Assembly: GCA_002839185.1 (NCBI GenBank)
Contig: PGXO01000010.1
Span: forward strand, 62,001-126,000
Reading direction: 5' to 3'
DNA from: Synergistetes bacterium HGW-Synergistetes-1
GTDB taxonomy: Bacteria > Synergistota > Synergistia > Synergistales > Synergistaceae
DNA length: 64,000 nucleotides
Made by a program: the position numbers and the translations under genes. Below, piece by piece: positions 1 through 64,000 of the stretch. Below the pieces are notes generated by a model, which saw only the letters and a list, made by a program, of their open reading frames with translations, was not told where the DNA came from and did no database searches. How positions within the stretch are numbered: the stretch's first letter is position 1; each line of letters begins with the position of its first letter.

Positions 1-1105
1 TCTCTCTCAGCCTTTCGGGATCAGAAACAAGCTCTTCAACAAGCCCTGCGACCATAGACGGCGTCATGACTCCTCTGTGTTCAGGAACGATCTCTTTTCC
101 TGCCATCCTGTTCGGAAGCGACGCATATTTAAGTCTCCCGCTGTACCAGTAAATCAGTTTTTTCTTGAGTCTCCTTGCGCCCGGAACAGACATAGGTATT
201 ATCCCCGGGATCCCGTCAAGGGGGATGTTCTCAGCCTGGTTCAAAGGAACTACAGTAAGGAGGGGCACACAGAGCGAGGTTATCTGCAGGTTGTTTGTGC
301 CCGGAAAAGCAACAGCAAGGGTAGAGGCTTTGATAGCCTCAAAATTGTTTTCGCGTATAAACCTTATCCTTCCCGGACCATCCCATAATATTTCCTCCGC
401 AGCCGATCCGCCTGTCCAATTCAGGCCAGCCTCATCAAGGCCTTCGATGAGCAGTTTTTCATCAACGGTAGGAGCAACAGGCAAAAAGGCATGGTAGTTT
501 GGGTGGTTTCTCAAAAGCTCCATTGCAGCGCATGAAAAAAAGGGAAATCCATCCCGGTATTCGAATGGCCTGCTGCCCGGCAAAAAAGATACAGCTTCCT
601 CATCCCCGGACAGACCCATTATCTTCCTTGCTTCATCTGCATCTTCGCATTCGGGGGCGCTGTCAAATATAAGGTTCCCGACCCTGGTCACATGATCCCT
701 TTTGACTCCCTGAAGTGCAAATCTATTTTCAGCGGCTGCATCCGGCACAAAATAATGGCCGACGCGAGATTTCCATCTCGGCCTTGCCGTGTATATCATC
801 CATACACATCTCAGTTTCGCTGATAGTATGGCGCCGAAGAAGGGATCTCCCCCTAGCTGCAGGACGAGCCTTTTGGTTCCCTTCAACGCCACGGAGGTAT
901 TCCATAACTCTTTAAAGGTGGATACAGAGTCTATCCCTTCGATCTCTTTTCCATACTCCGCCTCCATTCCGCTGGCATACTGGCAGGGCAGGACAACAAG
1001 AGAGACCTTTGCGGGAAAACCTTTTGAGGCAAGCTGCGATACTACCGGCTTTACCCATCCGGATACTTCTCCGGGCGAATTAGTCAAAATAAAAAGTTCG
1101 TCCAT
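1..1105 (-). CDS. LpxB-like lipid-A-disaccharide synthase-related protein (3' end outside window)
   Basis: The reverse strand reads open from an ATG at 1105 to the window edge, so about 368 N-terminal residues are visible and the C-terminus is missing. The product begins MDELFILTNSPGEVSGWVKP, a start typical of the LpxB-related glycosyltransferase-like family. Further on are QLGGDPFFGA, a stretch of the type SFLPGSRPFEY and GTNNLQITSLCVPLL, all features of the GT-B fold LpxB group. True LpxB joins UDP-diacylglucosamine to lipid X at the inner membrane. This protein resembles the related subgroup, so its exact reaction is unproven. It is divergent from the RemA/B-like gene and gyrB. Confidence 0.65.
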   Translation of the reverse strand, partial: MDELFILTNSPGEVSGWVKPVVSQLASKGFPAKVSLVVLPCQYASGMEAEYGKEIEGIDSVSTFKELWNTSVALKGTKRLVLQLGGDPFFGAILSAKLRCVWMIYTARPRWKSRVGHYFVPDAAAENRFALQGVKRDHVTRVGNLIFDSAPECEDADEARKIMGLSGDEEAVSFLPGSRPFEYRDGFPFFSCAAMELLRNHPNYHAFLPVAPTVDEKLLIEGLDEAGLNWTGGSAAEEILWDGPGRIRFIRENNFEAIKASTLAVAFPGTNNLQITSLCVPLLTVVPLNQAENIPLDGIPGIIPMSVPGARRLKKKLIYWYSGRLKYASLPNRMAGKEIVPEHRGVMTPSMVAGLVEELVSDPERLRE

Positions 1106-1172
1106 TTTTCCAATACCACTCTTTCCACTTTCAACGTCACGTAATGTAACAGAGGAACATTGAGCAATGAGA

Positions 1173-1181
1173 TGGTATAAT
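1173..1181 (+). promoter_or_regulatory. Extended -10 promoter upstream of the remB-like gene and gyrB
   Basis: TGGTATAAT is a perfect extended -10 element (TGnTATAAT). No good -35 sits 16-18 bases upstream, as is common for extended -10 promoters. Transcription would start near 1188, downstream of the ATG at 1167. That argues that the small gene begins at the later TTG at 1218. Confidence 0.5.
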
Positions 1182-1217
1182 TATAAGGTTAAAAATTACA
1201 GATTGGGGACCTGGTCA

Positions 1218-1421
1218 TTGTTTATTCCTCTTGAAGGCGAAAGTATCATTTGCCTTGCCAACACAGTAGCCATTTATAAGACAGAAAACGGAACAGAGAT
1301 ACTCAAAAGAGACGGCTCTGTCATCAGGACCGGATTCACCCCGACTACCCTAAAAAAACGACAGCTTGATTTCCTCAGCAAAATGACGATCAATGGAAGG
1401 AGTTCATCAATAAATGGATAA
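1218..1421 (+). CDS. RemA/RemB-like (DUF370) small regulatory protein
   Basis: This is a small protein of 67 residues if translation starts at TTG 1218, giving an N-terminus MFIPLEGESIICLANTVAIY. That pattern resembles the RemA/RemB (DUF370) family, whose members begin with a short hydrophobic strand, a G-D/E turn and a second strand ending in a conserved A-I. A purine-rich GGGGAC lies about seven bases before the TTG. The longer frame from ATG 1167 would start upstream of the predicted transcription start. In Bacillus the remB gene (yaaB) also sits directly before gyrB. The stop overlaps the gyrB start by eight bases, suggesting translational coupling. The family call is by pattern and synteny only. 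Confidence 0.5.
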   Translation: MFIPLEGESIICLANTVAIYKTENGTEILKRDGSVIRTGFTPTTLKKRQLDFLSKMTINGRSSSING

Positions 1422-3351
1422 TATGTGCATTCCAAACAACTCAATGCTGACAAAAGATTCCGAGTACTCAGCAAAGGATATTCATGTGCTTGAAGGTCTC
1501 GTGGCCGTAAGAAAACGGCCCGGGATGTATATAGGAGACCAGGGACCGCGAGGCCTGCACCATCTGGTATACGAGGTAGTAGACAATTCGATCGACGAAT
1601 CCCTGGCGGGTTTCTGCGACACTATCAACGTGACGATAAACGTGGATGGAAGCGTAACAGTTGTAGACAACGGACGCGGGATACCAACAGAAGATCATGA
1701 GTCCGGAAAATCGGCGGCAGAAGTGGTAATGACTATCCTGCACGCGGGCGGCAAGTTCGACAAAAGCGCATATCAGGTCTCAGGCGGACTCCATGGAGTT
1801 GGCGTATCTGTGGTCAACGCCCTTTCCGAATGGCTTGAACTGACTATCTGGAGGGAAGGCAAGGAACACCATCAGCGCTACGAGCGGGGGATCCCGGTAA
1901 CGGCCCTTTGTGTGGCAGGCGATACTGACATGAGAGGAACACGAGTCCAGTTCATGCCGGATGAAGAAATTTTTTCCTCCATTGAATTCCAGGCCGATGT
2001 CCTTAAATCAAGGCTGCGTGAGCTTGCATTCCTGAACTCACATATAACGATCAATTTCGCCGATAAAAGGCCTGAGAAACCTCAGGAACGCACTTACAAC
2101 TATCCCGGAGGAATCTCCACCTTCGTCGAGTACCTTAACAAGGGTAAAGAGGTCCTTTTTAAGGAACCTGTAGTAATATTCGGGGAAAAAGATAAAACCG
2201 AGATAGAGGTCGCCATACAGTACAACGATACTTACATGGAGCGGCTTTATGGTTTTGTAAACCTCATAAATACGATCGAAGGCGGAACACATGTCGCCGG
2301 ATTCAGGACAGCCCTTACAAGGGCAGTGAACGATGAGGCAAGAAAACTAAAAATACTCAAAGAAAAAGACACAAACCTTACCGGGGATGACCTCAAGGAA
2401 GGTCTGACAGCGGTAATTTCCGTAAAAGTTATGGAGCCTCAGTTCGAAGGACAGACAAAGACCAAACTGGGCAACGGTGACGTAAAAGGGATCGTTGACT
2501 CACTCGTATACGAGGGTCTGAAAGAAGTTCTCGATGAGAGACCTGAGATCCTCAAGCCCATAGTTGAGAGCGCTATCAGGGCAAGGCAGGCAAGAGAGGC
2601 AGCAAAGAAGGCAAAAGACCTTGTACGCAGAAAATCTGTCATGAACGGGCTGACCCTGCCCGGCAAGCTCGCAGACTGCTCCAACAGGAACGCCGCTGAC
2701 TGCGAGCTGTACATAGTCGAAGGAGACAGCGCCGGAGGCAGCGCCAAACAGGGAAGAAACCGCGAATTCCAAGCCATTCTCCCACTGAGGGGAAAGATCC
2801 TCAACGTTGAAAAGGCCCGTCTTGAAAAGATCCTGGGAAGCGAGACCATAAGAAATATAATACTCGCACTGGGTGCAGGAGTCGGTGACGATTTCAACGA
2901 GGAGAAGCTCCGTTACCACAAAATATTCATAATGGCTGACGCCGATGTCGATGGAGCCCATATCCGTACCCTGCTGCTCACGCTTTTTTTCAGGTATATG
3001 CCGCAGATAATCGATAAAGGTTATCTCTATGTCGCACAGCCGCCGCTTTACAGGGTACAGGTAGGCAAGGAAGTCTCCTACTGCTTCTCAGAAAAAGAGA
3101 TGAAAGATCTCCAGGCTAACGCAGCAGGGAAAAAAGTTGATGTGCAGCGCTATAAGGGGCTTGGCGAAATGAACGCAGAACAACTGTGGGATACCACCAT
3201 GAACCCTGAGAACAGGATCGTGAACAGGGTTGAGGTCCAGGATGCGGTAGAAGCCGATGAGCTCTTTGGAATACTTATGGGTGACAACGTTGAGCCCCGA
3301 AGAAAATTCATCGAGACTTACGGCCGTGAAGTCCGAAATCTTGACATATAG
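1414..3351 (+). CDS. gyrB: DNA gyrase subunit B
   Basis: This is the ATPase subunit of DNA gyrase (645 aa, normal length), which with GyrA introduces negative supercoils. The GHKL ATPase domain shows VVDNSIDE near residue 56 and DNGRGIP near 85. The transducer domain follows. The TOPRIM domain has EGDSAGGSA and DADVDGAHI, and the C-terminal RYKGLGEMN motif is intact. GGAAGGAG lies about 11 bases before ATG 1414. A later in-frame ATG at 1444 is an alternative start. The gene is translationally overlapped with the preceding RemB-like gene. gyrA is not in the window. Confidence 0.97.
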   Translation: MDNMCIPNNSMLTKDSEYSAKDIHVLEGLVAVRKRPGMYIGDQGPRGLHHLVYEVVDNSIDESLAGFCDTINVTINVDGSVTVVDNGRGIPTEDHESGKSAAEVVMTILHAGGKFDKSAYQVSGGLHGVGVSVVNALSEWLELTIWREGKEHHQRYERGIPVTALCVAGDTDMRGTRVQFMPDEEIFSSIEFQADVLKSRLRELAFLNSHITINFADKRPEKPQERTYNYPGGISTFVEYLNKGKEVLFKEPVVIFGEKDKTEIEVAIQYNDTYMERLYGFVNLINTIEGGTHVAGFRTALTRAVNDEARKLKILKEKDTNLTGDDLKEGLTAVISVKVMEPQFEGQTKTKLGNGDVKGIVDSLVYEGLKEVLDERPEILKPIVESAIRARQAREAAKKAKDLVRRKSVMNGLTLPGKLADCSNRNAADCELYIVEGDSAGGSAKQGRNREFQAILPLRGKILNVEKARLEKILGSETIRNIILALGAGVGDDFNEEKLRYHKIFIMADADVDGAHIRTLLLTLFFRYMPQIIDKGYLYVAQPPLYRVQVGKEVSYCFSEKEMKDLQANAAGKKVDVQRYKGLGEMNAEQLWDTTMNPENRIVNRVEVQDAVEADELFGILMGDNVEPRRKFIETYGREVRNLDI

Positions 3352-3396
3352 AAGGACTCAAAAAGATCCGGTTGGACAGAAAGACAAATAGAACCG

Positions 3397-3430
3397 AAGA
3401 GGCGCTGGAATATTTTTTCCCGCGCCTCTT
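3397..3430 (+). terminator. Hairpin after gyrB
   Basis: AAGAGGCGC pairs exactly with GCGCCTCTT across a 16-base loop, 45 bases after the gyrB stop. No strong U-tract follows on the plus strand, so its efficiency as a terminator is uncertain. Confidence 0.45.
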
Positions 3431-3574
3431 TAGTAAGCATAAAACGAGATTTTTTAATACTGATTATAATAAAATTATGTAATACTTGATCTCTGACACA
3501 AAAAAGACACAATTTTGGGTTATAGTATCAATGTTCTGTCGAATGAAAACTTTACATAAGGATGAAATGTATAT

Positions 3575-6500
3575 ATGAAAATTATCGAAGTATCTCTTCG
3601 AAGACCTGTTACGGTCCTCATATGCACAATAGCTCTGATCGTTTTTGGCACCTATTCATACATGAATATGGGCGTAGAACGAATGCCGAACGTCGAATTC
3701 CCGATCGTTGTTGTAAGGACGATAATGGAGGGCGCAAGTCCTGCTATTATTGATAACGATGTTACAGACGTGCTGGAGGCAAGGATAAATACTATCGAGG
3801 GCATCAAAAACCTGAGTTCGAGCAGCTACGAAGGACGTTCGATAATCGTCATAGAATTCGACTTGGACAGGGACGTGGACGATGCCGCAGCTGATGTTCG
3901 CGGAAAAGTCAGCATGGCAGCCAGCAGTCTTCCTGATGACGCGGAGGCTCCGCAGGTTGATAAATACGACCCGTCTGACAGGCCGATAATGAACGTGGCA
4001 GTCAAAAACGACGGCAGGACGGACATGAAGACGCTTGCCCGGTACGTTGATAAGGTAGTCACGGAACGCCTGCAGACTGTAAAGGGTGTCGGCGGTGTCC
4101 AGCTTGCCGGTTTCCGAGACAGGGAGATAAGGATATGGATAAATACTGACAGTCTGGAGGCCTACGACCTCACCACAAAAGAAATCAAATCTGCGATCTA
4201 CTCTAAGCATGTTGAACTTCCCGCCGGCAGGATAGAGACCGCGACCAAAGAATACGGAATCAGGCTTGAAGGGGAGTATTCGTCTGTCTCTGAGCTTGAG
4301 TATCTCCCTATAGCAGTAAGGAACGGCGCTGTCATTAGACTGAGGGACGTGGCAAGGATCGAAGACGGCCTTGAGGACAAACGAAGCGGAGCCATTTATG
4401 AGGGCAGACCTACTGTGATGGTACAGATCCGCAAGCAAAAGGGCGCCAACGAGGTCCTTCTATCGCGCATGGTCAACGAAAGGATAAAGGAACTCAACCT
4501 GACCGCTCCTCCCGGAACGAGCCTTGCCGTCGTGCAGGACAATGCTAAATTCATAATGCGCTCGATGAGCGGAGTTTTCTGGGATATCGTGGTATCGATC
4601 ATTCTCACATCAATAATAATGTTCGTCTTCCTGAAAACAATAAGGGCAACGATAGTTGCTGTCATCACTATACCTGTCTGCCTTCTAGGAAGCCTCTCCG
4701 TGCTTTACTGGATGGGCATAACGATAAACAACATGTCCATGATGGGACTCTCTTTGGCTGTCGGTATGGTCGTTGATGCTACTACTGTTGTCATGGAAAA
4801 CATAACGAGGCACCGTGACATGGGCAAGACTCCATACAGAGCGGCGCAGGACGGAGGAGGAGAGGTCGCTTTCGCAGTACTGGCAGGAGCAGCGACAACT
4901 CTTGCAGTATTCGTCCCCGTAGCCTTCATGGGCGGCATAATGGGACGTTTTTTCAACTCTTTCGGCGTTACTGTCGCTACAACTATAACCATATCACTGA
5001 TAATATCGCTTACTCTTACCCCGTATCTCTGCTCAAGGATCCTCGGAAAGAAAATAGAAGGTCCTGTGCAGAAAAAGCTGGAAAAGCCGTTCGTATGGAT
5101 AGAGGGGAAATACAGCGGGGTCTTAAAATATGCAGTAACACACCGTAAGTTTGTCATGATATCTGCGCTTGCCCTTTTCCTCCTCGGCATAGGTTTCGCA
5201 TCGATCCTGGGGACAGAATTTTTCCCAAGCGAAGACCAGGGACGCCTTAGGGTCCAGATAGAACTTCCGGCTGATTCATCCCTTGAAATGACAGAAAGCG
5301 TCGTAAAAGACATGGTCAAGATCATTCAGGAGGACGAGATGGTAGCTTATACATACGGAATCGTAGGGAGCGGAGGCGGCGAAGAAGTCTACAAGGCCTC
5401 CATAAACATGGAACTGATAGACAGAGGCAGCAGGCCTGCTGCAAATGTAATAATGAAACGGCTGAGAGGCAAACTCTCTGTATTCCGAGATGTGGATATC
5501 AAAATGGGTACATGGGGCGGCTCTGACATCACGCTCGTCATTCAGGGACCAACAAGCGAGGCTCTGGCAGAAATTGGAGAGCTGATTAAAAAAGACCTGG
5601 CAGAAAACGCGAGGGGACTTGTCGATATAACGACGGACCTTCAGATGAACAAACCGAGGATAAACCTGGCACTGAACCGTGCTCTCGCAGATGACCTGAA
5701 CATCAACATACGGGAACTCTCCGACGAGCTCATGACCTGGTTCGGGGGGGACAGAGCCGGTTCTTTCAACCAGGACGGATACAGGTATGACATACGCGTA
5801 AGGTCTGAAGTAAGCGGAAGGGACGATCCTGAAAAACTGAAAAATACGCTTGTAAGGACAAACGATGGGCAGCTGATAAGGGCAGAAGGGCTTATAACCA
5901 GCTCTATCGGGATGTCGCCAAACGTCATAAAAAGATACAACAGGCAGAGGTCGCTGCAGCTCGGCGCCAATGTCGAAGGCGTCTCACCCGGCGAAGGCAT
6001 CCTGATCATGGAGGAAGTATTCAGGAAATACGCTCCTCAGGACGGCACATTTACTATCACACCATCAGGAGATTCGGAATATATGAAGGAGAGCTTCTAC
6101 TATATGTCCATTGCACTGATATTTGCCATAATCCTTGTCTACATGGTAATGGCCATACAGTTCGAATCCTTTATCCATCCGTTCACAGTCATGTTCTCTC
6201 TTCCCCTGATGACCGCGGGGTCCTTCGGACTCCTGGCACTGGCGGGGCTCAGGATAAGCGTGATGAGCTTCATGGGGATAATCCTGCTTGTTGGGGTCGT
6301 AGTAAATAACGCCATACTGCTGGTCGATTTTATAAATCAGCTAAGAGCAAAAGGGATGAATAAGATTGAGGCAGTGCTGGAAGCAGGACCTCTCCGTCTC
6401 AGGGCTATCCTGATGACCACAGTTTCAACGATGTTCGGTTCCCTGCCTATAGCGCTGGCTCTGAGCGAGGGTGGAGAGACACGGCAGCCTATGTCGGTGG

Positions 6501-6670
6501 CAGTTATCGGGGGCCTTTTTACCTCTACTATGCTGACACTCATTGTTATCCCTGTTGTATACCTCCTGCTCGATGACATAAAAGACAAAGCAAGTGCTGC
6601 AATAAACAGATACCGCGCTTACAGACGCTTCAACAGAACTGCTCAGTCAAGGGTGCTTAACTCCAAATAG
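3575..6670 (+). CDS. RND-family efflux pump, inner-membrane transporter (AcrB/HAE1-like)
   Basis: The 1031-residue length is typical of hydrophobe/amphiphile efflux RND pumps, which use the proton gradient to export drugs or lipids across both membranes. The N-terminus, SLRRPVTVLICTIALIVFG, is the classic first membrane helix. Helix 4 carries GMVVDATTVVMEN, comparable to the AcrB proton-relay region with its paired acidic residues (here one Asp, then T). Twelve membrane segments and two large periplasmic loops are implied by the repeated architecture. It heads an operon with a TolC-like channel and a membrane-fusion protein, giving a complete tripartite pump. Substrate unknown. No TetR-type repressor lies next to it. 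Confidence 0.9.
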   Translation: MKIIEVSLRRPVTVLICTIALIVFGTYSYMNMGVERMPNVEFPIVVVRTIMEGASPAIIDNDVTDVLEARINTIEGIKNLSSSSYEGRSIIVIEFDLDRDVDDAAADVRGKVSMAASSLPDDAEAPQVDKYDPSDRPIMNVAVKNDGRTDMKTLARYVDKVVTERLQTVKGVGGVQLAGFRDREIRIWINTDSLEAYDLTTKEIKSAIYSKHVELPAGRIETATKEYGIRLEGEYSSVSELEYLPIAVRNGAVIRLRDVARIEDGLEDKRSGAIYEGRPTVMVQIRKQKGANEVLLSRMVNERIKELNLTAPPGTSLAVVQDNAKFIMRSMSGVFWDIVVSIILTSIIMFVFLKTIRATIVAVITIPVCLLGSLSVLYWMGITINNMSMMGLSLAVGMVVDATTVVMENITRHRDMGKTPYRAAQDGGGEVAFAVLAGAATTLAVFVPVAFMGGIMGRFFNSFGVTVATTITISLIISLTLTPYLCSRILGKKIEGPVQKKLEKPFVWIEGKYSGVLKYAVTHRKFVMISALALFLLGIGFASILGTEFFPSEDQGRLRVQIELPADSSLEMTESVVKDMVKIIQEDEMVAYTYGIVGSGGGEEVYKASINMELIDRGSRPAANVIMKRLRGKLSVFRDVDIKMGTWGGSDITLVIQGPTSEALAEIGELIKKDLAENARGLVDITTDLQMNKPRINLALNRALADDLNINIRELSDELMTWFGGDRAGSFNQDGYRYDIRVRSEVSGRDDPEKLKNTLVRTNDGQLIRAEGLITSSIGMSPNVIKRYNRQRSLQLGANVEGVSPGEGILIMEEVFRKYAPQDGTFTITPSGDSEYMKESFYYMSIALIFAIILVYMVMAIQFESFIHPFTVMFSLPLMTAGSFGLLALAGLRISVMSFMGIILLVGVVVNNAILLVDFINQLRAKGMNKIEAVLEAGPLRLRAILMTTVSTMFGSLPIALALSEGGETRQPMSVAVIGGLFTSTMLTLIVIPVVYLLLDDIKDKASAAINRYRAYRRFNRTAQSRVLNSK

Positions 6671-6685
6671 AGGAGCGTGAAAAAA

Positions 6686-7984
6686 ATGAACAGAAGCAAA
6701 ATTACATATTTCCTGATCGCCTTCACGCTGCTCCTTGGAACTTCAGGCAGCAGTGCCGAGGGCAGCGCCGTCGATATATATGAAGCTATCGAACTGGCCC
6801 TGACAAATAATTCCGGTCTGAGATCCCTGAGACAGGAGACGATAAAGGCATACGCCTTCCAGATCCAGGCTGACGGAACGCTCCTTCCAAGCCTTTCTGC
6901 AAACGCATATCTGGACAGGCAGAAAGAGAGCACGACAGATGATGGGGAGAGAAACGACAACAAAGGAGCCAGAGCGACTCTTGAACAGGTCATTTACTCA
7001 GGAGGCAAAAATTCCGCGATAAGAAGCCAGTCAAAACAGGTAAAGAACATAGCCGGGATGATAATAGCAAATGGAGAAAACAATGCTGTGGGTGAACTCT
7101 ACGCAAGGTTTTACAATGTGCTTCTGCAGCGCGAAAGGATAAAGGCTGAAGAGTCGGCTGTAAATACATCCGAACAGCACCTAAAAGAGGTCAGTAAGAT
7201 GCGGGAGCTAGGTCTTGCCAACAGCCTTGAGGTGATCAGGGCAGGACAGCTGCTTGCTACCAACACGGCCAACCTGAGCACTGCGAAAGGGCTTTATGAG
7301 TCAGCCCACATATCCCTTATGAACTACATGGGCATCCCTCCTGAAAAAAGACGCGAGGTAACAGGCAAGCTCAGCGTTCCCGAAGCGGAGGGCACCAGGC
7401 AGACATCACTTGAGATGGCACAGGCAAACAGAGCTGACCTTAAAAAACTTGAGGAACAGCTTGGATACCAGAAAAACCAGATATTGATCGAAAAAAGCGG
7501 TGCAAGGCCGAAAATAACGTTTGGTGCATCCGCAGGATATTTAAACCCATATCTCAAAGATGACAGAGGCGACGACACGTGGAGGGCGGAACTGTCCGTC
7601 ACAGTTCCCATCTTTGACAGAAACACCGCCAGGGGAAATGCGATCAGGGCAGGTGCTGTCCTGGAACAGGACAAAATCGCACTGGAACAGAAGGAACTGG
7701 ATATAAAATCAGAAGTAGAAACTGCATGGACAGAGATCGAAAGCACTCTGCACCATCTAAAGGCTTCGGAAAAAGCACTTGAGCTGGCAAAGGAATCACT
7801 GCGGCTTGCTGAAGTCGGATTCCGGGAAGGGGTAACACCGCAGCTGGACCTGCTGAACGCCCAGACATCGCTGACCTCCGCAAGGCTTGATCATGCACGC
7901 TCACAGTACAACCACCTTCTTACAATAGTTGCACTAAAAGTTACTGAAGGTACCGTCATAGGATGGACCGGGGAGAAAAGATGA
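6686..7984 (+). CDS. TolC-family outer membrane efflux protein
   Basis: This is the outer-membrane channel of the tripartite pump. The protein begins MNRSKITYFLIAFTLLLG, a Sec signal peptide ending near SAEG. The mature part has the duplicated OEP repeats: heptad-rich helices such as VDIYEAIELALTNNSGLRSL near the N-terminus and the matching EGVTPQLDLLNAQTSLTSA near the C-terminus. ATG 6686 is preferred because AGGAG at 6671-6675 is ten bases upstream. The longer GTG start at 6677 would leave only one base after that ribosome site. The stop overlaps the next gene's ATG (ATGA). Confidence 0.88.
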   Translation: MNRSKITYFLIAFTLLLGTSGSSAEGSAVDIYEAIELALTNNSGLRSLRQETIKAYAFQIQADGTLLPSLSANAYLDRQKESTTDDGERNDNKGARATLEQVIYSGGKNSAIRSQSKQVKNIAGMIIANGENNAVGELYARFYNVLLQRERIKAEESAVNTSEQHLKEVSKMRELGLANSLEVIRAGQLLATNTANLSTAKGLYESAHISLMNYMGIPPEKRREVTGKLSVPEAEGTRQTSLEMAQANRADLKKLEEQLGYQKNQILIEKSGARPKITFGASAGYLNPYLKDDRGDDTWRAELSVTVPIFDRNTARGNAIRAGAVLEQDKIALEQKELDIKSEVETAWTEIESTLHHLKASEKALELAKESLRLAEVGFREGVTPQLDLLNAQTSLTSARLDHARSQYNHLLTIVALKVTEGTVIGWTGEKR

Positions 7985-9210
7985 ATATGACTGACAAAAA
8001 CAACTATGGCACTTATTCCAAGAAAGTCTCAGACAATAAGAGGCTGATCATCATCGTTGCTGCGGCGGTCATAATGCTGGCGGCTATCGGGATATACAGC
8101 AGGAGAGAAGCCATCTTCTCGCCGGACTCAAACGGGAACGGCAAGCAAGCGGCCGCTGTGAAGATCGAAACGGTCAAAGCAGATAAGACCGTAAGGGAGA
8201 GCATAATCCAGAACACCTCCATAGACGCAGTGGACAGGGTAGAGTTACTCCCCAGGGTGACAGGAAGACTCGAAAAACTCCACGTCAGGCAGGGAGACCT
8301 GGTAAGAAAGGGACAGGTCATAGCCACACTCGAACACGACCAGCAGGATGCTCTCATAGGTTCGGTACGCGCCCAGGCGGCATCAGTAAAAGCCGACACT
8401 GAAAGGGCAAAAGCTGAGATGATGAACGCAAAAACAACTCTTGACAGGTACGCAAGGCTCGTCAAAGAGGGATTCAGCACCCAGCAGCAGTATGATTCCG
8501 TAGAAACAGCTTACACAAGCGCAAGGGCTTCCTACAATGCTGCAATTGCAAAAGAAAAACAGGCGGCTGCGGAGCTGGTAAGAGTAGGCTCTGCGAAAGC
8601 GGATTATATAATGGTCGCTCCGATAGACGGCACTGTGCTCAATGATTTTTCGCTAACGACAGGCGCAATGATTTCTCCTAACTCGCCGATAATCGATATT
8701 GCCGATCTGAGCAAATTAAAAGCAACTCTGAAGGTACCTGAGTCAAAAATTTTTGTTGTTAAAAACGGAATGCCTGTATTCCTTAAATTCGACGCACTTC
8801 CGGATGAAGAATTTCTAGGAAAAGTAACAAGGGTGGATCAGTATGTAGACCCATCGACCAGGACCAGCAATGTAGACATCGAGCTGGACAACAGGGAAAC
8901 CGGCGGTCAGCTGAGACCCGGAATGTTCGGACAGGCTTCCATAGTGGAAAGAGAGATCAAAAATGCGGTCCTTATACCGGAAAACGCGCTCCATGAAAGT
9001 GAGACAGGGTATTATGTTTTGCTTGAAGAGGAAGGAACAGCGAAACTTCGTGAAGTCTCCACCGGCGTAAGACAGGGATCTCTTATCCACATAACAGAGG
9101 GGCTAAAGCCGGGCGACAGGGTTATAATCTTTGGCGGAAGCACTCTTAATGACGGAGACAAGGTCACGGTAAGCGGAGAAAACAATAATAATAAGGATAA
9201 ATCTGAATAG
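7981..9210 (+). CDS. RND periplasmic adaptor (membrane fusion protein, HlyD/AcrA family)
   Basis: This protein links the inner-membrane pump to the TolC channel. One N-terminal membrane anchor (LIIIVAAAVIMLAAIGIYS) is followed by a barrel-sandwich/lipoyl half motif, VTGRLEKLHVRQGDLVRKGQ, then an alpha-helical hairpin rich in A, E and K. The second lipoyl half reads YIMVAPIDGTVLNDFSLTTG. The C-terminal beta-barrel includes LRPGMFGQASI. ATG 7981 overlaps the tolC stop and has GGGAG five bases upstream, so it is preferred over the ATG at 7963. Confidence 0.88.
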   Translation: MNMTDKNNYGTYSKKVSDNKRLIIIVAAAVIMLAAIGIYSRREAIFSPDSNGNGKQAAAVKIETVKADKTVRESIIQNTSIDAVDRVELLPRVTGRLEKLHVRQGDLVRKGQVIATLEHDQQDALIGSVRAQAASVKADTERAKAEMMNAKTTLDRYARLVKEGFSTQQQYDSVETAYTSARASYNAAIAKEKQAAAELVRVGSAKADYIMVAPIDGTVLNDFSLTTGAMISPNSPIIDIADLSKLKATLKVPESKIFVVKNGMPVFLKFDALPDEEFLGKVTRVDQYVDPSTRTSNVDIELDNRETGGQLRPGMFGQASIVEREIKNAVLIPENALHESETGYYVLLEEEGTAKLREVSTGVRQGSLIHITEGLKPGDRVIIFGGSTLNDGDKVTVSGENNNNKDKSE

Positions 9211-9222
9211 GAGGCATCTTGG

Positions 9223-9969
9223 ATGTACAGGATAGTATTGCTCAGGCATGGGGAAAGTGAATGGAACAAAGAGAACAGATTCACCGGATGGACAGACGTC
9301 CCTCTTTCTGAAAAAGGACTTCTCGAAGCGCAGTCCGCAGGCAAAGTTATGAAGGAAAAGGGCTTCGTTTTTGACAAAGCATATACATCCGTCCTGAAAA
9401 GAGCCATAAAGACACTCTGGTGCGTACTTGAAGAGATGGACCTGATGTGGATCCCTGTAGAAAACTCGTGGAAGCTGAACGAACGTCACTACGGAGGACT
9501 GCAGGGGCTCAACAAGTCCGAGACTGCCGCGAAATACGGGGACGAACAGGTCAAGATATGGAGACGCAGTTACAGCACACGCCCGCCCCTTCTCGAAAAG
9601 ACCGATGAACGTTACCCAGGAAAAGACCCCAGATACGCCGGGCTTGCCGAAGACGAACTCCCCGAAGGAGAGTGCCTGGCAGATACTGTCGCAAGGGTAG
9701 TCCCTTACTGGAAAGAGGCGATAGCGCCCGACATAAGGGCAGGCAAAAGGCTTGTGATAGCCGCGCACGGCAACAGCCTGAGGGCTCTGGTCAAGTATCT
9801 TGACGGCATATCGGAAAGAGAGATCCTGGAGCTTAACATACCTACCGGAATCCCCCTCGTCTATGAACTGGACGAAGAACTTAAGCCTCTAAAGCACTAC
9901 TACCTTGGCGATGAGGAAGCGATAGCAGCTGCCCAGGCGGCAGTGGCGAACCAAGGCAAGAGCAAATAA
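9223..9969 (+). CDS. gpmA: 2,3-bisphosphoglycerate-dependent phosphoglycerate mutase
   Basis: This glycolytic enzyme interconverts 3- and 2-phosphoglycerate through a phosphohistidine. The catalytic RHGE motif is at residues 8-11 ([10 protein letters not shown]), followed by [10 protein letters not shown] and [14 protein letters not shown]. The second active-site histidine is in [10 protein letters not shown]. The 248-residue length matches the dPGM family. AGGAGG precedes the ATG closely. The gene follows the pump operon with a 12-base gap, so it may be co-transcribed, although there is no functional link. A strong terminator follows. Confidence 0.96.
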
Positions 9970-10000
9970 GAGCAGAATCAATCTGAAAACCGGATAAAAT

Positions 10001-10040
10001 AGGGCCTGTATCTCAAATGAGAAACAGGCCCTTAATTATT
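10001..10040 (+). terminator. Rho-independent terminator after gpmA
   Basis: GGGCCTGT (10002-10009) pairs with ACAGGCCC (10024-10031) and is followed by a T-rich run. An inner TCTC/GAGA pairing extends the hairpin. Confidence 0.75.
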
Positions 10041-10233
10041 ATAAATATCAAAGCAAAAGGCAGCAAAAGACAAAACCTACAAACACTTTTGCAGACTTTT
10101 AAAATTTAAATATTCAATAAGCACCGATATAATTTAATAAATATTCAATCAGCCAAAAGCACTATGCACGAAGCTTCCATACGGATAGAATCTGAAAATA
10201 TACAAGGTACATATCTACCGCGGAGGAGACAAA

Positions 10234-11205
10234 ATGGCGTACATTCTCGAAAAGACAGACAGGGACCTTTTTTACAGCAGGAACGACCCAAAGGACAGAA
10301 GACTCGGGGAACTTGTCCATAGGGGAAAAATGTTGTCAGTCCGGGATTCTGATGTGGTGATCATCGGCGTGCCCGAAGACAGGGGCATACTTGCAAACAA
10401 AGGGCGTGCAGGTGCCGCGAAGGGCCCCGATGACGTCAGGCGCCGCCTTTATAAACTTACACCCGGGTTCAACATGGATCTTGACAGGATAAAGGTCATT
10501 GATGCCGGCAACGTATCTACAAAGGGACTTACACTGGAAGAGGTGCATCTTGCACTGCAGGAAGCTGTAGCTGACGCTGTCTCGCGAGGAGGCATTCCGC
10601 TGGTGATAGGCGGCGGACACGACCTTACTTACCCCGGCCTTGCGGGGCTGGTCCAAGGAGCAGGACTCAAAAAAGATTCACTTGGACTGATCAACGTCGA
10701 TGCACACCTTGATGTGAGAACTGATGAAAACGGGATAAACAGCGGAACATCCTTCTACCGTGCACTTACACAGCTTAAAAACAAGGCACTTTTGGGAAGC
10801 GCCTTCGTAGAGTTCGGCATTCAGGAACCATACAACTCACCATATTACTACAATTGGGTGAAGAAGCAGGGAGGAAGCGTCTTTACACTCAAAGAGGTCT
10901 CCGAACGCGTGATGGAATCCTTTATCCAGGCACTGAGCATGGTCAGCAAGAAGGGACACATAGTTGCCATCTCCCTTGACATAGACGCAGTACGCAGCAC
11001 TGAAGCACCGGGGGCATCCGCGAGCAACCCGAGCGGACTGAAGGCGCCTGAGCTGGACAAAATAGCCTACCTCGCGGGAAGGAGCCCTCAGATACGATAC
11101 CTGGACATAATGGAGGTCTCTCCGCCCCTAGACCAGGACCACCGTACCGCATCACTTGCAGCCTCATCCATTTTTTGGTTTTTAAGGGGCCTGTCCGAGA
11201 GATAA
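10234..11205 (+). CDS. Ureohydrolase, probable formimidoylglutamase (HutG-like)
   Basis: This is an arginase/agmatinase-family metallohydrolase of 323 residues. Three metal-binding motifs are present: GGGHD near 127, DAHLD near 156 and SLDIDAV near 246. The N-terminal DVVIIGVPEDRGILANKGR and GAAKGPDDVRRRL resemble formimidoylglutamase of the histidine pathway, which releases formamide and glutamate. No other hut gene is nearby, so agmatinase or another guanidino substrate remains possible. GGAGGAG stands just before the ATG. Transcription ends at a strong terminator. Confidence 0.72.
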   Translation: MAYILEKTDRDLFYSRNDPKDRRLGELVHRGKMLSVRDSDVVIIGVPEDRGILANKGRAGAAKGPDDVRRRLYKLTPGFNMDLDRIKVIDAGNVSTKGLTLEEVHLALQEAVADAVSRGGIPLVIGGGHDLTYPGLAGLVQGAGLKKDSLGLINVDAHLDVRTDENGINSGTSFYRALTQLKNKALLGSAFVEFGIQEPYNSPYYYNWVKKQGGSVFTLKEVSERVMESFIQALSMVSKKGHIVAISLDIDAVRSTEAPGASASNPSGLKAPELDKIAYLAGRSPQIRYLDIMEVSPPLDQDHRTASLAASSIFWFLRGLSER

Positions 11206-11251
11206 AAACTGCTCCGGCAATAATTTATCTTTAGTATTTTTTATCGTGTAC

Positions 11252-11285
11252 AGAGAGGATCATTTTATGATCCTCTCTTTTTATT
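11252..11285 (+). terminator. Rho-independent terminator after the ureohydrolase gene
   Basis: AGAGAGGATCAT pairs perfectly with ATGATCCTCTCT around a three-base loop and is followed by a T-run. Confidence 0.9.
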
Positions 11286-11371
11286 TCCGGCTCCGCATGT
11301 GACCAGGTCACAGACCACAGAACTTATCAGTGTTATAAAAAATAAGAACAGCAAATATAGGATGTGATCAT

Positions 11372-11581
11372 GTGGCGATATTAGTCAAAAAAAGAAAAAA
11401 GGCAAAAGTATTGAGAGAAAATTGCGTGGCCTGCGGCGCCTGTGTCAATGTATGTCCGGTCAGCGCAATTTCCATTTATAAGGGAATATGGGCTGATGTG
11501 GCCCCAGAAAAGTGCATCGGATGTTCTAAATGTGAAAAGATCTGCCCACCCTCTGCAATAACGATGGAGGTCCCGGAATGA
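11372..11581 (+). CDS. Two-cluster 4Fe-4S ferredoxin
   Basis: This 69-residue protein has two classic CxxCxxCxxxCP motifs, cysteines 18/21/24/28 and 48/51/54/58, so it should carry two low-potential [4Fe-4S] clusters and act as an electron carrier. The N-terminal LVKKRKKAKV is basic. The start is GTG with GGATGTGA upstream. Its stop overlaps the next gene's ATG (ATGA), so the two are translationally coupled. It probably delivers electrons to, or takes them from, the membrane protein encoded next. Confidence 0.9.
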   Translation: MAILVKKRKKAKVLRENCVACGACVNVCPVSAISIYKGIWADVAPEKCIGCSKCEKICPPSAITMEVPE

Positions 11582-12165
11582 GCGTAACCGGAAGCTGGAA
11601 GGAAAAGATGTGGATCGTTTCGATCCTCTATTTCGCACTTGGATTTTTCAACATTATCTTCGCCTGGCTGGGCATGCTCTGCTTCGTCATACCGATAATG
11701 ATGTCAATTTTCGGCAAAGAAAAGGCCTTCTGCAACAGCTACTGCGGAAGAGGACAGCTCTTCACGCTTCTTGGCTCGGGGAAAAAGATATCCCTCAACA
11801 GGGACCTGCCGGCATTTTTGAAGAGCAGATGGTTTCGTTATGGATTTCTCCTGTTCTTTATGGTCATGTTCGTAAACATGCTTTTTGCAACATGGGCCGT
11901 ATTTTCGGGAAGCGGAAGCCTGAATGCATCGGTCAGGCTTTTCTGGACATTTGATGTGCCATGGGAGTGGGCAAACAGGGCAGGGGAAAGCATTCCCCTG
12001 TGGGCGGTACAGTTCGCCTACGGGTTTTACAGCCTCATGCTTACATCACTGATACTTGGACTTTTAAGCATGCTCATTTACAAACCGCGGTCGTGGTGCG
12101 TCTACTGCCCCATGGGAACGGCAACCCAGATGATCTGTAAGGTAAGAGAGGGAGAGAGGCTTTAG
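11578..12165 (+). CDS. NapH/NosR-like polytopic membrane protein with split Cys motifs
   Basis: This 195-residue protein has four to five predicted membrane helices. Cys motifs FCNSYCGRGQ after helix 2 and SWCVYCPMGT at the C-terminal end match those of NapH/NosR/YccM-type membrane electron-transfer proteins. Those relatives usually end in a soluble two-cluster ferredoxin domain. Here that part is absent and a separate ferredoxin is encoded just upstream. I infer a two-subunit version of the same device, passing electrons at the inner membrane. Its redox partner and substrate are unknown. Confidence 0.7.
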   Translation: MSVTGSWKEKMWIVSILYFALGFFNIIFAWLGMLCFVIPIMMSIFGKEKAFCNSYCGRGQLFTLLGSGKKISLNRDLPAFLKSRWFRYGFLLFFMVMFVNMLFATWAVFSGSGSLNASVRLFWTFDVPWEWANRAGESIPLWAVQFAYGFYSLMLTSLILGLLSMLIYKPRSWCVYCPMGTATQMICKVREGERL

Positions 12166-12168
12166 CTA

Positions 12169-12849
12169 TTATTTACTCATGCTTTGGAGGAGTTTCCTGT
12201 CAACGATCTTTATGCCTTTTCGGGAGAGTTCCACTGCCCCAAGGACGTAAAATGATTTAAGAGTCCTTGATACTACCTCACGGGCGCTTCCTATATATCT
12301 TGCTATCTGTTCGTGAGTGACAGGGATCACATCACAATTATTCCTCTCCATCTCCTCAAGAAGGAAGTTTGCAAGCCTCTTGTCCACGCTCAGGAAGAAG
12401 ATCCTCTGTATGGCTTCCATTACATCGGAGAAACGTTCAGCTGCGACTTTATATGAGAAATTTTCCACCCATACATTTCTTGCTGCCAGATCGGAGAAGA
12501 AATTTGCGTTGACGACAAGTATCCTGCACTCTGTCTCAGCCTCGATCAATACTTCGAAACGGATCAGCTTCAGTACGCATGACGCGGACAGGATGCATCG
12601 CTCTCCGGGATTGAGGCGGAAAAGCGTCAGGTCCTTGCCATCTTCCGAAAGCATGTAGACCCTAAGCGTCCCTGACCTTATAAGGAAGACTCCTGCGCAG
12701 GAATCATCACTTCCGCTAAGGCAGGTCCCCTTTTCGTATTTTATGTCGGAGATATTGTCCATGAGAGCCTCCTTTTCGAGGTCACTCATCTTATCCCAGA
12801 AAGAAAAGCTCTCTTCCAGAAGCGATATCAGCGGTCCATTGTGGATCAA
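12169..12849 (-). CDS. Crp/Fnr-family transcriptional regulator
   Basis: The N-terminal cyclic-nucleotide-binding-type beta-roll (GVFLIRSGTLRVYMLSEDGK) is followed by a dimer helix. The C-terminal HTH_Crp reads ITHEQ-like VTHEQIARYIGSAREVVSRT. Several cysteines lie in the sensor domain (GTCLSG, DSCAG, GERCILSASC), but there is no FNR-type N-terminal cluster, so the signal is unknown. The reading frame also allows a GTG at 12858, but GGAGGT overlaps that codon. TTG at 12849 has the same GGAGGT at a normal seven-base distance. The gene is convergent with the ferredoxin pair, four bases away. Confidence 0.85.
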   Translation of the reverse strand: MIHNGPLISLLEESFSFWDKMSDLEKEALMDNISDIKYEKGTCLSGSDDSCAGVFLIRSGTLRVYMLSEDGKDLTLFRLNPGERCILSASCVLKLIRFEVLIEAETECRILVVNANFFSDLAARNVWVENFSYKVAAERFSDVMEAIQRIFFLSVDKRLANFLLEEMERNNCDVIPVTHEQIARYIGSAREVVSRTLKSFYVLGAVELSRKGIKIVDRKLLQSMSK

Positions 12850-12909
12850 ATCACACACCTCCGGTCAAAAGTGAGCGGTCTTCATGTTGACGCAGGCAGG
12901 GCTCTTTGA

Positions 12910-13716
12910 TCATATTCCCAGCAGCCGTCTGGCGTTTTCTCCAAGTATCATCTCTTTCTCCTCTTCCGATATATCAAGTGATCTTATCAGTGATATTTCC
13001 TGAGAAGGCAGATGCCACGGATAATCGCTCCCGAAGAGTATCCTCTCGGATCCGTGCGTTCTTATGATCTCTTTGAGAAGTCCCTTGTCAAGCCAGGGCT
13101 CCGCGCAGTAAGCCGTATCCATGTAAATGTCCGCCTGTCCTGCCACTGCTTCAAGAACATCTTCAGCCATCTTCAGTCCGCCCAGATGTGCTGCGACAAT
13201 CCTGAGTCCTGGAAAATTCCTTGCTATCTTTACCATCGACTCGGGCGAAGCGTTCAGTTCGCCGGGAAACGAGGGGTCGAAACCGACGTGAAAAACAACG
13301 ATCAGGTTCAGCGCCCGTGCCAGGTCGTAAATTGGAAAGTACTTCTCATCGTCAGGATATATCCGCTGGAGTGCAGGATGGAACTTTATCCCCCTGAGCT
13401 CTTCGTCAGAGATCTTCCAGACATACTCAAGTGCGTATACCGAGCTTGGCAGAACGGAGCCGAAGGATATTACCCTCTCGGAATCAGTCTCCTTTGCAAA
13501 GCGGAGGACATTCTCATGCTGGCTCTCTTTGGTTACGATGTTGAGTACGACAGACCTGTCCACTCCGCACTCATCCATTGTTGAGATCAGTCCATTCAGA
13601 GTCGCGGGAGCAGAATACCCCACCTGTGCGTTCTTGGACAAAACGGTCATTGCGCGGTCCGCGAAACCATCAGGAAAAATGTGTGCATGGAAATCTATGA
13701 TCATGGTCTCTATCAT
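12910..13716 (-). CDS. Amidohydrolase-family TIM-barrel metal-dependent hydrolase (Amidohydro_2)
   Basis: The protein starts with IIDFHAHIFPDG, the HxH metal motif of the amidohydrolase superfamily. Later it has FHVGFDPSF, AAHLGG and the catalytic-Asp motif LFGSDYPWHLP. These match the Amidohydro_2 group (decarboxylases and lactonases of the ACMSD type). The substrate cannot be told. Several possible starts exist between 13740 (TTG) and 13704. ATG 13716 has AAAGG nearby but is not certain. It is separate from the Crp/Fnr gene by about 60 bases on the same strand. Confidence 0.75.
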   Translation of the reverse strand: MIETMIIDFHAHIFPDGFADRAMTVLSKNAQVGYSAPATLNGLISTMDECGVDRSVVLNIVTKESQHENVLRFAKETDSERVISFGSVLPSSVYALEYVWKISDEELRGIKFHPALQRIYPDDEKYFPIYDLARALNLIVVFHVGFDPSFPGELNASPESMVKIARNFPGLRIVAAHLGGLKMAEDVLEAVAGQADIYMDTAYCAEPWLDKGLLKEIIRTHGSERILFGSDYPWHLPSQEISLIRSLDISEEEKEMILGENARRLLGI

Positions 13717-13840
13717 GCCGCCTTTCATTTGATCTTTCAAACTATATCACAAAAAAGCACAGGCGGAAAAATGTTGAGGACCCCCGGTGTGCAGTCCGGG
13801 AGCCCTCTGGGAGGAACGGATGATCTATTGTTTCTGTTCT

Positions 13841-15820
13841 CTAGAATTCATACTGCCAGGATAGTATAAACTTGCGTTCGGGGTTGATATATCCCTGATC
13901 GTCAAGTACAAATTCCCTGTCAAAAATGTTGGTGCAGGAAAGGACCAGTTTGTGCGATCCCTCTTTCCATGAGACAGAAGCGTTCATCAGGAAGATGCCG
14001 TCATCCTTGTAGACACCACCGTCAATGTTCCTGTCTCCGTAAAAATGGGCGTTGAGCTCCCCGGCCCATGGGCCCTTCGCGTAGTTCAGTCTCCCCATTA
14101 GGTCCAGCCTCGGCATATTCGATCTTGTCCATTCATCTGTGCCCTCTGTCTTCTCTTCGGCGTCGGTCCAGGATATGCCCTGTGTGTAGCTCCAGTTTTC
14201 GTGGAAGTTGAACTTCATCTCCGCCTCTATGCCCCATGCCCTGTACTGATCAAGGTTTACGTACTGTCCTATCCATGTTGTGGAGTCCGATTCGTACTTG
14301 ATCTTATCCTCCATATCCATGTAGAAAATGCCTAAGCTCCAGGGGTTGAGGGCCTTTTCGTCCTTCACGCCGATGTCATAAGTCCAGCCTTTTTCCGGCT
14401 TGAGGTCTGGGTTTGGTGTTCCATAATTCCTGTCCGGCATAAATATCTGGTAAAAACTGGGCATAGCGAAAAAGCGTCCAGCGGTGAGATACCAGATCTT
14501 GCCTGACGGACTCTCCCAGTTGAGCGAAAGCCTCGGTATAAGTTCGCTTACCGTTTCCCCCCCATCAACGCTCCAGTGCTCATATCTGAGTCCTATGTCG
14601 AGTCCTGCTTCTCCGATGGGCACTGAAACTTCCAGATAGGGTGAAAAGCCATCCCTTTTCAAGTCGTATGGGGTGTCTTTGGTTTCTCCCCAGGCGGAAT
14701 CAGAGAGGCCCTTGTACTCAGACTGTTCCCTGCGCCACTCAAAGCCCCAGACACCGGTCATGCCGAAAATCTCCTGCTTGCGGTTGAACATTATCCCCAT
14801 TGAACTGTCTTTGTAGTCGTAGCTGCTGATGTAAAGCGGATCTGAGTAGAATGAATAATCCTTCTCATTTTCGTTGTAATATATTTTGCCTGAGTTCACA
14901 TCATCGGCATAGGTTATGGCAAAACGCCGGTATTTGTTCTCCTGAGTATTTTTATAAACAGTCGAGAGATCATAGTTGTATGAATTTTCCCAGTCTGAAT
15001 CGAAATCACCCCATGCCCCGGAAAATGCCCAGCTTCCCTTTTCTATTCCAAAGACGAAATCATTGCCGCGGTAGTCGGTGGCTTTGTCATAGGTTCCATC
15101 CGGCCTCTTTCTTATGTTTATCTCAGAAGTTTCCTGGGTTTTGGTATATCCGACTGTGACTTTGACATCGTCGCTCAACACTGCCGTACCCCTTACAGAC
15201 CCCCGGAACCATCCGTGGTTTCCTCCTTCAAGAAGCAGGCTTCCGCCGGACTTTTCCATCCCTTTTTTAGTGATTATATTTATTACTCCGCCCGCTGCGT
15301 TGGATCCGTAAACAGCCGAGCTGGCGCCCTTTACAACTTCTATTCTCTCAATGGACTCAAGCGGTACTGTCCTGAGGTCAAATGGAGAACCCATCGATAC
15401 CCCGGTGCCGTAGCTCGAAGTCCTGAAGGGGATACCGTCTACAAGGAGAAGGACTTCAGTGGTAAGCCCTCTTACAATAACGCTTTTGTCAAGAGCTGAG
15501 GCTGAACTGTTCCTCAGTCCGTTAACTCCGGGCACCCTGTCAAGGACTTCCTGTGTGCTCCTTGCCCCGCTCATCTCAATTTCTTCCTTTGTTATGACGT
15601 AAGCCGGAGCGGGGACTTCACGGATGTCTTCAGCAAGACGTGAACCGGTCACCTCTACTCTTGCCACCTCTTGCACTTCTTCTTTTTTGTCCTCGCTGAC
15701 GACATCTCCGCTTGTAACACCTGTTCCTGTCCCAGCAAAAGCGGATGCGGAAAAAACCAACAGAAAGACGATCATTGGAATAACTATGCTATTTTTGATC
15801 TTATAAAACACTATCAACAC
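13841..15820 (-). CDS. btuB: TonB-dependent outer membrane receptor, probable cobalamin receptor
   Basis: This 659-residue porin-like receptor has a signal peptide (SIVIPMIVFLLVFSASAFAG), a plug domain (EVPAPAYVITKEEIEMSGAR; GVNGLRN; VEVVKGASSAVYGSNAAGG) and a 22-strand barrel ending in WQYEF, with a terminal Phe recognised by the Bam machinery. A TonB box-like EVARVEVTG lies after the signal peptide. The cobalamin riboswitch directly upstream shows that its cargo is most likely B12 or another cobamide. TonB, ExbB and ExbD for energising it are encoded at 23.3-25.0 kb. Confidence 0.9.
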   Translation of the reverse strand: MLIVFYKIKNSIVIPMIVFLLVFSASAFAGTGTGVTSGDVVSEDKKEEVQEVARVEVTGSRLAEDIREVPAPAYVITKEEIEMSGARSTQEVLDRVPGVNGLRNSSASALDKSVIVRGLTTEVLLLVDGIPFRTSSYGTGVSMGSPFDLRTVPLESIERIEVVKGASSAVYGSNAAGGVINIITKKGMEKSGGSLLLEGGNHGWFRGSVRGTAVLSDDVKVTVGYTKTQETSEINIRKRPDGTYDKATDYRGNDFVFGIEKGSWAFSGAWGDFDSDWENSYNYDLSTVYKNTQENKYRRFAITYADDVNSGKIYYNENEKDYSFYSDPLYISSYDYKDSSMGIMFNRKQEIFGMTGVWGFEWRREQSEYKGLSDSAWGETKDTPYDLKRDGFSPYLEVSVPIGEAGLDIGLRYEHWSVDGGETVSELIPRLSLNWESPSGKIWYLTAGRFFAMPSFYQIFMPDRNYGTPNPDLKPEKGWTYDIGVKDEKALNPWSLGIFYMDMEDKIKYESDSTTWIGQYVNLDQYRAWGIEAEMKFNFHENWSYTQGISWTDAEEKTEGTDEWTRSNMPRLDLMGRLNYAKGPWAGELNAHFYGDRNIDGGVYKDDGIFLMNASVSWKEGSHKLVLSCTNIFDREFVLDDQGYINPERKFILSWQYEF

Positions 15821-15908
15821 TCCTTAAATATAAAACTATGCTATGAGATCTTCCGAATAATAGTGTCCCTGTTTGTTCCGTTATTCCTCACTCCTTAAAA
15901 AACCCTGT

Positions 15909-15946
15909 AAAAAAAGAGGGACTCCCTGATATCGGGCGTCCCTCTG
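15909..15946 (-). terminator. Riboswitch-controlled terminator before the btuB-like gene
   Basis: On the minus strand AGAGGGAC pairs with GTCCCTCT and is followed by seven Ts. It lies between the cobalamin aptamer and the receptor start, so cobalamin binding probably favours this hairpin and stops transcription. Confidence 0.85.
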
Positions 15947-15949
15947 TGA

Positions 15950-16176
15950 CAAACATATTTCGTATCCTCAGGCAGGTATGCCCGTAAGGATACAGTTTGC
16001 CGCCTCTCGCCCGCGCGATGATCAACAATCTGGTTTTTCAGCAGGTCTCCTGGCTCCCGTTCATCCTACTCCCGTGCCTTCCCATCCTCAGACAGTGGCT
16101 TAATACGGTTTCGTCGCGGTCACAGTAGCGGGGCTGCTCCGGCATCTGACCGGATTCCCTTGACTGAAATTCCAAT
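15950..16176 (-). promoter_or_regulatory. Cobalamin riboswitch (upstream of the TonB receptor)
   Basis: The minus strand carries the conserved B12 box AGCCAGGAGACCTGC at 16055-16041, the core GCCACTG, GGGAAGGC and the 5' arm GGGAATCCGGT with GGAGCAGCCCCGC. A final stem pairs GTATCCT with AGGATAC (15993-15962), as expected for the kissing-loop arm. A terminator follows. A TTGACA (16227-16222) with a 17-base spacer and TAAAAC (16204-16199) forms the likely promoter. Confidence 0.93.
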
Positions 16177-16298
16177 GACGTTATTTTATTGTCACTAAGT
16201 TTTACCTCATGCACCCAAGGTTGTCAAGAAGAGACTTTTAACACATATCATGGAACCTGGAAAGGACCATTGAAACAACAAGTATTGTTTTTTAAGTA

Positions 16299-16327
16299 TT
16301 GACGTATGCTAATTCTGGTGATAAAGT
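16299..16327 (+). promoter_or_regulatory. Promoter of the feo operon
   Basis: TTGACG (16299-16304), a 17-base spacer, and TAAAGT (16322-16327). The start point would fall near the beginning of the adjacent 28-bp palindrome. Confidence 0.55.
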
Positions 16328-16330
16328 TTT

Positions 16331-16358
16331 CCAACGGTTAGCAATTGCTAACCGTTGG
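16331..16358 (+). promoter_or_regulatory. 28-bp perfect palindrome, probable metalloregulator operator of feoA
   Basis: The 28 bases are a perfect inverted repeat with the core GTTAGCAATTGCTAAC. The site starts four bases after the -10 hexamer, the ideal place for a repressor. The same GTTAGCNNNNGCTAAC core recurs before feoB at 16914-16929. It differs from a classical Fur box and is closer in style to DtxR/MntR-type sites. The cognate regulator is not identified. Confidence 0.7.
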
Positions 16359-16387
16359 ACATAAATCCATCATTTGGAGGGATAGTA

Positions 16388-16597
16388 ATGCCCCTAACTT
16401 TTTTGCCACCAGGAATGGAAGGATGCGTTAAGAAAATAACAGGGAAAGACAGCGTTCGCTGTTTACTTGAAAGCTTAGGATTCGTAGCTGGCGGAAAGGT
16501 TCGTATGATATCTTCTTCCGGAGACAATGTCATACTGGGCATTAGAGGCTCGCGAATCGCAATCAGCAGAAGACTGGCAGATCGAATACATATATAG
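16388..16597 (+). CDS. feoA: FeoA-domain protein, first copy
   Basis: A 69-residue SH3-like FeoA protein, MPLTFLPPGMEGCVKKITGK, with the typical SLGFVAGGKVRMIS turn and ILGIRGSRIAISRRLA end. FeoA supports Fe(II) import by FeoB in the cytoplasm. The ATG has GGAGGG six bases upstream, so the longer frame from TTG 16355, which lies inside the operator, is rejected. It is the first gene of feoA-feoA-feoB. Confidence 0.88.
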   Translation: MPLTFLPPGMEGCVKKITGKDSVRCLLESLGFVAGGKVRMISSSGDNVILGIRGSRIAISRRLADRIHI

Positions 16598-16616
16598 CAA
16601 AACTGGAGGAGTGTAC

Positions 16617-16838
16617 ATGAGGACGCTTAAAGAGGTTACCTGCGGAGAAACAGTTTCTGTAGCAAAAATCAACGGCACCGGGGCTTTGAAACGTAGAATA
16701 ATGGACATGGGTATAACAAAGGGAACAAAACTGTTTGTGCGAAAAGTCGCTCCTTTGGGAGACCCTGTTGAAATCAGGGTCCGCGGTTATGAACTTTCTC
16801 TGAGGAAAGGAGACACCGAAAGTATAGAAGTTGAATAA
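16617..16838 (+). CDS. feoA: FeoA-domain protein, second copy
   Basis: A second FeoA domain of 73 residues: VAKINGTGALKRRIMDMGIT, GTKLFVRKVAPLGDPVEIRV and GYELSLRKGDTESIEV, the canonical signature. The ATG at 16617 has GGAGGAG five bases upstream; the longer frame from 16527 is a read-through into the first feoA gene. It diverges clearly from the first copy, so the two FeoA proteins probably have distinct contacts with FeoB. Confidence 0.9.
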   Translation: MRTLKEVTCGETVSVAKINGTGALKRRIMDMGITKGTKLFVRKVAPLGDPVEIRVRGYELSLRKGDTESIEVE

Positions 16839-16912
16839 ATTCATTTGCTAAGGTTATATTAGAAATCAAACACATCGGAGTTCAATCAGGCTCCTATTTT
16901 TTAACGAATATA

Positions 16913-16930
16913 AGTTAGCTGCAGCTAACT
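16913..16930 (+). promoter_or_regulatory. 18-bp palindromic operator upstream of feoB
   Basis: AGTTAGCTGCAGCTAACT is a perfect palindrome. It shares the GTTAGCNNNNGCTAAC core with the larger palindrome before feoA. It sits four bases before the feoB ribosome site, with a TATAAG -10-like hexamer overlapping its left edge, so feoB may have its own regulated promoter. Confidence 0.65.
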
Positions 16931-16945
16931 AACGGAGGAATACTT

Positions 16946-18964
16946 ATGAAATTAAAAATTGCTTTGATCGGAAACCCAAATTGCGGGAAAACCACTATGT
17001 ATAATGCAATTACAGGAAGTACGCAATACGTGGGAAATTGGCCGGGTGTAACGGTAGAAAAAAAAGAAGGGTTGATAAAGGGGCATAAAGACGCCCTGCT
17101 TGTAGACCTCCCTGGAATATATTCTCTATCTCCATACTCCCTGGAAGAGAGAATAACCCGTGATTATCTGAGTGACGGCAAACCCGATGCTGTTATCAAC
17201 ATTGTTGACTCGACCAATATCGAACGTGGCCTGTATCTTACAACACAGCTCCTTGAAATGGACATCCCGGTGCTGGTGGCGCTTAATATGACAGATGCCG
17301 CAGATAAAGCCGGAATAAGTATCAATGAAAAGGTTCTGTCTCAAAAACTTGGCTGCCGCGCTATCAAATGTTCTGCTTCCGATGGAACCGGACTTGGCGA
17401 GGTTTTAAGCAACGCAGTCGACATTGCGGTCAAAAAGGAGAAACCGGAACAAAAAATAAGGTTCGGAGATGAAATTGAAACTGCGCTTCAGTGGATTTCC
17501 TCAATAGCCACTCAATTTTCAGCAGAGCATCCATCTCGCTGGGTTTCTGTAAACCTTTTCAGCAGGGATGCTGTCCTCAAAGAACATCTTTCAATAGATA
17601 ACGACAGCCTTTTATCCATAGACAAGCTGATAAAAGCCTGTGAAGAAAAGTCGGACGATGATTCCGAAAGCATAATAGCGAATGAGCGTTACTTATTCAT
17701 AGACCGAGTGCTCTCTAAAGCCCTCACAGACAGCAACTCAAGCAATGTTTCACATTCGGACCGAATCGACTCGATTGTTACCAACCGCTTTCTTGGTCTC
17801 CCGATTTTCTTCCTGATAATGTGGGGCGTCTATTACATTTCTATCCAGACTCTGGGGGATATGACTATAGGGTGGACCGAAACATTTTTCGGTGATTGGA
17901 TAGGAGGCACGTTGTCAGGCTGGCTTGAGGCGGCACACACTGCCGAGTGGCTGCAGGGTCTTGTGGTTGACGGCATTGTCGGCGGGGTAGGCGCTGTTAT
18001 GGGGTTTGTCCCTCAGCTTATGATCCTTTTCTTCTTCATATCCTTCCTTGAGGATTGCGGTTACATGGCCCGTGTGGCTTTTATCATGGACAGGCTGTTC
18101 CGTCAATTCGGGCTCTCAGGAAAATCCTTTATCCCCATGCTTGTGGGCACAGGCTGCTCCGTTCCAGGGATAATGGCCTGCAGAACCATCGAAAATGACG
18201 TTGACCGCAAATTGACAATAATACTTACTCCATTTATTCCATGCGGAGCCAAGCTGCCTGTCTTCGCGCTTTTTGCAGCCGTTTTCTTCCCTGAGCAGTC
18301 ATGGGTCGCCCCATCCATGTACATGATCGGAATAGGCATGGTGATCCTTTCAGGGATCGTTCTGAAGAAGACGTCTCTCTTTGCAGGAGACCCTGCCCCT
18401 TTTGTGATGGAACTCCCTGCTTATAGAATGCCACGGATCAAAGGTGTTGCAATACACATGTGGGAACGGGCAAAAGCATTCATGATCAAGGCCGGAACAA
18501 TTATTTTTGCAGCCGCCGGATTGATTTGGTTTCTTCAGGCATTCAATTGGTCTCTCGAAATGGTCGATGCAGGAGAAAGTATCTTGGCCTCCATAGGAGG
18601 GGTAATAGCACCAATATTCGTTCCGCTTGGCTTCGGTACATGGCAGTCATCGATGGCTGTGGTGACCGGGTTTCTTGCAAAGGAAGTCGTTGTTGCGACC
18701 TACGGAGTTCTTTTCGGTCTCGGGGAGGTTGCCGAGGACAACCCGGGGCTCATAGCAAATATATCGAATATGTTCACTCCTGTAAGCGCATATGCGTTTA
18801 TGGTATTCACACTCCTTGCATCGCCCTGTTTCGCTGCTCTTGGAGCAATAAGAAGTGAAATGAAATCATGGAAATGGACTTTCTTCGCGATGGCGTGGCA
18901 GACCGGGCTGGCTTACCTCCTGGCGCTTGCCATATACCAAATAGGAAGCAGGATAACTGCTTAA
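16946..18964 (+). CDS. feoB: Ferrous iron transport protein B
   Basis: This is the G-protein-coupled Fe(II) permease of the inner membrane (672 aa). The N-terminal GTPase has G1 IGNPNCGKTTM, switch region GNWPGVTVEKKEG, G3 VDLPGIYSLSPYS and G4 ALNMTD. After a helical domain come the Gate and FeoB_C membrane segments, including VGTGCSVPGIMACRTIEN and the conserved FIPCGAKLPVF. Ferrous uptake suits an anaerobic habitat. GGAGG is seven bases upstream. Confidence 0.97.
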   Translation: MKLKIALIGNPNCGKTTMYNAITGSTQYVGNWPGVTVEKKEGLIKGHKDALLVDLPGIYSLSPYSLEERITRDYLSDGKPDAVINIVDSTNIERGLYLTTQLLEMDIPVLVALNMTDAADKAGISINEKVLSQKLGCRAIKCSASDGTGLGEVLSNAVDIAVKKEKPEQKIRFGDEIETALQWISSIATQFSAEHPSRWVSVNLFSRDAVLKEHLSIDNDSLLSIDKLIKACEEKSDDDSESIIANERYLFIDRVLSKALTDSNSSNVSHSDRIDSIVTNRFLGLPIFFLIMWGVYYISIQTLGDMTIGWTETFFGDWIGGTLSGWLEAAHTAEWLQGLVVDGIVGGVGAVMGFVPQLMILFFFISFLEDCGYMARVAFIMDRLFRQFGLSGKSFIPMLVGTGCSVPGIMACRTIENDVDRKLTIILTPFIPCGAKLPVFALFAAVFFPEQSWVAPSMYMIGIGMVILSGIVLKKTSLFAGDPAPFVMELPAYRMPRIKGVAIHMWERAKAFMIKAGTIIFAAAGLIWFLQAFNWSLEMVDAGESILASIGGVIAPIFVPLGFGTWQSSMAVVTGFLAKEVVVATYGVLFGLGEVAEDNPGLIANISNMFTPVSAYAFMVFTLLASPCFAALGAIRSEMKSWKWTFFAMAWQTGLAYLLALAIYQIGSRITA

Positions 18965-18988
18965 ACTGAGAAGGGACGTGCAGTATAA

Positions 18989-19141
18989 ATGACAACTTAC
19001 GTTATTGGAGCAATGGTTTTCGCCGCAATGGGATATGCATTATACAGAGTGATCAGGAACAGCGTTTCAGGGAAATGCACCTGCGGATGCAGCGGCAACT
19101 GTCCAGGATGCAATTCAGCAAAATCAGGCCATATAAAATAA
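18989..19141 (+). CDS. FeoB-associated Cys-rich small membrane protein
   Basis: This 50-residue gene has one N-terminal membrane helix (TYVIGAMVFAAMGYALYRVI) and a cysteine-rich tail, KCTCGCSGNCPGC. That matches the FeoB-associated Cys-rich family, which is found directly after feoB in many anaerobes. GAAGGGACG lies upstream and the gap to feoB is 24 bases. The five cysteines probably bind iron or a metal near the channel mouth, but the role is not established. Confidence 0.8.
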   Translation: MTTYVIGAMVFAAMGYALYRVIRNSVSGKCTCGCSGNCPGCNSAKSGHIK

Positions 19142-19207
19142 CGACAGCCAGGCAGCGCTGTACCTCCTTACAGCTACCGCAGAAAAGATAAAGGCTCTCC
19201 TTCCTCC

Positions 19208-19243
19208 GCTCCGGGGGCAATAACCACCCCCCGGAGCTCTCTT
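19208..19243 (+). terminator. Terminator of the feo operon
   Basis: GCTCCGGGGG pairs with CCCCCGGAGC around a ten-base loop, followed by TCTCTT. Confidence 0.7.
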
Positions 19244-19278
19244 AATCCAACAGGCAAAAGATATAAGCGTCATAACGC

Positions 19279-20064
19279 TTAGCCCCTTATATTCTTCATC
19301 GCTCTCAAAGAACGTGCATAGTCATCTTCAAAAACTTCGATCGTCATTATCCTTTCTTCTCCACCTGACATCATATCTGTCACGGACTCAAAAAGATCAG
19401 GATCAAAGTACGAAAGATCCCTGTGGTCTGTCCCATCGGGCATCACACCGTGAATATGAAGCACTCTTACGTCATCTGCAAAACTCCCGGCAATTTCAAG
19501 CACAGGACGTCCGTATTTGACGAGGTGTCCCAAATCCAGGCAAATAGATGTACCTACGGCATTTGCAAGATGTTTGACATACCATGGATCATAATCCAAC
19601 GTTTCAATGCATACTTTCCTTTTGTCGCTGACCGCTTCCGCGATCATTCCTGCCGAACTGATACTCTTTTTAAGCCACTTTTCTATATCAGCACTGGGGG
19701 AATTTCCCCTCTTTTCGCCGACGACATGCAATATCCAGGCAAAGGGATCAAGCGGGGCAAAGAGACTGATCGTCCTCAGACACATATCTTCCCTCTCACG
19801 CCTCTCCAGATCAGAGCAGGATACAAATATTTCTGAGGGAAAGTGCACTGTACAGGACATATCCAGTTCGCTGCACAGATCCCTCATGATCAGGACTTCT
19901 TCTTTGTCTGGCATGTTTGAATATTCGGGAATATCGAAAAGCACTATCTCCATATCGCTCACATCGGGGGAAAGGCACCTCATATTATCGGCAAATGTAC
20001 CTGGAGTCACCCAAGAAGTCCCTCCAAAGCGCAGCCCCGGCAGTTCAAGAGCTCTTTTTATCAC
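19279..20064 (-). CDS. cbiR: AP-endonuclease-2/xylose-isomerase-like TIM barrel, probable cobamide-remodelling CbiR
   Basis: A 261-residue protein of the sugar-phosphate isomerase/AP endonuclease 2 barrel fold. It starts LRFGGTSWVTPGTFADNMRC and continues with the segment DMEIVLFDIPEYSNMPDKEE, a pattern I associate with CbiR, the phosphodiesterase that strips the lower ligand from salvaged cobamides. Candidate metal ligands occur in HFPSE, LHVVG, CIETLDY, CLDLGH, LHIHG and IEVFE. It is the last gene of the zinc-uptake operon, 21 bases after znuB, and lies between two cobalamin-controlled loci. An ordinary sugar isomerase is the main alternative. Confidence 0.6.
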   Translation of the reverse strand: MIKRALELPGLRFGGTSWVTPGTFADNMRCLSPDVSDMEIVLFDIPEYSNMPDKEEVLIMRDLCSELDMSCTVHFPSEIFVSCSDLERREREDMCLRTISLFAPLDPFAWILHVVGEKRGNSPSADIEKWLKKSISSAGMIAEAVSDKRKVCIETLDYDPWYVKHLANAVGTSICLDLGHLVKYGRPVLEIAGSFADDVRVLHIHGVMPDGTDHRDLSYFDPDLFESVTDMMSGGEERIMTIEVFEDDYARSLRAMKNIRG

Positions 20065-20085
20065 TGATACTCACCATTCTTCAAG

Positions 20086-20907
20086 TCAAAAATACTTTTT
20101 GAGACTCCCTGCGGCAAAAAAGATCAGGAAAACGGCAAGATTTAATACCACGATGCTCGCTCCAACAGGGATATCAAGGGAATACGAGAGGACAATACCA
20201 ATAAAGAAACATATTGTCGAGACAATGCCAGAACAGATCACCACACCCTTAAAGCTTGAGTAGAGTCTCATGGCGGTAAGGGCGGGAAAAACTATAAGGC
20301 TCGAGATAAGGAGGGTCCCCATTATTCGCATTCCGACAACTATTGTAACGGCAGTCAGCACAGCTATGAGGGTGTTGTAAAAACCGACGTTTACGCCTGT
20401 TGCCCTCGCAAAATCCTCATCGAAGGTAACTGTGAATATCACATTGTAAAGGACTGCAAAGAGCAACAGCACAGCAACAGAAAGTCCCATGCCAAGATAG
20501 ACATCTTGGTCGTCCATTGCAAGTATGCTGCCAAACATATAGTTATATATGTCAATACTCATCCCTTTTGTTAATGATGTAGCTATGATTCCTATCGCAA
20601 GGGCTGAACTTGATATCACTGCTATAGCAGCATCTCCCTTGATTCTTAGATTATCTCTCATTTTCAGGAGCAGTATTGCAGCGGTTATTACGACAGGCAC
20701 AGAAACAAGGAGAGGTGCCATGTTGAAGGCCACGGCAATGCAGAGTGCCCCAAAAGCAACGTGACCAAGCCCGTCTCCTATCATCGAATATCGTTTGAGG
20801 ACCAGACTCACACCAAGCAGCGACGCACAAAGCGATACCATCAGGCCTACCGCGACCGCCCTGACGATAAAATCATAAGCCAAGAGTTCACTTAGAATAT
20901 TTAGCAT
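20086..20907 (-). CDS. znuB: Zinc/manganese ABC transporter permease (ZnuB/ABC-3 family)
   Basis: A 273-residue inner-membrane permease of the metal-ion ABC-3 family with about eight to nine helices. The typical early motif is present (GVSLVLKRYSMIGDGLGHVA), with the conserved D and H that line the metal path, and the late MGTLLISSLIVFPALTAM matches the family. Its start overlaps the end of znuC by 20 bases. Together with ZnuA and ZnuC it imports zinc, or possibly manganese, into the cytoplasm. Confidence 0.9.
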   Translation of the reverse strand: MLNILSELLAYDFIVRAVAVGLMVSLCASLLGVSLVLKRYSMIGDGLGHVAFGALCIAVAFNMAPLLVSVPVVITAAILLLKMRDNLRIKGDAAIAVISSSALAIGIIATSLTKGMSIDIYNYMFGSILAMDDQDVYLGMGLSVAVLLLFAVLYNVIFTVTFDEDFARATGVNVGFYNTLIAVLTAVTIVVGMRIMGTLLISSLIVFPALTAMRLYSSFKGVVICSGIVSTICFFIGIVLSYSLDIPVGASIVVLNLAVFLIFFAAGSLKKYF

Positions 20908-21601
20908 TTTCGCCTGAAAACCTCTTGCCTGTTTCGGATCTCAGATATTCATCCGCACTGCCAAAAAAAAATATATTTGTGCCAAGGTGGAGGATTTTAT
21001 CGGCATTTTCTTTAGCTGCCTCAATATCATGGGAAACCATGATTATTGTCAGCCCCTCTTCATTCAGTTTTCTGAGCAGGGAGTAGAATTCGGAACTTAT
21101 GAGCGGATCAAGGCCAGCGGCAGGCTCATCAAGGACCAGCATGGTTTTCGCGGAACAGAGGGCACGTGCCAGAAGCACACGCTGCTGCTGGCCTCCCGAA
21201 AGCTCCCGGAAGGAACGTTTCCTTATACTCGCTATCTCAAGTAATTCCATGCTGTAAACGGCCAGTTTTTTGTCTTTCGATGCATAAAAGGGGAAGATTC
21301 CACTCGAAGCAAGGCAGCCTGAGAGCACCACTTCATCCACCCTGGCAGGAAAGTCCTTCTGTACCTCTGTCTGCTGAGGCAGGTATCCGATCTCGCTTTT
21401 TTTGATGCCTCCGTTCAGCCTGATCATGCCGGAAGAAAGCTCCGTAAGGCCGAGGATAGCCTTTATCAGAGTGCTTTTTCCTGAGCCGTTTTCTCCAACA
21501 ACTGCAAGGTACTCACCCTTTTCAATTCGGAAGGAGACGTTTTTTAACGCGGGGACACCATCATACTCCACTGATACGTTTTCAGCCTCGAGAACTGTCA
21601 T
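20888..21601 (-). CDS. znuC: Zinc/manganese ABC transporter ATPase
   Basis: A 237-residue ABC ATPase with Walker A GENGSGKSTL near residue 36, Q-loop YLPQQTEV, signature LSGGQQQRV, Walker B MLVLDEPAAGLD and switch His in VSHDIE. All catalytic residues are present. Its start overlaps the znuA stop by four bases, and its end overlaps znuB. Confidence 0.92.
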   Translation of the reverse strand: MTVLEAENVSVEYDGVPALKNVSFRIEKGEYLAVVGENGSGKSTLIKAILGLTELSSGMIRLNGGIKKSEIGYLPQQTEVQKDFPARVDEVVLSGCLASSGIFPFYASKDKKLAVYSMELLEIASIRKRSFRELSGGQQQRVLLARALCSAKTMLVLDEPAAGLDPLISSEFYSLLRKLNEEGLTIIMVSHDIEAAKENADKILHLGTNIFFFGSADEYLRSETGKRFSGENAKYSK

Positions 21602-22542
21602 TTAAGCCCCTCTTTGAGGTTTGCCAGATTTTTTCTCATAATAGAAAGATATGTACTTCCCTTTTTTAGATCCTCTGAAGAAAGATTATGGCACGAATTC
21701 AAAGAGAGCAGGTGTGTTCCTGTTTCCACACTGATCATTTTTGCCATCTTAGGAGCTACCATCTCCCCATAAAATACAATCGGTATTTTTTCTTTTTTTA
21801 CCTCACTGATGATTTCAGTAATTCTTTTCACTCCCGGATCCGCCTGCGCTGAGCAAACGTCTATCGCAGAAAGAGACTCCAATCCATAACGTTTAAGGAA
21901 ATATGCGAAAGCATTACTGCCGCCAAATACAATTTTTTTTCTTTTCCCTGAGGCAACAGCATCCCTGAACTCACCATCAAGTTTTTGGAGTTCTGACTTG
22001 AACTCCTTTGCATTCTTTCGGAAATATTCTGCATCGGCCGGATAGGCGGCACACAAGGCGGAAAGTATATTGTCCGTCATGACTGCCGCATTGTTGGGGT
22101 CTGTCCATATGTGCGGATCAAGGACATGGTGATGTGTTTCGGCGTGATCTTCGTCTTCATGCCTGATCAGTTTTATTCCCTTTGAGACATCCACTGTTAC
22201 TATCTTTTCCCCTTTTACGGATGAAATTATCTTTTCTGCCCAATGTTCCATGTGTCTGCCTGTGTAGACGAACATATCCGCTTTGCTGATATTAATGATG
22301 TCAGATGGAGATGGTTCATAAGTATGGCTTTCCGCTCCGGGAGGCAGAAGAAGCTGCACATCCGCTCTATCCCTTACTATCTGTTTCGTAAAATCATATT
22401 GGGGAAAGAGTGTCGCTATGATCCTGGGTTTTTCCTGCGTTTTGCTTTCAGCCTGACTGCGGACAGGATATTCCATTAACAAAAACGATAACGCTGACAA
22501 GGCCAGTAAGCCTGTCAGCAGCATATATTTTTTATTTTTCAT
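21598..22542 (-). CDS. znuA: Zinc-binding periplasmic protein of ABC transporter
   Basis: A cluster A-I metal-binding protein (314 aa). The signal peptide is MKNKKYMLLTGLLALSALSF. Metal-site residues include H in GAESHTYEPSPSD, H in TGRHMEHW, H in the LDPHIWTDP motif and the C-terminal D/E region. A His/Asp-rich loop, HEDEDHAETHHH, is typical of zinc rather than manganese binders. It follows the Fur-family regulator with an overlap. Confidence 0.92.
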   Translation of the reverse strand: MKNKKYMLLTGLLALSALSFLLMEYPVRSQAESKTQEKPRIIATLFPQYDFTKQIVRDRADVQLLLPPGAESHTYEPSPSDIINISKADMFVYTGRHMEHWAEKIISSVKGEKIVTVDVSKGIKLIRHEDEDHAETHHHVLDPHIWTDPNNAAVMTDNILSALCAAYPADAEYFRKNAKEFKSELQKLDGEFRDAVASGKRKKIVFGGSNAFAYFLKRYGLESLSAIDVCSAQADPGVKRITEIISEVKKEKIPIVFYGEMVAPKMAKMISVETGTHLLSLNSCHNLSSEDLKKGSTYLSIMRKNLANLKEGLK

Positions 22543-22966
22543 CTATATCCTTCTTTCTGCACTCTGAACATATGCCGTAAAAGACCGTCTTGAACCTGTT
22601 CAGGTCAAACTTATGATGCTCGCTGAAATGAGCGGAGATCTGATCAAGGAAGCTGCAGTCAAGGTGGAAGAGCTTCCCGCATCGCTCACACTTCATGTGG
22701 TAATGCAGCGATTCTTTTCCGGAAGGCTCAGCATACTGGTAACAGGCGCTCGCACCATCAACAGAAGAGTACTTTATGAGGAATCCCTCTTTCTCAAGCC
22801 TCTCAAAATGCCTGTATATCGTAGCCTTTCCGACAGGGTGACCTTCATGAATGAGAGCAAGGTGAACGTCGTCGGCAGTTATGTGCCTGTCGCTGTTCCT
22901 CTCTATCACAGCCAGAATAAGTTTGCGCTGGTTTGTGTTGTATCGGACCTCGGTCATATAAATCAC
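22532..22966 (-). CDS. zur: Fur-family metalloregulator, probable zinc sensor (Zur)
   Basis: A 144-residue Fur-fold repressor. The winged helix is at TADDVHLALIHEGHPVGKAT with YRHFERLEKEG. Zinc ligands are visible as CERCGKLFHLDC and the C-terminal CSECRKK, plus HYHMKC. Its position as first gene of the zinc-importer operon points to Zur rather than Fur or PerR. ATG 22957 (MTEVRYNTNQR) is an alternative start. A 17-bp inverted repeat lies just upstream, likely its own operator. Confidence 0.82.
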   Translation of the reverse strand: MIYMTEVRYNTNQRKLILAVIERNSDRHITADDVHLALIHEGHPVGKATIYRHFERLEKEGFLIKYSSVDGASACYQYAEPSGKESLHYHMKCERCGKLFHLDCSFLDQISAHFSEHHKFDLNRFKTVFYGICSECRKKDIDEK

Positions 22967-22975
22967 ACCATTCTA

Positions 22976-22992
22976 AAACTGAGAATCAGTTT
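22976..22992 (-). promoter_or_regulatory. Candidate Zur operator with extended -10 promoter
   Basis: AAACTGA-GAA-TCAGTTT is a perfect 7-3-7 inverted repeat. On the minus strand an extended -10 (TGCTATAAT, 23013-23005) lies just before it, so a bound repressor would cover the transcription start of zur-znuACB-cbiR. Confidence 0.6.
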
Positions 22993-23094
22993 CATATTGA
23001 CATGATTATAGCACTACAATAATGATGAAGCTACGACGAGTTCGGTCGCAATGGTGAAAAGGCTGTAAGAGCTGGAGGAAAGTGTACCCACCTG

Positions 23095-23297
23095 GGGAAT
23101 CGATTGGGAGTCGATAGGGAATCAATTGTTAGTAGCTAAGACCCGGGAACAACGTCAAGGGCAAGTGACAGTATCAAGACCTGGATCCACGCTGAGACGC
23201 GGACCAAGATGACGAAGAGAAAAGCATAAGCAATGGGGTTAAGTCAAAATTACAACTGGTATGCAATTGATTCCCAACCGATTCCCAATAGACTCCC
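23095..23297. repeat. Inverted pair of triple 11-bp iterons around 137 bp (unknown element)
   Basis: Three tandem 11-mers, GGGAATCGATT, GGGAGTCGATA and GGGAATCAATT (23095-23127), are mirrored by three reverse-complement units at 23265-23297 (GGGAATCAATT, GGGAATCGGTT, GGGAGTCTATT read on the minus strand). The exact 11-bp spacing places all copies on one face of the helix. The interior has no convincing gene. The element lies between the end of tonB and the zur promoter, which makes this 360-base gap otherwise empty. It could be a short non-autonomous transposon, a protein-binding array or a structured RNA. Confidence 0.7.
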
Positions 23298-23298
23298 C

Positions 23299-23317
23299 CG
23301 CAGGACCGCGTCCTGCG
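23299..23317 (-). terminator. Hairpin beyond tonB
   Basis: CGCAGGAC pairs perfectly with GTCCTGCG across a three-base loop, ten bases beyond the tonB stop. It lacks a U-run, so it may protect the 3' end or form part of the adjoining iteron element. Confidence 0.4.
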
Positions 23318-23326
23318 CCACACCAT

Positions 23327-24007
23327 CTACTTAAGCCTAAAAGTCACTGGTACTCTTACACGTACTGTTCCGTTATTTTTGAAGAGCCACTGTCTGACTG
23401 CGCGCAGGGCGCTTTCGTCAAGTCTTTGGAAGCCGCTTGAACTCTCGATCTCTGCGTTAACGACTCTACCGTCTGTCACAGTTGCTATTATTTTTACTGT
23501 TCCCTCTTCTTTACGTTTTCTTGAAAAAGAGGAGTAGTCCGGCAGGACTTTTTTTACGACTTCGAGGGTATCCAGTTCGACGACCCTTTCCGGCCGAGCC
23601 TGATGAGGCAACGCCGGAAGGTTATCTGTAAGGACTGCATCGTTCGTTGCATTTACAGGAGTCCCCGCCTCGCTGTCTGCGGTCCCTGCAACTGCCTGAA
23701 CTTCCTGCACGGGAGCCTTCTCAGGCGTCGTTTTTACTGCCTTTACAGGTTCTGCTTTTTTTTGAGGCTGTTTTTTGGTGACAGTCTCCTTTTTGGGGAC
23801 GGCCTTCTTCTCAGCCGGCACCTCTTCCCTTATCGGGACCGGTGCTGGAGCGATTTTTTTCTCGGCCATTGCCAGGCGGACTCTCATGATCGGCTTTATC
23901 TCCGGCTTCACAGCGGCACCGGGCATCAGCAGCACAAATGCGGCATGCGCTGTAATGCTCAATGTGAGCGCTATGACCCAGAAAAACCTCTCACGGGACT
24001 CGTTCAT
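23327..24007 (-). CDS. tonB: TonB energy-transducing protein
   Basis: A 226-residue TonB with an N-terminal membrane anchor (FFWVIALTLSITAHAAFVLL), including the Ser-His pair used in ExbB/D coupling. A long Lys/Pro/Glu-rich periplasmic linker follows (EEVPAEKKAVPKKETVTKK). The C-terminal domain carries LPDYSSFSRKRKEEGTVKI, ESSSGFQRLDESALRAVRQW and a VPVTFRLK end. It is the last gene of the cobalamin-uptake operon, so it probably serves the B12 receptor. Confidence 0.93.
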   Translation of the reverse strand: MNESRERFFWVIALTLSITAHAAFVLLMPGAAVKPEIKPIMRVRLAMAEKKIAPAPVPIREEVPAEKKAVPKKETVTKKQPQKKAEPVKAVKTTPEKAPVQEVQAVAGTADSEAGTPVNATNDAVLTDNLPALPHQARPERVVELDTLEVVKKVLPDYSSFSRKRKEEGTVKIIATVTDGRVVNAEIESSSGFQRLDESALRAVRQWLFKNNGTVRVRVPVTFRLK

Positions 24008-24009
24008 TT

Positions 24010-24405
24010 TCAGTTTTCGCCCTCCATTAGAAGACCTGCTGAAGTTATCCCTGATTTTCGGAGTATGGAGAGTACTTCTGCAACTGTTCCGTAGGGAGCG
24101 TTTTTATCCCCGGCAATGAGTATTTCCCGCCCTCCGGCAGCTTTGGCAAGTTCGGGGAGTTCATCTTTCGAGACCTTGACCCCGTTCCAGAATATCGCGC
24201 CGTCCTTTTCCACAGTAAGGGTGAGGGCGCTCTTCATGTCTGAAGTCTCACCCTCTCCCGAAGGAAGATCAATATCCAGTTTGCCCTGAATGAATGTTGC
24301 GGTCAGGACAAAAAAGATTATCAGCATAAAGAGTACGTCTATGAGAGGTGTAACATCTACGTCTGCAAAACGCCTTGATTTACGCCTTCGCACTTTCCCC
24401 ACCAT
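24010..24405 (-). CDS. exbD: Biopolymer transport protein ExbD
   Basis: A 131-residue ExbD/TolR protein with a short cytoplasmic start, the single membrane helix VDVTPLIDVLFMLIIFFVLT carrying the essential Asp, and a periplasmic domain. With ExbB it forms the proton channel that drives TonB. Its start overlaps the exbB end by 26 bases and it ends two bases before tonB. Confidence 0.93.
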   Translation of the reverse strand: MVGKVRRRKSRRFADVDVTPLIDVLFMLIIFFVLTATFIQGKLDIDLPSGEGETSDMKSALTLTVEKDGAIFWNGVKVSKDELPELAKAAGGREILIAGDKNAPYGTVAEVLSILRKSGITSAGLLMEGEN

Positions 24406-25006
24406 GACTTGTGAAGTGTTCCCTTATAAGGTAGTCGGCGCCCCTGTTGAGCGTTTCCTCCTCGCTGTCTATGCGGGAGAGCAGGAGTCCGTGGGCGAAT
24501 ATCACAGGTATCGCAACTGTCAGTCCCGCGACAGTCGTAAAGAGAGCTTTCCAGATGCCTCCCGTAACAGTCGCAGCGTTTATCTGGCCGCCGAGATGCA
24601 GGGACTGGAACATCTCGACCATCCCAAGCACTGTTCCGAGAAGTCCGAGCAACGGGGCTGTCTTCCCGACTATCTCAAGGATGAATAGGTGTTTTTCCCA
24701 TCGGTAGACCTCACGGCGGACCTGCTGCTCGACAAGTAGCTTCATGTCCTCCCTTCCAACGCCCCAATGGGCGAAGGCCGCGAAGAAAAGCCTGTGGAGA
24801 GAACTCTGTGATGACCTGACCACTTTTCTTGCCTCGCCGATGTTGTTCTCAGATACTGCTTTGCCAAAGGCCTCCTCAAGCGCCTCCGGGTTTGTGGAAG
24901 CGCTCTTGAAAAAAAGCAGCCTCTCTACCACGACCGCCAGTGCTATGACAGAAAGCGCCGCGATCACCCACATTATTATTCCGCCCGATCTCATGTATTC
25001 AAGCAA
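24380..25006 (-). CDS. exbB: ExbB/TolQ/MotA proton channel protein
   Basis: A 208-residue protein with three membrane helices. The conserved block GKTAPLLGLLGTVLGMVEMF and the later TVTGGIWKALFTTVAGLTVA are the MotA/ExbB signature. The start is TTG at 25006, chosen because GGGAGAG lies about seven bases upstream; an ATG four codons later is possible. It follows btuC and forms the proton channel with ExbD. Confidence 0.93.
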   Translation of the reverse strand: MLEYMRSGGIIMWVIAALSVIALAVVVERLLFFKSASTNPEALEEAFGKAVSENNIGEARKVVRSSQSSLHRLFFAAFAHWGVGREDMKLLVEQQVRREVYRWEKHLFILEIVGKTAPLLGLLGTVLGMVEMFQSLHLGGQINAATVTGGIWKALFTTVAGLTVAIPVIFAHGLLLSRIDSEEETLNRGADYLIREHFTSHGGESAKA

Positions 25007-25039
25007 TTATGATCTCTCCCGTCTTTTCACATCAGATGA

Positions 25040-26026
25040 TCAGAAATTACGTTTAGCCCTTACAAGAAGCCACAGGAAAAATATGGATCCTATGCACGAA
25101 GTAAGGACACCGACAGGAACTTCCGCCGGAGCCCAGAGCATCCTGGCCGCCGTGTCACACAGCACAAGAAATGCGCCTCCGAAGAGCAGGGATGCCACCG
25201 CAAGCTTTCTGTGGTCAGTTCCTACAAATTTTCTGCATATATGAGGCCCCAGAAGTCCGACAAATCCTATCGGGCCGCATGTTGCGACATTTATGCCAAT
25301 AACTATCGATACAGAGAAGAAAAGAAGCCTCCTTAGCTTAACCACCGAGACTCCACGGCTTGCCGCTATGTCTTCGCCGCAGACAAAAAGGTTCAGCTCA
25401 GGCGCTGTTATAAAGGCTATCGCGAAGATGACTGCCAGTGCAGGCAGTGTGGCAAATACAGGAGCAAACCCCACAGCCTGTATGCCTCCCATGGACCATC
25501 TCATCATTCTGAAAGTATCGATGTAACCGCCCGTGAACTGGATCATCATGTTAAGACTCCCAAAAAGGAAACTCATCGCAACTCCGGCAAGGAGCAGTGT
25601 CGCTTCAGACATGCCGCCCCGTCTTAGGTTGCCTGCGGCATATATTGCAAACGTTGCAGCCAGAGCACCTACAAATGCAGCCAGCGAGAGTCCCGATACT
25701 GCGTTAAAAAGCGAAAAGACTATACCTGTCCTTATGTATACGACAGCTCCAAACGCAGCTCCTGTTGATACCCCGAGCATATCCGGAGAGGCCAGCGGGT
25801 TTCTGAAAAGGGCCTGGAAGATCAGGCCGCAGAGGGCCAGAGTTGAACCCGTTATCCATCCAAGCAGGACACGCGGAACCCTCAGGTCCCACATTATCCG
25901 CATGATATTCTCGTCTCCGCCGCCCAAAAGATCGGAGATGCTTATCTGCTGCATACCAATAAAGGGCGCCACAGCAACTACCGCGAGCGAAAAGATAAAG
26001 AGAAGGGGCATGGACATGCGCTTCAC
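25040..26026 (-). CDS. btuC: Cobamide ABC transporter permease (FecCD/BtuC family)
   Basis: A FecCD-family permease of 328 residues with about ten helices. Signature stretches include DLRVPRVLLGWITGSTLALC, LFRNPLASPDMLGVSTGAA and GPIGFVGLLGPHICRKFVG with the HRK pattern. Cargo is inferred to be cobalamin from the riboswitch at the head of the operon, though the family also moves siderophores and heme. It starts with GTG at 26026 overlapping the btuD stop, or ATG 26017 with TAAGGTG in front. Confidence 0.88.
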   Translation of the reverse strand: MKRMSMPLLFIFSLAVVAVAPFIGMQQISISDLLGGGDENIMRIMWDLRVPRVLLGWITGSTLALCGLIFQALFRNPLASPDMLGVSTGAAFGAVVYIRTGIVFSLFNAVSGLSLAAFVGALAATFAIYAAGNLRRGGMSEATLLLAGVAMSFLFGSLNMMIQFTGGYIDTFRMMRWSMGGIQAVGFAPVFATLPALAVIFAIAFITAPELNLFVCGEDIAASRGVSVVKLRRLLFFSVSIVIGINVATCGPIGFVGLLGPHICRKFVGTDHRKLAVASLLFGGAFLVLCDTAARMLWAPAEVPVGVLTSCIGSIFFLWLLVRAKRNF

Positions 26027-26820
26027 CTTACAAACCCCCTCGGTGCTACATAGGGCATAAGCTGTCCCTCTGAACGGAAGCCTTCAAATTCCGTCTCGAA
26101 TATCTCCGACAAGAGGTCTTTTTCAAGAAGCTCCCCGCTGTGGCCTTGCCAGACCATATTGCCGCGTTTTATGGCAAGTATCTCGTCCGCTCCATGGAGG
26201 GCAAGATTTATATCATGTGTCACCAGGAGGATCGTCATCCCCTGGTCCCTGTTGACCCTCTCGATAAGTTCCAGGGTCTCGACCTGATGCCTGTAATCAA
26301 GGAAGCTCGTGGGCTCATCCAGAAAAAGTATGTCCGTGCTCTGTGCCAGGGCAGCCGCAATAAGGGCCTTCTGGCGTTCTCCTCCGCTGAGGCTGTTTAG
26401 CTGACGGTCTGCAATGTTCGTTACCCCTGCCGTTTCAAGGGATCTGTCTATTATCGCCCTGTCCTCGACAGTCTCGCCTCCGATCGCCTTCTGCCACGGA
26501 TAACGTGACATAAGCGCAAACTCCCTGACCGTAAAGGGAAGCGAATCAGAGCCTGTCTGATGCACCCAGGCTATCCTCCTGGCAAGCAACCTTTCAGACA
26601 GGGAGGACAGCGGATCACCTTCAAGCGAGACCCGGCCCGTAAAGTTTTTATAAAGGCAGCCGATGCATTTGAGAAGTGAACTCTTTCCCGCGCCGTTGGG
26701 ACCTATTATGCCAAGGTATCTGCCTTTTCCGAGGGAAAAGGAGATGTCTTCAAGTATGGAAGCTCCTCCCAGTTCAAGCGAGAGCCCTTCAACATGTAGA
26801 AAATCTGATCCGTTCACCAT
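26023..26820 (-). CDS. btuD: Cobamide ABC transporter ATPase
   Basis: A 265-residue ABC ATPase with Walker A GPNGAGKSSLLK, Q-loop AWVHQTGSD, signature LSGGERQK, Walker B ILFLDEPTSFLD and switch LVTHDIN. The start is taken at ATG 26820, overlapping the btuF stop as ATGGTGA. The open frame extends 46 codons further upstream, but only as a shadow of btuF. It powers BtuC and forms the complete importer with BtuF. Confidence 0.92.
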   Translation of the reverse strand: MVNGSDFLHVEGLSLELGGASILEDISFSLGKGRYLGIIGPNGAGKSSLLKCIGCLYKNFTGRVSLEGDPLSSLSERLLARRIAWVHQTGSDSLPFTVREFALMSRYPWQKAIGGETVEDRAIIDRSLETAGVTNIADRQLNSLSGGERQKALIAAALAQSTDILFLDEPTSFLDYRHQVETLELIERVNRDQGMTILLVTHDINLALHGADEILAIKRGNMVWQGHSGELLEKDLLSEIFETEFEGFRSEGQLMPYVAPRGFVR

Positions 26821-27710
26821 TTGACCTCCGGATGGATCGCTTTTGCGAATGCCTTCAATATCATGCCCGACCTGGCACCCGGTCTCAGATAGACGGTACC
26901 CTGCATTATATATATCCGTCCCTTGTTGACCGCATCCACCTTGGCGCTTCTCTGCCACTGGCCCTTAAGGTATTTTTCATTGAAGATCGTATCCACGTCG
27001 ATTTTGTCTTTTGAATGATAAAAAGTCTTGTCTCCGACAAGGTCTATGATGACGTTCGGGTTTATTGTCATCAGCCCTTCAAGCGAGACTTGCGGGTAGG
27101 ATATTTTTTTCTCTGCTACCGCGTTTTCTCCTCCGGCCAGTGCGATCATCTCTCCGTAGAAATTGTTGTTGCCCGCAACGTAGAAGCTGTTGATCTGGCG
27201 CTCGGAAAGCTCCCTTGATACACAGAGAAGTACTTTGGGTTTATCCAGCCCCTTGACCTTCGACGTCACCAGTTTTACGTCCGCACGTATCCCGGAGACA
27301 AGTTTTTGCGCCTTGGCCTGCGCCGAGCAAATTTTTCCCAGCCTGGTTATGGAATCGCATATCTCATCTATGGTGTTCTGCTTCATCACGATGTAGGGTA
27401 TCTTAAGCCTGTCCAGCTGGGGGGTAAACTGCATATGCATGTCCTGAAGAAGGAGCAGATCGGTCTTCATGGACATGAGCATTTCAAAGTTTAAGGCTGC
27501 GAAATCGCCCATCTTCGGCTTTTTCGTCGCTTCAGGCGGATAATCGCAGAAATTTGTCACTCCGATTATGCTGTCTCCCTGCCCAAGGGCAAAGAGGATC
27601 TCCGTTCCGACAGGAGTCATTGAGATTATCCTTTTAGGAGAAGCCCATGCTGTGATCGGCAATATCAGCATAATAATAACTATCGGCAAAAAGATCTTTG
27701 ACCTCTTCAA
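26814..27710 (-). CDS. btuF: Cobamide-binding periplasmic protein
   Basis: A 298-residue cluster A-II binding protein. The signal peptide is IFLPIVIIMLILPITAWASP. The mature start KRIISMTPVGTEILFALGQG matches BtuF/FhuD/FepB proteins, followed by GVTNFCDYPPEA and NPNVIIDLVG. It sits directly downstream of a cobalamin riboswitch, which makes a vitamin B12-type ligand most likely. It is the first gene of btuF-btuD-btuC-exbB-exbD-tonB. Confidence 0.9.
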   Translation of the reverse strand: MKRSKIFLPIVIIMLILPITAWASPKRIISMTPVGTEILFALGQGDSIIGVTNFCDYPPEATKKPKMGDFAALNFEMLMSMKTDLLLLQDMHMQFTPQLDRLKIPYIVMKQNTIDEICDSITRLGKICSAQAKAQKLVSGIRADVKLVTSKVKGLDKPKVLLCVSRELSERQINSFYVAGNNNFYGEMIALAGGENAVAEKKISYPQVSLEGLMTINPNVIIDLVGDKTFYHSKDKIDVDTIFNEKYLKGQWQRSAKVDAVNKGRIYIMQGTVYLRPGARSGMILKAFAKAIHPEVKW

Positions 27711-27737
27711 GAAAATACCTCTTTTCCATATATGGCA

Positions 27738-27766
27738 ACAAAAAAAGGAAGCCGAACGGCTTCCTC
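27738..27766 (-). terminator. Riboswitch terminator before btuF
   Basis: On the minus strand GGAAGCC pairs with GGCTTCC around a four-base loop and is followed by seven Ts. It stands between the aptamer and the btuF start. Confidence 0.9.
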
Positions 27767-27780
27767 AATAAATTTACACA

Positions 27781-27912
27781 ATGAGGATGAACAACGCCCG
27801 CGCATAACATCCATCATCTTTTCTCGGGTCGCCTGACTTCCCCTAAAGGGTCACAGTGGCGGGGCCGCTCCGGACTCGCACCGGATTCCCCCTTAAAAGA
27901 CGCTGATATTCA
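27781..27912 (-). promoter_or_regulatory. Cobalamin riboswitch (upstream of btuF)
   Basis: The minus strand shows GGGGGAATCCGGTGCGAGTC, then GGAGCGGCCCCGCCACTGTG, and a B12 box variant AGTCAGGCGACCCG (27838-27825). This is the compact form of the aptamer. An extended -10 promoter candidate (TGATAGAAT, 28000-27992) lies upstream. Low cobalamin should allow read-through into the btuFDC-exbBD-tonB operon. Confidence 0.93.
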
Positions 27913-28059
27913 TTTTTTTATCAATGAGCTGCGCTTCGAAAACTGGAACCGTGCATATATTTCCATTCTTGTGCCTGCATCATGTGCGCATATTCTATCA
28001 TAAGAGGCAGCAATTGTTATAAATATGCATAAATAGATGTGTTAGATGTGTTTTTTCAT

Positions 28060-28163
28060 AGGCAAGAAACATGACATTCAGCGGTACATGTTACGATTTC
28101 CCGTACAGGCTGAAAACAACGCTGAAAACCGGACATTTTCGGACAAGTGCTGGCTGTCAATGA
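28060..28163. other. Unassigned stretch with repeats between the btu promoter and the IS
   Basis: No gene. The sequence contains the direct repeat GCTGAAAACAAC/GCTGAAAACCGG and a GGACATTTTCGG palindrome-like patch. Both resemble the repeated ends of insertion sequences, so this may be a relic of an older insertion. It is too short to prove. Confidence 0.3.
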
Positions 28164-29569
28164 TCAGGGAAAATGTCACCTTTTAGGAGGATAACTGATC
28201 AGCAGAAATGTCATCCCTTTTATTTTTTGTATAGAACATATCAGTGTAATTGAACCAAGGAGATTTGTTCTTTTTAGAGGTGACAGCCTCAGTTTTCTTT
28301 ATGTCAGTGGAATTATCCTGCGCGTGCATTTGTATTTTGCTGTCCGGAAGTTGGGTTTTAAGCAGTTCTGGTTTAATAACCAAGCCATTGAAAAGGATCT
28401 GTACCCCTATATGTTTACTGCTGGCTACGGTCAAAGTCTCGTGAGGCGATGCATATATTCTTTTATTGTCGGCATAAAAAGGCAAACGGTATTTTTGCCC
28501 CTCAAAAGAAAAAGAAAGTCCTGAATCAAGTTTTCTTGTGTAATGCTTAGCAAAGATGAACTGCAGCGCCGACATATCCTCCTTCGGTAAATAGGCCTTC
28601 AGCGGGTTAACGGCTTGGACGGCGAATTTGCGGTTGTAGTATGGAATATACAGCTTTATAAATTCATTGGCCTGTTCCACAGAGATAATTCCTTTGCGCT
28701 GCATATCTTTAGACAGCCGATCCTGTAAAGTTTCCCAGAGCCTTTCAATACAGCCTTTTGCCTGAGGAGACCCAGCAATGATAAGCAGAATATTTAGTTC
28801 TTTGAGTGCTCTGGCGAAGTTGGGTTGTTTCTCATCCTTGCCGGCCAGTTCTTCTGCAATTGTTAGTTTCTTTTTCTTTTTACTGTCGTAAGCAAATACC
28901 GTTCTGCCATCGGTATAGATTTCTCTTGGTAAATGTCCGTCCTGATTCATTTGATACATTAGTTCGCAATAGCCTTCCAAGGTCTCTTCCTTTTCAAAAT
29001 GAAGAGCAAGGATTCGACCTGTGGCATCGTCAACCGCACCGTGCAGGTGCAGGTAAGAGCCATTGCCAAACCAATCGAAACTGGAAGCATCCATCTGAAT
29101 CATTTCCCCCTCGCGTTCTCTGGCATCTCTTGAACGATGTTTCTTTGGCCTGCGCTTAGCTTTCGGGGAGCGGATGCCAAGTGCTTTAAGGTATCTTGAA
29201 ATGCTGCTTACAGAGACAAAGATGTCATTTTCTTCAGCAAGAATGTCTGTGGCATGACAAAAATTATAGTTTGGTAAATCTGTCTGATAAATCCGGCAGA
29301 TTTTATTAACAACCTCAGGATCTAATGCATTAGAAGGCTTTCTTTCTCTATTTTTATGCAGAATGCTCATGATCCCATTTGTGGATGCCTCAGCTTTTAT
29401 CCGCTGTACCTGTCGCACACTGATGTCTAAACGTTCTGCCGCCTGTTTGTTTGTAAAACGGCCCGCCAACAGTTCTTCGATAATAGTTATTTTCCTGGCT
29501 TCTTGCTTGCTCATTTTTATTTTCATCCTCTCATTTTATCTTTATTAGAGGGGATGACATTTTCCCTGA
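28164..29569 (-). mobile_element. Insertion sequence, ISNCY/IS1202-like
   Basis: The element is bounded by imperfect inverted repeats: TCAGGGAAAATGTCACC at 28164-28180, and the reverse complement of TCAGGGAAAATGTCATCC ending at 29569. A further internal copy, AAATGTCATCCC, lies near 28206-28217. One transposase gene fills the element. No convincing target-site duplication is seen in the immediate flanks. It has inserted between the btuF promoter region and the tRNA promoter. Confidence 0.85.
28183..29526 (-). CDS. ISNCY-family DDE transposase
   Basis: A 447-residue transposase. An N-terminal helix-turn-helix is visible at FTNKQAAERLDISVRQVQRI. The rve-type DDE core shows D in MIQMDASSFDWFG, D in REIYTDGRTVF and E in SPQAKGCIERLWETLQDRLS. 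The C-terminal Mu-like beta region includes GLSFSFEGQKYRLP. The frame is intact, so the enzyme may be active. It differs from the neighbouring genes in having a low-GC, Lys-rich composition. Confidence 0.9.
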   Translation of the reverse strand: MKIKMSKQEARKITIIEELLAGRFTNKQAAERLDISVRQVQRIKAEASTNGIMSILHKNRERKPSNALDPEVVNKICRIYQTDLPNYNFCHATDILAEENDIFVSVSSISRYLKALGIRSPKAKRRPKKHRSRDAREREGEMIQMDASSFDWFGNGSYLHLHGAVDDATGRILALHFEKEETLEGYCELMYQMNQDGHLPREIYTDGRTVFAYDSKKKKKLTIAEELAGKDEKQPNFARALKELNILLIIAGSPQAKGCIERLWETLQDRLSKDMQRKGIISVEQANEFIKLYIPYYNRKFAVQAVNPLKAYLPKEDMSALQFIFAKHYTRKLDSGLSFSFEGQKYRLPFYADNKRIYASPHETLTVASSKHIGVQILFNGLVIKPELLKTQLPDSKIQMHAQDNSTDIKKTEAVTSKKNKSPWFNYTDMFYTKNKRDDISADQLSS

Positions 29570-29604
29570 CGAGTTACACCATGACAATATCGCTGATCAA
29601 CGGC

Positions 29605-29632
29605 TTGACAAACTTGGGATATAAGGTAGAAT
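29605..29632 (+). promoter_or_regulatory. tRNA promoter
   Basis: TTGACA at 29605-29610, a 16-base spacer, and TAGAAT at 29627-29632, about 40 bases before the tRNA-Tyr gene. It is a near-consensus sigma-70-type promoter placed right after the IS end. Confidence 0.75.
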
Positions 29633-29672
29633 GTTTTCCCGTGAATACTGCCTTGTGCGGGTTCATTTGAGT

Positions 29673-29758
29673 GGTAGGATGGCCGAGTGGTCAAAGGCAA
29701 CAGACTGTAAATCTGTCGGCGAGAGCCTACGCTGGTTCAAATCCAGCTCCTACCACCA
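29673..29758 (+). tRNA. tRNA-Tyr (anticodon GTA)
   Basis: A class II tRNA with a long variable arm. Acceptor GGTAGGA pairs with TCCTACC; the anticodon stem ACAGA/TCTGT encloses CTGTAAA, giving anticodon GTA; the T arm has GGTTCAAATCC. CCA is encoded at 29756-29758. Confidence 0.95.
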
Positions 29759-29795
29759 TTATTTTGCCCAAAATGCCCTTACCGCATTATTGGTT

Positions 29796-29871
29796 GCCGC
29801 CTTAGCTCAGTAGGTAGAGCACATCCATGGTAAGGATGGGGTCCCCGGTCCGAGTCCGGGAGGCGGCTCCA
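29796..29871 (+). tRNA. tRNA-Thr (anticodon GGT)
   Basis: Acceptor GCCGCCT pairs with AGGCGGC; the D arm has AGCTCAGTAGGTAGAGC; the anticodon stem CATCC/GGATG encloses ATGGTAA, giving anticodon GGT; the T arm has GGTCCGAGTCC. CCA is encoded at 29869-29871. It is co-transcribed with tRNA-Tyr. Confidence 0.95.
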
Positions 29872-29882
29872 GCGATAATACA

Positions 29883-29916
29883 AGCTCCGCAGGAAAATTC
29901 CTGCGGAGCTTTTTTG
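29883..29916 (+). terminator. Terminator of the tRNA operon
   Basis: AGCTCCGCAGGAA pairs with TTCCTGCGGAGCT and is followed by six Ts, a strong intrinsic terminator. Confidence 0.92.
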
Positions 29917-29929
29917 TTGCACTGTTTCG

Positions 29930-30131
29930 GCAGTATAAAGCATGCGATGACCTTAATAAAAGGCTTACTGCATGTTGCATAATTTCGACTTCCCGTGACT
30001 CTTTCCCAAAATTCCCCGCAACACCTACAAAGTGTTGCATAAAGTTTACTTTTTGATAGAATTGAATTATTATTGTAATTGATATTGTCCGAGATCAGAA
30101 TATTTTGGAATGATTCTTACAAAGGAGGCTG
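29930..30131. other. Intergenic region before dinD
   Basis: AT-rich and without a gene. GTTGCATAA occurs twice (near 29973 and 30034) as a direct repeat. GAATGATTC, a perfect short palindrome, lies near 30108 and could be a regulator site for the SOS-type gene that follows. Evidence is weak. Confidence 0.3.
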
Positions 30132-30923
30132 ATTGAGATCAACATCTTTGAAAATATCAAACAGACAGATCCTGACGGAATTGAATTCTGGAGCAGCCGC
30201 AATCTGTCAAAGGCTCTTGAATATAGTGACTACCGTAATTTTGAAGAAGTAATTGAAAAAGCAAAACTAGCGTGTATAAACAGTAACCAGAAGGTCGACG
30301 ATCATTTCGTTAACGTCACCGAAATGATCGAACTCGCTAAGAATGCGCAAAGACAAATAAGGTCAGTATATTTATCAAGGTTTGCATGTTACCTTATCGT
30401 TCAAAGCGCAGATCCCAGAAAAGAAGTGGTAGCACTGGGACACAGCTATTTCGCCATGCAGACCCGCCGTCAGGAAGTTGAAGATGACAGATGTTTAAAG
30501 CTGAGAGCAGAGATCAAAGAACATAATAAAGGCCTTGCATCAGCCGCAAAACAAGCCGGAGTTGTTCAGCCCATAGATTATGCGATCTTCCAAAACCACG
30601 GCTACCAAGGTCTTTATGGCGGAATGAAAAAACAGGATATCAACGAACATAAAGGTCTTAAGAAAAACCAGGATATTCTTGATCACATGGGAAGCGAAGA
30701 GCTTGCCGCCAACCTCTTCAGAGCGACTCAGACAGAAGCGAAGCTTCGCCGTGACAGAATTGATAATAAGGCTGATGCCAATAAAACACACTATGAAATC
30801 GGCAAAAAAATTCGTAAAACCATTGCTGAATTTGGTAACGAAATGCCCGAAAATTTACCGACTCCACAAGAAAACATTAAGCAGTTGGAGTCACGCAAGA
30901 AAAAAGAACTGCCTGCAGAATAA
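30132..30923 (+). CDS. dinD: DinD-like DNA-damage-inducible protein, no standard start codon
   Basis: The open frame from 30132 gives about 263 residues. INIFENIKQTDPDGIEFWSS, LSKALEYSDYRNFEEVIEKA and RFACYLIVQSADPRKEVVAL match DinD, which contains a BRO/KilA-N-like N-terminal part and in E. coli inhibits RecA filament growth. No ATG, GTG or TTG is available in frame before Met at 30324, which lies after the conserved domain has begun. AAAGGAGG at 30121-30128 is a perfect ribosome site, followed by in-frame ATT 30132 and ATC 30138 and an out-of-frame TTG at 30133. Either it uses a rare start codon or one base has been lost. Confidence 0.75.
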   Translation: MEINIFENIKQTDPDGIEFWSSRNLSKALEYSDYRNFEEVIEKAKLACINSNQKVDDHFVNVTEMIELAKNAQRQIRSVYLSRFACYLIVQSADPRKEVVALGHSYFAMQTRRQEVEDDRCLKLRAEIKEHNKGLASAAKQAGVVQPIDYAIFQNHGYQGLYGGMKKQDINEHKGLKKNQDILDHMGSEELAANLFRATQTEAKLRRDRIDNKADANKTHYEIGKKIRKTIAEFGNEMPENLPTPQENIKQLESRKKKELPAE

Positions 30924-31081
30924 GGTAATTAGGAGATCCTTTTATATTACAACAATCTATCCTGCATGAATGATTTTCATAAACAATAGGCTTGGTTCTG
31001 CGAGAAGGGCAGGACTCGGGACACAATTTTTAGAAAGATCCTGAAAACATAATTGATAGACATTTGATCCGCGTTATCAGA

Positions 31082-31117
31082 AAGCGGCTTCGGGGCTGGT
31101 TCCCCTGAAGCCGCTTA
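31082..31117. terminator. Bidirectional hairpin between dinD and the small membrane protein
   Basis: AAGCGGCTTC and GAAGCCGCTT form a long stem with an inner GGGG/CCCC extension. T-rich tracts on either side let it act for both convergent transcripts. Confidence 0.7.
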
Positions 31118-31121
31118 TTTA

Positions 31122-31343
31122 TTAACTGTCTTTCTTCAAATCACGGAGCTCTTCTTTTATCTCCCGCAATTCCTTCAATATGTCATCTTTGTCGCTGAAA
31201 CTTCCTGACCGATGGTTCTCAAACACATTCATCCTACGATTAAATGTATAAAAGAGGATCCCCATTATTATCAGAAAGAACAACGGCATCATAAACATCC
31301 CAAATGGCATTCCGCATCCGTTCCCGGCTGTTCCCCACCACAT
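31122..31343 (-). CDS. Small membrane protein with coiled-coil tail
   Basis: A 73-residue protein of unknown function. A Gly/Met-rich start (WWGTAGNGCGMPFGMFMM) leads into one membrane helix (LFFLIIMGILFYTF). A charged C-terminal helix follows, ILKELREIKEELRDLKKDS, predicted to be coiled coil. It resembles the short SHOCT-like or cardiolipin-synthase-N-like membrane tails seen in many anaerobes, but no family can be assigned. GGGGAG is eight bases upstream of the ATG. Confidence 0.6.
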   Translation of the reverse strand: MWWGTAGNGCGMPFGMFMMPLFFLIIMGILFYTFNRRMNVFENHRSGSFSDKDDILKELREIKEELRDLKKDS

Positions 31344-31430
31344 CTATACCACTCCCCGTAAAACTGTTTTTAATTTCCAGGAACAATATACCATAACATC
31401 GACATCCATCGATATGTATAAATACTTGTT

Positions 31431-31459
31431 TTGACACGTGTTCAAGTTATGTATATACT
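31431..31459 (+). promoter_or_regulatory. mazEF promoter
   Basis: A consensus TTGACA at 31431-31436, a 17-base spacer, and TATACT at 31454-31459. The -10 is buried inside the operator palindrome. Confidence 0.8.
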
Positions 31460-31470
31460 TGTATATACAT
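31449..31470 (+). promoter_or_regulatory. MazE autoregulatory operator
   Basis: ATGTATATAC-TT-GTATATACAT is a perfect 10-2-10 inverted repeat overlapping the -10 box. MazE-type antitoxins usually repress their own promoter, and this is the obvious site. Confidence 0.75.
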
Positions 31471-31482
31471 GAGGTGATGAGA

Positions 31483-31731
31483 ATGCTTACTACGATCAAA
31501 AAATGGGGGAACAGTCAGGGGATAAGGCTTCCTCTGGATATTCTGAGAGAAGCGAAAATTGACAAGGAAAGTGCCGTCAATATTTCTGCACAGGGAAACT
31601 GCATTGTAATAACGAAAGCTGAAACCCCAAAAAAGCGTCAGAATATAATGGAGCTTTTTGAGGGATATAAAAATGAGTACGAACCGACTGAGATCGACTG
31701 GGGTGAACCTGTAGGTAAGGAAGTATGGTAA
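31483..31731 (+). CDS. mazE: MazE/AbrB-type antitoxin
   Basis: An 82-residue swapped-hairpin AbrB protein, with KKWGNSQGIRLPLDILREAK as the DNA-binding barrel and an acidic C-terminal tail (NEYEPTEIDWGEP) that would wrap the toxin. The ATG at 31483 has GAGGTGAT in front; the longer frame from 31438 starts inside the promoter. Its stop overlaps the mazF start. Confidence 0.9.
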   Translation: MLTTIKKWGNSQGIRLPLDILREAKIDKESAVNISAQGNCIVITKAETPKKRQNIMELFEGYKNEYEPTEIDWGEPVGKEVW

Positions 31732-32054
31732 GCCAGGGTGATATCATTATGCTTAATTTTGATCCTCATGCCGGGCACGAACAGGCAGGCTACAGGACTG
31801 CATTAGTAGTCAGCAACAACTTTTTCAACATTAAGACCAACATGGCTAGTGTATGCCCCGTAACTAACACAGACAATGAATTCCCCCTTCATATAAGGCT
31901 TGACGATAGGACCCAAACCACCGGAGTCATACTTTGCGAACATGTCAAATCACTCGACATAAACAGAAGACACTTCAGGATCGTTGAGAAGCTGCCCCAG
32001 GATATTCTGCAGAGGGTCGTCGACGTTATCTGTTCAGAGATCGAGATACTGTGA
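31725..32054 (+). CDS. mazF: MazF/PemK-type endoribonuclease toxin
   Basis: A 109-residue toxin of the MazF fold: QGDIIMLNFDPHAGHEQAGY, RTALVVSNNFFN, VCPVTNTDNEFPLHI and GVILCEHVKSLDI carry the usual ligand loops and basic residues. It would cut mRNA at short recognition sequences unless held by MazE. It overlaps mazE by seven bases. Its sequence is intact, so the pair is probably functional. Confidence 0.92.
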   Translation: MVSQGDIIMLNFDPHAGHEQAGYRTALVVSNNFFNIKTNMASVCPVTNTDNEFPLHIRLDDRTQTTGVILCEHVKSLDINRRHFRIVEKLPQDILQRVVDVICSEIEIL

Positions 32055-32068
32055 TTATCACTATTGGG

Positions 32069-32274
32069 CTAGACTTTCATCATGCCGCCTTCTACTGCTG
32101 AGGCGGCCAGTTTTGCATATATGCCCAGGATACCTTTCAGTTCCTTCTGGGGGGGGTCTTTTCCAGTCTTTAAGGCGGGCTTCCAGTTCCTCGGGTGAAA
32201 GATCGACATCCAGCTTTTTCTTTTCGACATCTATGGTGATGATGTCTCCGTCCCTGACAGCGGCTATGGGACCG
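32069..32274 (-). pseudogene. ilvD: 3' fragment of ilvD (truncated and frameshifted)
   Basis: About 205 bases match the last portion of the intact ilvD gene at 38765-38972 in the same orientation, at roughly 88 percent identity by eye. The fragment keeps an ilvD-like C-terminus ending EGGMMKV before its TAG stop. It has an extra G in a run of eight (32152-32159 region), shifting the frame. Similarity ends sharply near 32274 at GGACCG. It lies directly after mazF and marks one border of the 6.5-kb cassette. Confidence 0.88.
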
Positions 32275-32284
32275 ATTGAAATAT

Positions 32285-32312
32285 AGGAATTTTAATGATT
32301 CCTGTTTTTTTT
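32285..32312 (+). terminator. Terminator beyond mazF and the ilvD fragment
   Basis: AGGAAT pairs with ATTCCT and is followed by eight Ts on the plus strand. It probably ends the mazEF transcript after it runs antisense through the ilvD fragment. Confidence 0.7.
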
Positions 32313-32342
32313 GACAGCTACGGTTAATCTGCATTTATATTT

Positions 32343-32370
32343 ATTGCCCCTCACTCAGCTGAGGGGCAAT
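32343..32370 (-). terminator. Terminator of the racemase operon
   Basis: ATTGCCCCTCA pairs exactly with TGAGGGGCAAT across a six-base loop, about 40 bases past the racemase stop. The minus strand continues AAATATAAAT, so the uridine tract is weak. Confidence 0.6.
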
Positions 32371-32408
32371 ATTGAAAGGAGGACAACTTATAGCAGGGGA
32401 CAGTTTTT

Positions 32409-33479
32409 CTAGCAGAATATTTTCTGCACATAGGATGACGTAGAGGCAGAAAGCATTGCAGGGTAATCAGGGCGGAATCTCAAGGTGTCTCCCGCTTTAT
32501 ATTTTTTAGGACAATCTTCCAGATCCACAAGGAGGTGGTCGCTTGAAGCAGTGATGATCTCCACACCCTCATCAAGCGGCAAGAGCCCTTCTATCCTGAT
32601 ATCCTGCCTGCCTATTGCAAGAACTCCGCGCAGCCTGTTGCCTCTATCAAGAAATATCGGAACGTTTCCTGAGAAGTCCATCCCGATTTCTCCTATCGGA
32701 AGGGTTGGTTTTACGCGAACTTCACACAATTCTGCCACAATTTCCATGGTATCCTGGCTGAGCATGGTAAATGGGAAATTTTCAGAGGAATCAGTGCCTA
32801 AAAGTATCGATTCACCAAGTCTGAGGCTATTTATCCCTTCGGGAATGTTCCCCCTTATCATTTGGACAAGCGAACAGGTGCCGCCGCCGGATACTAAGTC
32901 GATAGGTCTGTTAAGCTTGTTCTCCATCTCCTTGCAGTATTCAAGAAGCCGTGTCAAATTATCATGTCCCGGCAGCGCTCCACTCGCGCAGGCAAAATTT
33001 GCACCCACCCCCGCAATATGCAGATAAGGCGAAATGTTCTTTAATTTCTCATATGATGACTCTAATTCTGTCGGCCAGAATCCTTCGCGTAAATCTCCCA
33101 TGTCGATCATTATTACAATTTTATGATTCTTCTTTAGTTTGTCGCAAATACGGGACATTTCAAGGATACTGTCCAGTTCAGAAACCAGAGAATAATCACA
33201 AAACTTGACTGTGTCTTCGATCTCAGAGGGCATAGGTATCCTTATCAGGGCATATTCACCTTGTATCCCCTCCTCTTTCATCTTTACGATGTTAGATATC
33301 CTGCTGTCTGCGAGTATCTGAAATCCAGCTTTTTTGAAGGCCAGCGCGATCTCCGGATGAGCACTCATTCCTTTTGTTACGGCCCACAGCGAGATACCGT
33401 GCATGGAGCACTCTTTGATCAGAATTTGTCCGTTATTAACGATCTTGTCTGTTTGTATTTTCATTATTGGGTATCGCAA
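32409..33479 (-). CDS. PLP-dependent amino-acid racemase (ornithine racemase/YhfX-like, COG3457)
   Basis: A fold-type III racemase of 356 residues. The N-terminus YPIMKIQTDKIVNNGQILIK aligns with the alanine-racemase-like YPxLxIDLxKI start, and Lys in SLWAVTKGMSAHPEI is the expected PLP lysine. GVGANFACASGALPG, DLVSGGGTCSLVQM and LRLGESILLGTD match the COG3457 family of Orr and YhfX. TTG 33479 is preferred as start: AGGAGG is nine bases upstream, while the longer frame to 33554 enters the previous gene. Being coupled to homoserine dehydrogenase, it may racemise homoserine or a related amino acid (inference). Confidence 0.8.
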   Translation of the reverse strand: MRYPIMKIQTDKIVNNGQILIKECSMHGISLWAVTKGMSAHPEIALAFKKAGFQILADSRISNIVKMKEEGIQGEYALIRIPMPSEIEDTVKFCDYSLVSELDSILEMSRICDKLKKNHKIVIMIDMGDLREGFWPTELESSYEKLKNISPYLHIAGVGANFACASGALPGHDNLTRLLEYCKEMENKLNRPIDLVSGGGTCSLVQMIRGNIPEGINSLRLGESILLGTDSSENFPFTMLSQDTMEIVAELCEVRVKPTLPIGEIGMDFSGNVPIFLDRGNRLRGVLAIGRQDIRIEGLLPLDEGVEIITASSDHLLVDLEDCPKKYKAGDTLRFRPDYPAMLSASTSSYVQKIFC

Positions 33480-33492
33480 GGTGGGAGTCCTC

Positions 33493-34518
33493 CTAATATG
33501 GGCTATTATCCGATATTGATATAAGGTCCTCAATGACACCGTAGGCTGTGTCAAGAAGATCAGGGCGATCCTGGATCAGAGTGTTCGTGTGCATAAGGTC
33601 TGATTCAAAGCGTATTGCGGCTCCAAAGTGAGATATCAGAGCCATTACATCGTCTTTGTTAACCTCTTCCACTTTTACACTGGCCGTTATTTTTCCATCA
33701 ACATTATGAGCACGGCACATCAGCTTTAGCCTTTTCCCACGCTTTAAGGCATCCTGGCACATTTCGGGCGTGATTTGGGAGATTCCTTTACGTTCCACAT
33801 CATAGGGAGTAATATGCGCATCCATAAGTACATTGGCAAATGCTGCGGTCTTTGCGGCAGGGTCCCATCCGTCCGTATCCATTGTTGGGTCTGCTTCAGC
33901 AATCCCAGCTAACTGAGCCTGTTTTACTCCCTCTTCAAAAGTGCCGCCATTTTCCATGTACGATAGTATGTAGTTCGTCGTTCCGTTCAGGATACCGGAG
34001 AATCCTTTAATAGTGGATCCCTTCATGCAGCGCCGGACGAGGTTGAAAACTGGCGCCCCATCCATTACAGCAGATTCAAACAAATACTTAACGCCCTTTT
34101 CGTCCGCCAGCTTCTTCAACTTATGGTAATTGAAAGCAACCGGTCCTTTGTTTGCAGATACTACAGACTTACCGCGTTCAAGTGCGGCATGGATGTATGA
34201 AGAAGCAGGCTCTCCGTGTTCGCTGATCGATAGTGCCGATAGCTCAACAAGAACGTCGTAGTCAAGTATCTGCGCCGCTTCAAGCGGTGTGAGGAAAGAG
34301 AGTTGCTCGTCTTCACAAACCAATGTATTTTTTTCTTTTAGGCTGCGTAAAACGGATCTCAGATCAAGCCCGTTGGTATTTTCGACACCGCCATGACGCT
34401 GAGTAAAAACACCGATCACAGTAGGAGCCAGGTCAAGCTTAGGGTAAAGCTCTTTTTCTGTTAAAATTCGCGCCGTCTCTTTTGCAACATTTCCAAATCC
34501 AATAAATAAAATTCTCAT
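33493..34518 (-). CDS. Homoserine dehydrogenase, short form
   Basis: 341 residues with a Rossmann start (ILFIGFGNVAKETAR), SANKGPVAFNY, the signature GILNGTTNYIL, and catalytic AGIAEADPTMDTDGWDP with AAK. It lacks the C-terminal ACT regulatory domain of biosynthetic enzymes (about 430 aa), so it may escape threonine feedback and work in the catabolic direction, homoserine to aspartate semialdehyde. Start ATG 34518 has GGGAG eight bases upstream; another start at 34533 is possible. It is 13 bases from the racemase gene. Confidence 0.85.
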   Translation of the reverse strand: MRILFIGFGNVAKETARILTEKELYPKLDLAPTVIGVFTQRHGGVENTNGLDLRSVLRSLKEKNTLVCEDEQLSFLTPLEAAQILDYDVLVELSALSISEHGEPASSYIHAALERGKSVVSANKGPVAFNYHKLKKLADEKGVKYLFESAVMDGAPVFNLVRRCMKGSTIKGFSGILNGTTNYILSYMENGGTFEEGVKQAQLAGIAEADPTMDTDGWDPAAKTAAFANVLMDAHITPYDVERKGISQITPEMCQDALKRGKRLKLMCRAHNVDGKITASVKVEEVNKDDVMALISHFGAAIRFESDLMHTNTLIQDRPDLLDTAYGVIEDLISISDNSPY

Positions 34519-34551
34519 TATATCTACTCCCATATTTTCTTGTGCAATAAA

Positions 34552-34583
34552 GGCTGCGTACGACTTTTAAGTCGCCCGCAGCC
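34552..34583 (-). terminator. Intra-operon hairpin between the antiporter and homoserine dehydrogenase genes
   Basis: GGCTGCG/CGCAGCC with an inner GCGACTT/AAGTCG stem, followed on the minus strand by TTTATT. It may lower expression of the two downstream enzyme genes relative to the transporter. Confidence 0.55.
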
Positions 34584-34608
34584 AGCTAGTGTTAGAGTTC
34601 CAGATATG

Positions 34609-36048
34609 CTATTTTTTGAGCCTTACATTGGGCTCTGCAGGCAGGCCAAAGAGAGGGATAAATCTGTCTAATCCTGTAAATGTCAGGATATATATCGAAA
34701 GCACGGTGATGATCGCCATGAAATTATAGTAGAGATCTCCGACCGTGAAAGTATAGAGAGGATAGACAGCGGCTGCAAGTCCCATATAGTACGCAACACC
34801 CGTATGCCATGGGATCAAAGCTGCGGTGTGCACGCCCACCGCGTCGGAAAAGAGCGCATTCCTGTTGCGAAGTATATATTTATCTTCCTCTGAACCCTCT
34901 ACATTATCGTCTACTATACCTTTGATTACTGGTCCCACTGTAGCCATCTGCGACATCTCTTCGTTAAGAGTCGCATTTATGATAAGGCAGAGAAGCCCAT
35001 TGCAGACCAAAAGATGACGCACACGTTTGCTTATTTTGACAAAGAACGCCGCAACAGGGCCAAATGCATCCATTCTTCGCATTACGGCCCCAAAACCCAT
35101 GGCCCAGAAGAGCATTATGACAGCCCAACTTCCCGCATCTTCAAAACCTGACTGGACCAATCCAATTACGTCTTTCAGCGAAGTTACAGTTCCTGCAAGA
35201 AAACCGAATAGGATTGCAAGGACAATGCCCGATGATAGGCATGAGATAGTATCCATTTTCATTATAGCCATCGTTATTACTATTATTACAGGAATTACCA
35301 TGTACAACGGCACACCTTCTGCAACCTGATCCAGCAGAGTCAAAACAGCCGGACGCTCTTCCTGAAGGATAGCTATTGTTTTCTCGGACATGGTGGCAAG
35401 TATCTGTGACGGGTCTCCGACTGTTTCCGGAAGCCCCATTGAAATGCTTACTGCGTAAAAACAAATTGCAGACAAAATAACACATATAGCTGACCATGGT
35501 GCCTGAGTCCTTACCCTGTCAACAACCTTTATGCCTTGCAGCCCCGAACTCAATATCGTTGTATCTGAAATCAACCCAATATTATCACCGAAGGCAGAAC
35601 CTCCGACACAAGCCGCAAAAGTCAGCGCCGGATTTCCTCCGACTACATTACACAACCACATAAAAATAGGAATACAAGCTGCGAATGTCCCCCATGATGT
35701 TCCTGTAGATACGGACAGAGCACAAGTGGTCAGGAAAGCAACCACTGCAACCGTTTTCCCCGTAACCCCAATGTTGATAAAGATCGATATAGCTGCTGCC
35801 CCGACACCTGTCGACATAAAAATTTCGGCAAGTGCATAGGCCAACATAAGTATAAAGGCCAAAAGAGTCGCTTCTTTGGCTCCCTCTACGCCTTCATTCA
35901 GCACTTCCGAGAATTTCATTTTCTCTGTAACCTTACAAATGGCTGCCGCAACAAAAAGCCCTATCGAAGCAGAGATAAGTATATCTACTCCATTCACTAC
36001 CATTACTGCCAAAAGAACAACGGGCGACAATTTTAACAATGCGATCAA
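34609..36048 (-). CDS. NhaC-family Na+/H+ or substrate antiporter
   Basis: A 479-residue membrane protein of about twelve helices. SVSTGTSWGTFAACIPIFMW and SAFGDNIGLISDTTILSSG with the conserved D-T are the NhaC-family core, and a second repeat includes NATLNEEMSQMATVGP. NhaC relatives include malate/lactate and amino-acid antiporters. Its place between amino-acid enzymes suggests import of their substrate in exchange for sodium or a product, although this is inference. Confidence 0.82.
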   Translation of the reverse strand: MIALLKLSPVVLLAVMVVNGVDILISASIGLFVAAAICKVTEKMKFSEVLNEGVEGAKEATLLAFILMLAYALAEIFMSTGVGAAAISIFINIGVTGKTVAVVAFLTTCALSVSTGTSWGTFAACIPIFMWLCNVVGGNPALTFAACVGGSAFGDNIGLISDTTILSSGLQGIKVVDRVRTQAPWSAICVILSAICFYAVSISMGLPETVGDPSQILATMSEKTIAILQEERPAVLTLLDQVAEGVPLYMVIPVIIVITMAIMKMDTISCLSSGIVLAILFGFLAGTVTSLKDVIGLVQSGFEDAGSWAVIMLFWAMGFGAVMRRMDAFGPVAAFFVKISKRVRHLLVCNGLLCLIINATLNEEMSQMATVGPVIKGIVDDNVEGSEEDKYILRNRNALFSDAVGVHTAALIPWHTGVAYYMGLAAAVYPLYTFTVGDLYYNFMAIITVLSIYILTFTGLDRFIPLFGLPAEPNVRLKK

Positions 36049-36071
36049 TGTAAAACCCCCTTTAGAAAATT

Positions 36072-36105
36072 AAAGTGTGCCGCCTTCCGGCAGGCACACT
36101 TTTTG
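36072..36105. terminator. Hairpin between the aminotransferase and antiporter genes
   Basis: AAGTGTGCC pairs with GGCACACTT around an inner GCC/GGC stem, with T-tracts on both strands. It lies four bases past the aminotransferase stop and may separate or attenuate the two cistrons. Confidence 0.65.
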
Positions 36106-36108
36106 AAA

Positions 36109-37218
36109 TTACTTCAGGCTTTCCTTTACAGAATCAGAAATAGACTTGAGTCCTCTAGCAAGCTCATCATGCAAAGGCCAGCCATAACCGATCCTCATGT
36201 ATCGTTTGCTCTGCTCAAACCAGTGCCCGGGACCTACATACGTACCGTATTTCTCATTCATTAAGCGGTAAACCTTTTCAACATCCACTTCTACTTCCGG
36301 TTTTATCCTCGGAAAACAAGTGCAGGCGGCTCTTGGTTCAACCCATTCCATGAATTCTTCCTGTTCTATCCACTCTTTAACAACTGCAAATCTATCCGCT
36401 ATAGTCGCGTCGTTTTGCTTGATCCATTCATCTTTTTGCGACAAAGCGACATAGCCGATATATTCATCGACTACACTGCCTCCAATACATACCTGTTCTT
36501 TGGCACAAAGCAGAAGATCGTTTATCTTTTTATTCCGGCATACAGTCCAGCCTATTCGAATACCGGGAATCCCATATGTTTTAGAGAGTGATGATACGGA
36601 TATTACCTTGTCAGAAAGAGAAGCTGCGACAGGAAGGACTTCATCCTTAAACATATCTCTGTATGTTTCGTCTATGAGAAGCCAGACATCGTGTTTTTCA
36701 GCTATTGCAATTACTTCTTTTAGCTCTGAAAGAGACATCATCGTTCCCGTAGGGTTGTGAGGGTTAGTCAATGAAATGTACTTAGTGTCAGGTTTTATCA
36801 TATACTTGAGTTTGTCAATATCTACTTTAAATCCTTCTTCAAACTTCTGGTCGAGATAGCTAATGTCGGCACCTATTGCACGAGGCGTTTCAATATTTGT
36901 TCCATAATTTGGTCTTGCGACTATCATTTTGTCGCCGGGTTCCAAGAGAGACGATGCAACTAAAAACAGAGCTGAAGCAGCACCGGCAGTAACAAGCACA
37001 TCATTTGGATCGTCTAAGCCGGACTGCTGAGCAATAGTTTCACGGAGGCGGGGATCTCCGAGGTGATCACCATAAGGAAGGATCATGTCGTCGATCACAA
37101 GTCCAAGACCTCTTATATTCCTGTCTCTAACTGAAGTCTCTGTTAGGTTGTTTTTTATTTTTTCATATCCTAACTGCTCAGGCGATTCTTTTTCTATGGA
37201 CATCCTTACGTATTTCAT
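36109..37218 (-). CDS. PLP-dependent class I/II aminotransferase
   Basis: A 369-residue fold-type I aminotransferase. Motifs: DPRLRETIAQQSG, VTAGAASALFLVASSLLEPG, SLTNPHNPTGTMMS, LIDETYRD with the PLP Asp, SSLSKTYGIPGIRIGW with the catalytic Lys, and MRIGYGW. The substrate cannot be predicted. It is the first gene of the cassette operon, divergent from the PucR regulator that probably controls it. Confidence 0.88.
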   Translation of the reverse strand: MKYVRMSIEKESPEQLGYEKIKNNLTETSVRDRNIRGLGLVIDDMILPYGDHLGDPRLRETIAQQSGLDDPNDVLVTAGAASALFLVASSLLEPGDKMIVARPNYGTNIETPRAIGADISYLDQKFEEGFKVDIDKLKYMIKPDTKYISLTNPHNPTGTMMSLSELKEVIAIAEKHDVWLLIDETYRDMFKDEVLPVAASLSDKVISVSSLSKTYGIPGIRIGWTVCRNKKINDLLLCAKEQVCIGGSVVDEYIGYVALSQKDEWIKQNDATIADRFAVVKEWIEQEEFMEWVEPRAACTCFPRIKPEVEVDVEKVYRLMNEKYGTYVGPGHWFEQSKRYMRIGYGWPLHDELARGLKSISDSVKESLK

Positions 37219-37263
37219 TTTATTATCCTCCTGTTGTCACATGTTGCTTCCGGCGTTTCTATT

Positions 37264-37422
37264 ACACGCGCGCACGTGTTTACAACAAGAAGTTTATTGT
37301 CATGAAAAACGCAAATCAAACACCATTTTATATAATAAAAAACAATTATTGACCACTTTTTTGTAAATAAACAACAGGTAAGCCTAACTACTTTTGCTAA
37401 AATAGGATAGAATATAGCAAAA
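37264..37422. promoter_or_regulatory. Divergent control region of the cassette
   Basis: This AT-rich 325-base gap between the aminotransferase and pucR-type genes holds two candidate operator sites. An imperfect palindrome, ACACGCGCGCACGTGT, lies at 37264-37279. A perfect inverted repeat, TTTTGCTA/TAGCAAAA, with a 15-base spacer lies at 37392-37422. A TAGAAT hexamer sits in the second spacer. No gene is visible. Confidence 0.5.
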
Positions 37423-37543
37423 TTATTTCTTTTAAAACCATAAAAATCTACATATTCAACTAGTTAACAAAAAATTGGATCGTTTTTTGGTTTTGAATCA
37501 CATAGGTAATATTATAAAAAATTACAACATTTGGGTGGTTTTT

Positions 37544-38731
37544 ATGTATTACATGATCTCAGATTTTTTGAACACATATGGATCTAATGTCTCTTTGATA
37601 GCCGGCAGTGGAGGGCTTTCGAGGATCGTTAAGGACGTTGGAATACTTGACTATGAACTGGACACTTCTTTAAGGAGCAAATATTTCCACACAAGTCTTT
37701 TTAGGGATCAACTTGTGCTGACAACTTTTCTTTGCGCAAAAGATGACATATCAATGATCGGAGAGGGCATAAAACACCTTCTCAAGCAAGATGCAAGCGC
37801 TTTGGCAATAAGAAATGTATTTCATCTCCCCATCCCCGAATCTGTACTGAGATATGCTGATTCCAAAAATTTTCCAATAATATTGATCAATTCGATGGAT
37901 ATATATTTTGAAAAGATCATTTATGACGTCAACAGATATGTCGAACGAATGGCAGATATTAACTTTATGCAAAATGAGGTAAATATACTGCTTTCACGAA
38001 AACTTTCAACAGATGAGGTCAGAGACCATGCGAAACTCATAGATCCGTCGTTTGAGGAAAGGTATATAGCCATATATTTTATGAGCCGGGACTATTTTAG
38101 CGAATCAGACTTTCTTGAATGCTTTGAAAGATATGACAAGAGTTGTTTTTCAACACCAGCAAGTACTATGTGCCTCTACAAACACGGCGCATTTTTGTTC
38201 TATTCCTGCGATGACACCTCAGTAATGTTCGATGACAATTTTGTGTCCCAGGCTGTAAAAAAGATCTTCCCGGACCCATCTAACTACACAATAGGAATAA
38301 GCAGACCGCACTTCAGCCTTGGGGAATTTTCAGTCTGCCTCAGAGAAAGTCTTTGTGCAGCACTTTTAAACAAAAATCTCCAAAAGCCTTTTTTGAGATA
38401 CAGTGAGCTTGGGGCATATGAGATAATTTTCCCCTTTGCAAAAAGCAAAGAAATGCAGGATTTTAAGAAAAAAGTTCTGGAGCCAATTAATGAGTGCGAC
38501 GCAGAGAACAACACAAACTTGCTTGAAACACTTACCCAATATGTACTATCCGGCTGCAAAATGCGCGTTGCAGCAAAAATGACTTTACAGCATGAAAATA
38601 CAGTCCGCTACAGATTAGAAAAGATAGCTATACTGACCGGACTCGATTTTAAATCCGAGGCACAGCGGGAAGAGCTCTCACTAGCGGTAAAAATTGACAT
38701 ATGCAGCGGACTGCTTGGAGATGAAGTATGA
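37544..38731 (+). CDS. PucR-family transcriptional activator
   Basis: A 395-residue regulator. The N-terminal PucR domain (GSGGLSRIVKDVGILDYELD onwards) is followed by a GGDEF-like middle part, and the C-terminal HTH_30 reads LSGCKMRVAAKMTLQHENTVRYRLEKIA. The family typically controls purine, GABA or amino-acid catabolism in response to a metabolite. ATG 37544 has GGGTGG upstream; an earlier start at 37475 is possible. It is divergent from the aminotransferase-antiporter-hom-racemase operon, its obvious target. Confidence 0.85.
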   Translation: MYYMISDFLNTYGSNVSLIAGSGGLSRIVKDVGILDYELDTSLRSKYFHTSLFRDQLVLTTFLCAKDDISMIGEGIKHLLKQDASALAIRNVFHLPIPESVLRYADSKNFPIILINSMDIYFEKIIYDVNRYVERMADINFMQNEVNILLSRKLSTDEVRDHAKLIDPSFEERYIAIYFMSRDYFSESDFLECFERYDKSCFSTPASTMCLYKHGAFLFYSCDDTSVMFDDNFVSQAVKKIFPDPSNYTIGISRPHFSLGEFSVCLRESLCAALLNKNLQKPFLRYSELGAYEIIFPFAKSKEMQDFKKKVLEPINECDAENNTNLLETLTQYVLSGCKMRVAAKMTLQHENTVRYRLEKIAILTGLDFKSEAQREELSLAVKIDICSGLLGDEV

Positions 38732-38764
38732 TTTTTCCCAAAGTTCAGATTATGATCTACGGTC

Positions 38765-40444
38765 TTAAAATTTCATCATTCCGCCCTCGGCTGCTGAGGC
38801 AGCGAGTTTTGCGTATATGCCCAGGATGCCTTTCAGTTCCTTCTGAGGAGGTCTTTTCCAATCTTTTAGGCGGGCTTCAAGCTCCTCGGGAGAGAGGTCT
38901 ACATCCAGTTTTTTATTTTCAACATCTATGGTGATGATGTCTCCGTCCCTGACTGCGGCTATGGGGCCGCCTTCAGCGGCTTCGGGGGATATGTGGCCGA
39001 CAAAGCAGCCGTTGTTGGTTCCGGAGAAACGGCCGTCTGTAATTATCGCGGTCTTTTTTGCAAGGCCCCTGCCGTAAAGCAGTTTCATGGCGAAATACAT
39101 TTCACGCATTCCGGGGCCGCCTTTCGGGCCCTCGTAACGGATGACCAGGACATCGCCCTCTTTTATATTCCCGTCAAGGATCGCCCGGTTCGCATCTTCT
39201 TCGCAGTCAAAGACTCTTGCAGGTCCGGAAAAATGGTACATCGACGGATCCATAGCGATGGGTTTTGTTATCCCTGTCCCCGGAGCAAGGTTACCCCGCA
39301 TCACTGCCAGACCGCCCGATTTGCAGAAAGGATCTTCCTTTGTACGTATCACACGCCTGTCAACTCCGAAGGGACTTGACCGATCCTCAAGGTTCTCGCC
39401 AAGGCTCTTTCCGCTTACAGTCATGCAAGAGAGGTCTATCTCGTTTTCCAGCTCCTTCATGACCTGCGGGATGCCTCCGGCGCGGTAAAAGTCCTCCATA
39501 TCGTACTCTGAGGCAGGATTTACCATAGCGATAGACGGGATATTTTGACTCGCCCTGTCGTAAATATCTATCATTGTCCCGGGTGCTATACCTATCTCGT
39601 TCCCTATGGCTGAAAGGTGAATGAAGCAGTTAGTCGAGCCGCCGGTAGCGACCATTATCTTCGCAGTGTTTTCAAGGGAGTCTTTCGTAATGATGTCGTG
39701 CGCTGTGATGTTTTGCCTGACAAGTTCGACGATCTTTTTCCCGGTCTCTTCCGCTGCCCTGGAACGGGCAGCGCTTGTAGCGGGTATAAGGGACGATCCC
39801 GGGAGGGACATGCCCATGGCTTCTGCCGCGCAACCCATCGAGTTGGCGGTGCCGTAGTATGAGCATGAACCGCATGAGGGTGCGGCATTGTCTTCGAGCA
39901 TTGATAAAGTCTCTTTTGTGATCCGTCCGGCACTCAGCATACCCACAGCCTCCGATACAGAGGTGGAGTCGCTTTTGCGCCCGTCAAACGAAACTCCTCC
40001 GGCCATTGGACCTCCGACAAGCAATATCGCCGGAATGCCCAGCCTGGCGGCCGCCATCAGCATGCCCGGAACTATTTTATCGCATGATCCAAGCATAACA
40101 ATGCCATCAAGCCTGTGGGCTTCGGCCATTGCTTCGATGTCGCATGCTATAAGGTCTCTGGTGGGGAGTATGTATTTCATGCCGTTATGTCCGCATGACT
40201 GTCCGTCACAGGCGGCTATTACGCCAAACTCGACCGCCATTCCGCCTGCCCTGTATATGCCCTTTTTTACGAACTCAGAAAGGTTCCTGAGGTTGTAATG
40301 TCCTGGCACCAGCTCGTTCCATGAGTTTGCTATTCCTATTAGGGGACCCTTTAGGTCTTCGTCAGAGAAGCCCATAGATTTATAAAGGGCCCTGTTTTCA
40401 GTAAACACCGGATCTGAAAGTATTTCGGAACTTCTGAATTTCAT
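38765..40444 (-). CDS. ilvD: Dihydroxy-acid dehydratase (IlvD)
   Basis: A 559-residue IlvD/Edd-family Fe-S dehydratase. Cluster and Mg ligands appear in ACDGQSCGHNG, LGSCDKIVPGM and APSCGSCSYYGTANSM. The active-site serine region TDGRFSGTNNGCFVGHISPEA is present. Length and start fit branched-chain amino-acid synthesis (dihydroxyisovalerate to ketoisovalerate). No other ilv gene is here, and it follows the GntR gene by only 28 bases. It may instead serve the neighbouring hydroxy-acid pathway. Its 3' end is partly duplicated at 32069-32274. Confidence 0.88.
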   Translation of the reverse strand: MKFRSSEILSDPVFTENRALYKSMGFSDEDLKGPLIGIANSWNELVPGHYNLRNLSEFVKKGIYRAGGMAVEFGVIAACDGQSCGHNGMKYILPTRDLIACDIEAMAEAHRLDGIVMLGSCDKIVPGMLMAAARLGIPAILLVGGPMAGGVSFDGRKSDSTSVSEAVGMLSAGRITKETLSMLEDNAAPSCGSCSYYGTANSMGCAAEAMGMSLPGSSLIPATSAARSRAAEETGKKIVELVRQNITAHDIITKDSLENTAKIMVATGGSTNCFIHLSAIGNEIGIAPGTMIDIYDRASQNIPSIAMVNPASEYDMEDFYRAGGIPQVMKELENEIDLSCMTVSGKSLGENLEDRSSPFGVDRRVIRTKEDPFCKSGGLAVMRGNLAPGTGITKPIAMDPSMYHFSGPARVFDCEEDANRAILDGNIKEGDVLVIRYEGPKGGPGMREMYFAMKLLYGRGLAKKTAIITDGRFSGTNNGCFVGHISPEAAEGGPIAAVRDGDIITIDVENKKLDVDLSPEELEARLKDWKRPPQKELKGILGIYAKLAASAAEGGMMKF

Positions 40445-40472
40445 AATAATATCTTCCTTCGGCTATCTGCTT

Positions 40473-41138
40473 CTACTTAAGAAAATAATCTTTCATTATA
40501 TTGCTCTCGCTCTTTGCGATATGTTCGTAGAGCAAAGATGAGAGGCCCCTGGCATCCCTGTCTCGAAGCTTTTCCAGTATCTCAACGTGCTGACCGATCG
40601 TTTCATGGATGTTTGCCAGGGACTGCGCAGAAAGCTTCTGGAAACGTTTTATCTGCGCGTGGTATGTTGTGATGATGGCACCAATACGTTTATTAGTCGC
40701 GTATTTCGTTATGGTCAGGTGTAGGAGCAGATCCATGTCAGAGACGCGAGTCAGGTCTACCTCTCCTGCGAGCGCAGCCTTTTTGAGGACTTTCCAGCCT
40801 CTCTCCATCTCGTCTATCTCCTCTTCCGGGATCCTGTTTACTGCGGAAAGTGCTGCGAAGGGTTCCAGCAGTTTGCGTATATCGTATATCTCTTTGAGAT
40901 CTTCGAGGGATATTTCTGATACAAAGGCGCCTTTTTGGGGAATTATCTTGACGTATCCGTCCTGTTCCAGGCTGCGCAGGGCTTCACGGATAGGCGTTCT
41001 GCTGACCCCTATCTCCCTGGCAAGCTGGTTTTCGGGCAATGGAGCTCCCATCTCGATCTCTCTTGATTCGATAGCGTCACGGATCCATTCGTATGCTTTG
41101 GTCCAGCTGGCCTTTTCTTGGTCATGCATTAATGACAC
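40473..41138 (-). CDS. GntR-family regulator, FCD (FadR) subfamily
   Basis: A 221-residue repressor. Winged-helix GAPLPENQLAREIGVSRTPI and REALRSLEQDGYV, then the all-helical FCD ligand domain with the metal-ligand pattern DLLLHLTITKYATN and the late histidines (THETIGQHVEILE-like HETIGQHVEI). FCD regulators sense organic acids. It is divergent from the larA-acnX-TRAP operon and co-directional with ilvD. Two TGTATACA sites in the shared control region are good operator candidates. Confidence 0.88.
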   Translation of the reverse strand: MSLMHDQEKASWTKAYEWIRDAIESREIEMGAPLPENQLAREIGVSRTPIREALRSLEQDGYVKIIPQKGAFVSEISLEDLKEIYDIRKLLEPFAALSAVNRIPEEEIDEMERGWKVLKKAALAGEVDLTRVSDMDLLLHLTITKYATNKRIGAIITTYHAQIKRFQKLSAQSLANIHETIGQHVEILEKLRDRDARGLSSLLYEHIAKSESNIMKDYFLK

Positions 41139-41159
41139 CCTCCATTATTTTAACTTAAC

Positions 41160-41167
41160 TGTATACA
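41160..41167. promoter_or_regulatory. Candidate GntR operator 1
   Basis: TGTATACA, within the perfect ten-base palindrome CTGTATACAG, lies 21 bases upstream of the gntR start. The same octamer recurs at 41417. Confidence 0.55.
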
Positions 41168-41416
41168 GCAAACATACATCTTTATCACAGTTTTGTCCAT
41201 ATATTTCATTGAATATCCGGCAATATACTACATCCGGCCGGATCGATAAACAAAAATCTGTTTACAAGCTGAACCTTTGATATAAGAGGATTCACAAATT
41301 TCAGAGTTGACATAAATATTAGCAGATACTATTATGCAAACATATTTAAGAAAACTTTTTTGACCGGACGATCTATTCATAGGGTAATGCCAAAACGGAA
41401 TGGGATAATCTTTGCA

Positions 41417-41424
41417 TGTATACA
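41417..41424. promoter_or_regulatory. Candidate GntR operator 2
   Basis: TGTATACA lies 50 bases upstream of the larA ATG. The octamer matches the first site and the inverted TGTATACA style of FadR-subfamily operators. The rest of this 337-base gap has no gene. TTGACC at 41360 is a possible -35. Confidence 0.55.
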
Positions 41425-41474
41425 GACTACATACTTGCGATACACAAGTCACATACCATAGAAGGGCAAAGCTG

Positions 41475-42764
41475 ATGAGATACGACATACCATACGGAGA
41501 TAAGAAAGTATTTTTTGAGGCGCCGGAAGGAGCTGTCATATTCGAAGGAAAAATGACCAGTATCCCCGGAATCAAAGATTTGGAAGGTGCACTGATCTCG
41601 GCGCTTGAATCGCCTATCGGAGCCCCCTCACTCAAAGACCTCGCCAGGGACAAAAAAAATATTGTATTTTTGGTCGAGGACAACACACGAAGCACTCCTC
41701 TCCACATCATCATGCCTATCATTACAGATTACCTGAACGAAAACGGTGTTCCGGACAGCGCTATGAGTTTCCTCACAGCTCCCGGAACCCACAGGCTCAT
41801 GACCAACGAAGAAATCCTGGAAAAACTCGGTGCTGAAATGGTAAGGCGTTTCAAAGTGCTACAGCACGACGCCAACGTGAGCGAAGACATGAAGGATCTC
41901 GGAACAGTCCCTGCAGGCGATTATAAGATCCCTGTACACGTAAACAAATACGCATTGGGGGCTGATCTCCTGGTCGGCATCGGCAATATAGTGCCGCACT
42001 GCGACGCCGGTTATTCGGGCGGCGCAAAGATACTTCAGCCGGGAGTCTGTGATTTCGTTACCACATCAGCTACCCACGCGGCGGCAGGCTTCTGCCCTGA
42101 CATTCCCCTAGGAATGGCAGACGGCAATCCATGCCGCATGGGCATGGAAGAGGTGGCAAAGATCGCCGGACTCGCCTTTATCGTCAACACAGTAAAGAAC
42201 TATGAGGGAGAGGTAGCCGGCATTTTTGCAGGAGACTTCATCAAAGCTCACAGAGAGGGAGTAAAGCTTGCGAAAAGATCCTACAGTATAAGTGTGCCGG
42301 AACCTGCAGACATCGTCATCGTAAGCTCTTCACCATCAGATATGGACTATTGGCAGGCCTGTAAAGGTACGACCTGCGCATACTTCGCAGTCAAAAAAGG
42401 CGGAGTAGTGATATTCGCTGCTCCATGCACAGAAGGACTGGCTCACAACCATCCCCGTTTCAGAGAGTGGCTCTCGCTGCCCCTGGACGAGGTCCTCAGA
42501 AGGCTTCTCGCGGCTTCCCCTGAAGATGTGGAAGCTGACATGGTCTCTGCGGTGCTGTCTGTCTGCAACTGCCGGGCCAGGGACAAGGCGAAAATATACT
42601 GCGTCTCTGACGGCCTGACAGGAGAAGATCTTGCCGCGATGCAGTACAAGCCATTCCCCACAGTTCAGGCTGCTCTTGATGAAGCAATGCGCCTGATCCC
42701 CAACGCCACAATAGGCATTATTCCAAAGGGCGGCATTTCACTGCCGGTCCTCGAAAATATATAG
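41475..42764 (+). CDS. larA: LarA-superfamily nickel-dependent 2-hydroxyacid racemase/epimerase
   Basis: A 429-residue protein of the LarA superfamily, which uses a nickel pincer nucleotide to interconvert 2-hydroxyacid stereoisomers by hydride transfer. Visible motifs are VEDNTRSTP, APGTHRLMTNEEI with the conserved His, and SGGAKILQPGV, whose Lys covalently holds the cofactor in characterised LarA. Start ATG 41475 is preferred over 41412, which lies in the operator region. The cofactor genes larBCE are not in the window. Association with aconitase X and a TRAP carrier means the substrate is probably not lactate (inference). Confidence 0.85.
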   Translation: MRYDIPYGDKKVFFEAPEGAVIFEGKMTSIPGIKDLEGALISALESPIGAPSLKDLARDKKNIVFLVEDNTRSTPLHIIMPIITDYLNENGVPDSAMSFLTAPGTHRLMTNEEILEKLGAEMVRRFKVLQHDANVSEDMKDLGTVPAGDYKIPVHVNKYALGADLLVGIGNIVPHCDAGYSGGAKILQPGVCDFVTTSATHAAAGFCPDIPLGMADGNPCRMGMEEVAKIAGLAFIVNTVKNYEGEVAGIFAGDFIKAHREGVKLAKRSYSISVPEPADIVIVSSSPSDMDYWQACKGTTCAYFAVKKGGVVIFAAPCTEGLAHNHPRFREWLSLPLDEVLRRLLAASPEDVEADMVSAVLSVCNCRARDKAKIYCVSDGLTGEDLAAMQYKPFPTVQAALDEAMRLIPNATIGIIPKGGISLPVLENI

Positions 42765-42784
42765 CAAAAGAAAGGCGGCTGACT

Positions 42785-44002
42785 ATGTTTCTTACGGATG
42801 AAGAAAAACGGATACTTGACGGAGCCGAAGGTGCCGGAAAGCAGAAAGCAATGGAAATGCTCTATGCGCTCGGGCTTACCTTCGACGCGGAAAAGCTGAT
42901 CCCGATAAAGCGTGCTCATGTAGCGCTGAGCGGACAGGAGGGCGACACTTACTGGTGCGAGCTCCTTGTAGAAGGTGGCGCTACCTGCGCTGTTCCGCCA
43001 ACGACCAATCCATACTGGAACACTGACTACCTGACCAAATTCTATGACGTAACTAAAGAGGAACTCGACCTGGCTAACCGCACAGGCGAAGCATACCGCA
43101 AGATAGGCGCGATACTGACATACCACTGCGCTCCAGGAGTATGCTCCAACGTACCATTCCTTGGAGAGCACATAGCATTTTCGGAATCAAGCGCGACTCC
43201 CTATGTGAACGGAGCCCTGGGTGCACGCTCAAACCGTGAGTCATCAATAAGCGCGCTTGCTGCCGCAGTAGTCGGAAAGACCCCTTATTACGGATACCAC
43301 CTAGACGAAAACAGGCACGGCGACATTCTTATTGAAGTCGATGCCGAACTCAGCGAATGTTACGACTGGGGCATCCTCGGGCACTGCATCGGAGAGATGG
43401 CAGGATCGCTTGACCCTGTCCTTGTATTCAAAAATAAGGTGCTTCCCTCGCAGGAAGACTTCCTTTACTTCGGAGCCGAGGCCGCGACAAGCGGAGCAGT
43501 CGCAATGTATCACATGGTGGGCATCACGCCTGAGGCATTCACTCTCGAAGCAGCTTTCGGCGGCAAAAAAGTTCCCGCCCCCGCAGCACTTATCACCAAT
43601 AAAACACTGAAGGACCAAGAGACAAAACTTACAGCAGCTACAGGTGACATCAACCTGGTAATGCTTGGCTGCCCTCACTACACATACAGCCAGATCCTCG
43701 AAATCGAAAGGCTCTTCGCCGGAAGGAAGGTCAGCCACAACACCGCCTTCTGGATACTCGCGGAATCCGGTGCCGTAGAGCTTGCCGAGCGTTCCCGACT
43801 CCGCCAGAAGCTGGAGCTTTTGGGAGTCCGCATGGTCGGAAACACCTGCATCGACGAACCCTGCTGGAAATCATTCGAAGGCAGCCTTGGCGTGACAGAC
43901 TCTCCTAAATGCGCATACTACAGGGAGCGCCGCGGACAGCCATTCGCTATCCGCAGGCTTTCAGAGTGTGTCGAGGCAGCAATAAAAGGGAGGCTGGACT
44001 AA
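42785..44002 (+). CDS. Aconitase X, large (catalytic) subunit
   Basis: A 405-residue AcnX/DUF521 protein. TNPYWNTDYLTKF, ILTYHCAPGVCSN, FSESSATPYVNGALGARSNR and the Cys pair in NTCIDEPCW match the family. AcnX enzymes are Fe-S dehydratases; known members act on cis-3-hydroxy-L-proline or mevalonate 5-phosphate. The separate large and small subunits match the two-chain type. The gap to larA is 20 bases and its stop overlaps the small subunit start. The actual substrate is unknown. Confidence 0.88.
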   Translation: MFLTDEEKRILDGAEGAGKQKAMEMLYALGLTFDAEKLIPIKRAHVALSGQEGDTYWCELLVEGGATCAVPPTTNPYWNTDYLTKFYDVTKEELDLANRTGEAYRKIGAILTYHCAPGVCSNVPFLGEHIAFSESSATPYVNGALGARSNRESSISALAAAVVGKTPYYGYHLDENRHGDILIEVDAELSECYDWGILGHCIGEMAGSLDPVLVFKNKVLPSQEDFLYFGAEAATSGAVAMYHMVGITPEAFTLEAAFGGKKVPAPAALITNKTLKDQETKLTAATGDINLVMLGCPHYTYSQILEIERLFAGRKVSHNTAFWILAESGAVELAERSRLRQKLELLGVRMVGNTCIDEPCWKSFEGSLGVTDSPKCAYYRERRGQPFAIRRLSECVEAAIKGRLD

Positions 44003-44430
44003 TGTCTGAGGATATGAAAGTCTATAAGTGCCGCAAGATAGTAAAGGGCAGCGCATGCGGAGAGGCTGTCGTCTCCACTGACGCGATGTGTTTCTACCTG
44101 ACTGACCCAGAGACCGGCATTGTAATAGAAAGAAATCATGCGATACATGGCAAAAGCATCGCCAACAAGATACTGGTACTCAAATCAGGCAAGGGCAGCT
44201 CTGTCGTCCAGGTAGACGGTTTCTACCAGCTGTGGGTCAAAAACAATCTACCTGCCGCAATCATACTCAAGGATACAGAACCTGTCATAGTATCCTCTGC
44301 CGTAATGGTCGGATGTACGATGGTCGACCGCATGGAGTCCGACCCCTATGAAGCCATCGCGGACGGTGACTACGTAGAGGTCGACGCTGACAAGGGTGAG
44401 ATCCGCGTTAGAAAAAATAAGCAAGCATAA
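44002..44430 (+). CDS. Aconitase X, small (swivel) subunit
   Basis: A 142-residue DUF126 protein. KIVKGSACGEAVVSTDAMCF, the TGIVIERNHAIHGKS block and LKSGKGSSVVQVDGFYQLWV are the AcnX swivel-domain hallmarks, with the Ser of GKGSS at the active site. ATG 44002 overlaps the large-subunit TAA (TAATG). The longer open frame from 43909 is only a shadow. Confidence 0.9.
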   Translation: MSEDMKVYKCRKIVKGSACGEAVVSTDAMCFYLTDPETGIVIERNHAIHGKSIANKILVLKSGKGSSVVQVDGFYQLWVKNNLPAAIILKDTEPVIVSSAVMVGCTMVDRMESDPYEAIADGDYVEVDADKGEIRVRKNKQA

Positions 44431-44507
44431 AAATAGGTAGTTACGCCGCAAAAAGGGCGTTTTCTATAATTCTGTAATAAGCAAAAAATTAAAGGGGGAA
44501 ACAGCAA

Positions 44508-45500
44508 ATGAAGAAGTTTTTGTCAGTATTTATGGTTATTTTAGTAGTCGCTGTATTCGCGGGTACCGCTTTCGCGGCTCCGGAATACACTATCAAGGTC
44601 GGTTACATCGGTTCCGATTCGCACCCGACAATGAAGGCAATGAAAGAAGTCTTCGTGAAACAGGTCGAAGAGGGTTCAAAGGGCAAGATCAAGGTCGAGC
44701 TCTATCCCAACGGACAGCTTGGCGGTGACCGTGAGCTTTCAGAAGGAGTACAGATGGGCACGATCCAGATGGCTATCCCCTCTTCGTCCGCGCTCGCAGG
44801 ATTCGACAAGAGGATTCAGGCTCTAGACCTGCCCTATCTCTTCACGTCAAGAAAGACCGCATTTGAAGCAGTAGACGGTATTCTCGGAGAGAAACTTAAC
44901 GGCTACCTGGCTGCCAAAGGCATACTTATTCTCGGCTACCAGGAGAACGGATTCCGCCACGTGACCAACAGCAAGAAACCCATCAAGAGCCCTGCAGACC
45001 TCAAAGGCCTGAAGATCCGTACGATGGAAAACCCGATGCACATCGCATTCTTCAAGGCACTCGGAGCAAACCCTACACCAATGAGCTGGGGCGAACTCTA
45101 CACCGCGCTGCAGCAGGGAACTGTTGATGCACAGGAAAACCCCTATGCAATGATCGACGACGGTAAGTTCTATGAAGTCCAGAAGTTTGTTTCCGAAACA
45201 GGGCACGTCTTCTCCTACGAGATCCTTATCGCAAACAAGAAGTTCATGGAGAAACTCCCCGCAGATCTCAACAAGCTCGTAGTCAAGGCTGCCAAGGACG
45301 CTACAGCAAAACAGCGTCAGCTTATGGAAAAAGAGGAAGGCGCATTCAAGCAAAAAGTAATCAAAGCCGGAATGAAGGCAAACTCCCTCACAACAGAAGA
45401 GAAAAAACCCTTTGTAGAAGCAACAGCGAAGGTCTACCCAATGTTCGAAAAGGATCTCGGCAAGGATCTTATGGAAATAATCAAGAAAGTACAGAAATAA
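44508..45500 (+). CDS. dctP: TRAP transporter substrate-binding protein (DctP family)
   Basis: A 330-residue periplasmic receptor. Signal peptide MKKFLSVFMVILVVAVFAGT ends at AFA. The mature part has VGYIGSDSHPTMKAMKEVF, YPNGQLGGDRELSEGVQMGT, LKGLKIRTMENPMHI with the Arg that binds the carboxylate, and GTVDAQENPYAMI. It captures a carboxylic acid for the TRAP carrier. It follows AcnX by about 80 bases, and a strong hairpin lies after it. Confidence 0.93.
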   Translation: MKKFLSVFMVILVVAVFAGTAFAAPEYTIKVGYIGSDSHPTMKAMKEVFVKQVEEGSKGKIKVELYPNGQLGGDRELSEGVQMGTIQMAIPSSSALAGFDKRIQALDLPYLFTSRKTAFEAVDGILGEKLNGYLAAKGILILGYQENGFRHVTNSKKPIKSPADLKGLKIRTMENPMHIAFFKALGANPTPMSWGELYTALQQGTVDAQENPYAMIDDGKFYEVQKFVSETGHVFSYEILIANKKFMEKLPADLNKLVVKAAKDATAKQRQLMEKEEGAFKQKVIKAGMKANSLTTEEKKPFVEATAKVYPMFEKDLGKDLMEIIKKVQK

Positions 45501-45517
45501 GAGTAAGTTTTGCACCA

Positions 45518-45551
45518 CCGCTTCCGCCCTGCGGGACGGAAGCGGCTTTTT
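45518..45551 (+). terminator. Attenuating hairpin between dctP and dctQ
   Basis: CCGCTTCCG pairs with CGGAAGCGG and is followed by CTTTTT. A partial terminator here would make much more binding protein than membrane subunits, as is common for TRAP operons. Confidence 0.75.
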
Positions 45552-45577
45552 GGCATTAAGAGGGGGTCGAACCTGCA

Positions 45578-46084
45578 ATGACTGTGAGTAAATTCCTTGA
45601 TAATTTTGAAGAGTACTTCTGCGTTTGGACGATGGCCATAATGACAGTTATAGTCTTTATTCAGGTCGTAATGAGATATGTTTTTTCAAACTCGCTCTCG
45701 TGGAGCGAGGAATTGGCCCGTTTCATTTTCCTATGGCTCTCCTGGATCGGCGCCAGCTACGCAGTAAAAGAAAGAAGCCACTTCAGGGTGGAAATGTTTG
45801 CTAATATGATAAAAGGAAAATCACGCATATATTTTGAATATATGATTTTGATAGTATGGTTCGTATTCAGCTTCTTCCTCGCATGGCAGGGAACATTGCT
45901 GCTGATCTTTCTGCAGGAAACAGGCCAGGAATCAGCTGCAATGCAGATACCTATGACATGGCCTTACGCCTCGGTTCCTATTGGATGTGCCATGATGTGT
46001 CTCAGGCTCATCGTTGAACTTTATAAACTCCACAAAAACGGTCTGCCTGTTCCGGCTTTACAGTCAGCAGAGACAGCGAAATAG
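45578..46084 (+). CDS. dctQ: TRAP transporter small permease (DctQ)
   Basis: A 168-residue protein with four predicted helices. FIQVVMRYVFSNSLSWSEEL, ARFIFLWLSWIGASYAVKER and the following SHFRVEM match the DctQ family. It stabilises the large permease in the inner membrane. Confidence 0.93.
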   Translation: MTVSKFLDNFEEYFCVWTMAIMTVIVFIQVVMRYVFSNSLSWSEELARFIFLWLSWIGASYAVKERSHFRVEMFANMIKGKSRIYFEYMILIVWFVFSFFLAWQGTLLLIFLQETGQESAAMQIPMTWPYASVPIGCAMMCLRLIVELYKLHKNGLPVPALQSAETAK

Positions 46085-46095
46085 GGGGCGGGACC

Positions 46096-47376
46096 ATGGA
46101 AGCTGTTATCCTTTTTTCTATCCTGATAATCACCATAGCGTTAAGTATACCTATCGGAATAACTCTCGGACTCGCCACAGGCATCGCGATGTGGCTGACA
46201 TCAGACATCCCTATGATAATGCTGGCACAGAAATCTGTGACAGGTCTGGATTCCTTCCCTCTTCTGGCTATCCCCTTCTTTATCCTCGCTGGGGCCCTGA
46301 TGTGCAACGGAGGCATTTCCCGCCGTCTTGTAGCGCTGGCTGAAAGTCTTGTCGGCTACATCGTCGGAGGCCTTGCTATGGTAACGGTCCTCGCCTGCAT
46401 GTTCTTTGCGGCAATATCGGGATCGGGACCGGCAACTGTCTCGGCCATCGGCTCCTTTATGATCCCATCTATGAAGGAGAGGAAGTACGATGCAGGTTTC
46501 GCAGCTGCGATAACCGCAGCTGCGGGAACGATCGGGGTCATAATCCCCCCGAGCATACCTTTCGTCATCTACTGTGTCGTTGCTCAGTGCTCGATAGGCG
46601 ATATGTTCATTGCCGGCATCATCCCCGGGATCATAATAGGAATTGCCCTGATGTTAGTATGCTACATAACTGCCAGGAAGCGCAATTACAAAACCATGAC
46701 TGATCGTCCAAGGTTCTCTGAGGTCGCCAAAGCCTTTAAAGAATCTTTCTGGGCACTGCTTGTTCCCCTCATTATCCTAGGAGGCATATACGGAGGCATT
46801 TTCACTCCTACGGAAGCAGCTGTCGTCGCAGTTGTGTATTCTGTGGTAATAGGGAAATTCGTTTACCGAGAGCTGGACATGAAGGTCCTCTATGACTGTC
46901 TAAAATCTACAGGGCTCATCAACGGGGCAACTTCGTTCCTCATAGGGCTCTCGATGGCCTTTGCGAGCTATCTTGCGATGGCACAGATACCGGCTAAGAT
47001 AGCTGCATGGCTCACTACTTTCGTTGACAGTCCATTTCTCCTCCTCATGATCATCAACGTTTTTCTTCTTGTCATCGGTTGCTTCGTGGACAACATTGCC
47101 GCAGTCATCATCCTGACGCCTATACTGCTTCCGGTAGTCAAGATGATAGGAATAGACCCGATACACTTTGGGCTCATAATCACCGTCAACCTTGCTTGCG
47201 GCTTTATCTCGCCACCATACGGGATCAACCTCTTCGTTGCATCTGCAATATCCGGGGAGAGCATTGAGAGTATTTCAAGGGAGATCATCCCGGCTTTCGT
47301 TGCAATGGTGGGATGCCTGCTTCTCTTTACATATTTCCCTATCTTCAGCATGGGACTGCTGCAGATGATGAGGTAA
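46096..47376 (+). CDS. dctM: TRAP transporter large permease (DctM)
   Basis: A 426-residue protein with about twelve helices. IPFFILAGALMCNGGISRRL, FAAISGSGPATVSAIGSFMI, AAGTIGVIIPPSIPFVIYC and IILGGIYGGIFTPTEAAVVA are the DctM signature. It carries the sodium-driven transport path. It completes a three-part TRAP system with DctP and DctQ, 11 bases after dctQ. Confidence 0.95.
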   Translation: MEAVILFSILIITIALSIPIGITLGLATGIAMWLTSDIPMIMLAQKSVTGLDSFPLLAIPFFILAGALMCNGGISRRLVALAESLVGYIVGGLAMVTVLACMFFAAISGSGPATVSAIGSFMIPSMKERKYDAGFAAAITAAAGTIGVIIPPSIPFVIYCVVAQCSIGDMFIAGIIPGIIIGIALMLVCYITARKRNYKTMTDRPRFSEVAKAFKESFWALLVPLIILGGIYGGIFTPTEAAVVAVVYSVVIGKFVYRELDMKVLYDCLKSTGLINGATSFLIGLSMAFASYLAMAQIPAKIAAWLTTFVDSPFLLLMIINVFLLVIGCFVDNIAAVIILTPILLPVVKMIGIDPIHFGLIITVNLACGFISPPYGINLFVASAISGESIESISREIIPAFVAMVGCLLLFTYFPIFSMGLLQMMR

Positions 47377-47397
47377 TAAAGCTCACTTCACTATCGC

Positions 47398-47436
47398 AAA
47401 AAGCGGCTGACGTATATATGCGTCAGCCGCTTTTAC
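47398..47436 (+). terminator. Terminator of the larA-acnX-TRAP operon
   Basis: AAAAGCGGCTGACG pairs with CGTCAGCCGCTTTT around a ten-base loop. Confidence 0.85.
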
Positions 47437-47610
47437 TTTGAAACTCAGTCTATCGGTAGCAAAAATATCATTTTATCTCAATTATCCGGTTCTGTTTTTC
47501 CTGATGCATTAGCTTATAATGAGGCAGCTCAGCCTTTTGCTTTAAGATCCCGATTTCTAGATCTGTAAAAAAATGATATATTAAAGCGGTATCAGGCAGG
47601 AGATGATAAG

Positions 47611-48381
47611 ATGCGCCCGATCCTCTTTGAATACAGTTTTATAACTGTCAGGACCAGTTATGTTTTTTGGTTTGCGGCCGTCTCCCTTTTCATGTACTGG
47701 ACACGCTCCCGAGCCGTAAGCAAGTATGGCCTGGATCACAACAGAACGACGGATGCGATAGTGTGGACTTTTTTTGCAGCCGCCGCAGGTGCTCTCTTTT
47801 TTGACTTTTTTGGCAAAGCCGTCCTGCTTTTTACAAATGACCCATCATTCAGAGGCTTCTTCCCTGCCGAGCTCTCCTCTTCCGGCGGGATATTATTCGG
47901 CGGCCTTGCCGGCATATATAAATCCTACAGGGAAAAACTGCGATGGAATGATTTTGCAGATGCTGCGATGATACCTGCGGCAGCCGCAATAGCCGTGTGG
48001 AGGCTGGGATGCTTTTCCGACGGATGCTGCCGCGGGATCGGCCTCGACAACTCGCCGCTGCCTTGGTTTGCCGTGCATTATCCAGATGATCCTACTTCCA
48101 TTTTCCGATACCCATATCCTTTGATCGAATCAGCCTTCATGCTGGCGCTGATGCTGTTTCTGACTGCGGCTGAAAAGATCTTTTTAAAAAAGAGGGCGCG
48201 TGGACATACACTGCTTACTCCTCTCTTCATACTTGCTTACGGTGCTTTTCGTCTTTTGACCGACCCGATAAGAGAAGCGGGACTAAGAAACGGGGGACTG
48301 CTGATCTTTGCCGTCTTCGTCCTCGTAGGAACTCTGGCATCTCTCTTAACGATATACAGGTCCGTTCACCCGGATAAATAA
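47611..48381 (+). CDS. lgt: Prolipoprotein diacylglyceryl transferase
   Basis: A 256-residue inner-membrane protein of the Lgt family, which adds diacylglycerol to the lipobox Cys of lipoproteins. SSSGGILFGGLAGIY corresponds to the GG motif. WRLGCFSDGCCRGIG is the Lgt signature with its catalytic region, and GAFRLLTDPIRE closes it. About seven helices are expected. GCAGGAGATGATAAG precedes the ATG. It is just upstream of the type II secretion genes, where GspD is a possible lipoprotein. Confidence 0.85.
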   Translation: MRPILFEYSFITVRTSYVFWFAAVSLFMYWTRSRAVSKYGLDHNRTTDAIVWTFFAAAAGALFFDFFGKAVLLFTNDPSFRGFFPAELSSSGGILFGGLAGIYKSYREKLRWNDFADAAMIPAAAAIAVWRLGCFSDGCCRGIGLDNSPLPWFAVHYPDDPTSIFRYPYPLIESAFMLALMLFLTAAEKIFLKKRARGHTLLTPLFILAYGAFRLLTDPIREAGLRNGGLLIFAVFVLVGTLASLLTIYRSVHPDK

Positions 48382-48519
48382 AAGATCCGCCTCAAGCCAG
48401 GAACACCCGGAACATTTCTGATCCTGACGTTATTTTTAATTTCAGCCTGATGCTGTATATTATGTAACAGTATTTTCTGTCCGGAACAATTTCTAAAAGA
48501 CCGCTGAGGATCTTATACA

Positions 48520-49200
48520 ATGTTTGTCTCAGAAGATAGGGGAAGTGCTTCAGTATCTAACATGAGAAAACAGAAGGGCTTCACATTAATAGAAATACTC
48601 CTCGCAGTCGGGCTGGTCGGCATTATTGCTGTCGCTGCCCTGGCTCCGCTCGTGTTTACTGTGCAGTCCCTTGAGACCGTTCAGAAGGACTGGGGAAAAA
48701 ACATGAAAGCGATGGGAGCTGCCGACAGGATATTTTACGACACAAGAAATTTTGCCGTGAGCGATTCTTTCCCGATTTTTCGGACTGTACATAAGGATGG
48801 ACTGATTGTCGGAGAGGATGACAGGCTCCTTGTCTGGTCGGCTGCTCCTGTTAAAGAGAACAAAGCGCCGGGGCTCATAGTTTATAAGATAGTATCTTCA
48901 TCAAGCCTCAATAAGTATGAACCGGGACTCTACCGATGGGAGATACCAGGATGGAGATCTGCGGCAAAGGGTTCCAACAAAGAGGAGGGGCCTACTGCTT
49001 TGGATACTGACAGCCTGAAACCTGAAGATGGCAAAATGGTGCTCAAAGATGCAGAGGGGCTAAAACTCTCCGTCTGGTCAGGTGAGTCATGGTCCGATGA
49101 ATATACAGGGGATCTCCCGAAAGCCATGAGGGTAACGATAACACTAAACGGAAGAAAGCAAGTTTATGAAGATTCACTCCCGACGATCCTCAAAGAATAA
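48520..49200 (+). CDS. gspJ: Type II secretion minor pseudopilin, GspJ-like
   Basis: A 226-residue prepilin-like protein. Leader cleavage is expected at KG^FTLIEILLAVGLVG, followed by a hydrophobic helix. The C-terminal beta region (SVWSGESWSDEYTG) resembles GspJ. ATG 48520 is followed by a 19-residue leader; GAGGAT lies eight bases before it. ATG 48562 would give a short leader of five residues but lacks a clear ribosome site. It overlaps gspK by 35 bases. Confidence 0.72.
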   Translation: MFVSEDRGSASVSNMRKQKGFTLIEILLAVGLVGIIAVAALAPLVFTVQSLETVQKDWGKNMKAMGAADRIFYDTRNFAVSDSFPIFRTVHKDGLIVGEDDRLLVWSAAPVKENKAPGLIVYKIVSSSSLNKYEPGLYRWEIPGWRSAAKGSNKEEGPTALDTDSLKPEDGKMVLKDAEGLKLSVWSGESWSDEYTGDLPKAMRVTITLNGRKQVYEDSLPTILKE

Positions 49201-50095
49201 GGGATTCATCCTTATATCCGTAATGATATCAGTCACGTTGCTGCTTACTGCTGCGACAGCATTTTCGTGGTACGCAAGGACTGAGATGAAAAGGGCGGAG
49301 GCGGTAAGCTTCATAGCCAGAAGCAGGAGCATTGCTGAGATCGCCTGCAAGTATGCATCAAAAAAGATTGCGGAGGATAATAACGGATATGACAGCCGAT
49401 CTGAGCCCCTTTACGCTTATAATGGTGTATTGAGGTCGGAGATAGATGGTTTCAGTGTAGAAGTTGCCATTGAGCCTCTTGATGACAGGATCCCTATAAA
49501 CGGTATTTTGCTGCCGGATAAGGTCACCATAAGGTCTGAGTACTCCGACGCATGGGATAGGATATGGGAGAATGTGGGTTTCCCCTGGCTTTCCGCGGTA
49601 GTTTTGGATTTCATTGACTCCGACAGCAGCCAAAAGCTGGAAGGAAGCGAAAGGGATACAAGCATCAACCGCGAACTGAGCGATCTTGCCGAGCTCAGAC
49701 TGATAAATGAGATAGACGATGGGGTGCTGTGGGGTACAAAGGACATCCCCGTAGGACTGGCAGGATATCTTACCGTTTACGGAAAAGAAAAGGTCAATAT
49801 CAACACCGCTTCGCCACAGGTGATAGCAATAATGGACGAGAAGATCGACATTGCCCAGGCTCGGAATTTTGCCGCGTTAAGGATGATGTATCCTATAAGA
49901 AGCCTGGATGATATGAAAAAGATTCCTAACATTCCTGTGGAAGTCATTACAAAGCTTTCTAATGTTATCGCTTTTGAAAGCTCTTATTTTCGTCTGAATA
50001 TCAATGTATCATATGGAAATGATAAGGAAAGGAATTTCAGGATCATACTAAAACGGGGAAACGAATCTTGCAGCGTGGTGCGATGGGAGGAATAG
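49166..50095 (+). CDS. gspK: Type II secretion minor pseudopilin GspK
   Basis: A 309-residue protein with the pseudopilin start NKG^FILISVMISVTLLLTAA. The saposin-like inserted domain follows, with LDFIDSDSSQ, and the family mark VNINTASPQVI and ALRMMYPIRSLDDM. GspK caps the pseudopilus tip together with GspI and GspJ. It follows gspJ in the usual order. Confidence 0.88.
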   Translation: MKIHSRRSSKNKGFILISVMISVTLLLTAATAFSWYARTEMKRAEAVSFIARSRSIAEIACKYASKKIAEDNNGYDSRSEPLYAYNGVLRSEIDGFSVEVAIEPLDDRIPINGILLPDKVTIRSEYSDAWDRIWENVGFPWLSAVVLDFIDSDSSQKLEGSERDTSINRELSDLAELRLINEIDDGVLWGTKDIPVGLAGYLTVYGKEKVNINTASPQVIAIMDEKIDIAQARNFAALRMMYPIRSLDDMKKIPNIPVEVITKLSNVIAFESSYFRLNINVSYGNDKERNFRIILKRGNESCSVVRWEE

Positions 50096-50104
50096 GCAAG
50101 GCAG

Positions 50105-51325
50105 ATGACAATTTTCAACAAACTGAAAGACTCATTATCACAAAATGCGAGGAGCAATGCAAAAATGGATGATAATATCCGTTTCTGTACTGAAGAGGAT
50201 ATTGTCGATCGCAATGTGACCCTGCCTTCCGCACAGAACGGACGGACCATCGCGCTCCTTCAGCTCAGGACGCTCTCAGTCCACCCTTTTTCCTTCCCTT
50301 TCGGAAAAAACGGGAGGGTGAGAGATGCCCTGAAGATGTCATTCAGGTATGCGCTCGGAAACGATGACGATTCCATCCTCATGATACCCCAGGTGACAGA
50401 ACAGGGAACTGACAAAACTGAAGGAGTCGTATGGTTCGTTTCGAAGGCCGAAATAGAGGAAACAGAAGGAAGGCTGGGCGACGGGATCACTTTCTGGCCG
50501 GCTCCACTGGCTTTGTTCCATGAGACAGGAGGCAATGGCCTGGCAATATGGAACGCTGACAGCGGAACCTCCGGAATGCTTTTTAAGGACCGGTCTCCTC
50601 TTCTATACAGATGGACACCTTGTGCAGAAAACTCCGTGAATGACCTTGAGAAATGGTTTGTCGATTACTCCCGATCCGCGGACATCCCGATAAATAATAT
50701 CATCCTTGCAGAAAGATCATCTCTTTCTGCAAGAAGTATCCAAAAAGCAGGAAGAGAGACCCTGAGGTCATTAACGGGCTCGGTCTCCCTTGATCTTTCA
50801 ACTAAAAGCGCCGACAGCGCCAAAAAACTGGAATTTTTTTTCGCCGCAGCCTTCAGCACAGCCAGAGCTGCGGTCTTCCTTGGACTCTTGTTTCTTGTCC
50901 TTTCGGCAGGAGCTTTTTTTTACAGCATACTGAACAGTGATCATTTTGAGGACGTTCCCTTTGAAATTTACGGGATCGCTTTTGGAGAGAGATCCAACAG
51001 CCCTCTGGCATCTTCAGCAGCAAGGGTAAAAAACCTGGGCGCCAACGGAACTAACATGAGTCTGGAACAGACTCTGGACAACATAGCAACCGTGTGGAAA
51101 ACATCTGCTTCAACAGACTCTCTGAAACTTGATGCGATCAGATACGGAACTGAGCGCACTGAGATACAGGGCACTGCGACCGGCAGCGGTCCAGTCGAGT
51201 CTCTTCGGGATTCCCTGAATAAAAACGGCTTCAATGCAAAGATCTCCGACATCCAACAGATCCCCGGGTCTGGAATGCGTTTTTCCATAGGTCTTGAGAG
51301 TTCGGAAGGGAGCGGGCAGAAATGA
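50105..51325 (+). CDS. gspL: Type II secretion protein L-like
   Basis: A 406-residue bitopic protein. The cytoplasmic part looks like the actin-like N-domain of GspL, one membrane helix (AAVFLGLLFLVLSAGAFFYS) lies near residue 260, and a periplasmic ferredoxin-like domain follows. Sequence similarity to GspL is weak. The call relies on size, topology and its place between gspK and the gspM-like gene. It would link GspE to the inner-membrane platform. Confidence 0.65.
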   Translation: MTIFNKLKDSLSQNARSNAKMDDNIRFCTEEDIVDRNVTLPSAQNGRTIALLQLRTLSVHPFSFPFGKNGRVRDALKMSFRYALGNDDDSILMIPQVTEQGTDKTEGVVWFVSKAEIEETEGRLGDGITFWPAPLALFHETGGNGLAIWNADSGTSGMLFKDRSPLLYRWTPCAENSVNDLEKWFVDYSRSADIPINNIILAERSSLSARSIQKAGRETLRSLTGSVSLDLSTKSADSAKKLEFFFAAAFSTARAAVFLGLLFLVLSAGAFFYSILNSDHFEDVPFEIYGIAFGERSNSPLASSAARVKNLGANGTNMSLEQTLDNIATVWKTSASTDSLKLDAIRYGTERTEIQGTATGSGPVESLRDSLNKNGFNAKISDIQQIPGSGMRFSIGLESSEGSGQK

Positions 51326-51795
51326 TCGAAGAGATAAGGGGACTGCCTGAGACAAAAAAACTGATACGCCTTGGACTGCTTGCCCTTTTAGTCTGGACAG
51401 CGGGGACAGCGTTCTTCCTGGAAGCTTCATCCATTCTGAACAGCAGCAAAGATAGGGTCATGGACACAGGAAAGATCCTTGATGCGGCAAATACCTTTTA
51501 CTCGTATCCTTCACGAACTTCTGCAGAGGGAAAAGAGCCTTTGTCACTCCTTACGGATGCGATAAATGAACTCAGCCTGAAAGACCGTGTGGGGCTGATG
51601 AACTCAGGATCGTCGGGGCTGACTGTCCAGATGACTGAACTGAACGGAGCCGAATTTGTATCTTTCCTGAAGCGTCTCTCTGAAAAGGGCCTTCAGGTGA
51701 ACACAGCCGATATAAGAGCTATAACTTCCGCTCAAAAGGGAAGGCTCATCAACGCATCAATGCTGATAGGAGCAAACAGCGATGGCTCTTTATAA
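51322..51795 (+). CDS. gspM: Type II secretion protein M-like
   Basis: A 157-residue protein with a short cytoplasmic start, one helix (LIRLGLLALLVWTAGTAFFL) and a periplasmic domain that matches the GspM/PilO topology. It overlaps gspL (ATGA) and the next gene. It probably pairs with the GspL-like protein in the assembly platform. Sequence evidence alone is weak. Confidence 0.6.
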   Translation: MIEEIRGLPETKKLIRLGLLALLVWTAGTAFFLEASSILNSSKDRVMDTGKILDAANTFYSYPSRTSAEGKEPLSLLTDAINELSLKDRVGLMNSGSSGLTVQMTELNGAEFVSFLKRLSEKGLQVNTADIRAITSAQKGRLINASMLIGANSDGSL

Positions 51796-52381
51796 ACCTC
51801 TTAAGATCATTTTTGCAGGACTGTGCGGCCTCATTGCAGGTATGGTCCTTTTTTTCCCATGGGACTCAGCTGCAGAGTATGCCGCGAGCAGGGCAGCCGC
51901 GACAGCTTCGGAAAAAAACATTTTTCTCTCATTCCAAAATATTTATACTGAGGGTCTTCTGGACAGGAAATTCATCTGCAGAGGCTTCACAGCCGATATG
52001 CCCGCTGTGTCGATCAAAGTCAGCGAAGCCAGAGTGGACCCGATGTTCATAAGGTCTCTGATATCCGCTTCCAAAACCGGGACTCTGTCCTTTGGCAGGG
52101 GAGAGATCACAACGGTAACAAAGCAAAAGCTCAAATGGACCTCCGGCACTGCAAATATAAAATCCAACGGAGACACCCTATATATCGATGACATTACGCT
52201 TACCGGTGACGTATCGGCAAAGGGCTTTATTAATATTTCAAATGAGACAGGTAATATAGTAAACGCAGATATAACCGCCCGTTTTCCCGATGAGTTTGAC
52301 AGGGCGCTTCAGATGCTGAGCAATATGCAGGTGCTCCCCCTGACAAAGATCAGCTCCGGAGAATGGAGGATATCAAGGTGA
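51782..52381 (+). CDS. gspN: Type II secretion protein N-like
   Basis: A 199-residue protein with one N-terminal helix (LKIIFAGLCGLIAGMVLFF) and a beta-rich periplasmic part (YTEGLLDRKFICRGFTADMP) of the AsmA/GspN kind. Position between gspM and gspC and the size support GspN, a non-universal component. It overlaps both neighbours. Confidence 0.55.
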   Translation: MALYKPLKIIFAGLCGLIAGMVLFFPWDSAAEYAASRAAATASEKNIFLSFQNIYTEGLLDRKFICRGFTADMPAVSIKVSEARVDPMFIRSLISASKTGTLSFGRGEITTVTKQKLKWTSGTANIKSNGDTLYIDDITLTGDVSAKGFINISNETGNIVNADITARFPDEFDRALQMLSNMQVLPLTKISSGEWRISR

Positions 52382-53331
52382 AAGAAGACCTGAGATGCCG
52401 TTTGTCCGAATTAAAAAATGAGATGTATGAGCTGTTCAAAAACGGATACACCTCTGGCGGCAAACTGCAGTCAAAGGGCGTTGTTGTACCTGCCGTGTCA
52501 TTTCTTGCAGGTCTCATCATCGCATCAGTTATGTGTTTTTTCATAGAATTTTCTCTGCTGAATGGATCAGCTGAGGCAAAATATAATCTTGCTGAGGCAG
52601 TCTCAAGAAGATCTCCATCGCTTATCCACTCTGCGAATACGTATCCTTACCAGGATTTTTCTGATTCAAACCCACTGGGAGCGCTTATGCCGGACAAGGG
52701 CAGTTCAAACGATCAGTCGTATCAGATCAAAGACATGAGCCTTGCGGGAACGCTCCCAGGCATTGGAGCGTGGGTCCGCGACAGATCCTCAACGCGTTTC
52801 ATATTGAAAGGCGAGGAAATAAACGGTTACAAACTGGACAATGTCAAATACATGGAAGTCACTCTCCTGAAGGGTGATCAGGGACATCTCCTGTTTATGA
52901 ACATCTCTACCGGCAATCTGACACCACCGCAAATGGCCTCAAACCGCACTCAGCCAAGCAACGCTCCACCTAAAAAAACTTCCCCCAAAAAGGTCCATCC
53001 TGGAATAGAACCTGCATCGGAAGGGGTAGATGGAGTGGTACCGAGGGAACTGGTGGACAAGCTGCTGATGAACCCTTATGACGAGATCGCCAAGATGAGG
53101 ATGGTCCCTGCCGAGGGCGGCGGCATGCAGCTGGCAAGGATAGATCCTGACAGTGTCCTTGGGATGGTCGGGGTCCAGAAGGACGATGTCATAAAAGCCG
53201 TAAACGGAGTTGAGATATCCAATCTCAGCGATGCGACGAACGCTGTCAATTCGATGATGTCGGGCACAAGGTTTGACGTGAAGGTCGAAAGGTCCGGCAA
53301 ACCTCTGGAATTAAAATATCAGGTAAAATGA
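52363..53331 (+). CDS. gspC: Type II secretion protein C (PDZ domain)
   Basis: A 322-residue bitopic protein. One helix lies near residues 47-67 (SFLAGLIIASVMCFFIEF), then an HR-like region (MSLAGTLPGIGAWVRDRSST), a Pro/Lys-rich linker, and a C-terminal PDZ domain, LGMVGVQKDDVIKAVNGVEI. It connects the inner platform to GspD and selects cargo. It overlaps gspN by 19 bases and the next pseudopilin gene. Confidence 0.8.
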   Translation: MEDIKVKEDLRCRLSELKNEMYELFKNGYTSGGKLQSKGVVVPAVSFLAGLIIASVMCFFIEFSLLNGSAEAKYNLAEAVSRRSPSLIHSANTYPYQDFSDSNPLGALMPDKGSSNDQSYQIKDMSLAGTLPGIGAWVRDRSSTRFILKGEEINGYKLDNVKYMEVTLLKGDQGHLLFMNISTGNLTPPQMASNRTQPSNAPPKKTSPKKVHPGIEPASEGVDGVVPRELVDKLLMNPYDEIAKMRMVPAEGGGMQLARIDPDSVLGMVGVQKDDVIKAVNGVEISNLSDATNAVNSMMSGTRFDVKVERSGKPLELKYQVK

Positions 53332-53726
53332 ACGTCAAGAGGAAACGCGCTTTCACATTAGTTGAAGTTATGGTGGCTGTGGTCATACTGTCCCTGACTG
53401 CAACCGCAGCGATAAGGCTTGTTATGCTTGGACAGGAAGGACTCAGAGGAGCAAAGGCCGAGATCACGCTGACACAAGAGGCAAAAGCTATCAGGACAGG
53501 TATAATGCTGGAAACAATAGAGACGTCAGGCAGGAGCGGCGATATAATATGGGAAACCTCCGAAGGGACAAGGGAAATGTTCGGCGAGGATTTCGGGAAA
53601 CTTGATTTTTCCGGTCCCGAACAGACAGAAATGATCGTTATCAAAGAAGATATGAGATGGAAAAAGATTAAGGTCAGCAACACGAAAGAAGACCGTAATA
53701 TCGTCATATATATGCCATATGACTGA
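53328..53726 (+). CDS. gspI: Type II secretion minor pseudopilin GspI-like
   Basis: A 132-residue pseudopilin. The start KRKRAFTLVEVMVAVVILSL has Ala, not Gly, immediately before the mature Phe, an uncommon residue at that position for prepilin peptidase. The short beta domain (GDIIWETSEGTREMF) fits GspI. It overlaps gspC by four bases. GspH is the alternative. Confidence 0.7.
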   Translation: MNVKRKRAFTLVEVMVAVVILSLTATAAIRLVMLGQEGLRGAKAEITLTQEAKAIRTGIMLETIETSGRSGDIIWETSEGTREMFGEDFGKLDFSGPEQTEMIVIKEDMRWKKIKVSNTKEDRNIVIYMPYD

Positions 53727-53878
53727 TACTGGATAATTATCGCCGCTATTGGACAGCCTTTACAGACAGTTTGTAAAAAAAGGAAGATGCAGAAGGAAGA
53801 ACAAAACAAATCACAGCATCAAACCAACCATATGATATTTACACATTATTCATACTAGCAGCCGGGGAGAGATCTGAC

Positions 53879-55969
53879 ATGTTCAAAAAAACAAAATTAT
53901 TAGCCTCCATCTTTATCCTTTTATTAATACTCTCTTCATCAGCCGGATGCACATATGCCCAGACACAGGAAAATCTGGACGAAGAACAGAATCTTGCAGC
54001 AGCAGCCCGCCAGATGCGACAGTCAAACAATGTACAGCTTAATTTCAGCAACCTTGAGATCAGCAAGTTCCTTAGGTTCATGTCAGAACTTCTGAATGAA
54101 AATATCGTAGTGGATCCCGCTGTCGGAGGAAAAGTCTCTGTCGTTTCGCCAAAGTCCATCTCGTTAAGGGAGGCAAGGGAGGTAATGCTCTCCGTGCTTG
54201 AGATGAACAACCTTTCAATACAGAACATGGGCGGGTATTCAAAGGTATTGCCTGCAAGCTCCGGACCGACACTGAACAACACCGTTTTCAAGGGCGACCG
54301 CAGCATAGCTCCCGGTGAATCCCTGACCGTCCAGGTAGTACCTCTGCGCCATGTAAAAGCAGGATACATAATGGAACCGCTCAAATCCGCAGTACCGGAC
54401 ATAAGCGTCACACCCCTTGAAAATGGAAATGCGGTCCTGCTTACAGGGAAGGCATCGGCTTTGAACCGTTCTGTAAGCGTGATAAGGGCCCTTGACGCCC
54501 AGGACAGCGTAAGGAGCATTAAGGCTTTCACACTGACACATGCTAATCCAAAGATCGTGGAATCTCAGCTCAACGTTATGTCAAAAGACACTTCATCCAA
54601 ACTTTCGGGTATTCTTGCAGTAGGGGACGAGAGGACAAGGCGTGTCGTGCTTATTGGAAGCGGTCAGGCTCTTAGGGAAGCTGACCGGCTACTTAAAATA
54701 CTGGACGTACCTTCGCGCGCTGAAAGCTTCCACGTTTACCGCCTGCAGAACGCAGATGCAAAAGTCGTGGCTGAGCAGATGAACAGCATCCTCGCAACAG
54801 CAGCCAAACTTTCCCCCGATCCCAAAGGAGCAATACCTTCCTCGGTGGTCCCGGACCTTCCTACAAACAGTCTTGTCTTCGCAGCCTCACATGAACAGTT
54901 TGGTTCGCTCAAGGAGATACTGGTCCAGCTGGATATCCAGCCAAAGCAGGTGCTGTTGCGCGGCCTGATAGCAGAAGTCAACCTCAACAAGCTCAACAGC
55001 GCCGGCATAGACTGGGCAGCCTGGGGAGGCGGCATAGCAGGTGACGCTGTGATTGCGGGCAACGTACAGATGGGAAGCTCCTCTATCCCGGGTCAGATAA
55101 TCGACCTTTACGACAAGCTGATAACAAAAGAGGAAATATATACAGACCCGGTAAACGGAAACATATACACAAAGACAAACACAGAGGGCAAAGCTCTCAT
55201 ATATACATATGTAAAGATGCTGAACAAGTATGACGCTATCAACGTGCTCTCCATGCCCCGCCTGATGTGCACCGACAACCTACCAAGCCATCTGCAGGTT
55301 GGCCAGGTCATCCCGCAGCTGAAGGGGACCCTTACAGATACGACCAACCCGAGGGCTGTTCAGAACACATACGAGTATAAGGACGTGGGCCTCATTTTGT
55401 CGGTCACCCCGCATGTAAGGAGTGGAAACCTTGTCGCCCTTGAGATAGAACAGAGGGTGGAGGACCTCCTCACCACGATGGGATCGCCGACACCTGTCAC
55501 ATCCAAGCGTGAAGTAAAGACAAACGTCCTGGTTGCCAACGGAGACACGATAATAATCGGAGGACTGATAAGGGAGGCTGAAAAGGTCCTTAAGCACAGG
55601 GTGCCTTTCTTCTCATACATCCCCCTTATAGGGAACCTCTTCAAATCCAGCGAAAAACAGAGGGAAAAGGTCGACCTCATGATATTCCTGACTCCTTACA
55701 TACTGGAAGATCCCAAGGCTGCCTCGAGGATGACCCACAGCATAATCAGCGACGGACAGCAGCTTAGCCCGGCTGAGATCGGAACACTGATGAAGAATCA
55801 GGAGGATTACGAAAAATCGATCAAGAACGAGGGAGTAACAAAGGAGATGCTCGATCCTAACAAAATCCTGAGCGGGGACAAGCAGGAAGAGAAGAAGAGC
55901 GACTGGAAGTCAAAATACAACGAACTTGTGAAAGAGATGGAAACAAAAGAGAAAGATAAGGGAAAATGA
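53879..55969 (+). CDS. gspD: Type II secretion secretin GspD
   Basis: A 696-residue outer-membrane secretin. The signal region LASIFILLLILSSSAGC ends in a possible lipobox Cys, so it may be lipidated; signal peptidase I cleavage at CTYA is the alternative. N0 and N1 domains (VQLNFSNLEISKFLRFMSEL; VQVVPLRHVKAGYIMEPLKS) lead into the secretin core with INVLSMPRLMCTDN, VGQVIPQLKG and the closing VPFFSYIPLIGNLFKSSEKQ. It forms the channel for folded proteins. Confidence 0.92.
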   Translation: MFKKTKLLASIFILLLILSSSAGCTYAQTQENLDEEQNLAAAARQMRQSNNVQLNFSNLEISKFLRFMSELLNENIVVDPAVGGKVSVVSPKSISLREAREVMLSVLEMNNLSIQNMGGYSKVLPASSGPTLNNTVFKGDRSIAPGESLTVQVVPLRHVKAGYIMEPLKSAVPDISVTPLENGNAVLLTGKASALNRSVSVIRALDAQDSVRSIKAFTLTHANPKIVESQLNVMSKDTSSKLSGILAVGDERTRRVVLIGSGQALREADRLLKILDVPSRAESFHVYRLQNADAKVVAEQMNSILATAAKLSPDPKGAIPSSVVPDLPTNSLVFAASHEQFGSLKEILVQLDIQPKQVLLRGLIAEVNLNKLNSAGIDWAAWGGGIAGDAVIAGNVQMGSSSIPGQIIDLYDKLITKEEIYTDPVNGNIYTKTNTEGKALIYTYVKMLNKYDAINVLSMPRLMCTDNLPSHLQVGQVIPQLKGTLTDTTNPRAVQNTYEYKDVGLILSVTPHVRSGNLVALEIEQRVEDLLTTMGSPTPVTSKREVKTNVLVANGDTIIIGGLIREAEKVLKHRVPFFSYIPLIGNLFKSSEKQREKVDLMIFLTPYILEDPKAASRMTHSIISDGQQLSPAEIGTLMKNQEDYEKSIKNEGVTKEMLDPNKILSGDKQEEKKSDWKSKYNELVKEMETKEKDKGK

Positions 55970-57450
55970 CGCTGAAACCCATGCCCTCACCTGAAGAGAT
56001 CCTGGAACTTATCCCTTCCGGGGTGAGTCTTGATACTCTTCGCGATAAAGGGATCGTTCCTCTCAGAAAGTCAGAGGGGATCATGTCGGTCGCCCTTTCC
56101 GACCTCTCTGCTTTCACAGAAGCACAGCTGATAGCATCAAAGGCAGGAATGTCATGCGAAACTGAAATATATCCGGCATCTGATATACAGCATCTCATAA
56201 GGAGCCTTTACGATATAAAAAGCGGTATAGTCCAGGATACGCTCAGCTCAATAGAAGAGGTAAACGACCTCTCAGAGCTGGTCCGCCAGGAAGTGATGAG
56301 CGATACCGTAGACGCCCCTGTAATACGGCTTGTAAACGGAATAATCGTAGAATCACTCAAAGAAAGAGCTACAGACATACATATAGAACCTTATGAAGAC
56401 AGGGTCACAGTGAGGTACAGGGTAGACGGCGTGCTTCTAGACAAATACAGCCTCTCCAAGGGACATCAGGCCCCTGTAACAAGCAGGATCAAAGTTATGG
56501 CAAACCTTGATATAGCAGAGAGGTTCGTCCCTCAGGACGGAAGGATCGGGATAAGCCTCGGAGAGCGAATGGTCGACATAAGGGTCAGTTCACTCCCCAC
56601 GCAGCACGGAGAAAGGCTGGTCATGAGGCTTCTGGACAAAGCAAGAGGACTGCTGTCGCTTGAGGAGCTTGGCATGAAGCCCGATGAGAGAAAAAGGCTG
56701 GAAGAACTCATTAGGCGCCCTAACGGCATGATACTTTTCACGGGACCGACCGGTTCAGGTAAAAGTACGAGCCTTTATGCGATCCTCCAGGCTCTGGCAA
56801 GGCCCCAAGTGAACATTATAACTGTGGAAGATCCCATTGAGTACGACCTCCCGGGCGTCGGACAGGTCCAGGTAAACGACAAGGCAGGACTTACATTTTC
56901 TTCTTCACTCAGGTCGATACTCCGTCAGGACCCCGACATCATAATGATAGGAGAAATGCGCGACTTTGACACGGCCCACATAGGCATACAGTCTTCGCTT
57001 ACCGGACACCTGGTGCTTTCAACGCTGCACACTAACGATTCGATCAGCGCAGTAACAAGACTTATCGATATGGGGATCGAACCGTACCTCGTTTCAGGCT
57101 CTTTGCTCGGAGTAGTCGCACAGAGACTTGTAAGGAGGATCTGCCCCCATTGCAGAGAAGAGGTCCCTGCATCAGGAGTGATCCTTCAGCATGGAATAGA
57201 TATGGCATGGCGGGGAAAAGGATGCGAAAAATGCAGAGGAACCGGGTATATCGGACGTTTCGGCCTTTATGAGCAATTTGACGTCACACCGGAGATACAG
57301 GCAGCCATAGCGGAGAAAGCCCCTTCTTCCGAACTGCGAAGACTGGCACGAAAAAATGGTTTCTGCACCCTTCTCGAACTGGGCATAAAGGCAGTTGCAA
57401 ACGGCGAGACAACCCCCGAAGAAATGCTGCGGGTGGTCGGAGAGGTATAA
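55966..57450 (+). CDS. gspE: Type II secretion ATPase GspE
   Basis: A 494-residue hexameric ATPase. The N-terminal GspE-N domain is followed by ATDIHIEPYEDRVTVRYRVD, Walker A FTGPTGSGKSTSLY near residue 262, the Asp box TVEDPIEYDLPGVGQVQVN, LRQDPDIIMIGEMRD with Walker B, and GHLVLSTLHTN. The C-terminal zinc knuckle is CPHC...CEKCRGTGYIGR. It overlaps gspD (ATGA) and drives pseudopilus growth. Confidence 0.95.
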   Translation: MTLKPMPSPEEILELIPSGVSLDTLRDKGIVPLRKSEGIMSVALSDLSAFTEAQLIASKAGMSCETEIYPASDIQHLIRSLYDIKSGIVQDTLSSIEEVNDLSELVRQEVMSDTVDAPVIRLVNGIIVESLKERATDIHIEPYEDRVTVRYRVDGVLLDKYSLSKGHQAPVTSRIKVMANLDIAERFVPQDGRIGISLGERMVDIRVSSLPTQHGERLVMRLLDKARGLLSLEELGMKPDERKRLEELIRRPNGMILFTGPTGSGKSTSLYAILQALARPQVNIITVEDPIEYDLPGVGQVQVNDKAGLTFSSSLRSILRQDPDIIMIGEMRDFDTAHIGIQSSLTGHLVLSTLHTNDSISAVTRLIDMGIEPYLVSGSLLGVVAQRLVRRICPHCREEVPASGVILQHGIDMAWRGKGCEKCRGTGYIGRFGLYEQFDVTPEIQAAIAEKAPSSELRRLARKNGFCTLLELGIKAVANGETTPEEMLRVVGEV

Positions 57451-57453
57451 GAC

Positions 57454-58629
57454 TTGCCCCTTTTTAAAGCTGAAGTTTACACGGCAGACGGCCGTCAAAA
57501 AGAGCTCCGTAAAGAAGCGGCGAATGAGAATGAGCTGCTCAGGGAACTTGTGTCCGATGGACTGACAGTAGTAAGCATAAAAGAAGAAAGCAGCAGAAAG
57601 CTCAACCCTTTCTCCGGGCACAGGAAGAGAGCCAGGCAGATCAGCTTGGAAGATCAGCATCTCTTCTGCATAACACTCTCTTCCTACATCAAAAGCGGAC
57701 TTTCCATAACTGAAGTGCTTAGGCTGCTCCAGAGACAGACCAGAAATAAGCTCCTAAGACCTATCTACACTGAGCTGAGGGAATCTGTCGAGGGCGGCCG
57801 TTCACTTGCGGCTTCAATGCGTGTCGCAGGGGTTTTTAGGGAGAGCCTGGTCGGCATGGTCGAATCAGGGGAAAGATCCGCCTCGCTTCCTGATATTCTG
57901 GAGAAAGCCGCGGAACTGATACACAACGAGGTCCATCTCCGAAGGAAGCTTCGTTCTTCGCTTACCTATCCGCTCCTGATGTTCGTGGTTGGAATGGCAG
58001 TGGTAGTCTTCCTCCTTACGTTTGTGGTCCCAAGGCTGACAGCGCTCGTAATTGATTCAGGAGCGGAACTTCCATTTGTGACCCGTCTTTTGATCTTTAT
58101 CTCTGATGCTGTAACGATGGGCTTCATACCTCTCCTGATCGCTCTTTTGATCGTTTTCATATTCCTCCGCAGAAGCGGCAGGAGCATTACCATCCCGATA
58201 TTCAGGGAGATAAAGGAAAACATTGCATTCTCAATGATATTTTCACAGACCGGGACGCTTCTGAAATCCGGCCTCCCGCTTATTCAGGCACTTAAACTCA
58301 CAGAACCTCTCGACCCTGTCAAGGGAAGGCTCCAAATTGTGCAGGACCATATAAGAAAAGGTTACAGATTTTCACAGGGGCTCGAAAAAGAGGGCTCCTT
58401 CCCAGAGGAGATAGTCTCTGTGGTAAGGGTCAGCGAAAACGGGAGGGATCTTCCTGACGGACTGATCCGGCTGGGCAACAACTGTTGGGATATCGCGCAG
58501 TCATCGATGCAAAAATACGCTACTCTTGCAGAGCCTTTGATAATACTTGTAATGGGTTTTCTTGTAGGGTTCGTGGTGATAGCAGTGCTTCTGCCTATTT
58601 TTGACCTTTCGACACTTGCTACCAGATAG
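57454..58629 (+). CDS. gspF: Type II secretion inner-membrane platform protein GspF
   Basis: A 391-residue polytopic protein with the duplicated T2SF domain. LFCITLSSYIKSGLSITEVL, GVFRESLVGMVESGERSASL, then membrane helices (PLLMFVVGMAVVVFLLTFVV), a second repeat, and the last helix (IILVMGFLVGFVVIAVLLPI). The start is TTG with GGAGAGG upstream. It is the last gene of the plus-strand secretion operon. Confidence 0.93.
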   Translation: MPLFKAEVYTADGRQKELRKEAANENELLRELVSDGLTVVSIKEESSRKLNPFSGHRKRARQISLEDQHLFCITLSSYIKSGLSITEVLRLLQRQTRNKLLRPIYTELRESVEGGRSLAASMRVAGVFRESLVGMVESGERSASLPDILEKAAELIHNEVHLRRKLRSSLTYPLLMFVVGMAVVVFLLTFVVPRLTALVIDSGAELPFVTRLLIFISDAVTMGFIPLLIALLIVFIFLRRSGRSITIPIFREIKENIAFSMIFSQTGTLLKSGLPLIQALKLTEPLDPVKGRLQIVQDHIRKGYRFSQGLEKEGSFPEEIVSVVRVSENGRDLPDGLIRLGNNCWDIAQSSMQKYATLAEPLIILVMGFLVGFVVIAVLLPIFDLSTLATR

Positions 58630-58633
58630 AAAA

Positions 58634-59965
58634 TTATCTGAGAGCGCTTAAGGGATCGACCGGGAAACTGTTCTTTCTGACCTCAAAGTGAAGATGATTG
58701 CCGGTCGACCTTCCGGTGCTCCCAACATAGGATATCAACTGACCGGAATAGACCTGATCGCCTTTTTGGACTGCCAGATCGCTGCAGTGTCCGTAGAGGG
58801 TCGTGATACCGTCTGTGTGATCGATAACAACAGTCTTGCCGTACCCTCCCATCCAACCTGAATAGACAACTACGCCATCCATCGCTGAAACTATCGCTCT
58901 CCCATATGGAGCCATTATATCCAGTCCTGAGTGGAAACTGCCTGCTGAGGCGTAAGAGCGGCTCCTCCAGCCAAACAGGCTCGAAACTCTTCCTCTGACC
59001 GGCCACATTAGGGTATTTCGCAACAGATACTCTCTTCCGGATGCTATTTTAATCATTCCGCTTTCTGTCTGTATGACTGAGGCATAATTTGCACCCGGCA
59101 AAAAGACCTCTCTGGCAGAAGAGAGCGGCGAGCCGATGTCTATACCGTTTGCGGCATAGATTTGATCTCTTTTCGTACCATAGAGAGATGAAAGTCTTTC
59201 GACGCTTTCCCCCTCCGAAACTTTGACAAAGATCCCTTCCCGGTCGGGTATCCGCAACACTGTACCCTGTAAAAGGCTGTTAATTTTTTCCGGGCTGTTT
59301 GATCCTATTATCGTATCCGCACCGAGATCGAACTTTTCAGCTATCGACCAGAGGGTATCTCCCTCTTTTACTATGTATGCCGTAACAGAGACCAGCTTTT
59401 TCTGCCTTAAAAATTCTGCTTCCCTTCTTTTCATTTCTTTAACGAAGAATGAGGTCTCATCCATGTGCTCCCTGTCTCTCGGCACGTAGATCACCAGATC
59501 CCCTTCTCTCTTTATTCTTCTGTCAATGCCGTTTATTCGAAGAAGGTCCTCTGCCGTAATATGATATTTTGCAGCAGCAGATTCCACAGATTCGTCCTTT
59601 TTAAGAATGAACTCGTCCCAATGTCTGTTGTCGCACATAGAGGAGATCAGCTTATCAGTTACTACCCCCCCGTTTTGGGACAGCGTGCGGTAAAGTTCTC
59701 TCTCGGGCGGCGTAAGGTTGGACATGTTCAGCAGGTCCCTTCCTCCTATTGAGATCACATCTTCACCAGAAGCGCTCCTTGGGTCATGAAGGTACAGCTC
59801 ACCTGCCACAGACAACGATACCGCTGCGGCTGCCATGATAATGAATGAAGAAAAGAGCATTATTGCTTTCTTATACTTTCTAATTATTGCGGCTGCCTTT
59901 TCCATCCTTGCCCTGTCCCTTTCAGAAAATGATAAGGTCCTTTTGAACTGACTCAGGCAACACAA
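58634..59965 (-). CDS. LysM-domain M23 (LytM) metallopeptidase
   Basis: A 443-residue protein with one N-terminal membrane helix (AIMLFSSFIIMAAAAVSLSV), LysM-type repeats (AYIVKEGDTLWSIAEKFDLG and two more) and a C-terminal M23 domain with SFHSGLDIMAPYG and NHLHFEVRK. Zn ligands H, D and H are all present, so it should cut peptidoglycan bridges or activate amidases. The gene is convergent with gspF and divides gspG from the rest of the secretion locus. It may help pass secretion components through the wall. Confidence 0.88.
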   Translation of the reverse strand: MCCLSQFKRTLSFSERDRARMEKAAAIIRKYKKAIMLFSSFIIMAAAAVSLSVAGELYLHDPRSASGEDVISIGGRDLLNMSNLTPPERELYRTLSQNGGVVTDKLISSMCDNRHWDEFILKKDESVESAAAKYHITAEDLLRINGIDRRIKREGDLVIYVPRDREHMDETSFFVKEMKRREAEFLRQKKLVSVTAYIVKEGDTLWSIAEKFDLGADTIIGSNSPEKINSLLQGTVLRIPDREGIFVKVSEGESVERLSSLYGTKRDQIYAANGIDIGSPLSSAREVFLPGANYASVIQTESGMIKIASGREYLLRNTLMWPVRGRVSSLFGWRSRSYASAGSFHSGLDIMAPYGRAIVSAMDGVVVYSGWMGGYGKTVVIDHTDGITTLYGHCSDLAVQKGDQVYSGQLISYVGSTGRSTGNHLHFEVRKNSFPVDPLSALR

Positions 59966-60043
59966 AATGATCAGGGGTGTGAACAGTACGCTGCATAAGT
60001 CTGTCAGCAGCCTGATGTAACACGGAAAGATGGGATAAACGCA

Positions 60044-60070
60044 GGCGCAGCCTGATCAAGCTGCGCCTTT
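60044..60070. terminator. Hairpin between gspG and the M23 peptidase gene
   Basis: GGCGCAGC pairs with GCTGCGCC across an eight-base loop, with TTTT following on the plus strand. It lies three bases beyond the gspG stop. Confidence 0.5.
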
Positions 60071-60073
60071 TCG

Positions 60074-60511
60074 CTACTCCCAGTTAGTTATATCTGAGTT
60101 TGAATCTTCTCCGCCTTCCTGGCCGTCCGCCCCGTATGAAAAGAGATCAAAGTCCCCGTTCCGGCCCGGAGATTCATAAATAAACTCTCTGCCCCAGGCG
60201 TCTTTGGGGACCTTTTTCATATAACCGTTCTTTTTGTAATTGAGCGGTTCCGGAGGAGTGGTCGGAGGTTTCACAAGCGCAGCCAGGCCCTGGTCTGTCG
60301 TCGGGTAAAAACCGTTGTCCAGATGAAAAAGGCCCAAAACCTGCTCCAGCTGTGCTATCTGAGTCCTTGTAGTCTTTATCTTTGCCTCTTCACTCTGTCC
60401 GATCAGTCTGGGACCGACAAGAGCCGAAAGGAGGCCAATGATCACAACGACGACCATTATTTCTATCAGAGTAAAGCCACGCCGTTTATCAATGAATTTT
60501 TTCGTTTTCAT
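60074..60511 (-). CDS. gspG: Type II secretion major pseudopilin GspG
   Basis: A 145-residue major pseudopilin. RRG^FTLIEIMVVVVIIGLLSA is cut after Gly. The conserved loop LGLFHLDNGFYPTTDQGLAA is followed by PKDAWGREFIYESPG and DLFSYGADGQEGGED, with the calcium-binding acidic end. Although it belongs with the secretion genes 11 kb away, it lies on the opposite strand beyond gspF and the M23 gene. Confidence 0.95.
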   Translation of the reverse strand: MKTKKFIDKRRGFTLIEIMVVVVIIGLLSALVGPRLIGQSEEAKIKTTRTQIAQLEQVLGLFHLDNGFYPTTDQGLAALVKPPTTPPEPLNYKKNGYMKKVPKDAWGREFIYESPGRNGDFDLFSYGADGQEGGEDSNSDITNWE

Positions 60512-60609
60512 AAGAATCTGCCTGTCCCCTTTGTTCTGTAAGTTTTGTGATCTTATTTTAATATATTACCATTTATTTTTACACATCGCTGCCATAATAT
60601 CCTATAACT

Positions 60610-61113
60610 TTAAAAAGGTGAGGGGAAAAACCAGATCGCCCAGACGTTTCCCAGAAAATGAAAAATTATTGAGGGCAGGATATTTCCATATCTCTCGCGC
60701 AGCCACCCCATTATAAGGCCGGGGAAGAAGGTAAGAAGCGAAATGAGATAGGGCGCAGCGATAAGGTGCAGGGGTGCGAATACAAGGTTTACAGCCACTA
60801 TTGAAACTGCCGCTGAATATCTCCTCCTCAATGCCGGCTGCATCCAGCCCCTGAAAAAAATTTCCTCTGCCACCGCTGCGGCAAACCCGGAGATCATCAG
60901 CTTCAAAACGATGTCAAACGGTCTTCTGTGCGGCAGGTCATCCCATGGCCACACAAGGGCAACAGCCGTCAGCAGTAATAGTGTAAATGCGGTAATAACA
61001 AGCGTTTGAAGGATAGCTCTTTTATCAAAAACGACCCTGAAGGGAGAAACATCTTCCGCCCTGTCCCTGTTTGATGTTTTATCATATGAGAAGCGATCTG
61101 AAAATTTGTCCAT
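60610..61113 (-). CDS. CPBP-family intramembrane glutamic protease
   Basis: A 167-residue membrane protease of the CAAX/CPBP (Abi) family, with an N-terminal cytoplasmic stretch and about four to five helices. Catalytic motifs are AEEIFFRGWMQ (EExxxR), FAPLH (FxxxH) and HFLGN (HxxxN). Members cut lipidated or C-terminally sorted proteins or are immunity-linked. Some short bacterial members serve protein-sorting systems, but no partner is visible here. Confidence 0.82.
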   Translation of the reverse strand: MDKFSDRFSYDKTSNRDRAEDVSPFRVVFDKRAILQTLVITAFTLLLLTAVALVWPWDDLPHRRPFDIVLKLMISGFAAAVAEEIFFRGWMQPALRRRYSAAVSIVAVNLVFAPLHLIAAPYLISLLTFFPGLIMGWLRERYGNILPSIIFHFLGNVWAIWFFPSPF

Positions 61114-61381
61114 ACCATTCCACTCTCTGCGAAAAGGCGTTGCCCTATCGGTCGGGCTTGCTGCTTGTCCATTATATCACCGCTTTTTTCGTGGATTATT
61201 ATGTTTCTTATTTCCTGATCGATCATATTTTTCAAAGTTTGGAAGATTTGCTATGGCATCATCCATCTTTCAATCTTATACTTACATTGGAGTAATTGAA
61301 GTAAATGGTCTCATGTTGCTTGAAACTGCCGTATACCATATTCTCTATAGTATTTAAAGGGCCCTATCATCTGTCCATCTC

Positions 61382-62506
61382 ATGGAGGGATCACGAATGA
61401 AAGTAGGAATGTTGATACTGGTTACGGTCATTATAATAAGCTTCTGTTTATCATTTGATCTTTTAACAGCAGAAGCATCTGGACCATCTGTCTATGTCGA
61501 CTATGAGTACGGAGACCTCAAGGAAGTGATCGTCGGCCTTCCATACGGGATGTCGCCATCACTCAGCGCGCCATGGTTCGAAAACGCAATGAAGGTTTTG
61601 CCTCCTGACGAAGCCGAGTACGCAAGAAAAACAGCGGGGATGCTGTGGACTGATATGATCGACCCCAAAACCGGCAAAAGCGAGACAGAGATGCTGGAAG
61701 AAGAAAACCTTGCGCTGATCAACATTTTAAATTCCCTTGGAGTCAAAGTATTTCGTCCTAAAGAGATAACTGTTGATTTCATAAAGAAAAATTATGGCTC
61801 CGACATCCTGCTGAACGGATTCAGTCAGGATTTTCCCAGGGATAACATCGCAGTGATCGGAAACAACCTGATTGAGCTCAATCTTCGGACACCACTCAGA
61901 AAAGTTGACATATCCGGGTTCAAAGAAGTGCTGACAGACAAGTGTACAAAGGGTGATGTCAGATGGTTTTCCATGCCTCATACGGAATTGCTTGCCCCTC
62001 CAGACCCTGATACTCCGCTTCTGGAAGGCGGAGACGTTATTGTATTGGACAGGACTATCCTTGTCGGCAACACCAGGAATCCAAGCGTGGGATCAAACGA
62101 AGCGGGCTTCAGATGGCTTAAAAACATTCTGGGAAGCTCCTACGATGTTGTACGGATCCCCCTGAGGGAGGACGTCCTCCATCTTGACTGCGTTCTATCT
62201 GTTCCGCGCGAAGGCCTCGCGATAGTCTGTGAAGAGGCTTTTGTTGACGGACTGCCCGACTATATAAAAGGATGGGACCTGATCAAGGTAAGCATTGAGA
62301 GCGTGCAGAGGCTTGCGATAAACGGGATACCGGTCGACAGCAAAAATTACATTATCTCCTACAATGAGCACAACGACAACAGATATCTGCAGTCCGAGCT
62401 TGAGACGAGGTATATCAGAGTCCACAGGGTATTTTTCGGGACCCACAACGGGCAGGGCGGCTCGCTGAGGTGTGCCACCCAGCCTATTATAAGGAAAATT
62501 AAGTGA
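61382..62506 (+). CDS. Exported guanidino-group-modifying enzyme (amidinotransferase/deiminase family)
   Basis: A 374-residue protein with a Sec signal peptide (LILVTVIIISFCLSFDLLTA, ending near AEA). The beta/alpha-propeller catalytic pieces are FPRDNIAVIG, LEGGDVIVLDR, VLHLDCVLSV with His, and GGSLRCATQPI with the nucleophilic Cys. The composition matches glycine amidinotransferase and arginine-deiminase relatives. It is unusual to find one exported to the periplasm. It may process arginine or guanidino peptides outside the cytoplasm (inference). Start 61382 or ATG 61397. Confidence 0.8.
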   Translation: MEGSRMKVGMLILVTVIIISFCLSFDLLTAEASGPSVYVDYEYGDLKEVIVGLPYGMSPSLSAPWFENAMKVLPPDEAEYARKTAGMLWTDMIDPKTGKSETEMLEEENLALINILNSLGVKVFRPKEITVDFIKKNYGSDILLNGFSQDFPRDNIAVIGNNLIELNLRTPLRKVDISGFKEVLTDKCTKGDVRWFSMPHTELLAPPDPDTPLLEGGDVIVLDRTILVGNTRNPSVGSNEAGFRWLKNILGSSYDVVRIPLREDVLHLDCVLSVPREGLAIVCEEAFVDGLPDYIKGWDLIKVSIESVQRLAINGIPVDSKNYIISYNEHNDNRYLQSELETRYIRVHRVFFGTHNGQGGSLRCATQPIIRKIK

Positions 62507-62522
62507 TCGGTCCTATATGAAT

Positions 62523-62576
62523 GCGGCCCTCCTGTCGGGCGCTGCAAAAGCATTCGGCAGGAGGACCTTGTTTTTT
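62523..62576 (+). terminator. Terminator of the guanidino enzyme gene
   Basis: CCTCCTGTCGGGCGC and the complementary arm ending CGGCAGGAGG form a long stem, followed by a T-run (TTGTTTTTTT). Confidence 0.85.
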
Positions 62577-63671
62577 TCAGTGATCTGATTTGAGTCCTGC
62601 TCCGCACATCGTAAGCAGGCTGTCGGGTGTTTTTCCCTGCACCTCGCAGTATTTAAGGTATGCGGCGTAATTTGCGGCGGTCGTGTGTTCACAGTAGATG
62701 CCCTTTTCTGCCAAGACGGATCTTGCGTCAAGTATTTTATCTTCAGGGGCCCTTATAAGCCTGACATCATACCTGTAAATGTACTCAAGTATCTCCTCTC
62801 CGCGTGCCGGACGGCCTATAGCTATGCCTTCAGCAAGAGTGACCTTGGGGAACACTTTTGCCGGCATTTTTTCACCGGCCTCAACAGCCTTCACAAACGG
62901 ATCACAGTTCTCGCTCTGGATCGCCACTATGTTGGGCATCCTGTCGATCGCGCCGCTTGCCAGAAGTTCTTCAAGTCCTTTGATCACACCTATAAATAGA
63001 GTCCCGTTGCCAAGTGGGATGAAAATGTTCTCGGGAATTCTGCTCAGCTGTTCGTAAACTTCGTAGATGTAGGTCTTGGTCCCTTCGTAGAAGAAGGGAT
63101 TATAGACATGGTTGGCGTAATATTTACCCTCTTTTTCCACCTTAGACCTGCATGAATCGGCGCAGTTGTCGCGCGATCCCGGCACAATGTTCACACGCGC
63201 TCCGTGCGCCTTTATCATGTCTATTTTTTTGGGAGACGTCCCCTCAGGCACAAAGATCTCACAGTCTATGCCGCATCTTCCGCAGTATGCCGCCACGCTG
63301 TTTCCGGCGTTGCCGCTGCTGTCCTGTACAACAGAATCCACACCTATCGCTTTGCAGTGAGCTATAAGGACCGCAGCGCCCCTATCCTTGAAGGAGAGGG
63401 TCGGCATGAAATAATCCATTTTGAGGAGCACATCATCACTGAACCTGATGACAGGGGTCATTCCCTCTCCCAGTGTCACTTCGCGCCAGGTATCGTCCTC
63501 AAGCGCCATGAACTCCCTGTAGCGGAACATCCCCCAGATGCTTTTGTCTATACTGGATGGATCGTATCGTGGCGCGTCAAAATCAAGTTTCCATAGCCCG
63601 CCGCACTCGCACTTCGGCTTTCGGGTCCTCGTGCTCTCAATAGTGCCGCATTTACCGCAGACAAAATTCAT
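62577..63671 (-). CDS. Threonine-synthase-like PLP enzyme with N-terminal zinc ribbon
   Basis: A 364-residue fold-type II PLP enzyme. The zinc-ribbon start is FVCGKCGTIESTRTRKPKCE with CGG. PLP lysine lies in FMPTLSFKDRGA, the phosphate loop in DSSGNAGNSVA, and a glycine loop in FIPLGNGTLF. This matches the short threonine synthase family that uses O-phosphohomoserine, but related lyases cannot be excluded. ATG 63671 has GGAGG six bases upstream and overlaps the RidA stop as ATGA. The longer frame to 63743 is a shadow of RidA. Confidence 0.8.
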   Translation of the reverse strand: MNFVCGKCGTIESTRTRKPKCECGGLWKLDFDAPRYDPSSIDKSIWGMFRYREFMALEDDTWREVTLGEGMTPVIRFSDDVLLKMDYFMPTLSFKDRGAAVLIAHCKAIGVDSVVQDSSGNAGNSVAAYCGRCGIDCEIFVPEGTSPKKIDMIKAHGARVNIVPGSRDNCADSCRSKVEKEGKYYANHVYNPFFYEGTKTYIYEVYEQLSRIPENIFIPLGNGTLFIGVIKGLEELLASGAIDRMPNIVAIQSENCDPFVKAVEAGEKMPAKVFPKVTLAEGIAIGRPARGEEILEYIYRYDVRLIRAPEDKILDARSVLAEKGIYCEHTTAANYAAYLKYCEVQGKTPDSLLTMCGAGLKSDH

Positions 63672-64000
63672 CTTGGTACCTCCGCGACCGCCTCTATCTC
63701 GACAAGACAGCCAAAATGGAGCTTTCCGCACGGCACAACACACCTTGACGGCTTATGCTCTGCAAAAAATAATGAATAAACTTCATTTACTTCATCCCAC
63801 ATATCTATGTCTGAGAGGTATATCCGGCACTGTACAACGTTTTCTTTAGTCAATCCGGCTTCATGCAACACCCTCTCCATGTTGGCAAGCGCAAGTGCCG
63901 CATGTTCGCGGGCCCCTCCGGAGACGACCTCACCTGTATCCGGATCCCTTGACAGCTGTCCCGAGATATAGAGCATGCCGTTCGACAATATCCCGGGGCT
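63668..64000 (-). CDS. RidA/YjgF-family enamine/imine deaminase (5' end outside window)
   Basis: The coding frame runs off the window edge, so the start is missing. SNGMLYISGQLSRDPDTGEV, NMERVLHEAGLTKENVVQCR and FFAEHKPSRCVVPCGKLHF with the active-site Arg match RidA. RidA hydrolyses reactive 2-aminoacrylate or 2-aminocrotonate made by PLP enzymes. The overlap with a PLP-dependent threonine-synthase-like gene fits that role. The first visible residues, PGILSNG, correspond to the usual PGPYSQA N-terminus. Confidence 0.88.
   Translation of the reverse strand, partial: SPGILSNGMLYISGQLSRDPDTGEVVSGGAREHAALALANMERVLHEAGLTKENVVQCRIYLSDIDMWDEVNEVYSLFFAEHKPSRCVVPCGKLHFGCLVEIEAVAEVPR

What the first reader, a model, noticed from the sequence alone, without database searches (positions are those of the whole stretch)
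32409..38731. PucR-linked racemase-homoserine dehydrogenase-antiporter-aminotransferase cassette, a possible homoserine catabolic module
The short homoserine dehydrogenase lacks the ACT domain and sits with an Orr/YhfX-like racemase, an aminotransferase and an NhaC-type antiporter rather than with threonine biosynthesis genes. PucR regulators usually control catabolism. A reasonable reading is uptake of homoserine (perhaps D-homoserine), racemisation, and oxidation to aspartate semialdehyde, with the aminotransferase completing the route. The substrate is an inference.
Basis: partly seen in the sequence, partly recalled or inferred. Interest (0 to 1): 0.68.

Follow-up and report, generated by a model that had tools for sequence, protein, structure and literature searches.

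The report
Homoserine dehydrogenase catabolic operon variant
An anaerobic amino-acid-fermenting bacterium carries a regulated four-gene operon (transporter, racemase, PLP enzyme and an unusual extra homoserine dehydrogenase) that probably breaks down homoserine or a related amino acid, but the exact substrate is not shown.

Summary
The genes are real and correctly placed. They form one minus-strand operon: PLP enzyme "AT", PF03553 transporter, homoserine dehydrogenase (HSD), fold-III racemase, with a divergent PucR regulator. The host is a Synergistaceae genome. It has a complete thrC-thrB-lysC-asd cluster and a separate standard HSD, so this HSD is an extra. The same four functions recur in other genera, with near-identical AT and transporter but HSD and racemase from other clades. 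The set was apparently assembled at least twice, so the link looks functional.

The catabolic-homoserine reading is plausible but partly mis-argued. Lack of ACT is not diagnostic: the biosynthetic HSD lacks it too. Racemase and transporter fail the Orr and NhaC cut-offs. The "aminotransferase" belongs to the GntC/VioD/OrfR branch of PLP cyclases/lyases and keeps its catalytic signature. These HSDs are a distinct subfamily: active site kept, C-terminal glycine loop lost. No ALDH or aspartase is nearby, unlike proven homoserine or canavanine pathways.

Best reading: a PLP gamma-lyase/hydratase makes homoserine and HSD oxidises it. The substrate is unproven.

The parts
32346..32367 (-). hairpin GCCCCTCA-GCTGAG-TGAGGGGC just after the racemase stop; possible operon end (no T-run)
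   Evidence: read from sequence; not called by the terminator scan, so inference only
32409..33479 (-). RAC: fold-III PLP racemase-like protein (Ala_racemase_N, Orr/YhfX group), TTG start at 33479 preceded by AGGAGG; first in-frame start is 33554
   Evidence: PF01168 66.7 bits; NF040742 366 bits against cut-off 480; tree
33493..34518 (-). HSD: homoserine dehydrogenase of a distinct Synergistota subfamily, no ACT domain (ORF opens at 34533)
   Evidence: substrate/catalytic residues K, NGT, E, D, K kept; GxGAG loop lost
34609..36048 (-). PF03553 (NhaC superfamily) membrane transporter, probably amino acid uptake
   Evidence: PF03553 82 bits; TIGR00931 61.6 against cut-off 370; 84-85% identical copies in G021, G142, G084
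36109..37218 (-). AT: fold-I PLP enzyme of the PRK07324/GntC/VioD/OrfR branch
   Evidence: invariant E9, E27, S29, N155, D183, Y186, K213, R342
37219..37474 (.). divergent intergenic region between the operon and PucR; probable promoter/operator
   Evidence: position only
37475..38731 (+). PucR-type regulator (PucR N-terminal domain plus C-terminal HTH_30); start uncertain, possibly the ATG near 37544
   Evidence: PF07905 60.9 bits, PF13556 54.9 bits; 65-82% homologues also beside AT in G084 and G003, 30% in G115

Best explanation
The operon is a PucR-controlled amino acid utilisation module centred on homoserine. The PF03553 transporter imports a C4 alpha-amino acid carrying a gamma substituent (homoserine itself or a gamma-substituted homoserine). 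The fold-III racemase lets the D enantiomer be used. AT, a PLP enzyme of the GntC/VioD/OrfR branch, does gamma chemistry: it expels the gamma substituent through a vinylglycine-ketimine and, by adding water, gives homoserine (or, without water, 2-oxobutyrate and ammonia). The extra HSD then oxidises homoserine to aspartate semialdehyde, which re-enters central aspartate metabolism through the genome's Asd and aspartokinase. Shown: gene content, operon layout, recurrence, separate threonine pathway, HSD active site, AT family placement. Inferred: transport substrate, racemase substrate, AT reaction, direction of HSD.
For: Extra HSD: complete thrC-thrB-lysC-asd at G000 C1 plus a class-B HSD that passes the PRK06270 cut-off (381 against 373), whereas the operon HSD does not (282). 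AT+HSD adjacency in 13 of 16 decidable genomes and apparent independent assembly: AT 76-79% and transporter 84-85% identical in G021/G142 while HSD (about 40%) and RAC (about 37%) come from separate clades with 100/100 support. HSD keeps the substrate and catalytic residues reported for StHSD (K102, G156/T157, E185, D191, K200; PMC5893615); fold matches HSD only at the top. Homoserine as the relevant metabolite: one member of this HSD clade is divergent from MetY and MetX genes above a curated cut-off (L028). Gamma chemistry: AT keeps the E9/(S,T)S signature and its nearest characterised folds are GntC and OrfR; in family f10 the same HSD clade sits 2-4 kb from a methionine-gamma-lyase-like PLP enzyme instead of AT. 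Outside the phylum HSD follows a PLP gamma-lyase in a canavanine-type operon (L091) and a cystathionine-gamma-synthase-family enzyme in a PucR/eut-type operon (L048).
Against: No enzyme here is biochemically characterised. No ALDH, aspartase or thr gene lies in any of the module loci searched (45 loci; the window's only thr hit is a distant thrC-like gene 28 kb away), and G000 has a single PF00171 gene, unlinked, so the fate of aspartate semialdehyde is unexplained. AT is not homologous in detail to canavanine gamma-lyase (24% over 191 aa), and no guanidine-I riboswitch occurs in 25 genomes. In G115 AT occurs with threonine-dehydratase-like and cyclodeaminase-like genes and no HSD; in G001/G002/G007 HSD-RAC occur without AT. 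The MetX/MetY case shows that some clade members may work biosynthetically. All module HSDs aligned lack the usual GxGAG loop, so the substrate could have shifted. Most related loci belong to one phylum.
Confidence: 0.42

Rival explanations
1. One reading: free L/D-homoserine is imported, racemised and oxidised by HSD to aspartate semialdehyde, and AT is a true aminotransferase that finishes the route.
For: Same gene set; catabolic, oxidation-biased HSDs known from Rhizobium leguminosarum (PMC10228743, PMC3333776); PucR and transporter linkage.
Against: AT belongs to the GntC/VioD/OrfR branch and keeps its cyclase/lyase N-terminal signature. The operon HSD is not in the clade of the Rhizobium catabolic HSD. 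No ALDH in any locus.
Confidence: 0.2
2. A biosynthetic module: HSD reduces aspartate semialdehyde to homoserine, which is racemised or modified by AT to give a special or D-amino acid that may be exported or used in the cell envelope.
For: One HSD of this clade is next to MetX/MetY; locus-2 operons carry an EamA-type transporter, a family that often exports amino acids; GntC and VioD are biosynthetic enzymes.
Against: PucR family regulators mostly control catabolism (general knowledge); the window operon has an NhaC-superfamily transporter and no exporter or assembly enzymes; the thr cluster and class-B HSD already supply homoserine.
Confidence: 0.22
3. The HSD clade acts on another gamma- or delta-hydroxy amino acid, not homoserine; the module degrades an arginine- or ornithine-like compound.
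For: Loss of the GxGAG loop and of Tyr183 in the module HSDs aligned; AT kin act on hydroxyarginines; weak transporter match to ArcD (38 bits); Orr-like racemase.
Against: Substrate-binding K, E, D, K are kept; MetX/MetY linkage of one clade member; ArcD and Orr cut-offs not met.
Confidence: 0.12

Closest known systems
Rhizobium leguminosarum plasmid homoserine cluster (pRL80071 HSD; PMC3333776, PMC10228743, citing Vanderlinde 2014; L042)
   Same: An extra, short, catabolic HSD outside threonine biosynthesis, clustered with a PLP enzyme, transport and regulators.
   Different: HSD 33% identical and in another clade; Rhizobium cluster has ALDH and aspartase-type genes and ABC uptake, no racemase, no AT, no PucR.
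Canavanine utilisation operon (CanGL-HSD-ALDH-aspartase with B3/4 protein CtdA; PMC10018355; seen in L091, CB3060)
   Same: PLP enzyme that can make homoserine by gamma-elimination/hydration followed by HSD.
   Different: CanGL-position gene is of the Cys/Met (methionine gamma-lyase) family; our AT is of the GntC/VioD branch; no ALDH, aspartase or linked CtdA; no guanidine-I riboswitch.
PucR-eut type operon of Priestia megaterium plasmid (L048)
   Same: PucR regulator, PLP gamma enzyme and HSD together; EutB/EutC relatives also occur in the Synergistaceae locus 2.
   Different: Has M24/M20 hydrolases for an ectoine-like substrate and an ALDH; no racemase.
GntC / VioD / OrfR PLP cyclases (8FFT, 4M2M; PMC10367076)
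   Same: Fold, N-terminal Glu and (Thr/Ser)-Ser signature, PLP and carboxylate residues of AT.
   Different: 26-30% identity in the fold match; below GntC and VioD cut-offs; found in a metabolic operon, not natural-product clusters.

Membership tests
Homoserine dehydrogenase (PF00742) | Catalytic domain above Pfam cut-off | tested here: met
   155.2 bits against 22.9; fold match only to HSDs at the top
Homoserine dehydrogenase (PF00742) | Substrate/catalytic residues K-ANK, NGT, AEADP Glu, D...K | tested here: met
   compared with StHSD residues in PMC5893615; Tyr183 replaced by Ile
PRK06270 HSD equivalog | Score above 373 bits and GxGAG loop | tested here: not met
   282 bits; loop replaced by QDRPDLLDTAYG; class-B HSD of the same genome scores 381
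Rhizobium-type catabolic (oxidation-biased) HSD | Same clade as pRL80071 | tested here: not met
   separate clades, 100/100
Rhizobium-type catabolic (oxidation-biased) HSD | Strong preference for homoserine oxidation | not testable with these tools
   needs enzyme assay
Ornithine racemase Orr (NF040742) | Score above 480 bits | tested here: not met
   366 bits; no sampled Synergistota homologue passes either
NhaC Na+/H+ antiporter (TIGR00931) | Score above 370 bits | tested here: not met
   61.6 bits; superfamily PF03553 met, 82 against 23
GntC/VioD/OrfR PLP cyclase-lyase branch | N-terminal Glu9 and two consecutive hydroxyl residues S25-S26, PLP Lys | tested here: met
   E9, T28-S29, K213 (the second position S29 invariant, the first Thr or Ser); nearest characterised folds
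GntC/VioD/OrfR PLP cyclase-lyase branch | GntC or VioD equivalog score | tested here: not met
   221 against 415 and 199 against 391
Canavanine gamma-lyase | Homology to CanGL (Cys/Met PLP family) | tested here: not met
   24% over 191 aa to the CanGL-position gene of L091
PucR regulators | PucR domain and C-terminal HTH_30 | tested here: met
   60.9 against 33.5 and 54.9 against 27

The most novel reading that the evidence does not exclude
An uncharacterised anaerobic pathway in which a GntC-like PLP enzyme strips the gamma substituent from an unusual amino acid to make homoserine, oxidised by a new HSD subfamily that has lost the canonical glycine loop, with a racemase that opens the D enantiomer.
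Probability: 0.3. Interest if true: 0.65.

Novelty: new variant of a known kind. Interest (0 to 1): 0.45.

Why it matters
Homoserine dehydrogenase is a textbook biosynthetic enzyme; catabolic versions are known mainly from aerobic root bacteria. A widespread anaerobic version with its own subfamily, racemase and an unassigned GntC-like PLP enzyme would show a new entry point for unusual (perhaps D or gamma-substituted) amino acids in digesters and guts, and would give a function to an unassigned PLP family (the AT subfamily, and perhaps PRK07324) seen also in Shinella and in rhizobia from Mimosa and Leucaena.

Tried and rejected
Canavanine gamma-lyase identity of AT: rejected by sequence, with no guanidine-I riboswitch in 25 genomes and no riboswitch near six sampled loci. 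A standalone B3/4-domain ORF exists in G000 (C7:60587) but is unlinked and was not followed. Ornithine racemase identity: cut-off not met. NhaC antiporter identity: cut-off not met. 'No ACT means catabolic': rejected, the class-B HSD also lacks it. Ectoine degradation: the M24/M20 hydrolases of L048 do not form a set at the module loci (one M20 hit in L059). Search in other phyla: genome-contig scan found only one same-family MAG, and the genome search could not be centred outside the phylum. The 2022 CanGL paper is not held, so its enzyme family is inferred from operon position in L091. Literature searches for a homoserine racemase in this phylum and for T. maritima lysine racemase gave nothing useful.

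Full report
Observation. The five genes are present at the stated coordinates and fall in the stated broad families. Four of them (AT, transporter, HSD, RAC) lie on the minus strand with gaps of about 60, 75-90 and 13 bp and clear Shine-Dalgarno sites. They look like one operon read 37218 to 32409, with PucR divergent at 37475. The likely starts are 33479 (TTG) for RAC and 34518 for HSD. Curated cut-offs do not support the narrower names: RAC 366 bits against 480 for Orr, transporter 62 against 370 for NhaC, HSD 282 against 373 for PRK06270, AT 248 against 476 for PRK07324.

Host and genome. The only named relative found is a Synergistaceae MAG (L017, 95% HSD identity). The genome (G000, 2.17 Mb, 99.9% complete) has a full thrC-thrB-lysC-asd cluster at C1:360-364 kb. 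It has three HSDs: this one, a 67% paralogue at C5 and a distant one at C12. The C12 enzyme passes the PRK06270 cut-off. HSDs at a similar low identity to the window query are the only HSD in many family members, so it is taken as the biosynthetic enzyme. It is also about 340 aa without ACT, so the lack of ACT says nothing here about catabolism. The conclusion that the operon HSD is outside threonine synthesis still holds.

Recurrence. In 151 sampled Synergistota genomes plus relatives, close AT homologues are next to an HSD in 13 of 16 decidable cases: window, G006, G016, G020, G093, G142, G086, G021, G037, G059, G031, G012, G023. Exceptions are G003, G038 and G115; G084 and G077 are cut by contig ends. 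RAC joins in many. G021 and G142 carry AT-RAC-HSD-transporter, and G084 has the same set split over two contig ends. There AT is 75-79% and the transporter 84-85% identical to the window, but HSD is only about 40% and RAC about 37%, and both fall in other clades with 100/100 support. Window HSD and RAC instead group with those of a second locus type (TD1 divergent from HSD-RAC-TD2-OCD-EamA-SNF; with AT in G016 and G020). The simplest reading is that the same functions were put together more than once, which argues for a real functional link; different evolutionary rates cannot be fully excluded.

HSD. It keeps the lysine of ANK, the NGT motif, and the Glu, Asp and Lys of AEADPTMDTDGWDPAAK. These correspond to StHSD K102, G156-T157, E185, D191 and K200, which contact the ligand (PMC5893615); Tyr183 is Ile. 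The AlphaFold model (pLDDT 92) matches HSD structures only at the top. All module HSDs aligned lack the GPGAG loop that the class-B, Rhizobium and Priestia HSDs have in full or nearly so, and they form a clade apart from those (100/100). What that loop change does is unknown. One clade member (L028, G019) is divergent from O-acetylhomoserine sulfhydrylase and MetX genes. That supports homoserine as the substrate but shows the clade is not purely catabolic.

AT. By sequence and fold its nearest structures are an uncharacterised S. suis enzyme (3op7), GntC (8fft) and OrfR (4m2m), ahead of true aminotransferases. It keeps the N-terminal Glu and consecutive hydroxyl residues (E9, T28-S29) that GntC, VioD and OrfR share and that matter for catalysis in that group (PMC10367076), plus N155, D183, Y186, K213 and R342. 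GntC expels a gamma-hydroxyl through a vinylglycine ketimine; an enzyme of this kind could make or consume homoserine. In family f10 the same HSD clade lies 2-4 kb from a methionine-gamma-lyase-like enzyme and no AT; outside the phylum HSD follows gamma-type PLP enzymes in L091 and L048. This is suggestive, not proof.

Known systems. Catabolic HSDs are established in Rhizobium leguminosarum (PMC3333776, PMC10228743) and in canavanine use (PMC10018355). Those clusters carry an ALDH and aspartase next to HSD (L042, L091). None of the 45 Synergistota loci searched does, and G000 has one unlinked PF00171 gene, so aspartate semialdehyde would have to go through Asd/aspartokinase or back into synthesis. 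AT is not the canavanine lyase, and canavanine is not indicated by riboswitches.

Verdict. A real, recurring, regulated module around an extra HSD of a distinct subfamily. Catabolism of homoserine or a gamma-substituted homoserine is the best single reading (0.42). Every substrate assignment is inference until enzymes are assayed.

Noticed in passing
window 32367-36116 compared with L033 (G006): Sharp identity break near 33,860 inside HSD: 84-86% on the RAC side, 97-100% on the transporter side; looks like a recombination or gene-conversion junction.
   Followed up: partly
window 38765-47376: Neighbouring module: IlvD-type dehydratase, GntR, LarA-type Ni racemase, AcnX large and small subunits, TRAP transporter; another putative hydroxyacid/amino acid catabolic set.
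   Followed up: no
L075, L081 (about 9.0-10.3 kb): Orr-like racemase homologues sit in a conserved housekeeping neighbourhood (pyruvate kinase, Nfo-like, CdaA-like, GlmM-like by reading) in other Synergistota families, perhaps a cell-wall D-amino acid racemase.
   Followed up: no
L023, L052, L055, L056, L062, L063: Conserved f10 neighbourhood: methionine-gamma-lyase-like enzyme, 2-hydroxyacid dehydrogenase, Fe alcohol dehydrogenase, cysteine-desulfurase-like protein, HSD, cyclodeaminase-like, threonine-dehydratase-like; RAC and the desulfurase-like gene were never seen together at an HSD locus.
   Followed up: partly
L090, L041 (Rhizobium etli bv. mimosae), L040 (Leucaena isolate), L038, L039 (Shinella): AT orthologues (48-55%) on plasmids of rhizobia from Mimosa and Leucaena and of Shinella, beside amino acid ABC transporters and PLP enzymes; function unknown.
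   Followed up: partly
L048 (Priestia megaterium plasmid): PucR-EutB-PdxS-M24-EutC-CGS family-M20-HSD-ALDH operon: an eut-type cluster with an HSD, which is unexpected for ectoine breakdown.
   Followed up: no
window 16023-16183 and 27806-27915, minus strand: Two cobalamin riboswitches; the second lies just upstream of an ABC uptake system.
   Followed up: no
window 28183-29526 and 31438-32054: Integrase-type transposase and a MazE/MazF-like pair (by reading) close to the operon end, with tRNA-Tyr and tRNA-Thr at 29673-29871.
   Followed up: no
window 61382-63743: Amidinotransferase/deiminase-like protein with a possible signal peptide (by reading) beside a threonine-synthase-like PLP enzyme (28% to ThrC).
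   Followed up: no

Follow-up and report, generated by a model that had tools for sequence, protein, structure and literature searches.

A LarA–aconitase X–TRAP operon as a candidate feeder of histidine catabolism from imidazolelactate

Which acid is taken up and transformed by an operon that joins a LarA-superfamily racemase, both subunits of an aconitase X (AcnX) and a TRAP carrier? Such an operon lies in the window analyzed here (the whole stretch of DNA, 64 kb, on contig C10 of genome G000), with genes for a GntR regulator and an IlvD paralogue divergent from it. All eight genes are intact open reading frames in the window, each scoring far above the Pfam cut-offs, and the gene set and coordinates of the initial annotation are borne out: gntR and ilvD run leftward, while larA, the genes for the large (AcnX-L) and small (AcnX-S) subunits, and dctPQM run rightward. 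By Pfam, the TRAP transporter is complete (DctP, DctQ and DctM). Read from the DNA, AcnX-S most likely starts at 44002, in a TAATG that has one base in common with the AcnX-L stop, and LarA most likely starts at 41475. We propose with moderate confidence, from comparative sequence data, that the operon would be a feeder module of histidine catabolism, converting imidazolelactate to urocanate. Its features are as follows.

38765..40444, minus strand: IlvD-family dehydratase paralogue, behind gntR (Pfam IlvD 389 and 241 bits; TIGR00110 661 bits)
40473..41138, minus strand: GntR/FCD regulator, divergent to larA (Pfam GntR 65.5 bits, FCD 84.7 bits)
41160..41177, no strand: putative GntR operator 1, TGTATACAGCAAACATAC, by gntR (site conservation; function predicted)
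41307..41335, plus strand: sigma-70-like candidate promoter of the larA operon, TTGACA-17-TATTAT, 11/12 (consensus match only)
41417..41434, no strand: putative GntR operator 2, TGTATACAGACTACATAC, by larA (site conservation; function predicted)
41475..42764, plus strand: LarA-superfamily NPN racemase, proposed imidazolelactate racemase (Lar_N 164.9 bits, LarA_C 43.2 bits)
42785..44002, plus strand: AcnX large subunit (type II), proposed imidazolelactate dehydratase (PF04412 384 bits; residues kept; Hut-linked relatives)
44002..44430, plus strand: AcnX small (swivel) subunit with general-base Ser (PF01989 84.6 bits; aligned to 7cnr_B)
44508..45500, plus strand: DctP, TRAP substrate-binding protein, proposed imidazolelactate receptor (PF03480 325 bits)
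45578..46084, plus strand: DctQ, TRAP small permease (PF04290 130.8 bits)
46096..47376, plus strand: DctM, TRAP large permease (PF06808 403.2 bits)

The divergent gap between gntR and larA measures 336 bp and holds two copies of TGTATACA-N4-ACATAC (41160-41177 and 41417-41434), which are the only matches to TGTATACA-N(1-12)-ACATAC in the window, with none in 100 shuffles. When five loci including the window were aligned, TGTATACA at the first site and GTATACAG at the second were identical throughout. GntR would keep the operon repressed from this pair of operators, and binding of an imidazole acid would release it.

The window LarA belongs to the LarA superfamily by its Lar_N and LarA_C domains, by retention of both catalytic histidines (His108/His174) and of the nickel-pincer nucleotide (NPN) residues R75, K184 and H200, and by the presence in G000 of the NPN biosynthesis gene LarC (C5:44994-46115). 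It matched six NCBIfam LarA-type models, each with a score below the cut-off. Malate racemase (LarAH6/MAR) was rejected as its annotation: that model gives 293.7 bits against a curated cut-off of 500, and the MAR pair H/Q-K (W358/T359 positions) is missing from all three alignments made of the window protein, which differ in register there. The second catalytic His is followed by Cys-Asp (the F175/F176 positions), and an Asp two positions past this His occurs in 21 of 24 aligned LarA rows, near-duplicates included; Leu replaces it in L079 and Met in L069, both loci beside HutU. To judge from the alignment, this Asp suits an imidazolium.

The window AcnX is of type II, with separate large and small subunits on adjacent genes (PF04412 and PF01989), and keeps the Fe-S cysteines C115, C296 and C355, the catalytic residues E134, S135, K375 and Y379, and the small-subunit Ser. 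Whether the two enzymes fall in clades of known substrate was a check raised by the initial annotation; AcnX lies outside such clades in our tree, and LarA, as noted, is below every LarA model matched. The position of the amine-binding Asp203 of the hydroxyproline enzyme is absent or Ala, the score against that enzyme's model is 202.5 bits with a cut-off of 700, and LSGQE stands in place of the phosphate-binding loop G48-V49-S50-N53 of phosphomevalonate dehydratase. Given that the landmark residues of both are lost, hydroxyproline and mevalonate phosphate were rejected as substrates. A distal loop is acidic (Glu or Asp) in 47 of the 48 aligned rows, and this residue likewise appears to suit an imidazolium; in AcnX of L041, whose locus includes HutI and HutU, the position is taken by Met.

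To follow the neighbourhood, we compiled 47 loci of the window's AcnX group, leaving out truncated AcnX (L043, L051, L062, L084 and L085), the frame-split L049, second copies from one genome, and L078, which was missed by the gene caller and holds GntR, D2HADH, AcnX and TRAP. L232, which has HutU and HutI, stayed outside the count, since no AcnX subunit other than the small one was recognised in it. The neighbour counts are lower bounds, as short contigs are common among the loci: within 10 kb of AcnX, LarA, NPN isomerase group 22, D2HADH or a GlcD-like protein occurs in 41 of the 47, and LarA or group 22 in 28 (group-22 identity was checked by NCBIfam for the L040 protein alone, and by similarity for the others). 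Near AcnX, 22 loci have a dehydrogenase, and 13 have an aminotransferase matched at 35% identity or more. The LarA/AcnX arrangement recurs and is thus more than chance; the partner enzymes of AcnX would act at C2. This upholds the earlier suggestion that importer, C2 racemase and AcnX form one unit, which recurs, and supports, as a reading, the suggested logic of import, C2 inversion and dehydration. The initial annotation had also given IlvD a possible part in the system, which we reject: despite its place behind the same regulator, IlvD is found at most 10 kb from AcnX in just 6/47 loci, and G000 encodes full-length IlvD-type proteins at two further places (C2:109495, 761 bits; C11:16336, 590 bits against a cut-off of 618). 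In G012 and G013, the distance between AcnX and an IlvD paralogue is approximately 10 and 16 kb. We regard ilvD in the window as a local addition, which the imidazolelactate reading does not explain.

The substrate is suggested by a second set of neighbours. Genes of histidine utilisation (Hut) are found within 10 kb of AcnX in 11/47 loci of the window group versus 0/13 loci of other AcnX clades, a count that ignores HutH-like matches below 45% identity (L042 and L044 in the window group, L050 in another clade). Relatives of the window AcnX that lie in or beside Hut clusters come from Synergistota, Bathyarchaeota and two groups of Bacillota, the clear cases being L063, L065, L068 and L041. L063 carries HutH, GntR, AcnX, LarA, formate-THF ligase, a second AcnX, TRAP, HutU, HutI, an FchA-like protein (102 bits against a cut-off of 275) and FtcD; the ureohydrolase of L041 is under both the HutG and agmatinase cut-offs. 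In L079 (Bacillota), a single 701-aa reading frame fuses AcnX-S to a full HutU and is adjoined by LarA, AcnX-L and D2HADH. Among 154 genomes of the class of G071, all seven further AcnX-S proteins of 48-63% identity among the matches listed are within 10 kb of HutU; one such locus reads D2HADH, an aminotransferase match (30%), HutH, HutU, AcnX-L and AcnX-S, then another HutU, HutI, FchA, FtcD, AcnX-L, AcnX-S and LarA. Of seven weaker AcnX-S matches (31-42%) among those listed, the five loci examined (L234-L238) have no hut gene. Thiourocanate/ergothioneine breakdown was rejected, as HutU of L079 and the first copy in L068 score 974 and 785 bits against the HutU cut-off of 375, and 739 and 628 bits, below the cut-off of 930, against the thiourocanate hydratase model. 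In G000 itself, HutU, HutH and HutI are on contig C1, and the window operon has no Hut neighbours.

The initial annotation knew of no described pathway with this gene set. In the literature matches listed, among which subscription papers are mostly outside scope, none joins AcnX to LarA, urocanate or imidazolelactate, and no paper was found with both 'aconitase X' and 'LarA'; the claim is so far uncontradicted, and what it missed is the link of the relatives to histidine utilisation.

In one Bathyarchaeota order, 52 genomes bear HutU, and window-group AcnX occurs in 10/14 without HutH and in 1/38 with it (Fisher 6e-7, kinship ignored), in a survey of mostly draft genomes, where absence can be a gap, and in which 11 of 13 AcnX genomes were known beforehand, so that the sample may be AcnX-rich. 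When the 52 HutU proteins are placed on a tree, six changes of the AcnX label are needed, at least two of them on supported branches; with phylogeny honoured the exclusion is not significant, as only two independent pairs lie on supported branches and the paired test is without power. Any match was counted, giving 51 HutU over the cut-off plus a partial one in G172, and 37 HutH over the cut-off plus fragments in G069 and G197. G076 is the source of L084 and was for that reason scored as carrying AcnX, although its matches are fragments (216 and 191 bits); the 12 remaining positive genomes reach at least 459 bits, and the next group at most 278. The exceptions are four genomes with HutU and neither HutH nor window-group AcnX (in two of these, G154 and G199, HutU is near or at a contig end), two AcnX genomes without HutU, and one with HutH and AcnX. 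G043 has AcnX, HutH and HutI with no HutU match, on a contig that stops 166 bp past HutH. Outside that order, the genomes of L068, where AcnX is among the Hut genes, and of L070 have HutU and no HutH match. The genomes of L142, L143 and L182 have FtcD, HutI and HutU together and no HutH match. Relatives of the window AcnX appear to stand in for HutH in some archaea and bacteria.

In the route that we propose, the TRAP carrier would import imidazolelactate, the 2-hydroxy analogue of histidine, and LarA would make both enantiomers usable by interconverting the D and L forms. The AcnX heterodimer would then place its Fe-S cluster on the hydroxyl as Lewis acid, with the Ser alkoxide as base, and water would be lost to give urocanate; imidazole is proposed to replace the activating carboxylate. 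HutU, HutI and formimino enzymes would carry urocanate to glutamate, HutU and HutI being encoded elsewhere in G000. HutH is also present there, and the module would therefore be an addition in this organism, not a replacement. For the AcnX group at large, we put slightly better than even chances on a CoA- and radical-free imidazolelactate dehydratase, which with an aminotransferase and a 2-hydroxyacid dehydrogenase would give Bathyarchaeia a HutH-independent path from histidine to urocanate, and with LarA and TRAP would let Synergistota use imidazolelactate of either hand. On that reading, the HutH-independent route would probably be present also in one Thermoplasmata and one Tepidanaerobacteraceae lineage. 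Gene content, its recurrence, the kept residues, AcnX-Hut linkage, presence in HutU-bearing genomes without detected HutH, and the AcnX-S::HutU fusion are the observed basis, from which we infer substrate, product, direction, stereochemistry, transport and regulation. The main objection is regiochemical: in known AcnX enzymes the proton is taken from C2 and the hydroxyl leaves from C3 (PMC8184944), and the hydroxyl of imidazolelactate is on C2, so the binding mode would need inversion.

Specificity can drift, and the window's subclade might act on another aryl-lactate (phenyl-, hydroxyphenyl- or indole-lactate), with imidazolelactate confined to the Hut-linked relatives. We consider this unlikely. 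It would fit the separation of the window operon from Hut genes, the identities of its AcnX-L (62% to L025, 60% to L068) and a sister AcnX group, bearing an IOR-like 2-oxoacid oxidoreductase and an ADP-forming acyl-CoA synthetase, that through its IOR link suggests aryl substrates. Against it, the distal loop HVALSGQEGDTY is common to the window and to L063, L065 and L068, all three with Hut genes; L063 also has a TRAP carrier and a LarA 57% identical to that of the window, and DctM of the TRAP carriers in L041 and L065 is 69 and 76% identical.

Slightly less probable still is a 2,3-dihydroxy acid, our first reading: LarA would epimerise a small sugar acid of the erythronate/threonate type at C2, AcnX would remove the 3-hydroxyl, the enol would become a 2-oxo acid, and IlvD would take the other epimer. 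Known AcnX regiochemistry (PMC8184944) would be preserved, IlvD is behind the same regulator, and the oxidoreductase and synthetase of the sister group also speak for this chemistry. The closest solved chains to DctP are 4pdh, 4p47 and 4p9k; in the accessible part of PMC11668362, ten homologues are compared, three with sugar acids, two ligand-free (including 4P47) and the rest with pantoate or erythronate, and these nearest relatives rather suggest small hydroxy acids, against imidazolelactate. This reading, which AcnX regiochemistry and the DctP relatives had put first, was demoted on Hut linkage: it leaves the 11/47 loci, the 7/7 among the matches listed, the HutU fusion and the HutH pattern unaccounted for, and IlvD is in few loci.

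It is quite improbable that AcnX works in reverse, hydrating urocanate to imidazolelactate that is then oxidised and transaminated to histidine, or excreted; aconitase-type reactions are reversible, and dehydrogenases and aminotransferases are nearby (22/47 and 13/47), but L142, L143 and L182 would then have no urocanate maker, and the TRAP importer suggests uptake. Reuse of known activities (LarA as malate racemase, AcnX as hydroxyproline or mevalonate-phosphate dehydratase, with incidental Hut links) is very improbable given scores of 294 against 500 and 202 against 700, the missing landmarks of both AcnX substrates, and a MAR pair found in no window alignment.

With the imidazolelactate reading, an AcnX group that stands apart from the known enzymes can be assayed specifically, cheaply and in a falsifiable way, as urocanate absorbs at 277 nm, and a LarA group that matches none of the LAR, GntE and HGR residue codes gains a candidate substrate. 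If it is true, HutH is not the sole entry to histidine degradation, archaeal genomes with a seemingly incomplete Hut pathway are complete, and the range of aconitase-type dehydration substrates is widened. With AcnX type I, the window enzyme shares the aconitase X family, the base Ser and the Glu/Ser/Lys/Tyr set, but it lacks the Asp203 position, is split over two genes, and has other partners and a proposed 2-hydroxy substrate. It resembles the type IIb phosphomevalonate dehydratase in its two subunits and three Fe-S cysteines (Tk C110, C283 and C342), and differs in having LSGQE instead of the phosphate loop (G48...N53); functions of types IIc-f are given as unknown in the accessible part of PMC10040528. 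Like the LarA superfamily (LarA, MAR, HGR, GntE, HHR), the window protein has all cofactor and catalytic residues, with LarC in the genome, whereas its Cys-Asp at F175/F176 differs from the LAR, GntE and HGR codes as far as the accessible part of PMC11770544 sets them out. As in the Hut pathway (HutH, HutU, HutI, HutG/FtcD), the proposed urocanate would enter at HutU, and the genes occur together in several phyla; unlike it, urocanate would arise by dehydration of a hydroxy acid, whereas Hut uses an MIO ammonia-lyase on histidine. In older work on Pseudomonas, imidazolyl-lactate was reportedly used via a dehydrogenase and an aminotransferase. In the reductive Stickland branch of aromatic amino acids, aryl-acrylates are reached via transamination, reduction and dehydration, and the aryl-lactate is dehydrated by a CoA-linked radical enzyme. 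The proposed route follows the same logic of aryl-pyruvate, aryl-lactate and aryl-acrylate, with an acrylate intermediate (PMC13320830, accessible part). Unlike that branch, its dehydration would be of the aconitase type and without CoA, and its product would pass to Hut.

All eight genes that the initial annotation placed in 38765-47376 are real and lie where it put them, and its names for them agree with those of Pfam and NCBIfam. In the rightward arm, larA is followed after 20 bp by the gene for the large subunit of aconitase X (acnX-L), the two AcnX subunit genes overlap by one base (TAATG), and spacings of 77, 77, and 11 bp separate acnX-S from dctP, dctP from dctQ, and dctQ from dctM, respectively; gntR and ilvD lie 28 bp apart on the opposite strand. 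The divergent gntR/larA gap contains two copies of TGTATACA-N4-ACATAC, a looser form of which gave no further matches in the window and none in 100 shuffles. The cores of both copies are identical across five aligned loci (including the window), and a sigma-70-like promoter (11/12 consensus match) lies upstream of the second copy. A single regulator therefore probably governs both arms. Other features recorded near the operon are:

about 32145-32276, minus strand: 44-position IlvD-type C-terminal stretch (40 bits, 76-aa frame), possibly a remnant gene
34609-36048: putative NhaC-type antiporter, judged by eye
36109-37218: PLP aminotransferase, adjoining the operon
37475-38731: PucR-type regulator, adjoining the operon

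The genes in 34609-38731 look like a unit separate from the operon.

Aligned to solved enzymes, the window AcnX retains the Fe-S cluster cysteines, the Glu, Ser, Lys, and Tyr of the large subunit, and a Ser contributed by the small one, residues that function in the solved enzymes (PMC8184944). Unlike hydroxyproline AcnX it has no amine-holding Asp, and unlike mevalonate-phosphate AcnX it has no phosphate-holding loop; the region of the lost substrate residues is occupied by LSGQEGD. Loci for comparison came from 52 same-family genomes and a two-peptide-pattern scan of 84,980 species, one genome per species (34 loci). The initial annotation had allowed that AcnX might fall in a clade of known substrate; in a tree built by a quick method, with some long branches, the hydroxyproline and mevalonate enzymes instead fall outside its 48-row group (SH-aLRT 99). 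Within this group, large-subunit catalytic and Fe-S positions are constant except in L082 (two altered or undetermined), and an acidic residue occupies the LSGQEGD position in 47 of 48 rows (Met in L041). The functions of AcnX types IIc-f are given as unknown in PMC10040528.

The window LarA retains, by alignment, His108 and His174 together with the Arg, Lys, and His that bind its NPN cofactor, and LarC is present in the genome; LarA scored under the cut-off of all six NCBIfam LarA-type models matched. The residue pair after the second catalytic His is Cys-Asp; most relatives have either this pair or Ser-Asp, and Asp stands second in 21/24 rows (exceptions L040, L069, and L079). At these two positions PMC11770544 reports F,F in racemases that act on lactate, E,V where the substrate is gluconate, and Y,F where it is hydroxyglutarate; the malate-racemase pair appeared in none of three alignments of the window LarA, in which placement of the other two specificity positions is not reliable. 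One LarA of the window group (L026, 2658-3965, minus strand) has Pro at the His108 position and is a possible single-His variant. LarC matches are split into two halves, on separate contigs or more than 0.7 Mb apart, in genomes G003, G004, G012, G013, G042, G043, and G045-G048.

The proposed search for larA beside acnX bore out the pairing: within 10 kb of AcnX, LarA or nickel-pincer isomerase group 22 occurs at 28 of 47 loci of the window's group. A 2-hydroxyacid dehydrogenase occurs at 22, at least one of these C2 enzymes at 41, TRAP (DctM) at 23, an aminotransferase (≥35% identity) at 13, at least one hut gene at 11, and IlvD at 6. Among 13 loci from other AcnX clades, none has a hut gene and one has a C2 enzyme. 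LarA is replaced by group 22 in L040 (adjoining AcnX) and L056, and by a D-2-hydroxyacid dehydrogenase (D2HADH) in L025 and nearly all Bathyarchaeota loci, and is joined by Etf-like and GlcD-like genes in L064 and L066, so that the constant theme, judged from gene content, is a C2-hydroxy acid.

Several neighbourhoods carry additional genes. The Etf-like and GlcD-like genes, upstream of LarA-AcnX, resemble a bifurcating 2-hydroxyacid dehydrogenase (L064 scores below equivalog cut-offs). In L040, a group-22 isomerase precedes AcnX, and an XdhA-like molybdenum hydroxylase subunit past AcnX is followed by a second TRAP and a 43% LarA match (11984-14272 and 18312-19595). A formate/nitrite transporter (by Pfam in L034, otherwise by similarity) and a second DctQM pair follow the LarA-AcnX-TRAP operon in L030, L034, and L035, and L235 and L237, from the class of genome G071, have a distant AcnX with IlvD-like genes (36-38% identity) on the same stretch. 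A sister AcnX group (L023, L027, L029, and L033) has an IOR-like 2-oxoacid oxidoreductase, an ADP-forming acyl-CoA synthetase, and a group-22-like isomerase, with D2HADH additionally in L023 and L033, and likely represents an energy-yielding route for another hydroxy acid.

Linkage to histidine utilisation is seen in gene order. NCBIfam cut-offs were exceeded for HutU at L068, L079, and L063, HutH and FtcD at L063, and HutI at L041. A single stretch at L063 holds HutH, GntR, AcnX, LarA, formate-THF ligase, a second AcnX, TRAP, HutU, HutI, an FchA-like gene, and FtcD. In the Tepidanaerobacteraceae draft genome that carries L068, the order is D2HADH-AcnX-transporter-HutU-regulator-HutU-FtcD-HutI-FchA-like; L229 reads HutU-HutI-FchA-FtcD-AcnXL-AcnXS-LarA; and L227 has D2HADH, a 30% aminotransferase match, HutH, HutU, AcnXL, and AcnXS. 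At L079, one 701-aa reading frame encodes both the small subunit of AcnX (residues 16-141) and HutU (residues 156-698), and an ordinary HutH-HutU pair lies at another site in that genome. Among the matches listed for 154 genomes of its class there was no second such fusion, and all seven other AcnX-S matches of 48-63% identity, L227 and L229 included, have HutU within 10 kb; no hut genes were found at five distant-AcnX loci of this class. The window's genome (G000) carries HutI, HutH, and HutU on contig C1 (176784-182652). Genomes G012, G013, and G045 have 11-14 HutH-type matches each, putative ammonia-lyase-like paralogues of which most score under the cut-off for HutH and some are fragments.

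AcnX presence was compared with HutH absence in 151 genomes, mostly draft, of the bathyarchaeotal order containing G063, in which HutU was matched in 52 and HutH in 39. Window-group AcnX was full-length in 12 and fragmented in G076, and was present in 10/14 genomes with HutU and no HutH match, 1/38 with both, and 2/99 without HutU; the 84,980-species scan had previously turned up 11 of the 13. FtcD, HutI, and HutU are kept together in at least three genomes without a HutH match (L142, L143, and L182), and in the sole genome that has HutU, HutH, and AcnX, a span of 7 kb covers HutH, an aminotransferase, AcnX, and D2HADH (L152). On the HutU tree, genomes that share a label (AcnX or HutH) tend to cluster, and a paired comparison had no power, so weight falls on the agreement of lineages: Bathyarchaeota, Thermoplasmata (L070), and Tepidanaerobacteraceae (L068), with HutU present and no HutH match found in the genomes of the latter two; the genomes concerned are mostly draft. 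Of the 26 AcnX-carrying genomes sampled through their loci, 23 have HutU above its cut-off and 12 have HutH above its own.

Genomes without HutH would need another urocanate maker. We propose that the recurrent partners of AcnX (aminotransferase, 2-hydroxyacid dehydrogenase, and C2 racemase) could convert histidine via imidazolepyruvate to imidazolelactate, from which AcnX, as a dehydratase, would remove water to yield urocanate. In Synergistota with HutH, including G000, LarA and TRAP would make best sense as use of external imidazolelactate.

The IlvD of the window genus has no role in this model, and the similarity of DctP, closest to chains 4pdh, 4p47, and 4p9k, counts as a misfit. Of ten homologues compared in PMC11668362, whose passages on them do not name 4pdh or 4p9k, three are with sugar acids, two are ligand-free, and the rest are with pantoate or erythronate. 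In characterised AcnX enzymes, the carbon next to the carboxylate is deprotonated and the 3-hydroxyl leaves (PMC8184944). Dehydration of imidazolelactate by AcnX would need the opposite regiochemistry. Aconitase, which acts first on citrate and then on isocitrate, performs both orientations, so that inverted binding with the imidazole in the carboxylate's place is conceivable, though it is the weakest step of the model.

Among the results listed by literature searches, none joined AcnX with LarA, urocanate, or imidazolelactate, in keeping with the initial annotation, which knew of no described pathway with this gene set. Aconitase is absent from the main text of PMC7583248 and PMC11770544, as far as available, and the step from histidine to urocanate is assigned to HutH in PMC13320830. 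Compared with known systems, the enzyme families and the lower pathway are established, and what would be new is the predicted enzyme activity and the entry into that pathway.
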